This document shows, piece after piece, positions 1-64,000 of a stretch of 64,000 nucleotides of DNA (positions within the stretch are counted from its first letter, which is position 1; every line of letters begins with the position of its first letter). A model generated the notes under the pieces. It had not been told where the DNA came from and did no database searches. It worked only from the letters and a program-made list of their open reading frames with translations. The stretch spans positions 2,051-66,050 of the forward strand of contig ML986725.1 of the NCBI GenBank assembly GCA_010094045.1, in the 5' to 3' direction. Position numbers and translations under genes: made by a program. The DNA comes from Lojkania enalia (taxonomy: Eukaryota; Ascomycota; Dothideomycetes; Pleosporales).

Positions 1-2480
1 GATAATATACGCTATCTATATTAAAAAAGTTTTTAAAAGATTATATTAAGCAGAGTTATAAATTAATATTAAGAAGAGCGAATTCTATATTACCTAAACT
101 AAATACCCTAGCTATATCCTCTTAAATAAAAGCTTTAAGGTTAACTTAGAGAAGGTAGAAGTACTATATAACTAGCAGCTACCTAATACTATAACGGATG
201 TAAAATCCTTTTTAAGTTTTACTAGATTCTATTAATAGTTTATACTAGAATTCTTATATATTATAAAGCTAATTATTATATTATAGAGCCCTATAACCCC
301 TTTTATATAGACTTTAGAATGTGATATTACCTTTAAGAAATTAAAGTTTGCCCTATTAAGTATACTTACATTCTACTACTTTAACTCTATATTAGAAATA
401 AAAATGGAAACTAATACCTCTAATAGAATAGTTGTAGGAGTACTATTATAGAAATATCCTAACGGAAAATAGTACCCTATAGTATTCTATAGTAAGATTC
501 TATCCAGTTTAGAACTAAACTAGGAGATTTATAATAAGGAACTATTCGCAATTATTACGGCGTTTAAATAATAGAAGATAGAACTTACTTTAGTAGCTAC
601 TAGAACTCTAGTATATACTAATTATCGCTTACTCGAATATTTTATAACTATAAAAGTACTTAATACTCGTTAAGGTTATTAGACCGAGAAATTAGCTTAG
701 TATTAGTTCCGAATTAAGTATATCCTAGGTAAGAATAATACTAGAGTAGATATCTTTAGTTATTATAAATAAGATATAGAAAACTTAAAAGTAGCTTAAA
801 CTAATAACTAGTTAAGAGTTCTATTTAAACTATATTAACTTTACCCCCAAATTAATACTGAATTAGTCTAGTCCTATATTACCTAAATAATAACTTAAGT
901 AGCTATACTAAATATTATTAAAGGCTAGAAGTAGGTTATATTACTAGACTCTCTAGAGTTAATTAATATATTATTATAAGAAAACTAAGCCTCCTTTACG
1001 TAGGAACGTACCCTTTTACCCTATAAGTATTAGATAGAGAATAGACTACTCTTCTACAATAATTACTTATATATTCTATTAGATTTAGGCCTTTATATAT
1101 AACTTATATAAGAGGCTTATAATTAAGTATCCTCCGTATACCTAAACGCTACTAAAACCTATTAGTTACTATCTTAGAAGTACTACTAGAAGGGTATAGA
1201 AGCTACTTATAAACGATATATATAGAATTGTATTCTATACTATAAAGCTTATCCGATATAAACCTAAACTCTAGGTTTTATCTACCTACTTCTTATACTA
1301 AATTAACTAATATAGCACCTATATATTAACTTTAAAGATTTCTCTATAGACAAGTTTAAATACAATTAAATTATAGTAGTAATTAATCGCCTATCTAAAT
1401 AAGTAGTATTTATTTCCTACTATTATATAATTAATATATAGGGAATAGCCGAATTATTTATTTAATAGGTATACTACTTTAGCTATACGCCTAAAACTAT
1501 TATTTTAGACTAAAGACCTTAGTTTATATCTAGTTTCTAGTCTAAATTCTATTATATCTTAGATATAAAGATTAAACTATCTACTACTTATTATAAAAAG
1601 ACTAATAGATAGATAGAAATTATAAATAAATATATTAATTAGAGACTATACTCTTTTATATTCTTCTATTAGAACAACTAAAGTTCTCTATTACCTATAA
1701 TCAACCGAGTATAAGTAATTCTACTTTATATAACTATTAGAATATCCCTATATTAGATTCTATATAAATTTAAGCTCTATTAAAATTAGAATTAGAAATG
1801 TTTCGTTAATTCTATTACTATAATAGATAAATTAAATTATAAGAATACTTTAGCTCTAGTAACTCATATATATATAGCCTAAGAAACTGTAAAGGCTAAT
1901 ATTAAGAAAGCTTAAGATTATATATAATCTATTATTAACTATTATTAGTAACCGATTAATTAGTAGATCGGTAATATAGTCTACCTAAATATTAAGAACC
2001 TTATAGTCTAGAAACTAAGCTAAAAAGCTATCTAATTAATAAGAGGGCCCTTTTAAAGTATTAGAATAGGTTAGAAATTTATACTATTTATAGCTACCTC
2101 TAGAGTTAAGAATATATAATATCTTTATACTAAACCTACTGTATAAAAACCCCTAGGACCCTCTACTAGAGTAAGAAGTTCTAAAACCACCTGCTATTAC
2201 TATTAAGAGGGTAGAAGAGTAGGAGGTTGAGAAAATACTAGCTAGTAAGCTATATTATAAGACCTTTAAATACTATATAAAATAGGTAGAATATAATTCT
2301 AACCTAGTCTAATATAAAGTCTTAAATTTTATAGGTTTGCCTTATAAGCTAAAAGCTTTTTATAATAAGTATCTAAATTAGCTAGAACCTCTAAAAGCCC
2401 TAACTAAATAGATTAAGGTATATAAGAATAGTATAAAGAATATAGATTACCTAGTAGACGATAATATATAAGAGTTAAGT
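1..2480 (+). mobile_element. Ty3/gypsy retrotransposon with chromodomain, RIP-dead, 5' end outside window
   Basis: Plus-strand translation, ignoring stops, gives the end of reverse transcriptase, then RNase H (about 475-575, with the recognisable stretch EIYNKELFAIITAFK), the integrase core (about 1,310-1,620, including IIVVINRLSK) and a C-terminal chromodomain (about 2,205-2,450, with EKILASK and a YIK-V-Y core). The domain order RT-RNaseH-INT-chromodomain is that of Ty3/gypsy chromoviruses. Stops recur every few codons, so it is non-functional. The left end is cut by the window; the 3' LTR was not located. Confidence 0.8.
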
Positions 2481-3889
2481 AGTAGATTAGAAAACTAAAT
2501 TATAGGTCTAAAATTACTCCTCTATAAAATTTAGAGGGTTTAATAGTAGGCTATTAGATATCTTCCTAATTCTCTTCTCCTCTACCCTTCTTTTTCTTTC
2601 TTCCCTCTAGACTCCCCTTAAACCTCTTCTACCTTATCTTTAACTGTCTGAGAGTACTATAATATTAGCTTAAAGGCTAGATATTAGAGCCTTTAAGGCT
2701 AAAACCCGATAGAGTAATTTAGTACTCTAGTAGAATAAAGCTACTTAGATACTAGCCTTAAAAAGACTAGCTTTCTAACTCTTTACAACCTAGACTATAA
2801 ACGCTAAACTATAAGTAGACTCTAAAATAGCTTTAAAGGCTACCTTTTTATCCTCCTTATCCCCTATATATTAGGCTGCTACCTATAGTTTAAGATAGCC
2901 CTAGAGGACTAGAAACTTCTTATTATAGTAGGAGGACAACTATAAGTATATTAGTAGTAAGTACTCTACTAATATTAGATGCGATTTATACGGGGTTATA
3001 CTTTTTATTTTACGAGGTATAATACTTATATTTTTTTAATCTTAAGAACCGAAAGATAAATATTATATACTGCCTGCAGGCGAACGCGTATATAATTTAA
3101 AGGTAGATAATCTAAAAGGCTTTTAAAAAGGCTCTAGAAGGTAGGCGGAGTAGTATATTAATTAATTTTTTTTCTATAAGGTATTAGTAATACTTTAATA
3201 ATTAATAGTTCTAGAGATACGTATTAATATATATAGAGTAGAAGTTGTTATTTAGTTAAGAAAGCTTAGTTAACAGCAATCTAGTAATATACTAAGGCTA
3301 GTAAACGCTTATTACTTTACGCGATAAAATTGCAATATTAATAAACTATTATAATAGTAGTTACCAGCTAATATATAGGTTAATTATACTTACTATAAAA
3401 ACCTTACTTAATATTATATTAATATATAAATACATCTCTATAGATAATTATATATATTAGTTTTTACTAATAAATACTTCTTTAAAAAAATTTCTTTATA
3501 CTAGAATCTATCTATAATAGTCCCAATTCCCTCCCGAACTAGTATAGATAGGGACTATTAGCTTATAAGAAGGGGGGTAGTATAATAATACGAAGAAATC
3601 GTTCTACGAAAAGCTTTATATATAACCTTATCCTAAAGCTTTTTACTTATTTTATTCTACCCCTAGCTCCGCCCCTTTTCCTATCCGTATATAGTTATAT
3701 ACTCCCTTATAAGTAGCTTAATAGTTCTTCTATATCCTTTTATATAAGGCTTATAGGTGTTAATAGAATTTCTAGGTCCCTAAACCCCTACGTACTCCTA
3801 TATATCTCTAAGTAGATTCGTATTATATTTAAACCTATTATCTTATCTATACTATTATATTAACTACTTTATTATTATAAAGTATTATA
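2481..3889. other. AT-rich stretch, probably LTR or transposon remnants
   Basis: No protein family is recognisable in any frame. The stretch lies between the chromodomain end of the plus-strand gypsy element and the RNase H end of the minus-strand gypsy element. It may hold LTRs or untranslated element sequence; no matching pair of direct repeats was identified by eye. The less AT-rich patch at 3,655-3,690 has no identifiable product. Confidence 0.4.
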
Positions 3890-4470
3890 AGTTCTTATAA
3901 TTACTTAATACTTCTATAAGAAATACTATACTTTCTAATTTAGGCTTCTATTATTTAAAATATTAGATAATTACAAGTAGCTTCTTATTATATATTTTAT
4001 AGATGCTTTTAGTAGAGTTTATATACTTAGAAAAGTAGGTAATAGGTCTTAGTTTACTATTAGCACCTCTCTAGAATAGTATACTAGCTATTATAAAATT
4101 AGATATATTAGTTTCTACTACTATTAGTAATTTAGGGTTAAAGTATTAGAAAATTAATATAGAGATAAAGATATCCTTTAAATAGTTAAAAGAATATTAA
4201 CAGCTATTATTCTAGTTAAATCGAGTATTCTTCTTAGTTAAGGCTACTAAGGGAGAGACTTTTTATAAGAAGTTGCTAATAAATTATTAGTAAAAGTTTA
4301 TAAAGCCTATAAAAGTTTAAATATCTTTTATATTCTTAAAGTATTCTTAGTTAATAATTATTTCTACCTTTTTTAAGTCTATATAAATCCCTTCTATAAT
4401 AATTATATACCCTAAATAGGTTACTTCTAACTAGTAGAACTTATACTTATCTATATTAAGTTATAGACTA
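3890..4470 (-). mobile_element. Ty3/gypsy element 2, RT (3' part) and RNase H segment
   Basis: Read on the minus strand, this gives the second half of a Ty3/gypsy reverse transcriptase (NIDKYKFY, then LEVTYLGYIIIIEG and KKVEII) followed by RNase H (LIVVETNISNF, then LRPITYFSK). It is full of RIP-type stops. It is the continuation of the segment at 11,652-14,600: removing the Fot1 element at 4,471-6,319 and the copia element at 6,365-11,651 brings the pieces into one frame. Confidence 0.8.
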
Positions 4471-6319
4471 ATATATTCTACTATTAAAGCGGCCAAACCA
4501 TCGAAGCGGCTACTTTTTCTTAGTATTACAAATACTACGTACGAACTATAATAAATCTACAATACGACCTTCTATTAATTTAATAAGAAGGTAGAATTGA
4601 GCTTACCTTACAGGCGTATAAATTAGGCTAGTTTAAGAGCGTACAACACGCTAATATAGCTTTTAATATATAATATTAACAACTCTCTACTCGACTTTAT
4701 AGAATCGCGTTTCGCCCTTATATATAACTAAATCGCTAGAAGCTTATAGTAACCGAAGAATAAACAATCATATAATATATTCTTAACCTTAATTCACGAA
4801 GATTTACGCCCCAGCTATATAAGATAGTAGATATAGTAGATAAACTATTAAGCGTACGTAGTAGAATACCTATAGGAAAGAATTAGCCTAAAGGATTTAT
4901 AGCGTGTATAGATAAGTTTAAAATAGTCTTTAATTAAATAAAGGATTGCTAAAGAATAAAATAAGAGAATCTAGAGGTTATTAACATATAGTTTAAGCTC
5001 GTACGGGATACAATTGCGAAATATAGTATATATAATAATAATATCTATAACTTTAATAAGATAGGCTTTTAGATAGGTATTATTAGTATTATAAAGGTTA
5101 TTACAGGTTTAGAATATCGTATAAGGCCTACTCTTATACAGCTAGGCGATCGCGAGTAGGTTATAGTTATCTAAAGTATCTATGCTGCTGTATATATAAC
5201 TCTACTATTTATTATCTATAAAGAACGCGTTTATATCTCTATATAGTATAAAGAAGTAGGTATACTATATAATTGGAAAATTTTAGTCTCTAAGAACGGC
5301 TAGATAAATAATACATTTAGTCTTAAGTAGCTAAAGTACTTTAATAAGTATATAAAGATACGTTAGGTAGAATTATATAGGCTACTTATTTTAGACAGCT
5401 ATAAAAGCTACCTTAACCAGAAATTTAAAGATTACTACCTTATACGAAAGATTCTAATACTTTATATACCTTCTTATTTATTGTATATACTTTAGCCTCT
5501 TAATATAGTTTACTTCTTACTATTAAAGCTAAAGTACTCGTAGCGTGTATAAGACTTAGTACGCTAATACGTCTACTATATTAATAAAGAAGGCTTTCTT
5601 CTAGCCTTTAAGGACGCGTTTTTTAACATATTTATATACGAGAACTATTAAAAGGCCTTTAAAGTAATAGGAATTATTCCTCTAAACGTATAGGTTGTAT
5701 TAGATTACCTTAATATATAACTACATATCCTACCAGAACTACTTTTATAAGAAGACTCCTAGTAGTTTAAAACTCTAAGTAATATATATAAATTTGGGTT
5801 ACAATTAATACTTATATAAAAGTCCTTTATACAATTACTAAAAGAGGTATAAGAAGGATTTTCACAGCTTATAAAAGGTGCTAAGTTAATGCTATATTAG
5901 AATACGCTTCTTTAAGCTCGCAACTTCAAGCTTAAAAGGTAATTAGAAGAAGTAACTAAGCGTAAAACGCGTAAAAGAAAGTATATTTAGTATAGTAGTA
6001 TAGTATTATATAACGAGGGATCTTTACACATAGCTGCTAAAGTATCTATAAGCTCTCAGCCCTTTAAGAAGACTTGTAGTACTAATACTTAAGAAAGAGC
6101 TTAACTAGCTTAACGCTACTATAGTAACTGTAGTAAGACTAGATATAACACTTATACGTGCTAAAAGGATAGTAGAGAAAATTCTAAATTAGATAAAAGT
6201 ATATTATATATAGAATCTCTTATTAGTATTAAGTAAATTAACTTTTTATATATAGTATTCGTTGTACTAAGAAAAAGTAGCTACTTTAATAGTTTAGCCG
6301 CTTTAATGGTAGAATATAT
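4471..6319 (+). mobile_element. Fot1/pogo-type DNA transposon, complete but RIP-dead
   Basis: A 1,849-bp element flanked by TA duplications (4,469-4,470 and 6,320-6,321), with terminal inverted repeats of about 43 bp (4,471-4,513 and 6,277-6,319) that differ almost only by transitions. The plus strand encodes a pogo/Fot1 DDE transposase: IYNFNKIGF (first catalytic Asp region, about 5,040), TGLEYRIRPTLIQ, YRLLILDSYKSY (second Asp), then LPLNI-like and FKDAFF blocks, and a zinc-knuckle-like tail YYSNCSKTRYNTYTC at about 6,118-6,162. Size and ends match Fot1/Pot2 elements. It sits inside the minus-strand gypsy element. Many stops make it inactive. Confidence 0.88.
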
Positions 6320-6364
6320 TATTTACTTTTAAGGCTTTAAGAACTAGCTAAATATACTACTTAT
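6320..6364 (-). mobile_element. Ty3/gypsy element 2, 43-bp RT bridge between two insertions
   Basis: This short sliver between the Fot1 element and the left copia LTR encodes on the minus strand LVLKALKVN, the part of gypsy reverse transcriptase expected between SKNLKNYK (ending at 11,652) and LNIDKYKFY (starting below 4,470). It includes one copy of each target-site duplication (TA at 6,320-6,321 and CTTAT at 6,360-6,364). Confidence 0.8.
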
Positions 6365-6489
6365 TATTAGAGCTGGTTAGCTCTAATAAAGGTTGGAAAA
6401 CTGCGTCTATTAACTAGAAATGCGAGATATGCTATATATATATCCCTAGACCTGCTAAGGGGCTAACTATAAATAGCTTAGCTGTAATA
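6365..6489 (-). repeat. Copia LTR (3' LTR relative to coding strand)
   Basis: This 125-bp direct repeat of 11,527-11,651 differs at 11 positions by my alignment, all transitions. It lies downstream of the copia RNase H end, so it is the 3' LTR of the minus-strand element. Confidence 0.92.
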
Positions 6490-9400
6490 TACCCCCCCCA
6501 GCTACAGTAAATAGCAAAGCTGCCTTCTAGTTAACTAGTCTAAATACCTCTATAAGACTAAGCTGTTTTAAAAAGGTAAAGTGCTTCTACTTAGGTAGTA
6601 CCTTTATAAGACCGTCTGCTAGTATCTAGTTCGTCGGCTTCCAGCTAACCTATAACCTTTCTGCTTCAACTTCTTATCGAATCTACATCTAATAAGTATC
6701 TATATAATGTAGCCTAGTCTATAGTCTATCTACTACTTTAGTAGTAATACCTACTATCTGCTGATTATTATAAAATAGCGTAGGGACTATCTTTATACTA
6801 AACCCTACGTAATCGAAGACCCTAGTCTACTATTATAGCTCGCTGCCTGCTACGGATAGAGCTAGTAGCTCAGCCTTAGTCGTCGACTTAGTAACCGAGC
6901 GCTATATTATTGCTTTCTAGTTGATAGATAGGCTATAGAGCTTAAATAGGTAGCCCTACGAGCTGCGATACGTCTCTTAATTATCTGCAAATGCTGCGTC
7001 TAATACTCTATAGAATAGTAGCTTATACTTATTACTAAGGTAGATTGCATTTTTCTAATCTAGTCTAAATATTTATAAGCCTAGCCCTCTCGTACTAATT
7101 ATATATCTCTAGACGTACTCTACTACTTAAATATAACTCTATCCTAGATTCTTAAAATAGATTACTAGAGTTAAGTAAGCTCTTAAGATATCTAAGCGCG
7201 TGTAGACTGCTAGATATCTTAAGGATCCAACTAGCTGCTAATAATATTTAGTTCTCTAATAGTTTAGCTTCTCTATACTTAATACTAGATAGTTATCGAC
7301 TAGAAGTACTATAGGATAGCTTCTCTACCCCTACTTCTATAGTCTATACTTAGCTGCGACCTTATTAATAAACGAGTCTTAACTAAGTTAGATTCTACCT
7401 ATATCCTAGTCTCGGACTATTCTAATTCTTAGAAACTACCGGAGCTATCTAAGTAAGCGTAGCTTATACTGCAATTTTAAGCCTGCTTTAAATTACTAAT
7501 ATATAGTAAGATAGTTTAGGTAAATTAGGACGACTATATCGTTAACGTAGAAGAATACTATCAGGCTCTTACTTCTAAATAGATATAGGACCTTCTAGAT
7601 TAGCTATAGTTCTAGCTTAAGCAGCGAGCTTTTAAGGTGCTTATACTAGAGTAGAGGAGTATCTCTTAGGCTATAAAGAGCTTTTCTTATCTCTAGTAGC
7701 TTACCTAGTTTCTATATAAATCCTTCTAGCGTATAAATATATATTAGTCTATCTAGTAGTATATTTAAGAAAGCGTTGGTAATATTATATTAATAGACGT
7801 ATAGTCTAAAAGCTGCTGCTAGAGCGACTAGAAATTAGAATACTTATACTACTAGAGTAGCTATATATATATCTCCCCAGTCCTACTATAGGTCTTCTCT
7901 AACAACTAGCCTAGCTTTAAACTTATATAGATATCTATTCTTATTAAATTTGTATATAAATACCTATATTAGTAGTAGAAGCTTAATCTCTAGCTGTATA
8001 CTAGCTCTAGTCTCTATCGTACAAACTAGACAGCCCTTACTATAGTAGCTCTAAAGCTCTACTGCTGCTGCTTTCTTAAATTCGATTCTAAATAGATACC
8101 TCTTAAACTACTTCTATTACTTTAGTAGAGGTAGTAGCTAATCTCTATATAGACTAATCCTGGGCTAATCAGCTAGTATATTACTACTCGTTTTCTACTA
8201 TAACACTTCTATAAACGTTATATAGTATATATAGGGTATTCTACAAGTTCTAGTCTCTATAATATTTCTAGTATTAAGCTAACTACTAATTTCGTCGCGT
8301 CTGTTTATATTATTTAATTATTGGTCTAGAGCCTCTACTTCTAGCTTAATTTAATACCAGCCTTTAAGAAGGCTAGTTATTACCTCTAAATACTCGTCGC
8401 GATCGTCTTAACTATATAGTTCTAGGGTGTCTTCTAGCGTTATAATACTACTAACTGCTGGATACTCTACTCTAGCCAGCTTATTTAATTGTTACTAACC
8501 TAGCTCCTACTTAAACTGCTACTTAATCTACTACTTAAGCTTATTATCTAACGTCTTTTTACGCGATTAAAGAGTTAATTAATCTAGTATCTGTTTAAGC
8601 TTTATATTATTTAGCTTACAGCTCTCCTTAATATTAAGTACTACGGCTGCTAGACGCAGTATCTACTTATCTAGAAAGATAAGATTTTTATACGATTCTG
8701 CAGGTAGTAGAATAATATTTTTAGTCCTAATAACTCTATCTAGCTCTGGTATCTAGATGCGATAAATATTTGTAGAGTTATATTCTATAAGGCGTCCGAT
8801 TAGTATATAAGATTATAACTTCTCTCTCTAGTATAGGTAATAATTTAGGATATATGCTTTAGCTCCTAGCACGCTGAGATAAGCTACTAACGGTCTAGTT
8901 CCGCGTACTACCTTATATAGGGTATACTAGTCTAGAGCTTCGATCAGTATGTAATTAAGGAGATAGACTGCTAAAAGTAGGTACTTGTTTAATACCTCTA
9001 TTAGTAGCTCTGCGTCTATCCTTATAGCTCTTTCCTATACGACTAGTAACTGCTCTACTCTTTCTATTAGACTATTCTACTCCTCAGTATACTCTACTCG
9101 TAGTTCTACTAAGATTCTTAGGTCTTTAAAGATATTAAGTATCTTAGAATATCCGCGTTTACTATTAAGCCTAACAGCTTTAACCTACGTATTAAACTAA
9201 GCTTTAAACTTAACTAGTAATCTCTATACTATATATTATAGCGTTATTATATTCTTATTTAGTAGGTAGCAGGCCTTATACTACCTACTATACTAGTAGA
9301 CTATATAGAACATCTAGAGGTCTCTATTATAGCAGCACTCTAACCGATCGCGTATTTAGACTAAATCTATCCCTAGTCTCTCGAATAGTTCCTAGGCTAG

Positions 9401-11526
9401 TTCCTAAGAAGCTTTCCTACTTACTATTTTATAGAGCTTAGACTAGATATAAATAGCGTATTCTGTCTACTTTAGAGCTTAATTTCTCTACTACTACTGC
9501 TACTGCTGCACCCCCTACTACTACTCAATTAATTTAAGCCCGTTAATATAAGTAGATAGATAAGTAACTACCTTCTAGCTAGTATAGCTGAATACCCTAT
9601 AAGCTTATATAGGTGTAAGTTCTAGCTACTTGCGAGCTGTATAGGAAGGCCTTAGTCTATACTATACTATATATACTAATAGAGATAGTCGTACGCTATC
9701 CTCTATATCTATTAGCTAATATCTAGACGTACGCCTGAGATGGTATATAATATTTAACGGATCTATCTAATATAGATAGTCTCGTCCTAAGTTAAAATAG
9801 ATCCCTACTATACTATAGTATAAGAGACTAACTACGCTCGTAAATATCTCTAGGATATATACTATATATAAGAGCAGGATAGTCTTAATTCTAGCAGGCG
9901 TCTATACCTACAGCTAGACTTCTCTCTATTCTTAAATTAGCAGCAGCTATCCCCCTATATATATATAGTCGTCTGGTCTAGGCTACTATATTATTCTCTA
10001 GCTATAAGACTTACTGTTAGTAATATAGGTATTTAAGCTAGGGTCTATAATCTATCTATTAAGCAGTAATAGCTAATGCTAATACTACTTAGCCTATACA
10101 ACTCTAAGCTATAGAGCTAAAGCTGCTATAGATCTTACTAATCAACTTAGGTTTAGAGCTGCTATTATAGCTAGTTCTAATAGTTAACGCCTGTTGTTCT
10201 ATCTTTTTATTATACTTAGTACTAGTATTAAGACTATTATAAAGCCTGTAGAACCTACTAACCCTACTAATCCTACTACTAGTTGCTTCTTAGTATTATA
10301 GAGTACCTTTAACCTAAAAGATCTTAATATCCTGAGCTTCTAGAATTTCTACTTAATATCTTAATCTAGCTGCTAGCCTAATAGGTGTAGTACTAAGTTA
10401 ATATATAAATACTATTTAAATTTATAACTATTTCTATAGAGGTAGACTATCTATTTTAATTGCTAAAGTTTCTAGCTACTTTTAGTCTAATACGACTGCT
10501 GTAGTTACTATAGTATAATACTAAGTATCGTAAACGTCTCTAGCTCTAATATAACTAGTTTAGTACGATGATAGTATAACGTATACTAGACTACTAGGTT
10601 TAAGATACTTATATATAGCTTATTGTCTACTTTAGACTTAATAAGCAGTAATAGCTTATTTACTACCCAGCTATCGTCCAAGTTCTTAACTGCGAGAATA
10701 AAGTCCTACTAAGCTTAATTCTCCTATACTTCTAGTATATTTACTAGACTTATAACGCGCGTCGTTTTAAGCTAATCCTTAAACTAGGTATCTAGGTTCC
10801 CCTTTCTTAGTCGTATCTTAAGCGTCTAGTATCGAGCCTGTAGCTATATACTGTACTTAGCTTTACTCGGGTAGAGATGCTTCTTAAAAGTCTATAGTTA
10901 ATTATACGTAGTCTTACAGTCTGCAATTAGATAGATATATTGAGCTACTATTATCCTCGATATCTCCTGCGTAAATTCCCTAAGAGTCTTCTCTTTCTAC
11001 AGCTACCGCGCCTCGCTGCGGCTGTACGTCCTATACTAGGCTTTATATCTTACCAATTCTTAATCAGTTAGATCTATAATATCTACTTCAGCATCTACTA
11101 CCTTAGTATTACTATCTATCCTATGGAAATCTCCAAACTATTTCTCAATCAGCTTCTCAGCATCTAGTCGAAGGACTAGCTCCTTACTAAGGTCTAGGTC
11201 TACGTATTTCTAGAGCTAGTTCTAGTCCGCGCTATCCTTCTACAGAAATAGCTACTACGTCTAGTACTCTAGCTTATTAAGAATAACCGTAGCCTTAGTA
11301 ATAAGTAGGTCTAATTCTATTATCTTTTTAATATACTATATCGCGTTAATCTGTTAAGGTCTCTGCTACGACTAGTTCTAAGCTCTCTAGCTTCCTAGCT
11401 AGCCTAGCGACGTTGAGGTAACTAAGGTCTTAATAAACGAGATATAATTAACTAAACCTATATTAATCAGCTCTAGTCTATCTATATAGAATATAGCAGT
11501 AGTTAAAGGGCTCCCGGGCTTATAAC

Positions 11527-11651
11527 TGTCAGAGCTAGCTAGTTCTAATAAGGGTTGGAAAACTGCGTCTATTAACTAGAAATGCGAGATATACTACATA
11601 TATATCCCTAGACCTGCTAAGGGGCTAACTGTAAATAGCTTAGCCGTAACA
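11527..11651 (-). repeat. Copia LTR (5' LTR relative to coding strand)
   Basis: This is the 125-bp partner of 6,365-6,489. It begins TGTCAGAGC and ends CCGTAACA on the plus strand, keeping the TG/CA ends that the other copy has lost by G-to-A and C-to-T changes. It is followed directly by the CTTAT target duplication. Confidence 0.92.
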
Positions 11652-14600
11652 CTTATAATTCTTTAGATTCTTACTAAATATTAGATTATTATTAATATAA
11701 GTAGTATAGAATATATTAAAATATAATCTTAATATATTATTTATAAAGTATTAAAATATACTTAGAATATTAACTAGATTAAAAAATATTACTAGGTATT
11801 TAAATAGCCTATAATATATATAAAAGATAGTCTTCTATTTATCTCTTTTAATAATTCTTAGCTTATTAAATATAGTAATAATATTAAGTTTAATATAGTA
11901 TTTAGCCTTACTAAATCGGGTTAATATTTCTTAAATTAGTAGAATTAAGTATTAGTTCTTAATAGTAATAGTATTTAAGGCTCTATAGTTTATATAAAAT
12001 TAGAGACTACTTCTAGATTTCTTTATAAAGATTATAGGTATAGCTATTAATAATAAACTTACTCTAATAAATCCCTTAAATAAGTTCTTATTAAGATACT
12101 TCTTTAGTACCTTTAACTTATTCTAGAATATCTTATAGAGTAGATTAAAACTAGTTTACTTACTATTCTCTAGTTTAATTTTATAATTATATAATTATTA
12201 TTTAAATAGCTTATTTATATTTTTATATAAGAAGATAGATAATAGATTATAGTATTCTTTAGGTACTTTAATAATAGAGTTAGTATATACCTTTAGAGTT
12301 AGAGCCTTATTAATATTAGCTATTAATATAGTAAAGATTTTATAGTTAGATTACTAGAAGAGTTAAACTAGTAGTATAGCGCCTATATAGTATATATTTA
12401 ACTATAATATAAACTTTAGATATTTAGACTTAGATAGATTCTTTTAACTATAATCTTTATCTAAAATTAGATTAGTTTTAGTTTTAAATTCTTTTAACTA
12501 GTATAGTATTTTAGATAGCTAATAATTATATTAGATATAACTTAATAGGTAGAGTTTTAAATAGTACTATCTAAGCTTTAAGCTATATAGGGGTTATAAA
12601 TTAGTTACTTTAGAATCTCCTTTTATATTAAGTTCGGGTAGTTTATAGTCTTTAATAACTATTTAAATAGCCTATTAGTAGATAATAGTATTAGTAACTT
12701 ATAAGTATTAAGTTAGATATTAGTTAGTAGTAAAGACTAGCTATTTATTCTCGTAGTCTAGGTTTATATAATACTTATATATCTATAACTATTCTAGAAT
12801 TAACTAGTATTTTTCTAATATAATTATATAAAAATATACTATCTCTAAATAGTTTAAGTATTAAAAGGTTAAGATAACTAAGTAGAAGATAATTCTTCTA
12901 TAAAAAACTTCTCTATTAAAGCTAGTTAAATATAAGTTATATAAGAGTTATATTTTTTTAGAGTTTTAGGGTATATATAAAGTCTCTATAAATATAGCTA
13001 TAACTAGTAGTTTTAGTATTAATAAGAATATTAATATTTTACTAAACTAAGTCTTAATAGATTAAAAAAGGAGTTAAAATCTAATAGTTTTATAACTATT
13101 TCTATAGAAGCTAGTTCTATAAATATATAGAGATTTAGTATAAATATAATTCTAAGAAGTAACTTACTTCTAGAATAGATCTTTTAGTAATATTCTAGTT
13201 AGTAAAACTAGTTATATTTAAAAGTAAGAGTAATAGCTTTATCTATAAGATAATAAGCGTATTAAAAATTAGTTAGAGGATTAGTTAGAAGATTAAGAAT
13301 AGGACTTATAAGATATAATAGAGCTCTAAGACCTTTAATAAATTAATAGTAGAAGGGCGCTATATTCTAGTAAAATATATCTCTTACTATTATACTTATA
13401 ATAGCGTTTTTTATAGCAGCGTCTTTCTTATTTATTAGAGCTTATAAGTATATAGCTAAAAGTTTTAAGTTCTATAATATTTAAGTCCTTCTAATAAATA
13501 GTATAATACTTCGGTTATTTATAATAATTACTAGATAGATAATATAGGTTAATATAGTTATTTAGGGTACTAGGTATTATAATACCTATTATAGTATAGT
13601 AGAGCTTATTAGAGAGAGAATATTAGAGATATATAATTTATCTAGTCTTATTTAGTTTAGTATCTATAATTAGACGTTAGAATTTAGTAAAGTAAGTAGA
13701 GAACCTACTTTAGCCTTACTTTAAAGTCTCTAGCTTACTCTATACTATAGTCTTCTTATTCTAGTTACTATAGGTAGATTTTAAGAAGGCAACTAAGCTA
13801 TTTATAGAGTTAATACTCTTATCTATTAATAGGTTAACTAATATTACTAGATCTTATTTTAGATAGGAATAGATATATAAAAGGCGGGTATATTTAGTTA
13901 AGTATTAGTTAATATTTCCTTCTAGTTTATAGTAGAGCTTTCTAATAAAGTATAAAAGCTCTAAACGTTTACTAGAAAATATTAAAAAGTTAAGTAAGTA
14001 GTTAAAATAGAAATATAGGTTATATATAATTTTAGGTAGATTAGAAGTTAATATAAGTATCGATTTAGAAGCTAGGGTTATAGGTTAAATTAGGCTAAAG
14101 GCGGGTAATAGTTCTATTACTATTAATATACTAGTAGTTAGTAGAAGAGTAGCTATTTAGCAGCTATTAAATTCTCTTTATATTACTTTAAGATCTAATT
14201 TATAGTAGTTCTTCTAGGTTACTAGAGCCTCTACTAGTATCTTATTCTTCTACTATAAAGAGTTTAATTTACTTTAGATCTTTTTAAGTATATTAATAAG
14301 TACGTTCTTATCTATAATATATAGTAGTAGATAATATAATATAATATTATAGATACTTATATATAGTTAGTTAATTATACTTTAGGTAGTTAACTCTATT
14401 ACTATATACTATATATAAATAGTAAAATATTATATAAAGAATAGAAATATCTATATTATATAAGTTTTTATAGAAGCTAGGTCTATACTACTATATAGGC
14501 TAGCTAGGTTGGTAAAACCTTCCTCTATTATAGTTAAGATAAGTCGGTTATATTCTAGCTAGTAGCTAATAGCTATTACTAGTAGCTAGTTTAAGTATTA
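11652..14600 (-). mobile_element. Ty3/gypsy element 2, upstream part to mid reverse transcriptase
   Basis: The minus strand encodes the N-terminal half of a Ty3/gypsy reverse transcriptase between about 12,200 and 11,652: NLFKGFIRVSL, then IFIKKSRSSL, YRALNTITIKN, KLNIITIFNKLRI, LVIFFNLVNILSIF and YINNNLIFSKNLKNYK. It stops exactly at the copia insertion site. Sequence further right should be the protease/gag part but is too eroded to read; its right limit is approximate. Confidence 0.75.
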
Positions 14601-14699
14601 TAGTAAGAATAGTATAGGTGTAGAGGTGTTACAGTATTACTATAATAAATAGCTTATCTACTATAATTAATAATTCTCTTAATTTACTTACTAAAGATA

Positions 14700-15093
14700 T
14701 TATATAAATAGTTTATTTATATATACTATTTTAATATTAGGTTAGTTAGTTTTAGAAAGTAAATAAGGTTCTATAGAAGTAAGATAGTCTTACTAAAGCT
14801 AAAGCTGCTGAGATAACTATTTAAAAGGAGGTAGATAAGTAGTTAAAGGATGAAGTATATATAGATAGAAAGTATAGAAGAGTAGGTATATTATACTAAA
14901 AACGCTATAGTTGCTATAGTAAGTCTAGATATAATACTAGAACTTATATAGTAGTAGATAAATAGTATATCTATCCCCTATTAAATTATTATAATAATAT
15001 CTATAGATATTATTATAATATATACCTCTAAATATAGAGATAACTAATTAAGTAGATAACTTATTTAGGTAGATAACTTACTTATAAAATATA
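14700..15093 (+). mobile_element. Fot1-like transposase C-terminal fragment with right terminal repeat
   Basis: The plus strand encodes a lysine/glutamate-rich tail followed by a zinc-knuckle-like motif RYSCYSKSRYNTRTY at about 14,903-14,948, equivalent to the RHCSRCSEPGHNAR motif at about 25,885 on the minus strand. A 44-bp terminal repeat at 15,050-15,093 matches 16,709-16,752 in the same orientation; the differences are transitions. No transposase core is attached, so this is an end fragment. Confidence 0.65.
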
Positions 15094-15299
15094 TTATATT
15101 ATAATAGAACTTTATTTACTTCTTAAAACTATTATATATTAAATAGTATTAATTACTAAGATAAATATTAATATATTAAAGGAGGGTAAGTAGTCTATTA
15201 AACTAGAGGCTAGTAATAGTAAAACTATATAGGCCTAAAAATAGACTAACTATAATAGGATAGTAGAAATATATAATAGAAGCTAACTAATCTAATACT
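15094..15299 (+). repeat. Dispersed repeat family, RIP-mutated copy
   Basis: About 15,170-15,290 aligns with 42,960-43,085 (plus), 47,850-47,960 (minus) and part of 48,805-48,930 (plus), sharing the core ACTATATAGGCCT and GGATAGTAGAAA. This copy carries C-to-T and G-to-A changes; the others are largely free of them. Confidence 0.6.
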
Positions 15300-16752
15300 A
15301 AAGTAGTATATATAAATAAACTATTAGTATAGTACCTTTAGTAAGTAGATTAAGTAACTTATTAATTATAGTAAGTAAGCTATTCTAATACCTAGTAATA
15401 TAATCTTAAATTAGTATTATTTAAGACTCTAGCTTAATAGTATTTATTAGTACTTCTAACTCCCAGCTATAACTAGCTACTACTAGTAGTAATAGTATAC
15501 GAAGCTTAATATTAAGCTTTAATAGCAGTATATTAAAATTATATAGTTTTAAGCTAGTACCTTAAAAGCTTATATATATATTAGCTTTAGTAATAGAGTA
15601 CTAATATACTATACTAAAGGTTAGTAAAAAGTTAAGCTTTATAATATGGTAGATACTAGCTTATATAAGCTTACCAATCTAGCGCCTATATACCTTCTTT
15701 AACGGCGAGAAACAGCCTTATCTAGGGGCTATAGTAGATGTAATAAATATGCTAGCATATATAATAGAATAATATCCTTCTTATTATAGAGCAGCTGAAA
15801 CTTAGTAGATCTATAACTCTTATAGCTATTAATAACTAGTAGACGATAAGCACCTACTATATACTATTCTATATACTAATTAAAACTCTCTAGCTATTTA
15901 ATCGCGGGTTTATTATTAGTCTATCTACTATCGTTCAGCGCAATTACTCCTCTAGGTGTTATATTATCGCCTTAATACTATATAGAGAGGTACTATTTAC
16001 TAGAAACAATAACGAATAGTAGGATAGTATTACTAGAAGTACTGATAGTCTAAATAACTATTATCTACTTACAACTACCTAGCTGCAGTAATTTTAGTCG
16101 AATAGCTAATAGCTCAGCGCTAGTAGCTATCTTATTAGTAGATGCGATACTTATCTAGAAGCCTCTATCGTCGAAATTATAGATATTATTATTAGTAATA
16201 CTATACTTTGTATTAGTATTCCGTACCAGGTCGAACCAGCTACTAATAACCTCAAGGTCCTTATAGAGAGCTCGCTAATAGTGGCATTTTTAACAAAGGC
16301 ATATTTTAAACTTAGGGATACGATTGATAAAGTTTAATAAATAGTTTTTGCCGATCTAGTAAGTAGAGCAATCTCTAAGTAGTTAGCTATATCTCGTACA
16401 CTATCGAGCATAGGAGTATATCAACGAGATAATAGGCCTAGTATATGCCGAATAATAGTCGATTCCTCTAGCTTTATAAGCTACTTTGAATTGGGCTCGT
16501 GATCGCGTCGTGAAGGTCTACTAGTACGTCGGCCTCTAAGCGTTGTTCGGGGGATGCTATAGGTAACTATAGCGCTTCTTACGCTCTGAATTTGATCTTG
16601 ATTGATAGCTGAGATTGTCAGCGATATCTGACCTTATTAATATATCGATTGAGGCTGAGGTGGTCCCCGCATCGTTTTGTAAGTAGGTATAGTATGACTT
16701 CTTAGCAAAAGTGGGCGACTCGCTTGGGTGGACGACCCGCTTGTGAAATATG
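15300..16752 (-). mobile_element. Fot1-like DNA transposon, minus strand, RIP-dead
   Basis: Read from the right-hand terminal repeat (16,709-16,752, beginning AAGTGGGCGACTCGC) leftwards, the minus strand gives a Fot1-type transposase: TRSRAQFK and helix-turn-helix remnants near 16,500, the DDIYNFDE region near 16,160, a GAYRLLVINSYKSY block near 15,850 and LYNKKDII near 15,790. Its 16,080-16,530 portion is a diverged copy of 26,180-26,600. The left end is not clearly marked. Confidence 0.7.
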
Positions 16753-16840
16753 TTATAGTATATAAACATAGAATATTCTATACTAGAACTCAATTAAAAC
16801 TTTTATAACTAAATATATTACCTATACCTACTTAGAAGAA

Positions 16841-17269
16841 TCACCGGCTCCGGCATGTTAGTCTTGTTATTGTCTTGTAACGGTCCTATTATGAGAGCGA
16901 AGTCAACTACAAGTAGTATTTGGAGTCACATTCTCAGCACGTGTGAAGAGCTTCCAACTTTTGAGAGAAAATTTCTGCTTAGCTGCGATGAATTTAGCGG
17001 GAAACCGGAATATAAGACAGAACCGGGATACTACGGTACTCAAATATTGGCAAACAGCGTGGGCTTCCTCGTTTGGCGTTTGGAAGCGACAGAGTCTATC
17101 CTATAGGGCTAGCACGCCATGCGCTCAGCTTTATCCTGCACCGGCGCCATCCAGCCGTGACCCTCACAATGCCTTGCTGAGGTTCGCCAGCGCCGCTTTT
17201 GGGGCACCCCCTTTCGCTTGCCTCTATAGAGCTCCTCCCCCCCACAAGGCATTACTGCCCTGCCAGCCT
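16841..17269. other. No gene recognised
   Basis: Base composition is normal again. Open frames at 16,855-17,106 and 16,943-17,311 carry no recognisable family and overlap in conflicting frames. The second may include debris of the signal region of the pseudogene that follows. Confidence 0.5.
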
Positions 17270-18345
17270 GCACGCCAATCTCGGGATACCATGATATCGC
17301 AACCACAGTAGCCGACTATGATGCCTTCATCAACTCTCTGGATGCGGTCTACAGCACGGTACCAGGCATTTTACTAATACCGAAATTCTTTTTCACACCA
17401 CGGCCATTGATTTCCCGGGCCTGGGGACCATTACTGCCCATAGTTACTGGGATGCAAGCGCTCTTCGTGCAACCAGGTTCAGCATCGCGTCTGCGCTGAC
17501 AACTATTACAGAACCTTGTCTCACCGCGGCACTCCTACCATCACCCATGGGCTCCGTATGCTCGCCACACGAGGATCATTGTACGTTTCTCCTGTTTAGC
17601 CAGGTTTGTGCCTTTTGGTGACCCCTTTAGAGCATCGCGAGCCCCTTACCTGCGATAACTAGAGATCTTATCATAACCTCTCTAGGAGAATGTAGCCCTC
17701 CCCGGGCTCCTGAACCAATGACTCCCCCACTGGTCTCTTTGCTGCAAGTGATAACTTCCCTTGGAGAATGTATGTCCTATGATGACCATTGGCATTGCCC
17801 TCTTAACATCCTAGAGCAGCCAACTCTTGCACTAACGCCAATAGGAACTTGCAAACTTCATGACAATCATTGATACTGTCCTCCTGGAGTTCCTGAGCCC
17901 ACTACCTGCAGCCCTGAGCTTAACAATCCTTTGTATAGGGCGCGTGTGTACCCTATTAAGGCCACTCGCACTATCCCGATGGCGTCCCTGAGCCGACAAT
18001 GCCATCTGGTGGAACAGACGGTCAACGCCAACCGCAGGGGAATCTAATAAACACGTCCCACATGGTGATTATTGGCATTGGTCTAGGGGGACTCCTGAGC
18101 CTAATCCCCGGCCCCCAGAAACCACCGAAACCACTTCAACGAGAAGCGCTGACGGCGAGCGCTGATGGCGAGCGTGCTCCTCATGAAGACCACTAGCATT
18201 ATCCGGAAGACGTGCCTATGCCTACTGCCCCTCCACCTACAGCAGCTAGTGCGATAGCTCTGAGTACGATTCCACGCGAAAATATGGGCCACATGATGAC
18301 TACTGGCACTATTCTGCGGGAGTGCCTGAACTAAGACTCCTCACC
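17270..18345 (+). pseudogene. Decayed gene for a secreted tandem-repeat protein with HDDHWHCP-GVPEP units
   Basis: The left part reads, across frame changes, as a small globular region (TVADYDAFINSLDAVYSTVP, then FHTTAIDFPGLGTITAHSYW, then FSIASALTTI) ending in VCSPHEDHC near 17,551-17,577. After it come about six degenerate copies, 80-125 bp apart, of a unit resembling HDDHWHCP-x-GVPEP: near 17,776 (YDDHWHCP), 17,857 (HDNH-stop-YCPPGVPEP), 17,962 (HSHYPDGVPEP), 18,060 (HGDYWHW), 18,184 (HEDH-stop-HYPEDVPMP) and 18,290 (HDDYWHYSAGVPE). In-frame stops and shifts between units show it is dead. Similar HGDHWHCP-type repeats occur in secreted or GPI-anchored ascomycete proteins; this comparison is from memory. 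Function is unknown. Confidence 0.6.
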
Positions 18346-18699
18346 TAGGCAGCTCACTAACTACCCCTACTTCAATTATGATACTCTAAGGCGGTGCTAG
18401 GGGCTCTAGCTCTTCGAATAGTTAGGAACGCTATACGTCCACATTGCTTGTAATTTAAATGGCCGTATGCTGTATATACCCTTTTCAAATAACGTTCTTT
18501 TTGAAGGCCCTTCTAAGGCAAGGCACGTAGCAGGGGACTCAAGGAACAGGCTGGGAGTATATATACCCCGATTAGGAACATGATAAATTTTTAGGTACCG
18601 ATGAGAACTTAGGGGATTTAGAGTAAAGAGAAATGTATATATTTAATAATCACATGGCTCAAGGGTTTTACAGATGGGAACCGAGAGCTTCTTAAGTTT
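18346..18699. other. No gene recognised
   Basis: There is no open frame or motif of note between the tandem-repeat relic and the inverted-repeat copy. Confidence 0.5.
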
Positions 18700-18925
18700 T
18701 CCATGTGGTGAGAGGCGAATCTTGTCTCAGGGAGGGAGATGAGGAGCTGAACTGGTTGATTGAGGATGGCCAGTGGGCCATATTTATGTACATAAGAAAG
18801 GGTATATCAGCTGATATCCAGCGTGATCTGATATCGTGCGACGGTATCCGATACAACCTGCAACCGGATAACTTGCTCCCGTACGGTAGTAGGAAATCGT
18901 ACACAGTAGACTCGCCAGATCCCTA
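18700..18925 (+). repeat. Dispersed coding-relic repeat, copy 1 (inverted relative to 42.4 kb)
   Basis: The plus strand reads VRGESCLREGDEELNWLIED, then GQWAIFMYI, ISADIQRDLISCDGIRYNLQ and PDNLLPYGSRKS. The segment 42,390-42,605 is the same sequence in opposite orientation, with about 80-90% identity by eye and small indels. The family is not recognised; conservation of the frame suggests a once-coding multicopy sequence. Confidence 0.75.
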
Positions 18926-19734
18926 TCACATTCTATGGTAATGCGTTTAACACAGACTCTGCAGCCTCGAAAACCAGTACAACTAGTCCACATAGAGAAG
19001 ATATCGGCAATAACACTTTTATCCCAGCCGACCAGAAAGACGATAGAGATGACGATTTTGAGAATGAAGGTCAAAGTTCAAATAGCGGAAGCTCAAGCGG
19101 CGGCAATTCCGACGCTAGCGCCGCCAGCAACAACAGACTACCACATGGAGTGTATCAGCCTGTACCAGCCCGGACGCGTCTGCCTATGGCGGGAGTCAGA
19201 TAATGAGCGCTTATTCGAGTACAAGGACAAGAAAGGGATGAGATGGGACGATATATGCCCCAGCTTCCCTAATTAGACTTAAGGCGTAGTATAGGCGCGC
19301 CAGTACGCATTACAAGAGAAATGATCCACAAAGAACACTCCGATTCCGTCAATACAAGATACACGCTATCCCTTCCTATGACGTAGCACTCCTTAGTATC
19401 TCCCACCCTATTACCTTCGCTATATCAATTACGTGACGCGGTTGCTTCGTAGTTGGGGCATTGGTGTTCCGATTTTCGCTAGACCTCATCCGGCGATGCA
19501 AGCGAAGCACACTACTTTCGTTAAGGCCTGCCCATTGTTGGATGAGCTGGTTACATGGACTGAGAGAATTCTATGAGTGCCTTTCTGGACAGGTATTGTT
19601 TCATACTTAAGCATATACTTTAGCTGGGCGGTGCCACAGCTCCCGTGCAACGTCAAACAACAGTTAGGCTCACATTCCCAGAAGACTCATTAGAATCGCT
19701 CTCGCAAGAAAGCCCACCATGCCAGCCACCCCCC
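18926..19734 (+). other. Possible decayed Ser/Asp-rich coding relic, otherwise empty
   Basis: From about 18,935 to 19,195 one plus-strand frame stays open through a low-complexity stretch (DDRDDDFENEGQSS, then SGSSSGGNSDASAASNN), then meets TAA TGA. It continues the frame of the repeat to its left loosely. No family is assigned. From 19,280 to 19,734 nothing is recognised. Confidence 0.3.
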
Positions 19735-20425
19735 GACTGCTCTAGATATTGCAGAAGAACCGAAAAGCCCATAATGCGCCAACACACCTCGACAATTCCA
19801 GACTAGATAAGGATGCTTGCACTAAAGGCGCTTAGTGTGCCAATAGCTATGGTGGCCGACTTGTCGTTGCTATTGAAGTGAGCCAATATGCCGATTCCGA
19901 TGGCCATGTCGACCGGTGTCATAAGCGCGAATGTAGAGGCGAGAATCAGCTTATCGGCAAGACGGACGCTGTGCGACCGGTCCGAATGCGCCTGCGCGGC
20001 GCCGGCTCAACCGCCCTTATGATTTGGCGAAGGGAGGGCCGCTATGCAGGTGCCCAGGGCAATGCCTTCCAAAATCTAATAGAAAATATGACGATAAGAA
20101 GGGTAATGAAGACAGAATCGTACCTGACAACAAGGGTGAGTCTAATTACTAAGATTCGATATTAGCACAGCATCCCACATGTCAAGGTCGTCTGCTTGGT
20201 CAATGAACGAACGATGCCACTCTAGCCCAACCCTTCCTTAGAAATACTTGACCTTTCCAGATTAGTGAGAGCAAGCTTCGTCTCGTGGTTTACTACGCCA
20301 CACGCTGTCCCACATATTCCATAAGGATATGAATGCGCCAGCATGAGCACCGCGGCTGCAGAGCTTTCATAGGACAGCTCTTCCGAGCACTCGTTATTAA
20401 ACATAATATTCGCGTGGCTCAATAT
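19735..20425 (-). pseudogene. ZIP-family zinc transporter relic
   Basis: Minus-strand pieces in different frames match the order of a ZIP (SLC39) transporter: CSEELSYESSAAAVLMLA and, in another frame, ILMEYVGQRVA near 20,390-20,300; a GHCPGH/EGIALG-like segment near 20,060; and LADKLILASTFALMTPVDMA, IGIGILAHFNS, TIAIGTLSAFSASILI near 19,965-19,800. The last block corresponds to the conserved ZIP helices (alaFALTTPiGiAIGigv... gvfdaiSAGiLiY). The gene is broken by stops and at least three frame changes, without RIP-type saturation. A functional ZIP protein imports zinc or iron across a membrane; this copy cannot. Confidence 0.6.
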
Positions 20426-22459
20426 TTTCCATTATGAAAGTCGGCGGAATCATCTCGACATGGTGGAATGCGCTCTGTGTGTTGACTTGGATGAATGAAG
20501 GCAGTTGAAAATATGACACTAGCTCCGAACTACTGAAGGAGTATAAATGCGAAGTTGGTCGTCTGGATACGAGATAACGATGAAATTGTAATAAGGCTAA
20601 AGAGTCCTAGCGATTGCCACTGTCAGTCCAATCGGTTAACCGTTCTTCCTTTATCAGGGCTTTCTTACCAATGAAGCTTGTCACCAGAACAACCAACAGA
20701 AATCCAACTTGAAGCCTAACATTGTAGTCTCTTTACCTTTTCACAATTATTACTGTTCTGAGATTCGTCTTGGTCGTCCTCGTCATGCCAGTTTCGCGTC
20801 CCGGGTCATTAAGTTATATTCGATGAAGACCCGCCAGCAGACTGGCGAAGATGCTGTTGGTAGGAATAGACCAAAGGACGCGCTGTGAAGGGGACGCAAT
20901 CGATGCTAGCGTGGAAATAGCGATGCGTCCTAGATGGCTCCTCCGATGGATGGCTCTCTCCTGGACCTTCCTGGTGAGCATCATTGCACTATTGCTTAGG
21001 TATTAGAAGTCGGACGTCGTCACCGTTTGGAGCAACACATCGCCTGGTTTTATCAGTGCTCGCCGTAGAGGAAGCGCAGGAACGAGCTCTCGAGTTGCCG
21101 GTCCGTGGGAATAACAGCCTGTATAGGCCGAGGTGACGGTCGAGAATTGGATTACAGAGAATTCAGAGGTTCGAGCCCTCTTTGTTGGAGTGTATCGCCA
21201 ATGTGACCCTTCAGGTAGTACGTATCTCTAACGATTCTTATGAGCGGCAATGGGTATGACGAGAGCAGAGCTTCGACCACGCATGGATTCTGGGCGGCCA
21301 GTTTCCTGCGGTGTGGTGCTGCCCATGAGGGTACTCTCGCCAAGCTCCCACCCAGCGGGCCAGCGGCGAGCCCTTGTCCAAAAGAGGCAGTTTCACTCGT
21401 AATTTTCGTCTAGCCCACGGGGACACCCTTCAAATTCCGCTCGTGGGCTGGCTGACACGGCTGGGTGATGGCGTCGAACGCAGCCCGTGTCGTTCAGGCG
21501 GAAGGGCCCAAGCATCGCAGACGGCGACAATGCCGCTGCCCGCCGCCCAGAATGCAGGCTGGCATGAGAAGACGAGAAGTGTGGCCCACCAAAAGTCCAA
21601 TTACAGGGCCTGGGCACGACGACGGCTCCCGGCCGGGAAAGCGTATTTCCGGAGATGGGAGGCATCTCGCCGCAAGAGGCATCTGACACCCCAAATGAAG
21701 CTCCATTCGATCATTTTGCTGATTGCTAGCGGCGTACGACGAATTCTGGCACGGGAGTTCCGCCATCCATCCGCGTGGAGAAGTACACAATTACCCGTCT
21801 ATGTTTCGGGCGCCAGAATTATAAATCCCACTCCAACATTGCGAACCATCATCACGTACAGTCCATCATTCTCAAGCGCCATGGCCGATCGCCGTATTTC
21901 ATCCCTTTTCTAAGTTAACTCCGGCGTTATACCCTACATTGGCAGCTCCCACAACGACTAGCAATCGGGCTAGAAGAGCACAGCACACCTCCTACCAGTA
22001 GTGCCACTTGGCCCAACGCTATGGGAGAGCCCAGCACAGCTGCTACTCTAGTGAACTGAGTAGGTGATGTGGTGCGCGTGGGGGCGCTCATAGTTGCAAT
22101 TCCATTTCTTGGTGGCGGCGCAGTGAAGAGCGGCCCCTAGGTTAGGGTTCATCCATATGGTCATGCCTGCTTTCTCCTGGGGCTTGGTGTTGGCCGCCGG
22201 GTTGTTAACTCTAGGGAAGCTGTGTAGCGGGACAGACCACCCGCAACAGTGACCAGCGGGCCATCCTCCAAATTGCACTCGCAAACAGTATGCACGTTCC
22301 ATCTTCTTCCACCGCCCCCCCTAATTTTCCTCAAATTTCTGCACTATTAGTCGCGCCTCAACAGATTTTTAAAGCGCATCACAGCGCCATCATCGTGGAA
22401 CAGCGACCGGTCGCTTCCTTGAGGCATACTGGAGAGAAGTAGCAACTCCGGGTCCGTTT
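20426..22459. other. No supported gene
   Basis: Several overlapping frames (for example 21,374-21,913 plus, 21,494-21,790 minus, 22,048-22,302 minus) are open because the stretch is GC-rich, but none shows a recognisable domain, signal peptide or consistent splice sites. A hydrophobic stretch on the plus strand near 20,940-21,005 may be a membrane-protein relic. Confidence 0.45.
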
Positions 22460-23653
22460 GTGTCAGAGCGATGGAGCTTGGGAACCCCATATCCCGTGCG
22501 TACGACTCCTCGACAAGCTATACTCCCTGCGGTCCTACCGTCAGCAAAACTTAGCCAAGGAGGAGCGATGGATGGACTTATACACAGGTACACCCAAGAA
22601 ACAAAGAAGTACGACAGAACCGTTCGCATTTGCCAAGGCCACGATGTACTGGCATGCTCTTTCGATTATATATCGGAATCCTCCGTCGGATACTCAAAGA
22701 ATCTGGCCGCAATACAGGAACTCATCCAAGTTGACTCTGGGCTATACGATGATATCGTCAAACACAGTTTAAACGCCTACGGGATAGGGCACGAAGAGCG
22801 TGAAGACCACATTGGAGAAGCTAGAAGAATCAATAGAGCAGCTGAAAGGGTATCTTGCAGTTCCTCAAACACTATATGCGTGACTAGGCTGATGATGGCT
22901 CCCTAGGGCGCGAAGCTGCATTCTCCTACACTCTAGTGACCCTTCTAGCTTTTTTCCTATCTAGGTTAGCAATCAAGAGTCCCAAATTAAGGCTCTCCTT
23001 CTAGATACCGATTTAAGAAGACTAGGGCACGAGGTATTCGCGCTTGGGGTTCGTACGAGGAATTCGGCTGGTATAGCTTCCTCTGACCCATGTGCTAGGA
23101 CCATCAACGAGTAGTCGACTTACATTGAAGTCTTCTATAGATACCTCGAAGCTCATCACCAGTCGTACACGATCCACCTACATCCCTTCCTTCATTCCAT
23201 GCCACGCCATGCCACTACCATCGATATACAACATGGGCAGCGGTTCCAGACAGAAACTTAGAATAATTATTGGTTTTACTCGTGGAGGGCGATTTCACTA
23301 AGGTGTTTGCTGACGAACCTGGTCAATATGATGTTATCACCCACTTCTTTATCGACAAGGCGCGGAATCTATCAATGTGTCTCGATACTATCTATCGGCC
23401 GCTAGGAAGAGGGGCTACTGAGTTCCGGGCCGCTTCTCTATGGCTCTAGCTCGTTATACCGTTTATTTTAGATAAAATCGTAATAGTCGCTAAGCATATT
23501 GGATTTGACTTTCCAGAGATGGCGGATAGTTGCGGGGAGCTTGCCAACAATAACAAGCTGGCCTGGTGGATGAAGGCGGCGTATGGGTTCAACGAAAGGG
23601 CACTGACTAAACACTCTTACGAGGCACATCCGTGGATTCCACAGAAGCGTTGA
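22460..23653 (+). pseudogene. Carnosine N-methyltransferase-like (N2227 family) relic
   Basis: Plus-strand pieces follow the order of N2227/UPF0586 SAM-dependent methyltransferases. First comes a helical N-terminal part (AAIQELIQVDSGLYDDIVK, near 22,710-22,765). Then comes a shifted middle (TINE-stop-STYIEVFYRYLEAHH and the matching PRHATTIDIQHG, about 23,100-23,240), equivalent to the conserved region after the SAM-binding GxGxGR loop. Last is a well-preserved C-terminal block at 23,285-23,653: GDFTKVFADEPGQYDV, THFFIDKARNLSMCLDTI, FPEMADSCGEL and AAYGFNERALTKHSYEAHP. Frameshifts and an in-frame TAG at about 23,448 break it. Intact relatives methylate carnosine to anserine using SAM. Confidence 0.65.
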
Positions 23654-24520
23654 AGTGTGATAGGCAGACGATGGCATGCATTCCAGAGTTTACACATGCG
23701 GTAGCCGGGCTTTAGTTAGAGCATGATGCGGCAAATTCCAGCTGCCAATATCTTTTCATAGAAGTGACTGCTCGGGTGCGCGGCTTGAGTACCTTCATGG
23801 CCATGATGCCGACACCTCTGCTGCTGCAGCCTGTATATTTCAACTCGCACCCTTCCCTCTCAGACGGCTTTCGCTTTGCTACCTTGTGGCCTTTTCACGC
23901 GCCGCACGTCTCTCACTACCGGCTCCAACTCTCTCACGCTCCGCCCAACCCGGTGTTCACGCGACCCGATGCCGCGATCTTATGCCCACCCACTTACCTA
24001 GTGTGTCGTACGTAATTAGTTCGATCAACCAATGCAATTTGTCGTTTACGCACCCGCTAGTAGGCCGCACTTTCACTCTCTATTGAATCACTAATATGAC
24101 TGAACTCCGTCGCCGTTCATTTTAACCGTCATTAAATCATCCATGCTAATGCATCTACCTATCCAGGTCGACTAATGCCATCCATTGCCACTCTACATAC
24201 CTTCGATTAGTTTAGGTCGTCGTAGACCTTCTATTCCGGCGAGAAGGGCCCATATATCTGCCCCCAACACCCCTTGCCATACCGATAGAGTCGCCTCGTG
24301 ACCGATCCAGCATCTCCCACCCCACCCTCGGAAGGGATGGATGACGGTGATTGGTGGCATATCTGTAGTGAACCGCGTTCACGCTCGTCAGCGGAGCGTT
24401 TTCTGCACCATGCTTCCCAATGAGTCTATTCCGTTGGAGTCACCCCACGATCGTTCGCCTATCTTCCCACGATAGACCTAGAAGGCCAATACGTCAACGT
24501 GGGGGGGAAGCCATTCGCAG
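23654..24520. other. No gene recognised
   Basis: No domain or splice-consistent gene is seen. Pyrimidine-rich tracts are common, and the right end acts as upstream sequence of the metallothionein gene. Confidence 0.5.
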
Positions 24521-24533
24521 AAGTATTTAAGGG
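24521..24533 (+). promoter_or_regulatory. TATA-like element upstream of the metallothionein
   Basis: AGTATTTAAGG lies about 115-125 nt upstream of the ATG at 24,648, a spacing that fits a core promoter plus an untranslated leader. No clear copper-fist (Ace1-type) binding site was found upstream. Confidence 0.4.
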
Positions 24534-24647
24534 CTGCTTTCATTCCCTTTCTAAAGATTCTACTACATTCCACGCCGAACCAAATACTGCCCTACTCAAA
24601 CGACTCGAAAGTGCCAATTAGCCAACATCTCAAATACTCCATCCACA

Positions 24648-24822
24648 ATGTCTCCTTGGTGCGTACTGTCATTTCTAGGCTTTAAATTCTATATCCTAAT
24701 TCGTAATAGTGACTGCAGCTCTTGCGCTTGCGGTGACTGCGCATCTTGCTCTTGCACCTCTTGCGGCGTAGGTGGAACCCCCCACTGCGATAATTTCCGG
24801 CGAAATTCTAACACAGAATTAG
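24648..24822 (+). CDS. Small cysteine-rich metallothionein
   Basis: Exon 1 is ATGTCTCCTTG (24,648-24,658). A 51-nt intron (GTGCGT...AATAG, 24,659-24,709) follows, with CCTAAT as branch site. The second exon gives MSPCDCSSCACGDCASCSCT followed by SCG, with eight cysteines in C-x-C and C-x-x-C spacing at residues 4, 6, 9, 11, 14, 17, 19 and 22. A second intron (24,768-24,816, GTAGGT...TCTAACACAG) would end the protein one codon later at TAG, giving 24 aa, the size of Neurospora and Agaricus copper metallothioneins. Without it the frame runs to TAG at 24,841-24,843 (46 aa). Such proteins bind Cu(I) or Zn(II) by thiolate clusters in the cytosol. It is the only intact-looking gene in a region of relics. 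The Cys pattern and intron 1 are strong; the exact end is inferred. Confidence 0.65.
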
Positions 24823-24844
24823 CACTAAATCGTCGTTTCGATTA

Positions 24845-25688
24845 GCCGGCATGATCACGCGGGAAACGAGAAGTCAATGTAAGGGGCAGCCGAAACCTTA
24901 AGTTATTTTGCTGCCCCAGCCGCGGTGAATGATTTATGTATATCTGCAGGCGGTCACACGATATTTTTTTGGTTTTGAATATGATTACACTCCTTCACTT
25001 TAACATTCTTAATACACTGTACACGCGAAGGGTGGAGTGATGGACCTATCATAGTGCTCTTTATGATAGTCGTAGCGTGCCTAATCGCACCCAGAGTCTG
25101 GCTAGTTATATCTCACTCATTGGAATAATACTTGACATAGTGATTGTACTGATCAAATCGCCAATCCCTTATGGCTCGCTCATGTTCTCGTCGCATTCGT
25201 GGTGGGCTTGATGCTCGAGGCGGCCGCTGAACCACGTTTTCAGCTCTGAGAGCTTGACTGCTCGAGATCATTGTGTGATTGGGTCCGGGGAAGAATTCGA
25301 GGAGGGCATTGCAGCGACAACAAGCACATGGGCCACTCCACGCCATCAAGTATGTAGAGTCGAATGCCCTGTGACTCATGGAGTGATTGTGGCCGACACT
25401 AGGCCCGCCGTGATGTTCGCAGTTCTCATGGCGCAAGCTGAACGAGAAGATCAGAGTGACAACAAAGAGCGGGAGATACGCATAGCAAACCGCTTATCCC
25501 GTCTATACACTCACCATCCTTTATTCCTAACAGCTATCCTCCTACTGAGCTGGAGCACCTTGTATAATATTCCAAACACGAATATGCCTAATAGGATGCT
25601 TCCGGTACCTATAAAAAGGATTCTAATATTGTATAGTAAAACTGCTTATACATTATAGTCCCATTAACTATTTCACTTGATTTTTATA
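24845..25688. other. No supported gene
   Basis: Frames at 25,254-25,658 (plus, 134 aa) and 25,113-25,436 (minus, 107 aa) overlap and neither shows a recognisable domain. The plus frame has one possible membrane helix near its C-terminus. Neither is called. Confidence 0.4.
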
Positions 25689-26640
25689 TCGGTAGACTCT
25701 ATACAAATGGCTACATTAGAATAGGTAACGTAGCTTATAAGCGAGTCGCCCATTTTATCAGTCATCTCTATATTTAGAGGCATATATCGTAGCAACTCCA
25801 GCAGGTATTAGGATAGTATTTCGATAGAAGATAGGCTATTTATCCGCTACTATGGAAGATCTAGCGTTATGCCCAGGCTCGCTGCAGCGACTACAGTGCC
25901 TCTAGTGTGACGTGCGGACCTTTCTGCGCTTCCTACCTTCGCGCACTTCACTTGTAGCTGCTCAATCACCTCCTTTTAAGCAGCTATCTTAGCGGCTTCA
26001 GCCTTATTAAGACTACCTTACTTCTATAGAACCTTTTTTGATTGCTTTTTGCGCTGCGATAAAGCCTTATTTGCTTCCTAAAGATGACTAACCTGACGCT
26101 GAAGCAGCGCATATAAATAAACCATCGGCGTTGATAGCCTAAATAACTATGACCCACTTGCGATCACCTGATAACAGTTATTTTAGTCGACTATCTGATA
26201 TCTCAGCATCAGCAACTACCTTACTAGTAGATGCGATACTTATCTAGAAGCCCGTCTCGTCGAAATTATAGATATCGTCGTCCGAAATGTTATACTTTGC
26301 TTTAGTGCTGCGTTCTAGGTCGAGCCATCTACTGATAACCTCAAGGTCCATACAGAGAGCTCGCTGGTAGTATTTTTAACAAAAGCATGCTTTGAGCTTA
26401 GGGATGCGATTAATGAAGTTTGCTGGTCAGTTTTTGCTGGCCTGACCAGCAGAGCGAGCTCTTAAAAGTTGGCTATATCTCATATACCATCCTGTATAGG
26501 ACGATACCGACAAGATGATAGGTCTAGCATATGCTGAATAATAGTTGATTCCTCTAGCTTTGTAAGCTTCTTTGAATTGGGCTCGCAATCGCGTCGTGAA
26601 GTCTACTGACGCGTAGCCCAGATATCCTCGCTTATTCACC
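25689..26640 (-). mobile_element. Fot1-like transposon with internal deletion
   Basis: Read on the minus strand from about 26,600: RAQFKEAYKARGIN (N-terminal DNA-binding region), INRIPKLKACF, DDDIYNFDETGF (first catalytic Asp region, near 26,265), STSKVVADAEIS and RKWVIVI. Then INADGLFICAAS near 26,120 is followed almost at once by the C-terminal coil QKAIKKGS and the knuckle RHCSRCSEPGHNAR (about 25,870-25,912). The segment holding the second catalytic Asp and beyond is missing. At 25,739-25,755 a piece of the terminal repeat (AAGCGAGTCGCCCAT) is seen. It is much less RIP-mutated than its relative at 15.3-16.75 kb. It is non-autonomous. Confidence 0.72.
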
Positions 26641-26827
26641 AAAGAATGCAGCCAAGCCTCGCGAGTCGGAGCCAATCAGTTGTTCTTGGCCAAAGTCAAT
26701 ATCCGCTGATGGAATAATGCGGAATTCCCTTTCTATCCGTACCAGATCTATAGCTAGACAACTTTTGTCAATCCGATTGATCTCCCACCGATTGCTACTC
26801 CTCAGCCGTCGATCCTTCTATTGCACA

Positions 26828-28853
26828 ATGTCTGTTCCACCTCTGGATATCCTTTCAGCTGAGGCCGCAGTCCTCGATAACGTGACGAGCCTTATCGCAT
26901 TGCTCGGCTACATCGTCAGCAAGGTGCGAGAGGTTCGCGGATTCAGGAAAGATTGCCATGAACTCACGAATACTTGTATCGCACTTACTCTCACCTACCT
27001 GGACAATAAGAAGGCGCTTGAAGTCACGAAACTGAAGGGTGAATTCGACAACTGCTTGAGGGAGGTCTACAGCCTTGTGATGCAATGTCGAGAATGGAAT
27101 ATCGCACATATCACGTTCGATGTTACTATAAAGCACAAATTCACGTCGATGAAGACAAAGCTGGACAATATTCGCAAAGCATTCGAATTAGAGATTATCG
27201 TGAGTCTCTCCATCCAGCAAGCAATGATTGGCAATGCACGCATAGGACTAATTTATTGCTAATCATACCTTAGATGACCCTTAAAGGAGCCTCGTCTGAG
27301 GCTGCTAGCGCTCTTCGCTCACTGACGGCCGAAATGAATGAGATTCGAGATGCCCAAGAAGAGGATGAAAAAGACAGAAAAGTTATGCTAGAAAAACTTC
27401 GTCAGCTTCAGGATGACGTATCTGAGTCGCGGCGCAACATCTTGTCTCTGAAACCGCTCCCATATAGCTTTCTCAATATCCTATCAATATCCGACCCAGG
27501 CATATGTGTGTTGAAGGGGTCAGCCGACGGGAAGCCTGTAACGGGAACCTTCAAAGGCTCAAAAGTCTCTTTCCATGAGGTTATAGATAAGAAAGGGGTA
27601 TCAGACGACCTCCCTCGAGTGGTAAAGCTGTATCGGGATATGGCGGAGGTAGCGCAAGTCCAGACACTGTACGGTATTTCTGAGAAGGATGGGTCCCTTT
27701 ACGCTGTCATGGAAGACATGGCGCAGCATAGCACCTTCGCAGATGCTTTGGAGACAGGCTTCATTGCTAAGCTAAGCCAGCTACAGAAACTCCAGATCGG
27801 GCACGAAATAGCAGCCACTCTCTCAGCTCTTCATAGGGCAGAAATTCTCGTCAAAATCATGTCCGATGTGACTACTCATCTCGAAACCCTACCCGACGGA
27901 TCGATTAGGGCAAAGCTTTCGGGATTGCAAAGTGCTCGAAGGGTTAGTGTTCGACTTTGGATGTAATTTGGTATTGTTTTGGCATCCAGCGAGGACTAAC
28001 TAGTATCAGATATGGGAGACAACTACTCGCGACATACAGGATCCAAGATTCGAAGCTCCGGAAACGGAGAAGGCAGGATCGCGGTCTCCCATGTCGGATG
28101 TTTGGGCGTATGTATTCAGCCACCCGTCTTGTAGCTCAAACACTCACGATAAGTCATAGGCTAGGTATTGTACTGCATATGCTTTTCCTCGCGGAGTTTC
28201 CTTTTGGTAAGCAGGCAGGTCATGCAAATCCAGATGATAATTCAGTGCGGCGCGAGATCAAACATCTTCTTGGGTCAAACAAAGGTCCTTTCACTAGTTA
28301 CCCTTCGCTTATACCAAAAGAGATCCAGTTGGCGCGAGAATGTCTTCAATCAGACCCTTTTCTTCGACCACCGGCTTCCTGGGTCGCCCAGAAAATGTTT
28401 GAGCTTTTGATCAGTGTTGCAGCCAAGGCTAATCCTGATCTACCGTTGGCTGTTCCACTACTAAAAGAGCACATCGATATGGACAAACCGGCCATGGATG
28501 AACTGGTCAAGCGGATTCATTTGGCAGCACGAGAAGCAAAAATCAATAAGAAGGGTATTCAGAAATTTGCGCAAGCAGAAATAGGCAAGCTAAAACGGGC
28601 GGCCGAAGAAAGCAATCCGGTATACGCCTACACTGTAGGCTTGGCTTATCTTCGTGACCTTGCTGAGCTTGGAATTGATGATCAGTCGTCGACTGAACTT
28701 ATCCCAGACAAAATCCGACGCGCAAAGCTCGCTCTTCCGTATCTTGATATAGCCCAACAACAAGGGCACGTCGGTGCAATCAAAGAATTGGTTCTCGCTC
28801 ATAAGTATCTAGCTGAACACTATCATGCGCTATTGAAGATAGATTATGAATAA
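26828..28853 (+). CDS. MLKL-like protein: helical N-domain, coiled-coil brace, pseudokinase, Sel1-like tail
   Basis: Four exons (26,828-27,199; 27,274-27,942; 28,010-28,107; 28,160-28,853) with clean GT-AG introns of 74, 67 and 52 nt give 610 aa. Residues 1-124 look like a four-helix bundle (LDILSAEAAVLDNVTSLIAL). Residues 139-180 are a charged coiled coil like the MLKL brace. A kinase fold follows: VVKLY (K242), LHRAEILVKIMSDV at the place of the catalytic loop with no HRD, LSGLQ (339-343) in place of DFG, an APE motif (363-365), SDVWALGIVLHMLF, and DPFLRP in the C-lobe. Human MLKL likewise has GFE for DFG and lacks HRD. Residues 531-600 resemble Sel1 repeats (YTVGLAYLRDLAELG). By analogy it may be a membrane-acting cell-death effector switched by a kinase; this is inference. 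It is convergent with the kinase gene, 44 bp away. The start at ATG 26,828 (CACAATGTC) is preferred over an in-frame ATG at 26,717. Confidence 0.8.
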
Positions 28854-28897
28854 AATGAAACTCGAGATCACTCTATGAGCTTGATTCCTTCGTTCTA

Positions 28898-31800
28898 TCA
28901 CAGCTCAGAATTTGCTTTTCTCTTTCGGCTCGACAATTTCAACCAACCTGACGTAAGGTTCAATTCCGAGTCCGTTTCCAGCCGTTTTCTCACTTGTGGG
29001 AGCTCATAACTCCCATCATACCACTCAGTCTCCCTACCGTAGGCAGTGGCAGCTATCCCTGATGGGCCATCCATGACCTCATCCATCACCACTACTAAAG
29101 ATGCTGCATCAAATCTCCCGGAAGGATTGGGGTCCAAACAGCGCTCTAGAACTCTCATGAGGCCTGCGAGATAAAGAATTTTTCCATCATTATCACAAAG
29201 CAGGGGGAAAATCTTCCCATTGCTGATGATTTTCACTGCTAGAAGCGCCCATGAAAAAATGTCGTCGGCTGTTGAGGAATCTCGCGGCTGATTAGCAATT
29301 TCTGGCGACAGGAAGTCAGCGTAGGCAGGGGAGTAGGTGCCAATGCTTGCGGAACAGGCGAGCGGTTGCAAGGCCATATTCCTGACTGTGGTTGTGATAT
29401 CTTTCCCTTCACCTAAATCAGACAGGAGACAGTCGAACTCGATTTCGTCTTTGCCTGCTTGGCGAAGGGATGTCACTAGAACATTCTTTGGATGGATGTC
29501 CCTATTTAAATCATGTTTTTCAGTACAACGAACTTCAATAATTACTTTCATCGCGAGCCATTATTTGGAAACACACATACCTGTGAATAATACCCTTCTT
29601 ATGAATCGTCATCAGGCCATGTGCAAGTCCACTCAAGGCCCCGCAAATAACTAACCAGTTCTCTTCTGGCTCTCCTGGCTTTAGTCTCTTTTCCAGGAAG
29701 TCCAGTATGTCACCCTGTTCTGCAAAGTCAAACACAAGGGCGAAGGTCTGTTTTGTAGTACTTGGAGATTCCTTGGTTGAGTTTAGGTCGATAATATGAC
29801 CCGTTTTATTGAGGGAGACTTTGCAGAATCCGTAGAACGGGACGCAACCACTGGAATCTCCGGCAAGTGCTGAGTACACAGTGGCCAGCTATAATCTGTC
29901 AACTAGCAAAATCAAGAACGTATGGCGAACTGCAGCATACTTCGACAAAAAATTTCGCCTGGTCATCAAAACTCTTAGCCACCATTGCCACTTTAAGCGC
30001 AACTGTCCCCCTTCCTTCCTCGGTGTGATCATACATCTTGATTGGCTTCCTCGCCCAGCTCGCTTTATACACTGCCCCGAAACTGCCTTGTCCGATAAAC
30101 TCTAAGTTTGCGAGATCGATTTCGCAGGAATCAATCAAGACCAGGTAGTCGCTATAGGAGGGATTATAATGCTTGCCGAGAATTTCTCGAATGGTAGAAT
30201 GCTGCGTAGAGAGCGTGTTCCGGTGTCGGTGCTTGAGATCGAAGAAGTCGAAGGCAGCCCAGAAACCCGATCGATTCTCTAGCTGTCGCATCTTTAGACC
30301 AGGGAGAGTTTCGAGAAGATAGAAAGTCTGGTTGCTAGGGTTGAAGGTGAATGCGCAATCATTCTTGTAAAATAGCTCAGTTACTCTCTGGCCCCTTGAT
30401 CCCCATCGGATAGTTGTGGAAGAGAGTGACTCACCCATAATTCCAGAAAATATCGAAACTGCTTCACAATTCCTGTCTCTTCTAGCTTCTGTCGCCGAAA
30501 CACTACCCTGTTTCCAATTTTCAAACCGGGGTATCGGTAGTCAGAGTCGACATGGGAAGGGAATAAGTCGTCTGTAAGATACAAAGTGTGGTTGACGCTA
30601 TCCGCCGAAACGCTACATAGAGTATTGTCTAATGTTTTAGGATCGAGGCCCAACCCGCTCTCTAAGTCGACGAAGCTCTTCGGGTCGATTTCTTCGAGCG
30701 TCTCCCACGGGTAGAATAAGAAGAATCTCGCTGGATCGATGATTGCACTTTCATGGGCTCTCCGACGGAACTCAAGTTCAAGCTTGTGTATAGTAAGTTA
30801 ATTTTCGGGCTACAGGAAGTATACTAGGGCACTCACGAACTCCTGAGAGTCCTCTTTGAAGAATAGACTAGCTATCTGACTCTGGTATACTCAGCTTCGC
30901 TCCATATCAGCCCAAATAGCATGGACCGGGGGACTAGAGGCTTACAGGGCGGTGAGACAACATGTCGCTTAATGGCTGCTTCGCGATAATTTCCCGGCCG
31001 CATTTATCATCCGGTACCTCTAATTTCCAGTATTCAGTAACCTCCTCAGATGCAATGAGCTGATCAATCTCCAAACTATGAGGCTCATTCTTCTTCGACA
31101 CTACTAGCATGCGGCAAAATGACCAAACATCCCAAAGGTCCTCAGCTTCCATAATTTTGGTTGCCGTGATTTTGGCCCAATCCTCAGTCCGCTCTTTATC
31201 CCGTCTCTCTTTCGCGTCCTCAGCTTCTGCATCAACCGCAATTTCATCATTACCTTCATCTTTACCGCCTACATTCCCGCTATCATCTATACCATCCCCT
31301 ATACCCTCGAACAAACCTGTAGGCGGGAACTCTGGCGTCTCCTCAATCATCCGCTCTACACAATCCCTCACCACGTTGTGATCCCCCAACTTCAACAGCT
31401 CTAGCACCTCCGTTTTAAACCCAGGCAACCCCTTCAACCTCTCAATGTCACTAATAACAAGTCTCCCCAACTCTTTCCAAATCCCTATATCCTCTTCATG
31501 CGGCACAACTGTTATCTCCTCCACTCTGATGCCATTTCGCTCGCCCAGCCGGGGATTGTCTCGCATCAGCTGCTCGGTACGATAATATCGTCTATCGTAG
31601 AGGTCATTTCTTCCCCTAATTCTCGTCCGTAACGTTGAGCGAAAGACATCTAGGGCGGCATGGAAATCTCCGCCGTGGCATTCGGTAACCCATTCGGGGT
31701 CTAGTTCGGTCAACGCCAAGCGCAGGACGTTGTCGGCCCAGGACCAGCGAAAGAAGATAATGGCGGCTGCGCGTTCGGCTAATGAGTCGCTTGTGGTGCC

Positions 31801-32025
31801 TATGGGCTTAGATTCAGCGCGAAGCTGGGCAAACGTGTTTGAAAGGAGAGTTCGCTCGAAAGGTTGGAGTCGAACACGGAGTGGAAGAGTGAATGAGGAA
31901 GACAATAAGGTTGAAGTTGAGGAAGGGAGGGTGGAGAGCGCAGTATGAAGACAGATGTGCCGAAGACGTGTTATACGTGGCCAGCTGCATCGCTCGCGAA
32001 TATGGAAGAGGTAGCGGTCGTCCAT
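28898..32025 (-). CDS. Large protein with C-terminal protein kinase domain and unknown N-terminal region
   Basis: Six exons join in frame: 32,025-30,946; 30,881-30,837; 30,782-30,435; 30,387-29,941; 29,888-29,581; 29,501-28,898 (943 aa). The joint after residue 360 uses GTAAGC...ACCAG and fuses what looks like a separate 363-aa frame to the kinase. Residues 1-360 (RWSWADNVLRLALTELDPEW, with an acidic stretch near 245-290) match nothing I recognise. The kinase domain starts near 588: IGQGSFGAVYKAS, VALK (K623), HRDIHPKN (D744, N749; the loop is split by the last intron), SDLGEG (D771, DLG instead of DFG), SPEI in place of APE, and CLDPNPSGRF. The catalytic residues are present, so it is probably active. 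No signal peptide or membrane helix is seen. Tail-to-tail with the MLKL-like gene; a kinase-effector relationship is inferred from this and the domain types. The 47-nt intron 30,434-30,388 is the least certain. Confidence 0.75.
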
Positions 32026-33700
32026 TTTAGATGTAGAAGTGTGAAGAAGGATCCCCGCATCAGGCTGAGACGAAGTTGTAGCATCTTCAGCCTTGTGATA
32101 TCAGCTGATCTTCGAATAGGCATATAGCGTGAGAGATGCATGTCGCTTATGCGCCACTGAGAGGATATCCATATCAGTATTTTGCGACTATTGAAATCTC
32201 AAGTATGCCAAGGCATTAAACGACCTTTGATAACATTAGTAGGCCTCCATCCCCGAGAAACATGCTTTATGGAAAGGGCTAGTAATAAAGATGAGGACGA
32301 TGCATGTTGAAAATGAGAGGGCGCCGACAACTATCGCAAGCTTCGCAAAAGCAAGCATACCTACGTCAGCTGAGTTTGCCTCTCCATGACACTCTAGCCG
32401 TTCACGGATATCTAGCCGCTCTTTTCGCCTCATTATCTTGATAGACCAATGGTATTAAAATAAGGATTAGGCGAAAACTATGGCAAACGGGGAAGATGGC
32501 TTGAATCAGATGACGTATCTTGGAGAATATTCCCGATAGCCATCTTTGGTTGTTAGTAATATGAGCTTCCAATAAGAAAGCGTTTCATGTGGGACTGGCT
32601 TGAGGCTCTAATTGAATGTTCTGGAGAAAACAGCGCGAGAAAGAGCAGATGATGTAGTAAAACAGAAAAATTTGGTTCTTTTTTACAAAACCTTCGATTA
32701 GGTACTTACTCCTACTATCGCCTCCAGCCCACGGTTGCCGCTTGCACTTATCAGAACCTAGTTAGCGCCGGCTGCTACTGTGGCGGCTCCTCGCAGTATG
32801 ATTCGACGTGTACTTTGATCTTATTTACCACTCCAACGCTCTACCAACTTATCTAGATTGCAGAATAGTCCCGGATTTTCCATGTCCACACCGTTGAATC
32901 GCAACCTTGCGCCATGCTTTTTCTCTTAACCTATAAATTCGAGCGAAATAGGATAAGTTTTTACAGATGCCTATTAAAACGTCAGGTTCCGTCGCATACC
33001 GCAGATCAAACTTCAAGTATGTTCATAACGGATTGTGGGAACTTACTCCACCAGAGTAGAAGATCGTGATTTTCGGATAAATCGTGAGCGACTTGTCATA
33101 TTGAGGGGGGATAGTAAATCTACACGGTACCACAACTAATGGGATATATCAGTACTGTGAAAGTTGTCCCTGCGCTAACACCAAGGCTTATATGCTTCGA
33201 GCCTAGCTGTGTTCGTGCTAGCTTTTATGGGTTTCCGGCTAGCGCCTCGTGGGATCTAAAATGGCACTTGGGCTGGCCTCATTCCAAGCATTGTTTAGGT
33301 CTAGTACGGCTACCGCTAGTCTTGGATAGGATTACCCGAAAGCATTCTTTTCATGTTCATTGGCTAGATTTCGAGCCTCATCTAAACAATCCTATACTCA
33401 TGGAGAGATGGAGGATCTCGCGGCGCCTCGATGGCCATTCTTCCGTTGCGCTACTGCTCCGGCGGAAACGTGAGGAATGGGCATAGGAGTAGATTAGTCT
33501 TCCTGCAAACGCTAGAGAAAAAATTTTAAAAATGCTCAGATTTGGGAAGATCGATAGTTTTAGATTTCAATATAAGAATAATAGATATAAGATATTTGCG
33601 TAAATACTAGATGGTTTCACATACTACTCAATTTTTCTTTCTATACTAAGTATATTGTTACGCCCACCAGGAAAACTTGCAATATCACATTCATCATACC
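32026..33700. other. Mostly empty; one possible small membrane protein on the minus strand
   Basis: A 65-codon minus frame at 32,236-32,433 encodes a charged N-terminus and one hydrophobic helix (LAFAKLAIVVGALSFSTCIV); nothing else supports it as a gene. A 115-codon plus frame at 33,139-33,486 has no recognisable feature. The rest shows nothing. Confidence 0.4.
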
Positions 33701-34687
33701 CTAGCGTTGCAGAGTCAACACAGCAGGTCGGTAAGGTAAAAGACCGTACTGGGAGGGATTCTTATTGGGATCACGTCCCTGGTAGAGCAACTGCAAATTG
33801 CATGGATCAACCGTCATTGTCTGGTCGGGATTGTCACGGAATAAATCTCCATGGCTGATATCGTTGGACCAAGTGGCGCCACTGTTGGCCTTGCCAGCGA
33901 AGGGGTTGCTCTCGCTCGCGGCTTGCGGTGTCCACGAGCCGGCCAAGTTGGTTGCCGTGAATGAGCGGAAGTAGCGGCCTCGTGCACCGATCGCCTCAAC
34001 GATCATGAGGTACTTATTCTGACCTTGGAGAGTATAGACCTGAACGGCCTCAAACAAGTTGTTGGTCGAGTCGCTCATGATCACGGTAGCTGCTGTACCG
34101 AAATTGCTCGGGAAGTTTCCAATGGGCATGCTAGCCCGATAAATCCTGCCATTGTCGCCCGCAAAGAATAGATACATGTTGCTGCTGTCGCCGATGAGCG
34201 TTTGGTCGATGGGACCAGTGCTAGAGCCGGAGATAGATCCGGAAAAGAGCGGCTGCACTGAAGACCATCCATTTACGTTAGTCGGGTCATTCGATGTGCG
34301 GTAAGAGAACGCGGTTGGACCCCATTGATAAGCCAGCACCCAAATGTTCTTTGGAGAGAAGTAAAAGAGTGTGGGTGCAACCGTGCTGAAACTCATTGCG
34401 TTCTGGCTTGCAGAGCCCATGTCCGACCAGTCCGTAAAAAGGCCAAAGTTCATGGAGCTCCAGCGCGATCCTGAGTCATGGTTGGTGGCATAAACAAGTT
34501 TGCTGCCATTATAATTGACGGTGGTGAAGTCCTTAAGGGAGACCCATCCTGACCTAGGGTCCGCTAAAGGGCCAGTCGAAGTCCAGCGGTACGTTGACGG
34601 AAGGTCGCATGTGCTCTGCGCTAGGCTAGCTACCGCAGATGCTAGGAACACGAGGTAGGTTGAAAACAGGCTGACGGTGGGAATCAT
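33701..34687 (-). CDS. GH62 alpha-L-arabinofuranosidase, secreted
   Basis: A single exon of 328 aa from ATG 34,687; an in-frame ATG at 34,717 would add [10 protein letters not shown] and spoil the signal peptide. The N-terminus ([20 protein letters not shown]) is a signal peptide with cleavage likely near SLAQ. The mature protein opens [19 protein letters not shown], the typical GH62 start. Family residues are visible: [13 protein letters not shown] (general base Asp region), [12 protein letters not shown] (supporting Asp) and [10 protein letters not shown] (general acid Glu). GH62 enzymes release arabinofuranosyl side chains from arabinoxylan outside the cell. No carbohydrate-binding module is attached and the length matches a catalytic domain alone. 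A TATA-like sequence lies about 70-85 nt upstream. It appears intact and sits with other cell-wall genes. Confidence 0.95.
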
Positions 34688-34756
34688 GATCCCTAGTATT
34701 CTCTTTTTGTATCGCAATGATAAGGAGGGTTTGATGAAGACAGTTAAGACGCAGTT

Positions 34757-34772
34757 TCATCAGGTTTATATA
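34757..34772 (-). promoter_or_regulatory. TATA box of the GH62 gene
   Basis: The minus strand reads AGGATATATAAACCT here, about 70-85 nt before the ATG at 34,687. Confidence 0.5.
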
Positions 34773-34799
34773 TCCTATGCCATGGCTGAATAGATTATA

Positions 34800-36150
34800 T
34801 CAAGAGCAGTACATTATTAGTGAATAGCTGTTTAGTTCGCCCAGGTCGGCTGCTTTTTGAAAACCGGTACCCGGTAAATTGCTACTAAGGCTACCGGTAG
34901 TGCTAGAGAAATTAATAGAAGGAATTAAATTTCTCCGAAGTGCGGGGAGTGGTGTGGGGAGAATTCCTATACTCTCAAATATTAAGGGCTTGCACGCCAA
35001 CGCATGGTATTGCGAATATTAACTGCTCTCTATACTTTGTAAGGGGTAAAGAGAACCGCCCAAAGTAGACACCTTGATCATCGAACCTTGCCTACACGAC
35101 AGGAGCTTCTGTTCCGTCATGCTTTGCTTGCACTTACATCCAAAACATCAAATATCTCTAATTCCAAGAGCAATCTGAACGATTGTTGATCTTTCGATGC
35201 ACCTGAGGTTGTAGCGATTCAGATAGGAGATAGTTCTCATTAAAGAATGCACGTTTATCGAGAGATATCGTGGTAAACTTAGCTTCCGCAAATGTTCTCT
35301 ATCGGGAACGCCCATTACCTGAGCGTCCTTCCATCTACCCTACAGCAAAAGCGCAGGAGCCTCCGTCATTTCCGCGCGTAGGTATGCTCCACTTTTTCTT
35401 GCGCGCTCGAGGAATCTACTAATCCGCCTTTCCGTGCCACAATCCGCAGTCTCTCTAGTTATAGCCGTGATTAACTGGGTATAGTTAGACTGTTTCATAG
35501 AACTCTACGTTTGTTGCCTTCGATTTTCGGCTCCAGATGAATGCGTGAGCTTCTGCGTCATGAATCGCGGAAACGCTGTCAGATAATTTCTCCGTTCAGA
35601 GTTCGGCCATAAGTATTTTCTATAAAGCAAGGGCCCATTCGCGAGGGCTGGGGCATCGTCGAGAACAACTGGTCGTTAATTATCTCACCAAATGCTGGGC
35701 ATTTCCACCTTGGCATTTGCCTCGTGCTACTAAACCAGGATAGGCAGGGGGCTAGCTTGGTTAGCCTCGAAGGCCCGGTTCTTCGCCCCCGGAAACACGA
35801 GCAAATTTTACACCAATCACAAGCCCGCACAGAAAGCGCGACCTTGCGCATCATGTCTCACTTGAGGATTTCGGTTCGAGATAATTCAAAACATCAGGTC
35901 GTGTGGTTTGCACAATAGCGCTTGGTGTTCTGATTCGAATTGATTCAGAACACCTGGTCAAGCTTCCTACGTCAGCCGCTGCTCACACGCTGGGCATCGG
36001 CGGCACCACACAGGCGCCCTTAAAGCACATATAAAATAACCTCCGCGTCGCATTCACGGCGGGCATCATCGCATCCTCAGTACGACCTTCTGCCCTTCCA
36101 CTCGTTTCTTCACTTCTCGATACTCGCTATTCGAGATTCACTCGTTTTCA
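34800..36150. other. No gene recognised; upstream region of GH62 and AA9 loci
   Basis: Small frames (34,800-35,000 and 35,579-35,854 minus) carry no recognisable family. A short repeated phrase (GATTCAGAACACCTGGTC near 35,942 against AATTCAAAACATCAGGTC near 35,883) is visible. A TATA-like CATATAAAATAACC lies near 36,027 ahead of the AA9 relic. Confidence 0.45.
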
Positions 36151-36214
36151 TTGGTATCCATCCTTCCCCTCACGCGTGCGTCCGTCGTTCTTTCCAGAGT
36201 CGCCGCGCCTCATC

Positions 36215-37054
36215 ATGAAGTTCTCAGCGTCTGTCATTGCTGCCGTAGCAGCCTTCAGCCCGCTCCTTTTCCCCTCATTCCACCGTTAATGAGATCAAGT
36301 CACCGGAGTCTCAGTATGTTCGACGACTCCCCCAGGGCCTCCAATTTCATTTCTCAGGAGACAACGATTTCGCCATCCCCCAGGGCAATGACATGCGCTA
36401 CAATACTCGCGCCCAAGCCAATGCAGGCGATACTATCAGCTTCGGTGCCAATTTGCAGGCTAAGATTCAGCACCCCGGCTCCATCCAGGTCTATATGTTG
36501 AAAGTGCCGGTCGGCCACGTTAAATCGTGTGATTGCTCTGGTGATTGGTTCAAGATTTTCGAGCTCGGTGGAACGTCCCCAATGGGCCCCTCGGGCTAGA
36601 ACTGGCTTGTCTGGCCGGTACTTGGTCCGTATCGACCACATCGCCCTTCATCGTCCCAGCAGCACTGTGTTCTATTTCATCTGCGCCCAGGTGGAATAGC
36701 TAACTCGTCCGATGGTCGGAAGTAGCTAACACCGCCAAGATCCCTGGCGGCTACACCAAGACCCGGATCTAGCTCCACCTGCTGCATCTACAGCGAGGCA
36801 ACGTCATATCCATTCCCCAGCCCGACCGTCTTCGCAAGAACTAGCTCGGCCAATGCTAATGACAATGTTGTCAATAAGGATACTAAAGACAATACTGAGA
36901 AGATTTCTAGATGCCCGGCTTCAGAACTCAAGGTTCGCAGCCGACAATACCGTAATTCTACGCAACTCCAATATTCCTCTTGTGGCTTGTACCTACGCGT
37001 CGCAGCACATGGGTCTGGACGGTCATGCTTGCCAGGCCAATTGTACATGCGATA
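36215..37054 (+). pseudogene. AA9 lytic polysaccharide monooxygenase relic, possibly with C-terminal CBM1
   Basis: It starts with a good signal peptide (MKFSASVIAAVAAFSP). A frameshift comes before the mature N-terminal His, which appears in the next frame as HSTVNEI. From about 36,290 the frame is open and clearly AA9: NDMRYNTRAQANAGDTISFG, then HPGSIQVYMLKVP and GDWFKIFELGGTSPMGPSG, ending at TAG 36,597-36,599. Shifted pieces continue: QFYFICAQV-like coding near 36,670-36,700, AKIPGGYTKT near 36,737-36,766, then a Ser/Asn-rich linker and a Cys-containing end (YSSCG ... SGRSCLPGQ) that might be a decayed CBM1. Working AA9 enzymes use copper held by His1 to cleave cellulose oxidatively. At least two frameshifts and several stops make this copy dead. 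An assembly gap follows at 37,208. Confidence 0.75.
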
Positions 37055-37207
37055 GACTGATAGACTTGTAGTTATCAAGCATCTCCCCTCAACCCGTTGC
37101 CCGTTAGTTACTCTACTAAAGCACGCGTCAAACTTGCTAGCTACCTTTCAAACTTTTACTTTCTTCATCATTCATTAACACTCATTTCCATGCTCAGGAG
37201 CCAAACC

Positions 37208-37407
37208 NNNNNNNNNNNNNNNNNNNNNNNNNNNNNNNNNNNNNNNNNNNNNNNNNNNNNNNNNNNNNNNNNNNNNNNNNNNNNNNNNNNNNNNNNNNNN
37301 NNNNNNNNNNNNNNNNNNNNNNNNNNNNNNNNNNNNNNNNNNNNNNNNNNNNNNNNNNNNNNNNNNNNNNNNNNNNNNNNNNNNNNNNNNNNNNNNNNNN
37401 NNNNNNN
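37208..37407. other. Assembly gap, 200 N
   Basis: Exactly 200 N, then an A-rich run. The round number suggests a scaffold join of unknown true length, so distances across it are not reliable. Confidence 0.98.
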
Positions 37408-37975
37408 AAAAAAAAAAAAAATTAATAAGTAAAAAAATAAAAAAATATAAAAATATTGCGTAGGGTGAATCAACTCCTTTTAACGTGTAATTAGTTAAGC
37501 CATGTTTCATGTCCCTTAATAGTATTGGGGTTCCAGATGAAATAACCCAGTGGGTAGAAGTTTCCGATGACGTCACTAGAGTAATTCTGCCATGCGGGAG
37601 TATCATCTACCATAATCTTTTTGCTATTTCAGGAGGCATGGGAGGCAAGCCTATCTTGCTTCCTGGCTATGATTGTCTGCGATAGAATCTTGTCAGGCCA
37701 AATATGGACAACGTTGTCTTGGCATACGCCATTCATATACTAGTATGCTATAATGAGAGTTTCAGCTTCCGCTCCCAGATACATAGCAAACGGGATTTTT
37801 TTTTTTTTTTTTTTTTAAATTGAGCTCCGCTAAGTCTGTCATGATAGATTGTACGTTTACTTGATCCACAAAACATGTCCCCGAAATAACATATTATTCC
37901 ATTTTCAAAACTTTATCCTTGATATGTTTCCTGTCAACTCTCCTCCTAGAGCTCCTTCACTCTCATAGTCTAAAT
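37408..37975. other. AT-rich intergenic DNA with homopolymers
   Basis: A poly-A run follows the gap and a 21-T run lies at 37,796-37,816. No gene is seen. Homopolymers probably caused the assembly break. Confidence 0.5.
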
Positions 37976-38858
37976 CTAATCCAGGCCAATAGTCTCTGAT
38001 GGCGGTAAGGGATTCCCCTCAAATGCTTTGACGAGAAAATTCGCAGCCCTGTTAATCCACTCGGGACGAATATACGTCAAGTGATAAAACTGACAAGATC
38101 CCGAATCGCAAACCTTATGCAAATGTTAATCTCAACTGTTTGTCCTCATTTAAATGCTTCCCGAAGTATGGGAACTCACTGGATCACCCCCAGCGCAGTT
38201 TTGCAACAGTTTTGCTCGCAGAGGATCTGGGAACTGGTCTCCTAGTCTATCGAGCCTCAAGTTTGGATCGCCGAACATGACTACGGACTTGATGTTAGGG
38301 AAAATAGAAGTAGGTATTTGATCCGCGGCCCGGTGCATGATGCTTGCGCCTTGAGAGTATCAAACTAGAGAGAAGGTCTGATTGGGACAAGTGTTGAACT
38401 GGGTTACTAGGCGCCTCACAATGTCCGCAACGCCTTGGCGTCCTCCCGAGATGACTTAATAGCTAGCGGGATACTTCGAAAACTATTAGCGTACGACGCA
38501 TCTGCGCAGTTGCGCTGTGGACTCCGAACCTGAACCGGATATCCTCGCGCTCCGGGGAGTATTTTGGAAACGTTGCTCACGACGGGATCGCCAACGATGA
38601 CGCCGAATTTCCGGAAGCTTGGTTCGCTAGTTCCACGAGCTGGAAGGTATGAATATCAGACGTAGCAAAGAAGACTGACGACAAACTGACAAGAATCTCA
38701 AAATCAGAGCATCCTGGGGGAATGTCTCCAGGAACAATTGGGACGGGCTGTCCGATCTCTACCCCCGTGTCAGGGATATCAGGACAATCGCTTTGTGCAG
38801 CTGCAAGAGTAAAAAGGAATTGAGCGCCAAGAAGTGCAGTGAAAAGAACATGAGCCAT
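37976..38858 (-). pseudogene. CE5 cutinase-like esterase, inactivated
   Basis: The N-terminus (38,858) is a signal peptide (MAHVLFTALLGAQFLFTLAAAQ) followed by CPDIPDTGVEIGQPVPIVPG. A frame change follows near FEILVS, then NVSKILPGARGYPVQ, VTQFNTCPNQTFSLV, the nucleophile elbow with its first Gly codon read as TGA (stop-YSQGAS, about 38,353), IMHRAADQIPTSIFPNIKSV and VMFGDPNLR. An intron with good GTGAGT...ATAAG borders splits GGDP from VCDSGSCQFYHLTYIRPEWI, which carries the catalytic Asp and His, and the frame ends at TAG 37,976. The family comprises secreted serine esterases acting on cutin or acetyl-xylan. The stop inside the G-Y-S-Q-G motif and upstream frameshifts mean loss of function. 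Confidence 0.78.
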
Positions 38859-40000
38859 AATAGGATTTGCTATACTCAGGAGATCTTGCAGTTCAACTAG
38901 CAGAAAACTGACGTCGGCATCTGGGCTTGTCAGTCTTTATATAATTTTCGCTGAGTAGATAGTTCTATTTAGTCTATCGTTTCCATCGTCTCTAGATATG
39001 CAATTTCCAATATACTCGCCCAGGCCGATATATTAGCAACGAAAACAGATAGATTGTATGAAATCATAGAAATCTAGAGGCTTGTGTGGAATTATCAGTC
39101 GTACCTCGGCAACTTGATCTTAAAACTCCCCATTGCTTTCAAACAATGTGCGTGTTTCAGGAGTCATGCGTTGAGAGTCGATACTCAGAGTAGCCCTGCA
39201 TTCACGATTCGCTAGTCGAACCAATAGTAATGTGGCCATGCAACAAGTCCCCGCAATCTGCAGATAGATCGTATGGGTCGTGCATGAAATAGCATCTATC
39301 TTGGCTCGCGGGGTGCTGACACTGCAATTTTCTATTAGACTGAACAGCGAAAACGAAGCTATACTCTTAGGCGAATCGTATCAACGTATTGATTTCCACT
39401 TCCGAGGCATGTCTATAACTTTAGCGCCGCCAACCCCAGAAAATCCAAGTGCTCCGCCACCAAGCACCCAACCTCGGCTCACGGGTTGCTCTGCCAAGGA
39501 TTTTTGTTCATACTATCCCTCCCTCTGCTGAATGCTACAGCGAACGGTCAGGTTAGATACTCTGTTTAAGCTACGCCAAGGCGATCTTTCTCATACTATT
39601 CCCGCTTCCGCTGTTTGCTTCATCGAACAGTCGGCGACTTTGTACAACTTAGACGAATCCATTTGCCTGTCATCTTTGGCCAGACACGACCCCTGATCTC
39701 GGCCTTTAGATTCTAAACTGTCACTTGGATCCCTTCTTCGGAAAGCCTTAATATAATTTCCTTGGGTCATATAGATGTCTATACGAGCCTATTTACTACC
39801 AAGAGCGATGCTTGGAAACATCCCGAGGATGTTTCTCTCAAAGGCAAGCATTGTGTAAACTGTTCGACTTCCGACCTCAATCTAATTTCCTTGGGTGGCG
39901 GGGGCGTCTTTAGCAGCTCATCTTCTACCAAGGTGCATGCCAGGAAACTTTCCGAGGATATTTTTCATGAAGTAGACATTGTTAAGAAGTTCAAGACGAG
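38859..40000. other. Intergenic, with imperfect tandem duplications upstream of the cutinase
   Basis: No gene is seen. Two imperfect duplications are visible: about 62 bp near 39,495-39,555 repeated near 39,571-39,640, and about 125 bp at 39,754-39,875 repeated at 39,883-40,003, both sharing AATTTCCTTGGGT, ACCAAG and CCGAGGAT. They lie just upstream of the cutinase promoter. Confidence 0.5.
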
Positions 40001-40007
40001 CCTACCA

Positions 40008-40020
40008 TGATATAAAAACC
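40008..40020 (+). promoter_or_regulatory. TATA box of the cutinase gene
   Basis: GATATAAAAACCC lies about 130 nt upstream of ATG 40,148, directly after the tandem duplication. Confidence 0.5.
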
Positions 40021-40042
40021 CCCGAGAACCTCCTCTGAATAA

Positions 40043-40995
<953 letters not shown>

Positions 40996-42389
40996 AGTCT
41001 AGCGCACGGACTGGGATGAACAGGCAGATGAGGTTGCATTCGCAGAAAAAGGGAAAAGCCGGATTTAGACGAGGGTGAGAAAACATGATAGCTGCTCTTA
41101 CTTGATGATGGTTGGGACCGGGTCCAAGACATACTTTCCAATATTTGCATTTACTCCTCCCCAATTTCATGTAGGCCTGCAATTTACAGTCGTTTCCACC
41201 GCCCCGTAACTTAAAACTCTCGCTAGTAACTCAATTCCTTGCCAATTGCCCTATTTAAAGGTATATACTATGATGGAAACCCTATGGGATTTTGGTTGCA
41301 GTCGTCAGAAACTTTAGCAGTGGTACGGATTATAGGTTTTGGGGCATTTTGGTCGGGTTGAAGATTTACAGACACTAAGATAGCTGTATGGCTTGCAAGT
41401 CGTAAATAAATTTGTCGTATTGTGGTTAAAGTATCTAATACAGCGCCTTCGCAAGCCATCTTAGCTGTGTCTTAGACTTTCCCATTCTAAGGCAAATCCT
41501 AGAACTAATTCAACGGCTTAGATATCTATAAGGCATCTCATCAATAGTGGAGTTGGAACCCCGAATAGTTGAAAATAATGTCTTCGACACGATGCACAAC
41601 TACAGCGACGCGTGTTCGCCTAGCACTATTTTCTAGTACTAGTTGAGTTTAGAGACGAAACTATATGAGCTTCACCCGAATTGCATATTTGGCCGAGACG
41701 AGAGACTACAAAATTCAGCCCCTCCTATGGAAAGCTTCGGATACGTGCTCCAACCGCATTCCTCTTCTCTAGATGGCCCGAAATTCATTGCAAATCTACC
41801 AATTCTTCTTGTTCCGTCATTCCTCTGGCGGTTCCGCAACTAACCAGACAGTTGAACGCATCAGTATCTGTAAGCATAAGTGGGTGGAGACCGTATGGGG
41901 GTTGTATTGATGGATGTATTGATGGATGTGTTGATGGTTGCGCTGATGGTGTCCTTGACCTATCGGTTAAGATACAGTGGGGGAATATATAGTACATGAG
42001 ACTGCTTAGTCAAGGGCTGCATAGCTGATCATGCACGTGACCTGAGCTTACACATATCCAATCCAATGGCCCAGTAATAATTTTATCTTGGCAGTCACAT
42101 AACTCCTATTTGATAGACTCCACAGTGCATTATTCACTTGATATCTTAGGCCTGAGCGTGTGTGAAAACGTGACATTGTACATCCTTAATAAGCCTGAAT
42201 CCTTCATGAGCCTAATGTACTCTCTATGGCGAGATTGTTGTTGGTGCAGCTATTCCAAAGCTCGACTGGGCTAGGTTATGAAACTGTGGACCCTCTTGCT
42301 CCGGAAAATGCCTAACGTCGCTCTATCCCAACTTCTTTAAATGTCCAACGTTCTCAAAAGATGAATTAAATAATGTGATGGGGATTTGG
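40996..42389. other. Intergenic, nothing recognised except a 12-bp repeat
   Basis: At 41,901-41,952 a 12-bp unit like GATGTATTGATG is repeated about four times. Frames at 41,643-41,843 and 41,681-41,992 are short and unrecognised. Confidence 0.5.
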
Positions 42390-42605
42390 CGAGTCGGCCC
42401 AGTGCGATTTCCTACTATTATACGGCAGCAAGTTATCCGGTTGCAGGTTGTATCGGACACCGTCGCACGATATCAAATTGCGCCGGATATCAGCTGATAT
42501 ACCCCTTTTTCTATGTACATAAATATGCCCTGCTGGCCATCCTCAATCAAGCAATTCAGCTCCTCATCTCCCTCCCTGAGACAAGATTCGCCTCTCACCG
42601 CAAAT
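42390..42605 (-). repeat. Dispersed coding-relic repeat, copy 2
   Basis: The minus strand reads VRGESCLREGDEELNCLIED then GQQGIFMYIEKG, the inverted partner of 18,700-18,925. Small indels separate the two copies. Confidence 0.75.
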
Positions 42606-42839
42606 AATAACTCGATGAATTTATAGGCTAGGAAAGGTAGGATCCTCGGACCTAAAATCACAAAGAGGATGCTTTCAATGAGTTCTGTAACTATAAACAA
42701 GTCCTACAAGCTCTATTGGCAAAAAATGCAGAAGACTGCGCGTATCATCGTTATTCCCTCATCCAAGATCTAGCTGCTCCGTATGCGCCTAAGTGTGCCA
42801 TCATAAGCGATCTCATTGCCATCCTCAGCTTATAATAAC

Positions 42840-43090
42840 CCCTCGATTAGGTGCATGAGCCGGCGAGATATTCGCAAGACGTCGATTGATCGAGAATTTG
42901 ACCTTCACTTACGAGGAATTACTGGACTTGAAACTGTCGTGTGTCAGGCAGCATCAATTGCCGAGCCAAATATTGATGTATTGAAGGAGTGTAAGTGGCC
43001 TGTCTAGTCAGAGGCTGGCAGTGGCGAGACTATATAGGCCTTAAAATAGGCTAATAGGATAGTAGAAACACGTGACAGAAACTAGACCGC
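42840..43090 (+). repeat. Dispersed repeat family, copy with coding 3' end
   Basis: The plus strand keeps an open frame ending VCQAASIAEPNIDVLKECKW followed by PV-stop at 43,005-43,007, then the shared noncoding core GGCAGTGGCGAGACTATATA. The same sequence occurs inverted at 47,850-48,060 and partly at 48,790-48,930. It may be the 3' end of a multicopy gene family that I do not recognise. Confidence 0.7.
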
Positions 43091-45083
43091 CTAGGAATTA
43101 GGTATTCATAGATTACAGCACACATATCAATGTATTAGACAAGGGCTGTCAACGTTGGTTTATTAATTCAGGGCATGTACAATTGCTTACTCCCCAATAC
43201 GCATCAGGCACTCATGTCCTCATCTTATGGTAATCTGGGCAGTTAGCGCTATCAAGACATCTCTCCATACAACCTAGAAGGTTATGGGTTTGCTGGTCCC
43301 GAGCAATACCTCGCATCTCGCGAGGGAGCACTTTTCACTAATTTCACTACGTTTTACCCCACTATTTGTTAATGTGTCAGTACGAAGATTATAGAGCCGA
43401 TGGACGAGTTTTCTTAGTATAGCCGCTTACTGACTAGCTAGTTTGCTCGTTAATATATCAATTTTCACCTGCTTGACTAGTCAATCGGGTACGTTTTCAA
43501 GTACAGCTTACCAGAAACCAGAGCTGCAGCGCCGCGAGTTTCCATTAGTCCTTGTCGCCGCTTAGTTTCTTCCTATTCGATAATTCAATTTTTATGACTG
43601 CATATCATCACGATACACTTATTCAATGCCTTTACAATTTCTTAATTTGCAAAGTGGCAATCTCGAAATTAGGAGTAGAGTTTTGGTGGCGCATCGTACT
43701 TCACACTCTCTATAAACTGCGGAAGGTTTCATTCGAGTACCAAATTCGAGCAATAAGGGTTTCTATTGGCTGAGGATAGAAGATGGTCGTCGGCGGAATT
43801 GGAATAGTTATTCCAACACGCGATAGAAGTTAGGACTTAGTTCAATTTTGATGTTATCCATGAGAGGACAACTAGTCAAGATAACCGTAGCACAAGGACG
43901 AGGTTAAGCCATCCCATTAAAAGAATCACTGTGATCGCACAACAGTGGAAAAAGATATCCCTCCGTCCTTTGGTGAGAGAAATCGAGCCTCCGTTGCTAA
44001 GTCGCATGTTATTTATTTGCTATTTCAGCCTCAGGTCTTCATGGCTCCTTGTGTATGTATTCAAATTGGCACGAACTCGAAATCTTTTAAGGAATGGTCT
44101 AAGACGATGTCGCATTTCACCCAAGCTTAACAACACGAAACCAGTCAACCAAGCAGTGGCCTGAGTACCCCACGGCCCAACCGAACGAATACTTAATTCT
44201 TCAATCCGTCTTCATTAATATATAGATAATTAGACCTTGCTGTTGCAGGATACTCAATTAGTTGTGCATATGTCTGGCTTTGCTTCCGGCGCGGCGACTA
44301 GGCACATTCAGCCTCTAGAGCTTGTTGCCCGGCTAAATTCTTGGGCGGAATGCTTTTCTACGCCACACCCGCGGTGTAGTTATCGTATTCAACTTCGTCA
44401 AAATCTTACCAAGTCATCGGCCGTTCATGTGAAGGTGATTCCAAGCTGTTAAATGTTGTTGCGATATCGCAACAGCTGCAATCTAACTAGTTGAACGAAA
44501 GCGCGTCCAAAACTCAAGCAGTAGTGTGCATTCGACGTCTGCGCCTTTTTAACCTGCGATTACGCTTAGCCCTTTGTAGTAGTCGCTTGGGGCTTGATGT
44601 TTCTCTTAGATACTTAGAAGTATAGAAACGCTAACCTTTAACAACCGTCAAAGTTCATATATACTAAAGCAATTTGCAAAACTTACCCTTGAATCAAATG
44701 GCTCAATACCTCGCTGATGGGAACAATAGGTCAATGCGCAACAGTCTTTGGCAGACTAAACCCGCGTATAATGGATCGTTCCCTTCTGAAATTAATGAGG
44801 CTCCGGTTCTCCGAAATAGCCCAGTGCCGATCCAGATGCAGGGTGTTGCGTCTTTGCATCACAACATTGGTCGGACTTAGGCCACATTCATCTAATATTG
44901 CAGGCGATGGGCATCTGCGAAAGTGCAGTCGTATGGAGAAGCGCTCCGGTAGCATCAGCCCATGTTCTCCACAATACAATCCAAGCAAGAGCTATATGAA
45001 GTGCGACTCCTCATAACGCCTCTCTGTCGTCGTTGCTACTCGACAGGATCTGAAGCCTGCTATCGACGCGTCGTATCGCCATC
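43091..45083. other. No supported gene
   Basis: Short frames (43,552-43,773; 43,931-44,164; 44,717-45,016) are unrecognised and inconsistent with splicing. The right end is the promoter side of the MFS gene. Confidence 0.45.
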
Positions 45084-47013
45084 ATGGGAATCATCAAACA
45101 ATTCAAACCGAACAAACCGACAGGTTCTGCTGGCGACCCGATCGTCTCCCGCCTTGCCGCTGAAGATAAAGTATCCTGGATCCGGAAACCGAACTTGCGG
45201 TTTCTTTACTTCTTGCTTGTTCCTGCAGCTATTGGGATTGAAATCACCTCTGGGTTTGATTCGCAGTTGATCAACGCGCTTCAAATTGTACCGTCATGGA
45301 AAACACGTAAGCTGTGACCCGATGCATTGCAGTTTTTTGAATCGTTTCGTCTAACTCTGGGTTTTAGATTTTCATGATCCCCAAGGTTCGCTGAAAGGGA
45401 TTATAGCCGCAGCATATTCTCTCGGCGCCATCCTCTCACTACCTTTCATTCCCTGGGTTGACAACAAATTTGGCCGTCGTGGATCTATCTTCATTGGTTC
45501 AGCTATTATGGTTATTGGAGCTATCATCCAGGGTTTTTCTACGCACGGTACATCTATCTTTGATCTCTTCTTCCTATATCGCTAATATAGTCTCCCTCTA
45601 GTGGCTATGTACATCGTCGCCCGTCTACTACTTGGTTTCGGCATTCCGGCCTGCATCGTGGCCGGTTCGTCCCTGATCGGCGAACTCGGCTACCCGAAAG
45701 AACGACCTATCCTTACTTCTCTCTTTAATGTGTCGTACTTTTTCGGTCAAATAATCGCTGCCGGTATTGTCTTCGGTACCAACAGTATAGCATCGAACTG
45801 GGCTTGGCGCATCCCATCCCTTCTTCAACTTGCGCCCTCGTTACTCCAAATTGCCTTCGTATACCTGCTCCCAGAAAGTCCGCGTTGGCTGATCAGTCAT
45901 GATCGAATTGAAGAGGCTGAAGCCATTCTTGTCAAATACCACGCAGAAGGGAATCCGGATTCAGAGTTCGTGAAGGGCGAAATTGAGCAGATTCGTACAA
46001 CCATCCAGCTGGAGGCTGAAGCATCGAAGAGGTCGTGGCTAGATTTACTCGCGACAAGTGGGATGAGAAGACGAACGCTAATTACGTCGATGTTGGGACT
46101 GTTTACGCAATGGTCTGGGAACACTCTGATCTCGTACGTTCGCGATTACCTTAGGTTTTTGTCTCACCGCCCACTTATTGACAATTTTGAAGCTACTTCT
46201 TCGGTGACCTCATGTCCATGATTGGTATCAATGATGATGTCACTAAGCAGAAACTCAACGTTGGATACGCCGCTTGGTCGCTCGTAACTGGTGCTACTGT
46301 CGCTCTCATCGTAACCCGCTTCAAACGTCGGACACTTTACATGCTGTGCACGCTCTCCCTACTCGCCGTGTACACGGGCTGGACGGTTAGTATGCAAAAA
46401 GCGACGACAGCTGAGGATGCGGGAGGTCATAACGCCGGTGCGAGTATTGCCAGCGCCTTCTTTATCTTTGCGTATCAGCCTTGTTATAACATTGGTTTTA
46501 ACGCGCTGACCTATAGTACGTTTGGAAGCTCTTCTTTCTCTTTCCTTCCCCACTCTCCTTCAGCCACTTCATATCTTTCTTGCGTCCAGTAGCCATTTAT
46601 CACCTCACTAATCCCTCCGATAGCGTACATGGTTGAAGTTTGGCCCTACATGGAGCGGAGTCGCGGCATTGCCGTATTCCAACTCTTTGGCCGCTTGGCG
46701 GGCTTTTTCACTACATTCGTCAACCCAATTGGCCTTGACAACATCAGCTGGAAATGGTTGATCGTGTACGTTTGTTGGCTCACTTATGAGGTTGTGTTTG
46801 TTTGGTTCTTTTTCCCCGAGACTGCGGGACGTACGCTAGAGGAACTCGCTTTCTGTAAGTGTGGGACTTTCCTATTTCACTGGTCTATTGCTAACGTGAT
46901 ACGTAGTATTCGAAGGCGACGAACGCGCACATTTGGCTTCGGAAGCGGTCGAAAAGACACTGCACGCGGATGAAAAACTCAGCGTGAGTGGCAAGCAAGA
47001 ACACCAGGCCTAA
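45084..47013 (+). CDS. MFS sugar transporter, lactose-permease-like
   Basis: Six exons: 45,084-45,306; 45,368-45,547; 45,602-46,133; 46,193-46,515; 46,624-46,854; 46,907-47,013 (531 aa). All introns are GT-AG and every joint keeps frame. Major-facilitator sugar-porter signatures are in order: GFDSQLINALQ in helix 1, DNKFGRRGSIFIG between helices 2 and 3, ARLLLGFGIPACIVAGSSLI, PESPRWLISHDR after helix 6, a helix-7 region TQWSGNTLISYYFGDL, and FFFPETAGRTLEELAF after helix 12. This arrangement matches fungal hexose and lactose permease-like proteins of the plasma membrane; the substrate cannot be told from sequence. Length is normal and no damage is seen. Its place beside GH62 and cutinase fits uptake of plant sugars, but no shared regulation is evident. 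Confidence 0.93.
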
Positions 47014-47849
47014 GCGAATCATCGGCAAAACAGGTTATCTGAGAAGAAAGTGTGAGGGAGTGAGAAATGGTCTTGGCGTGAAGAATGTAAAAATCACAGC
47101 TCATGTCAATAGTAAAGACCGAATCAAAGATCTGAACGTAAAATTTTGACTCGAGTCCTGTTCTTCGATTTTGTCTAGCTTGTCTCATAATCTAATGCAG
47201 AAGCCGAGATCCAGAACACTTGGCTGGCTCTTGCCACACTCTGATGATTCAGCGAGCACTCTCTGGAGTGGTTTGCAAGGGAATATGGAGAAATTCACGT
47301 AATATGGGGGAGTCAAGTAAGACATTGGCAATGACCGCCACGCGTCCTAGTAGATACTGCACTCTCAACAGATCCTCATTATGCCATAACACCAGCGAGT
47401 TCATGAACACTCTCATACAGACCTACTAAGGCTTTGCTGATATAACTATTGGGCGAATTTCGTTACAAGTGCTCCTTTTACAAGCACAAGTTCAAAAAAA
47501 AAATAAAAATGAAACTAAACCCCAAAGGATGACGCAAAGCTCTGCTCCCTTTGTGCGTTCCGAAAAAGATCGCGTATGCATTTTGAAATTTGTAAGTCCG
47601 AAAAGCTGAATGATTTTCTTGGGTTATGCAAACTATCCGCTATAAAGTCTTAGCCAAGCTCCGTCCTTTCTACTCATGTGAATTAACTATAATAGCAAGT
47701 GATGAAGACATACGACTCAACGCAAAATTTAATGTGCATAGAGCTTCTCTAATGTCTCTTTGTGTTGCTTTTTTGCAAGCTATTCATGAACAATATATCA
47801 AATGGCTAAGATTGATGAATAGCCTGCGCCGTGTCTTTCTGTCGCGTGT
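47014..47849. other. No gene recognised
   Basis: There is a short A-rich run near 47,491-47,510 and only short unrecognised frames. Confidence 0.5.
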
Positions 47850-48110
47850 TTCTACTATCCTATTATAGTTGGCCTGTTTTCAGGCCTATATAGTCTCGCC
47901 ACTGCCAGCCTCTGGCCAGGGAGGTGACTTAATCTCCTTAAATACATCAATATTTGCCTCGGCAATTGATGCTGTCTGATACGCGACAGAAGCTCGTCCC
48001 CATCCGTAAGCTTGACGTGCGAGCCAACGACCGAATTTTGCTTCTTCGACGCCCATATCTCTCTATTCGCATCATCTATCGAGAGTGACACCTAGGATTG
48101 AGTACTATCG
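47850..48110 (-). repeat. Dispersed repeat family, inverted copy with longer coding part
   Basis: The minus strand reads MSLSIDDANREIWASKKQNS, then VVGSHVKLTDGDELLSR, and after a one-frame shift ASIAEANIDVFKEIK, matching the end of the copy at 42,840-43,090. The shared core then follows. The frame shift shows this copy is damaged. Confidence 0.65.
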
Positions 48111-48789
48111 TAAAGCGAACTTAATACTTGCGGTTATATTTTTTACGATTGCTGCGGTATCGGGGTCGTCAGGAAATGGGAACAATTCAGCGATCAATCC
48201 ACAAATTCTCGACATGATGAGGATCATCAAAGAGGGAAATTTCTCTGATTCTGCATATTCTTCTTCTCACCCCATTAGGTAAATCCTGATCTCCTTTTCG
48301 GCATCGTCGTCGCTCGTCTCCATCTTTCTATGTTGACTGCTCGCTGGGAAATAGTTCTTAGCGGGTGCTGCTGAGCTTGAGAAATTATGGATGGGGAAAA
48401 ACAGCAGATTCCTCTTTACAATAGACTTCCTAAACGGTTTATAACTTTAATCATGTGGCAAGGCGTTGTGAAATATTCCTGTTAATATGGGCATTATTAT
48501 CCATCCCATCGATATCAGCTCCACGATCACATGCTTGCTACTAGAAGCTAGTCGAACTAATATTGAACTCATTTCGCTCATCGCCATAGTAACAAAGATA
48601 AAACTTCGAGTTTAGGTATTATGCTACAAGGGCATAGGTCAGCACGGTGCCGAAAAAGGAAAATTGAGCATAACGGGAGCTCTCTGATTGGAATATGAAC
48701 TTTGAAATCGAATTGATCTGCAGCGCGCTTGATGTCCGCAAATGTACGCGGCGCAGCGGAGATAGAGATAGCAAGTGTCGTGTATCAGA
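48111..48789. other. No gene recognised
   Basis: A 65-codon plus frame (48,085-48,282) has one hydrophobic stretch but no other support. Confidence 0.4.
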
Positions 48790-48965
48790 GCCGCTGATTG
48801 CTGAAGCAAAATAACAGTGTATTGAATGAGTATAAGTGGCCGGCCTACTTGACTTAAGGCCAGCCAAGGGTCAGTTATATATGCATAGATAAGGAGTCTA
48901 GCTAGAATAGGATGTAGTAAAACAGGACAGAAAGTTTCCGTCCTAAGTTGTAGTTATCCTTGTTC
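48790..48965 (+). repeat. Dispersed repeat family, most diverged copy
   Basis: This segment resembles the end of the 42,840-43,090 copy (GAATGAGTATAAGTGGCC and the later GTAGTAAAACAGGACAGAAA) but has lost the coding frame. Confidence 0.5.
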
Positions 48966-49963
48966 ACTGCGCCCTGTGTCGCGTTAATTCTGGCGTTCTA
49001 CTCCATATAGCGCCCTTAGTCATTTCAATAGTATGTAGGACTTAGTGCTAAATGTCCATAAATCGAAGTCTTAGCTGGATTCTCTGCCGATTTTCTCTAA
49101 ATACGTCTTGCTGCCAACTTTCTTAATCTCGGTGACACTCTCAAACTTACCCATATTCAATTTATAGAAATAAGACTCATTATTCTTTTTTGTAGTAGTG
49201 GCTTTCGCCTACAAAGTTTCATTATAGACTGTGAGAAGGTGGAGCGAAAGCATTTTTGGTCAACATATTCCACTATGCAATATAACAAGCATAACTCATC
49301 AAAACGATAGGCTCGAATTTCAACATTTCCATGCACTCCTTGGCATGGCAAGAATGAATTGCGGCGCTCACACAACGTCTCACGTAAGTCACGTGCCTCT
49401 TTGCCATGCATCAATACATTTACAATGTGTGAAATTAAAGGCATAAATGAACCGTAAAGAATAGCCAATTCTATCCTTTTTTGCGTACTCCCTGATAATT
49501 ATATAGACAATTAAAGTAGTTGGATTTTTATGCGCGACCGAACACCACATGTTCGAGAGCCAATATCAACATTCTCTCAACACATTGACTCATAACACTG
49601 GGGCTACGACGCAAAATGGGGTGGCAGATAAATTCATGAGATGTATTCCATACACAGCTCAATACCATAGGGTTATCCCTTATCAACTCTGTAGAATGAA
49701 ATCTTGACCTGCAAGAGAACCAGTACCGCCATGAATAGACATGAATAGCAAATGCACCAGGCTACATCCCGAGGCTTTTATCAAACTCTCCCACCCTATT
49801 CATGCAATCTTCCTTCCTATACTTCTTCGCTGGCCATCCGTGATCTACGAAAATATCTCTTAACCTATTCTCACCACTGCTTACACTACGAGCACCGTTC
49901 GCGAAGTGCACCTCGCCGTTTGGGTGCGGAATCTTTAAAATATCAGTATAACCACATACAGAA
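48966..49963. other. No gene recognised
   Basis: Frames at 49,157-49,468 (minus) and 49,752-50,135 (plus, antisense to the next gene) are not supported. Confidence 0.45.
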
Positions 49964-50682
49964 CTACAGCTTAAAACCCACCAATTCCAGCTCCGTAAAC
50001 TCTCGCGTCAGCTTTTCGAAGAACTCCGAAGTGGTATACGTTGCATATTCTCTCCAATGCTCCGTACACTCATCTCCGAACCTATCGAGCCTCACAACAG
50101 GATTCTCAACATCTTCAAGATCCTTTATCAATTAGCTTCGCCCATCCATCAACTTCTCCAGCTGCGAAAAATACGTACCTCCGATAGGTAGGTCTGCTCC
50201 CTGGGGCCGACTTGGAAATCACAAAGCGTGAACGTACCTCTCTCGGTATCCACAAATACGTAATGCCCGTTCCGGCCCCTCGCGTACCCAATTAGGAGCG
50301 CATGGCTAGGTAGAGTCGTAAGCGACGGATCGGGGTCAATATCGTGGGGCCCAGCTGTGTTGAACGAGCTATAATCGACAGCTTCCGTTTTCTCGTAGAT
50401 TTGGAGGCTATCCCAATATGCCGGTCGTTGTAGATATGGCATGTGTTTCATCAAGTCGATTACTGCTGGGCTTTTCGGCGGTGCGAAGGTGATGTCCGCC
50501 GGCCAGAACCACCCATTCGGTGGGGGATATTTTATTGCGTCATTGGGGAGATAGAGGCGGACGAGGAGTTTATAGAAGGCAGTTACTGCGGATATGATTT
50601 CGTTGCGCAAGTAGATTGGTTCATCATCATTGGTGGAAAATTTGTGTCTGTCATTCTCCATAGAGTCGGGCGTTCGCGACAT
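49964..50682 (-). CDS. Conserved fungal protein of unknown function
   Basis: Two exons, 50,682-50,179 and 50,122-49,964, with a 56-nt intron (GTACGT...GATAAAG), give 220 aa. The sequence looks like a soluble protein: NEIISAVTAFYKLLVRLYLP near the start, then YPPPNGWFWP, LPSHALLIGYARGRNGHYVF, VDTERGTFTLCDFQVGP and, in exon 2, EDVENPVVRLDRFGDECTEH. I recall similar fungal hypothetical proteins with a FVDTERGT-CDFQ-type core, but no activity is known to me. No signal peptide, membrane helix or catalytic motif is seen. It is intact by frame. It lies next to the large secreted nuclease-like gene, tail toward the repeats. Confidence 0.75.
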
Positions 50683-51387
50683 ATATACTGGCTGAGAGAT
50701 GCAGATGGCAAAGCAGGAGAGTATCGTTCAGCGCGATGCGGTGGAGCGTGGGCTACGAACGAAGAATCTCGACTTGCATCGAAATATGGAGAGTCAAATC
50801 GGGTGATTAGTTAGCGCACGTGATGCCTGATCATTGTCGGTGAGCAGGCTGCCCACCAGAAGAAAGCTTGGCCTCACGGTGCTTTGCGACACCTAGCCCC
50901 AAGAGGCATAGTGGTCTCGCGATTTGCAGATGTCTAGCTGTTAACGGCATAGCAAGCGCAATCCCGAGGATGCTATCGTCTAAGGACTAGTTTGCCGAAG
51001 ACCGCTCAAGATGCGCAGGCTTGGATATTCTAGCTTTTAAGAGTTTAGTCCGGCCGGAATCGGTAGCGCTAGCCATATTGAGCTAGCGCGTCGAAGACTG
51101 GGCGCTCCCAGGCGGCGTGAATTGGTATTTATGGAAGCCCAGTCAAGAGACCACCAGCCATTCAAGCTTTAGAGGAGCAACTTCGGTCACTCACGCGCTA
51201 AAATTGCTGCCAATGGAAAGGATAGGAAACTTCATGACCCGGAGCAACCGCTCGACGAGATGCAAGCTTCAGTAGACATTTCACCCTAAGATTTACGTAT
51301 AAACCTATGTATCCCATAGCAAGATCACTAGAGCTCCCGACGCCAGCCTCTTTACCTCACTATTCGAGCATAGGAAATATTTCACCG
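50683..51387. other. Intergenic, nothing recognised
   Basis: Lies between the 5' end of one minus-strand gene and the 3' end of the next. No coding or repeat signal is seen. Confidence 0.5.
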
Positions 51388-54300
51388 CTACCGAGCCGTC
51401 GCCGCAGGAAGGCCCGGACTCATATCCAACCTCTTGTCTGTAGGTGCGCTGCCTCTCTTTTCCGCGATTGCCGTCGCAACGACTTCATCATTCCTGTTCG
51501 GTATTGCATCCTTCCTCTCCACCACCGCAGGAATAAACGCTGCAATCTCATCTCCAGCTAACATTCTCCTCTCATTCCTACAATCTTTGCTCGCGCAGTC
51601 AATAACTTCCACTTCTCCGTCTGCAAGTCTTCGCGAAACATTCGCATTCCTAACCCCAAACCCATCACCCAAAATCTCCAATTTCCGTTCTCCTGAAAAA
51701 TGCCCCCGCCTAGCCCTTCTAGCTGGCATAATTGCGACTGTAACGTATGCTGGCGGCGGGCTGTTTTCGTATAGTGACTTTTGCGCCGCGCGCGATGACT
51801 GCTGATCCGGGGATCCAGCTGTGGTGTACCAAAGATCATCAGTCAGCAGATTATACCCCGGATCATCCGTTGCAATAGCTTTCGGCCAGCAAGGATTCTC
51901 GCTGAGGTACCAGTCATTAGCCGGGCCAGGTTCAGGCTGACCAGCCCAGTCGAACGCCAGCTCGAATACCGCGCGAGTGTACATTGCTTCATAATATGTC
52001 GTTGTTGTCGTCTTCCCGTCAGCGCCCTTTTCTTCCTTTTCGCTGGGATTCGACTGCAGGTCAACGAGTTTCGTGTTGATGTATTCGAAACTGGGCTGCG
52101 ATTTTGGCTTTCTAGTCTTCATTTGACCATTTCCTTTGCCTCCGTCTTTGTAAAGACAGAATCCTTGCCATATCTTACCGCCTTGGTTATTATCTGCTTC
52201 TGGGAGCCAACGCACGATCTGCGGATTCTTGTTCTGCCTGTTGGATGTCGTGTCGGAGGGCATGAAGTACGCGGGCGGGTACTCGTCGCGCTGGCATTTG
52301 ACTCTGCCATCGGCCCCCGTCATTGTCTTGGGCAGGTAGTCCCTCCATTCGTTCTTGGGGTGCTCGCTTTCCCATTGTGCTGTGGCATAGCCATCATGTC
52401 TTTCTTGGGCGTCACTACATGTAAAAGTGCCCCAGCTCCTGGCCGGATTGTTCACGATAGCTGAGTAGTAGTTGTAACATGCTTGACCGGCCTTGCGGAC
52501 CGAACAAGTCTCGGTATGAGTCTTGAGGGCCGAGCTGGACTTAGTGATGAGGCTAACGTGCAAAGTATCTGGAGCGCACGGAGCTCGCCTAACCACCCCC
52601 GAAGGCGAGTCGATGTCTAGCTCGCAAGAGTCTCCATCGTCGGCAGTTATTGTGCTGGTTATAAAAGAAGAAGGAGAGATCGACGTATCACTCGTAATAC
52701 TTGGGCCTGGCGTTATTGTAGTACTGGCATCGTCATCGGAAGATGCCGCAGCATCGGTTGTAGGTGTTCCAGAATCGGGCCTCGAGGTTGCAGGGTGCGT
52801 AGTTGATCTATTGGTGAATGGGGGACCACTGGAAGTGAGGGTGCTTGATGAAAATGATGCTGAGCTAGAAGAACTTTGCACGTCTGTGGAGGCTGTATCT
52901 GATCTTGAGAATGAATCGCTTGAAGCTGTATTCGAGACCTCAGTAGTCGACAATAAGGATATCGATGGGTTATCTGATGCAGATCGACTACTTTCGATAT
53001 TCGAAGTATGCTTAGACAAGGATTTAGTCTCGATTGAAGTAATTGTTGAGCCATCAGTAGGTTCCGGTGATTTCGTGCTCTTCGGGCTCTTTGTAGTTTC
53101 CATTTTGGACGGCTTCGCGGATGTTCGACTTGTGCGATACTTCTTGCTTGTAGGCGTCACAGGTTTCAGAGTCTCTTCTGGAGCAGAAGTCTTGGGATGG
53201 GCACTTGTCTTCTTGCTTGTAGTCTTCTTTGTCTTAGTCTTCTTCTTCTTAGATGTTTTAGGGGGTGGACTTCCTCCTCCACCTCCAGTAGCGCCTGCGT
53301 TCTCCGGACCAAACGCATAACATTTGTCGATAAGAGTACCCAACGTCGTATCGAAGAGCGGATACGTCCAGAATGGGGGGTTGTCATTCAACGAGGCAGA
53401 AGCATATAGCTCGGCGCCAATATCAGCGTGGACATCGACGCCTAGCGTCTTCTTGGTTCCACAGACTCCCTTGCTATCAGCCATGGCAGAGAAATCAGCC
53501 TGGATGTAGGGCATCTTCATGTCCAAGCTAACTGCAAAGCCTTTTCCCAAACCGTTTGCGGATATCTCGATACCTGCCTGTGCGTAGGCTTCTGCAGAGC
53601 CTTCGACTTTGGCACTAACAGATGCCGGGATTTTTTCAAAAACTGGGACCCAGCCGGAAATTGCATTATCACCATCTCCGAAAAGATTAACTTGCATCGA
53701 TGATGTATTTGGAATATACATCCTCGCACCCATAGAAGCCTGTGCAGTTCCAGTCCAGGCACCAACCTCGAATCCCATGTCCTGCAACGCAGGTCAGCCT
53801 TCCTTCCGAATACAGTCCATGAGCAAGAATAATGCTTACCACAGTCAGAAAGGCGCCAAGCTTGAAAAATCCACCGACATTGAAGCCTACAAGCGGAACG
53901 CTCACGACATTAACGTCTCCCGGACTCCACGCACTTGTAAGCTCCCCACCCAAGTGCAGCGATAGCTCAACCGCAGCTGCAATGCTCTGAGGTGTAATCT
54001 TCATAGAAGCCCCAACAGGAACCTTCCATTTCGTTTCCAAGTCGAAATCGACGTTGACGGAACCTTCGATGCCGCATGGACTGCACGATACTCCGATATC
54101 AAGACCCTTGGCGCTTACATCGAACAATCGACGGCTAAAATCGTGAGCCAAGCTAAGAGACTTACCGTCTCTTTCGGTCAGAGCATCGGGTGGAAGTGGT
54201 TCGTTTCGAATCGTGAACTTGTAGGTCACGGCGATGTCATCCCATGTCTTCAGTACTGCCTTCATAAGCACCTTATTTTGGACCTCATCGAAGTCCAAAT

Positions 54301-54904
54301 GCGATACGAGAAACGGCTGGCGACGCGACTCGGGCTCACAGGCTTGCGCACTTGCAACGAGGATGAAGGTGTAGTTGTCGTCCTACAAATGGTTCAGTAT
54401 CTAGAGTAGTGCGCTTTGTTTGTGAAGCACAAGGGATACAAGGAATAGTGCTGACATGATTTACCCAGTCCCACACTTGATGAGCATATCCAAACGATTT
54501 CTCGTCCTTGAATTCGAGATGAAGATCAGGAGCCGTGCAGTCTATAGACTTTACAAGTCCAGCAAAGTCGTCCATGTCAATAATCGCCTCATAGTCTTGC
54601 TCAAAGTCTAGGGTTAAATTGGCGATCATCATGGTAGAGCTTGCTTCACGAATCATTAGTGGGTGCTTGCTGATATAAGGGACAAATGACAACCTGATGC
54701 TCCCCATAAGAATGTACCAAAATTTTGCAAATCCAACCCGCCAAAGCCGTCATTCATTTGCTCCTTTCGTTTTTGGAACGACGTTTTCTTGCCATGCTTG
54801 TCAAGTGGGAGGAGTTCTACTTCTGGAACATTAAGTGCGAACGAGCTTATAGAGAAGAAAAACAAAGTCACTAACGACAGACTAAACATTGACGAGCGCA
54901 TCAT
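51388..54904 (-). CDS. Large secreted protein: DUF7029/DUF7223-like regions, Ser/Thr/Lys linker, NucA/NucB-type nuclease end
   Basis: Exons 54,904-54,738; 54,693-54,465; 54,382-53,840; 53,781-51,388 give about 1,110 aa. The N-terminus is a signal peptide (SLSLVTLFFFSISSFALN). Then come a domain with LSFVPYISKHPLMI and DFEQDYEAIIDMDDFAGLVK, like DUF7029, and a long beta-rich region (CGIEGSVNVDFDLETKWKVP, MYIPNTSSMQVNLFG) like DUF7223, with a Lys-rich patch and a long Ser/Thr linker after it. The last 350 residues hold KAGQACYNYYSAIVNNP, CQRDEYPPAYFM (at 52,262-52,300) and VRWLPEADNNQGGKIWQGFC, the pattern of fungal NucA/NucB-type DNases (bacterial equivalent CDEYPFA). It is probably an extracellular DNA-cutting protein; function is inferred. 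The first intron (44 nt, weak GTTGGA donor) is doubtful; a frameshift is the alternative. Confidence 0.78.
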
Positions 54905-55811
54905 AGCGAAGGTGATCTCTTCATATGCAAGATGGATATCTTCGACGGACCATCAACGAGCGTAGCATAGCAGCAGATTCGGGGCAATTCTATATGCAAG
55001 ACCGGCAAATGTTCAATCAGGAGCCCTCATTTCTAGGTAAGCCCTGTACAATAGTAAATGCGATAAATGCGACACCTCGAAAGCATACTCAGAAGCGGAA
55101 ATTCCATTGCTACCGAGGTCCTGGGGCAGAAACTCGTGTTTGCAGCCTGATTGTGGCTTAATTTGGTAGACAGGTAAGGGACAGTCTCGTATTCCGGAGC
55201 CACTTTAGTATGGGTTTAATAGCAAGGACCAAGCCACGATCTAGGGCGCCTTCTGATTTGGCGGACTTAATATATGTTCCTGGAATATCTTTTGCCTTGC
55301 AGTGGTGTGAAACAGGAACGTGACCAATGAGCGACTGTGAAAACACGAGACCCGAGGGGCTCCGCCCCAACGCCAAGATAGACGAGTAAAAATACCCCGA
55401 TGACCCGCTGCAGATTCAAAATTCATACGTACAAGTTTACGGTTTTGTGGGAGACTGTCGCATCGTTTGACTTGCTGCCAGGGCGATCCAATTAATTCCA
55501 CTAGAGAAGCTGTCATGTTAAAATCGGCCTTAAATGGGCCACCGGGACCCGCAAATAGAAAAATTCCAGAAGAGTCACAGTTAAGGCCTTTCTCGTTCAT
55601 GAAATGTGAAGATGTCTTAACACAATTCTGTGCTTTATCATTATCTCGAGGGTGGGAACCGCGCGAAACGTTGGGTTGCTGGAGAAAATAAAGAGTGAAC
55701 AGAGGAGTTCAGAGTTGTATTTATAGAAAATGATACTTATATTTCTTTAGGTCTCTTCACCAGGTCATGTTTTAAGCCGAATCTAAGATAGATCGCTACT
55801 TTGGCATCATG
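54905..55811. other. No supported gene
   Basis: Minus frames 55,600-55,241 (with NCDSSGIFLFAGPGGPFKAD) and 55,376-55,158 could be exons of an unrecognised gene, since a GTACGT donor lies at about 55,433. No acceptor or family supports this enough to call. Confidence 0.4.
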
Positions 55812-58162
55812 CTACGTTCTCCAACAACATATGAACCTAAGTCCTCGAGAAATAACATTAAAAATAAGAAACAATATATCCTCTAGAACCAATAAACACA
55901 CAATTCCCACAATTGCTGCAGCCCAAACCGGCAAGAGTATAAATCGAACGATATCCCGGACTAATCCCAGCGGGTGCCAATAGATGCGTTGTCCCATAAC
56001 AACGTTGCCGTAATATTGGAGCGCTACGTATTGGTCCCGTAGGAAGAATAGTTCGCGTACAAATACGTAATGCACTAGGATCGCTGGGAGTGCTCTTAGA
56101 GGCCACCATAATAGCCAAACCCCTAGTTTTACGAGCCAGTTCGAACCCTCGACCCAGTCCGGGTCATTGAGCAATTGGACGTTTACCTCACTGGATGGAT
56201 TTAAGAGATCGATATAAAGCCGAATGTATTGGAGTTTCGTGAGTTGGTGATTTGCCCTGGCGGCTAGGGCGGGGAGGATTTGTAGCCATGCTAGAAGAGT
56301 TGAAAGGTAGAGCCCGATGCAGACAGTTCCGAAAAAGAATAGGAAGAGCATAACGAAGAAGGACCATAGGGTTGCTGAGCTTGGGAGGACGTTCATTCCG
56401 TATATGGATGATGCGGCCGCGACTGGGAGATACAGGGTTGCGACGTAGGCAAGTAATTTGAGCCGATCGCCTTGCTGCACCGCAACGCGAGCTTCGAGGA
56501 CTGCAGTGACTCCATGTAGAGCGTTGCGGGATTCTTGAGCTTGCAAGTTTAGGGCTAGAATCTGTGATTGAAGTTCCTCGAGGTTGTATATCTCGTCCTC
56601 AAGCTGTTGTTTCCAGTAATCCACTCCGAGCTTTTCATAAGAATGAGCGTTTCGGCATAGCTCATTCATCTGGTTATCTAGTGCTCTCCGAAGAAACCGA
56701 AGACTAGAGGATACAGATTCTCGTAGCTCATCGCAGGTTCTGATTGTCCAGTGGTAGAGGGCTGACTTTGTATATTGTTCGTCATCAAAGAGTGAGCCAT
56801 CATAACAGTCTTTGAGCCGTTCTCTCATCGTGTCATAAATCGACTCGGCATTGAGTCTTTGTGTATGCAATGAAAATGCTACACCACGGAGATATTGTGC
56901 AATCGGGGTAAGGTGCTGCGAAGCCGATTGATTTGAGGAAAACCAAGGGGAGGAATTCACAACCAGCACCGTCCATTGACCTTGTGGGGCTTGCAGAAGT
57001 TGAACTTCCTCTTCACGAGATATCGCTTCCTCCGGAAGAGCAATTGTCAGCAATACTGAAGACGATGCCTGGAAGATGGCTTGTCCGGGGGACTCATTAG
57101 TGCTTCGCTGGAAAGGGAAAAGTTTCCTCCGATCCAGTAGTTCGTTTTCTTTGATTTTAGTATCTTTGGAACTTAACGTTAAATAAGTAATATGGCATGC
57201 GAGAGCTACTCTTTTGTAGCAATTTTGATGAGACTTGAAGTTCTATCAGCGAGAGATCTTTGGAAAATTGGGGGAGCTGACGGACGGAGTCTAACTGTGG
57301 TGCAGACGTTTGTTGCCAGTGATAGGGAAGCTTCAGCGCACATCGGATACTTAAATGTCTTTCGATGAAACCAGAGATGAAGCCGTAGTCTTCGCTCTGA
57401 AGGCGAATTGAGAAAGCATAGAGAATTAACAATGCAGCTCGTTCGATGTATGGGGCCTGTTCTTTGAGATATCTATGGATCAAAGTTAGTACCGCTCGAA
57501 GCAAGTTCTAGAATTATTCCTTAGATGATGGTAGCCTGGTAGCTTACACTACACGACCCTGAATAGGTTTTAAAGGAATGTTTCTACTACTCATCAACGT
57601 CTTTGCGGAATTTCCACTGATCCGTGCTTGAGTAAGCCTTCGTTGGCCTAGAAGAGAACTTGGCTAGTTCAGCGTTAGCCAACAAAAACAAGAGTATGGA
57701 TGCAAAAAAAAAAAAAAAAAAAAAACGAGAAACCTTTGTGAAAAAAAGATAATGTCCAATATCGTCCCCAACCTGCACAACGGGATACTCGTAATTAACT
57801 CCATCCACAGTCAAGATTTCATCGACAGTGGAGAAAGCCAGTAAGTTGTTTAAATCATATCCACTATCTTTTGCGTAGCCTCGTACAGCAGAAGCCAAAA
57901 ACTTGAGTGGGGAAATTACTAGCTTCGTCTCCCAAGTGTGTATGCTTTTGTGAGTAGAAAGATCCTCCAAGATTTCTAGCAGGGAATCTCTAACGGTTTT
58001 ACAAGATATTCCATAGTGTAATTCAAAGTCGACACCGCCATCGATATCCTGAATTGTAGCCCGCGGCTGTGAAGATGAATTCGTATCTGACATTTGTTGC
58101 AGAGTCCTTGAAACCTTCGCAACCGGGCGGGCAGCATACCAATTACGGGCGATCTGATGCAA
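55812..58162 (-). CDS. CorA-like membrane protein (Mg2+ transporter-like)
   Basis: The last exon runs from about 57,240 to 55,812 and is open for over 450 codons. Its core is a long helical region (LKDCYDGSLFDDEQYTKSAL, then YKLEDEIYNLEELQSQI-like helices, then VTAVLEARVAVQQGDRLKLL), typical of CorA stalk helices. The CorA-type pore segment YLPVAAASSIYGMNVLPSS carries the GMN motif, and a second membrane helix (FFVMLFLFFFGTVCIGLYLS) follows. Two further hydrophobic stretches near the C-terminus (LLPVWAAAIVGIVCLLVLED) are additional to classical CorA. Upstream coding (58,162-57,740: VDFELHYGISCKTVRDSLLE, YEYPVVQVGDDIGHYLFFTK) and 57,504-57,240 belong to the same gene, but exon joints there are not resolved; a poly-A/T tract near 57,704-57,725 lies in an intron. 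The ATG could be 58,162 or 58,093. Confidence 0.65.
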
Positions 58163-59073
58163 AATCTGATCTTAAAAGAGTCTTTGAGAGCCTCAGGTTC
58201 AAAAGAAATTGAAGCGTATTCGCTGCCGTCGGCGCTATAACTTCGGTTTGGAATCGCAGAGGGCGAAGTCTTCAGCTTCGCTGCTTGCAGTGATCACGAA
58301 CTCATGTAGGATTGATGCTATGATGTGTGAATCTAGAATTGAGCGTCTGGGCTGGTTCACCTTTGAATTGAAAAGATTTCTGAACTGCCTTTCAGCTGAC
58401 AGATAAGCTGGAGCCTACTACACAGCCACAGCGTTTTGACGCTAGAAAAGCCACTTCACGCACCGCCTCAGCCCCCGACTACAGCCCAGTCCACATCGTG
58501 TGCTAAATTCTAAGTGCTAATTGGTCACTTCGAAAATCGATGAGTAGTGATTCTCTTGCGAACGTGTGGACCAAAACAACCTTTGATATATCTTAGAAGT
58601 AGAAATACCGTAAAATGGCCGAATAACCGACTGAGACCTATAGATGTGTTCGATGACGCCTTAAATTGAGGTGTATGGTGGGAACGAGGCATGGCTTCCA
58701 TGTCACGTTTAATTTTCCATCTAGGATAAACGATTATTTAGCATATTAAGATTCAGCTAAGCTTTCAAGCGTCAAAATGCAACTAACCGATCTTCGACGT
58801 GATTATACGATTGAAGAATCTGGCATCAGGGTCTGCTTCATCAACACTATGCCATTGCTGCAACCTAGTTGCTCTATGAAAAAACACGTCTTAAGAACTA
58901 TCTGCCCTATAAATGGTATATAGTGTGACTCAATGGTAGAAAATAATATTGACATGTAGATGAATATTGCATTTCGAATTGAAATGGACTTTATGATCAG
59001 ATTTACTGCTGATATATTGAGAAAGCATGAATAGGGCACTAAGGGTAGGAAAATCAGCTTAACTCCATGCTCC
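58163..59073. other. Intergenic, nothing recognised
   Basis: A shared 5' region of the CorA-like gene and 3' flank of the AAA gene. The 122-codon minus frame at 58,803-59,171 is an antisense or overlapping shadow. Confidence 0.5.
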
Positions 59074-61521
59074 TTATTTGTCCAATCTCTCCATCCTTCG
59101 CTCAGCCCGTTTCCCTTCGTCACCACGATGAAGGTCCTTGAGGTAGTCTTTGAAGTCACGCGACATCTCAACCACTGACTTTAGATGCTTATCCGTGAGA
59201 ATAATCTTGCCTTCTTGATCCTTAAGTGCATCATACTCGGCTAACGCGACGGCGGTTTGGAATGCTTTAACATATTAGCGGACGATCTTATACATTAATA
59301 TCGGCAACATACCGTTTCTAATCTCCCTCCCATTCCATTTCACTGCTTTCAATTCCTTGCCTTCGAGGTACTCTTTTGCATCAATATTCAGTCTTAGATA
59401 ATCGCCCCTCTCGTGTTGAAGCTTGTCGATGAAGGTTTGCCAAACTTTTCGTCTGCTGTCTTCGTCGAAGTCTGGATAATACAGCTGCACATGGATGCGA
59501 GAGATGAATGCATCATCGAAGGAGCCGATTCTGTTAGTCGTTAAGAAGAGCATTCCATCGAAGAACTCCAACGCGCGTAGAAACCCTGATTGACACAGTC
59601 AGAACAGGTATGTAATTATCACACTAGGTGACTGGGCTTACCAGCTACGAGACTATTGCGAGCTAAGTCCGCAGTTGAACGTCGCTCCATGAAAACATCA
59701 GCCTCGTCGATGAGAACCACTGCTCCCCAGCTGCGCGCTCTTTTGAAATGTGTAGTGAGATTTTTTTCCACATACAACGGGTTGGTGCCTATATCACTGC
59801 TGGTCACAACCATGAGTGGTCGACTTGTAAATGCCGCAATGCATTCTTCGAGAATATTCAGCCTCGTAAATCTTGCAATGACAGCATGAATACATACTTA
59901 CCAGCTGTGCAAGTCTTGCCTACCCCAAGCTTGCCATGAAGCAGGAAGATAAGGCCATTACCTTTCCTTTTCACAAAATCTGCCGACCACGGCTCTCTCT
60001 CTGATTTTTCCCCAAGACTATTGATCCTTATGAAACTCTTAGCAAGAGCTTTTAGTATTGAGACACGCTTTTCGTCCATGACGAGATTGTCTATCATGTT
60101 TTCCTCGAATTTTGGCTCAGAAAAGCCGTTCACATCAAGTAATTCTATAATGCTTCAGAATAGATGAAGATTCAAAGGGAATGTACTCTCACCCCAAGTC
60201 CTGGTTCCAAACACAAAAGCATATATACGCCCAGGAAGAAGCAAATACTGGTCTTCTTCTAAATCGTCCCTAACCTTTGGGGCGAGATCTTGGTAGTCTT
60301 CGAACAGTACGGTCTCGGGATTATTGAGTTTGGCATCTTGCCTCTGGTTACAGACAGAACAGGTGCAGTCCGATATCCACGTTCGAGTATCCACGGTACT
60401 ATCCATATGCATAGGCCTCGACTGGGGAAAGGCTTCATAGTATGCATCCATGTCCACCATCACCAGCCCGTCAACCTAGCCGGAGCATTGAATTAGCCTT
60501 GCAAATTGGATGCCAAAAATGGCATACTAACCTCGTTGTGTGGAAATTGTTGCGTTCTACCCCTAAAATACCTGCATTGCTTTCGGAGAAGGCTCCAATA
60601 TAACTTCCCTTGAGCAATAAGCTTTTCGACCCCCTCTTCTCGTGGTGACTTTTTCAGATCAACTGGAAATATGGTCCTTTTCTCCTCCCCTATAAATTTT
60701 CCAAGGGTGCTATAGCCTCTCGTGCGATCCACAAGAGAGCCGTCATATGCTAAGGTCCAGTAGTTAAACGTCCATGAGACCGCTGGAATTTGGAAACTGC
60801 CACCAGTTATAGAATGCATAATTCCCGCATACGGTTCGTCGTCTTCGGCCCGAGCGCCTTGGATAGGTGTTCCAGGCTTGAATGCCACCCATAGCATGTC
60901 AAAAGTTGAATACCCCCTCTCGTTCCGAGCTCTCTCCTCTTCAACTACAGGCATTATTTGCTCGTCTAGAAACGCTTTGAGTACGCAGATGTGCTCGTAA
61001 GCGTCTTTTTCTCTGCAACAAAATTCCTTATGATCGTCCGGTTTAAGCCTTGTCGCATACTCCATTAACTCATCATAATGATGTACTAAAATCGCGTACG
61101 GTGCAGGTATTTTGACGATATCGCTTGAGAGATCCTGACCGGGATAGTATTTAACCACAGAGCGGAGTGCATGGATAACTGAGCCTGAGAGAATTTGCAT
61201 ACTGACTGACGAAATGTTCGCAGCCGCAGGATGCTTAAACTCGAATCCTTCTGGCTTCGATTTCTGGTCAGTCCTGATTGTAGTAACGATTTCGAAAACT
61301 ACTTGTTCATTCCAACGCAGCGACTCATCCTCGTAACTCAAACCCTTAGTTTCGGAACTATGAATGACCGTCCCTGTTGAGGTTTCCACGTATTCAACTC
61401 GAAACTTAACGCGGCCATTGGATTGGCTTTTTTGGGCAGCAGGACTGTTTTCATAATTGCCGTCCGGTGTGTCTGATTTGAACTGTCCTGCTATCCCTCT
61501 TGTAGAAATTTCGGCATTCAT
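59074..61521 (-). CDS. AAA+ ATPase with N-terminal DUF7025-like domain
   Basis: Six exons: 61,521-60,532; 60,475-60,193; 60,144-59,902; 59,845-59,642; 59,585-59,313; 59,264-59,074 (727 aa). Every intron is GT-AG and the frame is continuous. The N-terminal half has YSTFDMLWVAFKPGTPI and SWTFNYWTLAYDGSLVDRT, as in fungal proteins with DUF7025. The C-terminal AAA+ module shows Walker A (HGKLGVGKTCTAE, split by intron 3), Walker B (GAVVLIDEADVFMERR), sensor 1 (LFLTTNRI) and an arginine region (FDDAFISRIH). It ends in a basic helical tail (KDYLKDLHRGDEGKRAERR). Such proteins are abundant and variable in ascomycetes; their clients are unknown and the cellular place is probably cytosolic or nuclear. 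The gene looks intact. Confidence 0.93.
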
Positions 61522-62106
61522 GATATGAGCAAGAAATGTTCGATAAGGATCCAGAAAGGTTTACTGGCTGGTTATATGGGAGGTTTATGGTGAAGGCTGT
61601 TGATAAGATGCCCTAAGCTGATAAGACACTAGCAATTTAAGCCGCAGGTTAGCGCTCCAGATAGGTCTCAAAACAGCCCTTATGCATGGCGTCAATTTCA
61701 TGTGTTACTGCGGTTTTTCCCGTCTGTCTGGAAATACGAGAATCGACGGTTTTGGGAATTAATACAGTATAACGCGCTGAGGTAGCCAATCCGTACCGAG
61801 TATAGGTACGAGAGAGGTGTTTTTAAACGAAGTTATGCTTACGTACGTCACTTTTATTTGACCATAAATTCCCTTCCGATTCCTCGTATTTGTTGTTCAC
61901 TGGCTCGGGTGCGTTGATCGTTCCGTCCAATGAGAGATTCGGCCCCCAATTCCTCCTGCAAGGCGTCAGATCTGGCACATGCCAAGCACATAGAAGGCAG
62001 AACCTAAAAGCCGTAGTATTTCCCTTTTTCACATCCTTATTCCGAGGCGTCGACGTCCCCAGACTCATTTGTGGCTCTACGAGCCTATCAACACTAGACT
62101 CTAGAA
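61522..62106. other. Divergent intergenic region
   Basis: Lies between the AAA gene (leftward) and the DUF7708-type relic (rightward). No gene is called; frames 61,823-62,068 (minus) and 61,890-62,144 (plus) are mutual shadows. Confidence 0.5.
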
Positions 62107-64000
62107 ATGGACGATCACGCCGAGGATTCTCAAAGAACAGTTAGACTGTACAGCTTGCATGCTCCGGAGCGACTTCCTCCCTCAAGTGGTGCGTATAGGC
62201 TAGGCCGAGTATTAAGTGACCGGGAGTCATCTTTGGAAGACATAGTCGAACCGTGGCGTAGGTTTTTTGAGCCATGGGAACCACAAGGTTCAGAAAAGTG
62301 AATATTCAGTCTTGTTCTTCTCTTCTTCAAGTACCAACCTAATGTGTCTGTAAGAAAGAGAAATATGTGTGCATATAGGTCTGCTACTGCACATTGCATT
62401 GCTTCTGTCTGGAAGAGTTCGAGCTCAATTTCGCAGTCGGAGATATGTTCACTAATCATCCATAAGGCTTGAGAAAGTTCTTCAGCAATGTTTTCGTGGT
62501 TGACACTAGCCTAATATATATCAGTAGGTGTTGATTGAGCTACTCTATTTTCTCAACGTACCTTGATAATACTAGTGATAGTGTCAGCAAAGATGGAAAC
62601 ATACTTATTTCCCCTGGGCACTACATCAAGCATATTTCTGTGCGAATCAAGAGTACCACATAGTCGATTGAAACAGGCCATTGCCCTCCCCCTTTTCCCT
62701 CTCTCCCTTTTAAGTTGCCATGTATTCCCTACCTTGGTGACCATATCAATGACTCCCTCCATTGTAGGCTTCACCAACTTCATGTCAATCCGGTCTTCCT
62801 TTGGTATGTCTCTTTGAAATTTGAGCCATTGTTGCTGGAGCCTCTCCGCCTCTACTCGGAAACACTTGTAATGGGGTTGCTGCTTTCCTCAGTATCAAGA
62901 AAGGGATTGTAACACTGTTGGACTCTTTCAATGAAAGTTCTTTCAAGAGTTCTAACTTGAAATTGAAAATATTAAGCGAAAGTCAGGGATAATCATGAGG
63001 AAAGCCGCTCAGCACGCTATGGCAGAGCAGAGAGTAGCGAGGCTGATGGTCGAGGAATCTAAGAAAGATATTCGAATCGGATTGGAGGGTGTTATAAGAA
63101 TGCAGGCCGAGACAATGCACTATGCTCAACACGTCGCCGATCAGCTGCAGAGACAGAGATCAGAGCAACGAGAAGTTGTTGGAGGGTGGATATTGAGGTG
63201 ATAGACCTCACAAACATCGGCGTTTGTAGACTAGTCCCGATTAGGACTAGCTCTATTTAGATAGTTCTTCTTGAGAGCGCGCTCCACCAAGCAAGCAACA
63301 ATACATGCTTCCTCCCACTCTGTCTACCACAGTTCAACAGAAGTCAAGCAGAACCTTGCGGAATTGTACCGAAGCATTACGAAAATGTTGACTGATGCTG
63401 CTGTATCCGATAAAGCACGGGGTGAGCGTATATTCCGAGATATTTGCAGCGAATGGCTAAAGCTCTTTAGTTACGAGCCTGATATTAGGAAGAAGTATGA
63501 CGAGGCACAGCCGAGACCCGTCATCGACCTGCAAGCAGCGCAAGATGTAAATGTGGTGCGCGAAAATCTACATTCCAATTCAGCTTCTCTTGAGCATTAC
63601 TTCCATCGCGACCGAATACGACTTGAATGTGAACCCTTTATCCCGAGCGTAATAGATCCGGAAGTGCTCGCATATCTCGCCGAATGGACCAGAGAGCAAT
63701 CTTTAGCACCGATACTATTAATTTGTAATAGCGATACGTCTTTGGGAATAGAACTCGAAAGCCCAATGACTATACTTGCCGTCAAATTCGTCGATTTTGC
63801 TTCTGCATCGAACTTGCCCGTTATATCATATTTCTGTGAACTATGGCGCGGAGAAGAGCTGCAAAACGGTAACACACCAGAGGTGCAAGGGTTGATCTCG
63901 GTTGCATACGCGCTTCTGCGCCAGATGCTCGAGTTTGTCGATGCCAAGCCTAGAAAGTGACAAAGTTTTTTCGGACAAACGATTTGAACTTCTCGACAGA
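62107..64000 (+). pseudogene. DUF7708-type fungal protein (NLR-family-like) gene broken by an internal inversion and frameshifts
   Basis: The first piece (62,107-62,301, plus) starts with ATG and ends EPWRRFFEPWEPQGSEK. The middle of the protein lies on the opposite strand (62,307-62,917). The rest resumes on the plus strand: LLDSFNESSFK at about 62,915-62,947, EIENIKRKSGIIMRKAAQHA in a shifted frame, AEQRVARLMVEESKKDIRIG, an intron around 63,185-63,270, then SLEHYFHRDRIRLECEPFIP, LESPMTILAVKFVDF and SNLPVISYFCELWRGEEL. Near 63,938 another frame change occurs: one frame stops at TGA 63,957-63,959, while the neighbouring frame continues as ESDKVFSDKRFELLDR to the window edge. These blocks are familiar from ascomycete DUF7708 proteins, often linked to NLR-like genes. 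No function can be stated for this damaged copy. Confidence 0.7.
62307..62917 (-). other. Inverted 611-bp segment carrying the DUF7708 core
   Basis: The minus strand reads YKCFRVEAERLQQQWLKFQR, then KLVKPTMEGVIDMVTKVGN, KRGRAMACFNRLCGTLDSHR, VPRGNKYVSIFADTITSIIK, an intron, then EELSQALWMISEHISDCEIE, MQCAVADLYAHIFLFLTDTL and GWYLKKRRTRL, where homology stops. There is no start codon in frame at its beginning. The ends are CAGT (62,307-62,310) and ACTG (62,914-62,917), inverted 4-mers. Turning the segment round would join KKRRTRL to LDSFNE in frame. See the separate finding. Confidence 0.75.

What the first reader, a model, noticed from the sequence alone, without database searches (positions are those of the whole stretch)
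26828..32025. Convergent MLKL-like pseudokinase and protein kinase genes: a candidate fungal RIPK-MLKL-type pair
Seen: the plus-strand gene encodes a helical N-domain, a charged coiled coil and a kinase fold with no HRD and SGLQ where DFG should be, but with retained VVK, APE and DP-x-x-RP motifs. The minus-strand neighbour, 44 bp away tail to tail, has a kinase domain with glycine loop, VALK, HRD-x-x-x-x-N and DLG. Established: MLKL is a four-helix bundle plus brace plus pseudokinase (GFE for DFG) activated by the kinase RIPK3; fungal HeLo/HELL proteins and plant MLKLs are cell-death relatives. Inference: the two genes form a kinase/executioner unit, with a Sel1-like tail as a novel addition.
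Basis: partly seen in the sequence, partly recalled or inferred. Interest (0 to 1): 0.85.

Follow-up and report, generated by a model that had tools for sequence, protein, structure and literature searches.

The report
Fungal pseudokinase paired with a kinase
A fungus carries, tail to tail, a dead-kinase protein laid out in the same order as the animal cell-killing protein MLKL and a separate live-looking kinase, which may be a two-gene cell-death switch, although no killing or phosphorylation has been shown.

The parts
26828..28853 (+). pseudokinase gene, 610 aa; exons 26828-27199, 27274-27942, 28010-28107, 28160-28853; introns 74, 67 and 52 bp (GT..AG)
   Evidence: one search had used a wrong third donor; product identical to P0001
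26840..27193 (+). N-terminal helical domain, residues 5-122, four main helices (full model: 5-32, 37-59, 68-89, 99-129; exon-1 model: 6-33, 39-59, 67-89, 101-118); candidate MLKL/HeLo/CC-type four-helix bundle
   Evidence: (low pLDDT)
27274..27444 (+). two further predicted helices, residues 133-150 and 156-181 within 125-181; candidate brace
27469..28430 (+). pseudokinase domain, about residues 190-470 (interrupted by introns 27943-28009 and 28108-28159)
   Evidence: Pfam Pkinase E 3.1e-12, residues 237-457; the wider limits are my estimate; coordinates
27859..27867 (+). M320-S321-D322, aligned to HRD; S321 and D322 invariant in 6 of 6
27922..27930 (+). G341-L342-Q343 at the DFG position; Asp absent in 6 of 6 family members
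28019..28027 (+). T351-T352-T353 before APE; candidate activation-loop phosphosites; T353 kept in 5 of 5 rows that reach it, T352 is T in four and S in one
28569..28802 (+). two probable Sel1-like repeats, residues about 517-544 and 567-594
28854..28897 (.). 44 bp between the two genes' stop codons
28898..32025 (-). protein kinase gene, 935 aa; exons 32025-30946, 30881-30837, 30782-30435, 30363-29941, 29888-29581, 29501-28898
   Evidence: P0007
29111..30093 (-). kinase domain from GQGSFG (30093-30076) through VALK (30003-29992), HRDIHPKN (29585-29483, across an intron), SDLGEG (29422-29405), SPE (from 29308) to CLDPNPSGRF (29140-29111)
30094..32025 (-). about 580-residue N-terminal region of the kinase; two pieces of it (360 and 219 aa) gave no Pfam match up to E 10

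Best explanation
The plus gene encodes a membrane-targeting helical-bundle protein held in check by a catalytically dead kinase domain, working like MLKL, with a Sel1-like tail for docking. The adjacent active-looking kinase is its most likely regulator: on an unknown signal it would phosphorylate the pseudokinase loop (T352/T353), free the helical bundle, and cause membrane damage or cell death, most plausibly in self/non-self or parasite defence. Shown here: gene structures, loss of the DFG Asp, intact main kinase motifs, tail-to-tail order. Indicated: contig-level linkage in three species. Suggested only: the bundle's fold. Inferred: every step from kinase to membrane.
Confidence: 0.35

Rival explanations
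1. The plus protein is a pseudokinase scaffold: helical N-domain and Sel1-like tail bind partners, and the dead kinase domain acts as a docking platform, with no membrane pore and no cell death. The neighbour is an independent kinase placed there by chance or by local clustering.
For: Probable Sel1-like tail; no HeLo, HELL or MLKL sequence model matches; each gene was found without the other; convergent close neighbours are common in fungal genomes (recalled).
Confidence: 0.35
2. The plus protein is a cell-death or signalling executor of the MLKL/HeLo/CC superfamily, but it is triggered by something else (an NLR, a ligand of the Sel1-like tail, or proteolysis), and the kinase is not its activator.
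For: Fold matches; the characterised fungal executioners HET-S and HELLP are switched by NLRs through amyloid motifs (PMC10197012 passages; PMC12881547 passages and section 18). Pseudokinase found without a detected kinase in 2 species.
Against: Indicated contig-level linkage with a kinase that keeps its main catalytic motifs; a conserved Thr in the loop before APE.
Confidence: 0.2
3. The kinase inhibits the pseudokinase protein, as an antidote in an incompatibility or selfish pair.
For: Patchy occurrence of both genes in the protein search; close relatives in different classes.
Against: Pseudokinase gene found without the kinase in 2 species, which an antidote model does not expect.
Confidence: 0.07

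Closest known systems
Animal MLKL with RIPK3
   Same: Order helical N-domain, linking helices, pseudokinase with Gly in place of the DFG Asp in 5 of 6 members (MLKL's GFE is recalled and in the finding); separate active-looking kinase as candidate activator; Thr in the activation loop.
   Different: No sequence match to MLKL_N; no visible glycine loop or sure ATP lysine; Sel1-like tail added; the kinase has about 580 residues of unknown N-terminal region, and no RIPK feature was recognised.
Fungal HELL/HeLo proteins, including HELL-kinase/pseudokinase fusions (PMC12881547, one sentence seen in a passage)
   Same: Helical N-terminal domain fused to a kinase-like domain in fungi.
   Different: Not recognised by the HELL model PF17111, which finds 18 other places in this genome; profile comparison not significant.
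MLKL-family (TCDB 1.A.105) homologues with Sel1 repeats in Glomeromycotina (PMC8778642, passages)
   Same: MLKL-like protein with Sel1 repeats in a fungus.
   Different: Different fungal group; no neighbouring kinase described in the passages seen; sequences not compared here.
Fungal two-gene death units: het-S/nwd2, gasdermin/protease (PMC10197012, passages)
   Same: Candidate executioner beside its candidate controller.
   Different: Controller here is a kinase, not an NLR or protease.

Membership tests
MLKL | N-terminal four-helix bundle of MLKL topology | tested here: inconclusive
MLKL | Sequence match to the MLKL_N family model (PF22215) | tested here: not met
   Not listed for any of 6 members; no match in the own genome up to E 10.
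MLKL | Pseudokinase domain lacking the DFG Asp | tested here: met
   G or Q at that place in 6 of 6; kinase domain by Pfam E 3.1e-12.
MLKL | ATP-binding lysine and glycine loop retained (recalled for MLKL) | tested here: inconclusive
   Pfam alignment starts at model position 45, after that region.
MLKL | Brace helices between bundle and pseudokinase | tested here: inconclusive
   Helices 133-150 and 156-181 predicted at pLDDT under 50.
MLKL | Activation by a RIPK3-type kinase and membrane permeabilisation | not testable with these tools
   Needs experiments.
HELL (PigL_N, PF17111) / HeLo | Sequence match to the family model | tested here: not met
   PF17111 finds 18 places in the genome at E 0.01, not this one; none listed for 6 members; hhalign P 0.051 and 0.033. 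HeLo (PF14479) was covered only through the Pfam scans.
RIPK | Active kinase domain motifs | tested here: met
   Loop glycines, Lys, HRD, N and DLG invariant in 4 of 4; the HRDxK Lys is His in 4 of 4.
RIPK | Kinase domain nearer to RIPK than to other kinases | tested here: not met
   PDB profile search (60 of 155 matches shown): GCN2 3.7e-9, STK33 2.3e-8, MAP4K4 5.5e-7 ahead of RIPK1 4.4e-6.
RIPK | RHIM or death domain | not tested
   No dedicated motif search; two N-terminal pieces gave no Pfam match up to E 10.
Sel1-like repeats | Sequence match to Sel1 repeats | tested here: inconclusive
   Profile of 4 tails: SEL1L 5b26 whole-sequence E 0.00097, best single stretch i-Evalue 2.5; 6 of 9 listed matches up to E 10 are Sel1 proteins. 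Pfam lists no Sel1 for 3 tails. Likely, not secure.
Conserved two-gene unit | The two genes are neighbours in other species | tested here: inconclusive

The most novel reading that the evidence does not exclude
A fungal necroptosis-like unit switched by its own dedicated kinase: an MLKL-type helical-bundle pseudokinase with a Sel1-like tail, paired with the kinase that unlocks it, independent of the NLR-amyloid route known in fungi. This would be the kinase-to-executioner logic of RIPK3-MLKL outside animals.
Probability: 0.22. Interest if true: 0.85.

Novelty: new variant of a known kind. Interest (0 to 1): 0.5.

Why it matters
The characterised fungal relatives of MLKL, such as HET-S and HELLP, are switched by NLRs through amyloid templating. 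A genetically linked kinase and MLKL-like pseudokinase would make it testable whether phosphorylation-triggered necroptosis arose before animals or was built again in fungi. It would also supply a small, movable two-gene system for yeast work.

Tried and rejected

PDB sequence search with the N-domain profile listed no MLKL, HET-S or CC-NLR up to E 10 (19 matches: 16 Rab, 2 IncA, 1 caveolae protein). DUF7792 was taken as a lead to a plant bundle domain (recalled) and then weakened: a genome-wide search put this locus at E 0.07 beside a match at 0.12 inside an open frame that reads by eye as a kinase-like protein, and reversed sequences gave nearly as good matches to other families.

Pseudokinase and kinase as duplicates of each other: profile comparison finds only a C-lobe match, P 0.0083. 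This is no sign of a special kinship. The Cudoniella pseudokinase lists RIPK1 in 11 of 13 PDB matches, but at E 0.007 or worse; not used.

Horizontal transfer to Trichoglossum: 81% identity across classes and a 100/99 branch grouping it with three Pleosporales (P0004 and P0006 trimmed, P0011 left out), but keeping the Pleosporales together is not rejected (p-AU 0.075). Contamination was not excluded. Not claimed.

Relatives in IMG/VR viral contigs and in GTDB prokaryote contigs: none confirmed. Neither collection is expected to hold fungi. No fungal genome other than the window's own could be searched, so gene-level synteny elsewhere remains untested.

In print: searches (20 of 194 listed; 15 of 15; 1 of 1; 7 of 7; 12 of 61); side searches. 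None of their listings shows, by title and start of abstract, a paper on a kinase gene beside an MLKL-like pseudokinase gene in fungi. Passages were read in four papers and one section in one; the rest were seen only as listings.

Full report
What is there. The window lies in a fungal genome held as G000 (58.1 Mb, 400 contigs). The plus gene splices from four exons into a 610-residue protein, 100% identical over its length to Lojkania enalia CC78DRAFT_548673. L. enalia is a pleosporalean ascomycete. The minus gene splices into 935 residues and agrees with the annotated kinase-like protein P0007 at 908 of 908 aligned positions; the annotation skips 27 residues that the other three relatives have. 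The stop codons are 44 bp apart. The contig here is 122,899 bases, against 127,954 listed for both annotated proteins, so G000 may be another version of the assembly. Whole-genome searches at E 0.001 with either protein find this locus; the only other match is one weak kinase-domain match for the kinase (E 1.3e-4).

The pseudokinase. Pfam finds a protein kinase domain at residues 237-457 (E 3.1e-12) starting at model position 45. At the DFG place the six family members (the window's own included) have GLQ, GLQ, GLR, GLR, QLG and GLS, none with Asp. The STK24 alignment puts GLQ on DFG, while the CERK1 alignment leaves a two-residue gap there; both put MSD on HRD. That Asp is invariant in 6 of 6. 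So the metal-binding Asp is lost while the catalytic-loop Asp may be kept. APE and DVW are kept in 5 of 5 rows that reach them, and DP-x-x-RP in four, with NP-x-x-RP in Cudoniella. TTT (VST in Cudoniella) before APE offers conserved hydroxyls. The tail gives SEL1L as its best PDB profile match (whole-sequence E 0.00097; single stretches weak), with stretches in register with Sel1 repeats.

The partner kinase. GQGSFG, VALK, HRDIHPKN, SDLG and SPE are present. The loop glycines, Lys, HRD, N and DLG are invariant in 4 of 4 members, and the HRDxK lysine is His in all four. Its nearest PDB profile matches are GCN2, STK33 and MAP4K4, with RIPK1 lower. Its first 580 residues or so are unlike any Pfam family in the two pieces tried.

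Are they a unit? Searches of 5.8 billion proteins (about 8,000 best candidates scored in each) gave the pseudokinase in five named species and one unnamed source, plus a second, shorter copy in Lindgomyces, and the kinase in four named species. Three species have both: Lojkania, Lindgomyces and Lentithecium. If unlinked, sharing a contig would be roughly a 1-6% event in each of Lindgomyces and Lentithecium, assuming genomes of 40-60 Mb (sizes not looked up). Trichoglossum and Cudoniella gave only the pseudokinase, Cosmosporella only the kinase; a split or short gene model would be missed by this search.

What is known. [quoted passage not shown] A 2022 paper reports MLKL-family homologues with Sel1 repeats in Glomeromycotina (PMC8778642, passages). 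Two-gene death units are established for HET-S/NWD2 and gasdermin/protease (PMC10197012, passages). The kinase next door is the part for which I found no precedent in the listings of searches.

Verdict. Real genes, a genuine conserved pseudokinase, a plausible but unproved MLKL-type N-domain, and indicated linkage with a kinase that deserves a test. New variant of a known kind; interest 0.5.

Noticed in passing
window 26050-26790, minus strand: Remnant that reads by eye like a pogo/Tc1-type transposase (ISDDDIYNFDETGF stretch), broken by stops, directly upstream of the pseudokinase gene. DDE_1 is very common in this genome (1137 first-look candidates, 150 scored; this place was not listed).
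   Followed up: partly
window 1-16000: AT-rich stretch (G+C 21-34% in 2-kb steps) against 42-51% for the rest of the window; looks like repeat-induced mutation, not tested.
   Followed up: no
P0002, Trichoglossum hirsutum: 81% identical pseudokinase in another fungal class; a possible transfer or contamination; the tree test is undecided (p-AU 0.075).
   Followed up: partly
P0011, Lindgomyces ingoldianus: Second, shorter pseudokinase copy (262 aa) on another contig; looks degraded by eye.
   Followed up: no
window 30363-30283, minus strand: The deposited kinase model P0007 appears to skip 27 residues (NDCAF...MRQ) that are open in the DNA and present in the other three relatives.
   Followed up: yes
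G000, 18 places (L011-L028): The genome holds at least 18 HELL (PigL_N) exon matches, 9 over the cut-off.
   Followed up: partly
window 33701-34717, minus strand: Open frame with a complete GH62 arabinofuranosidase domain next to the pair (Pfam E 7.2e-154).
   Followed up: no
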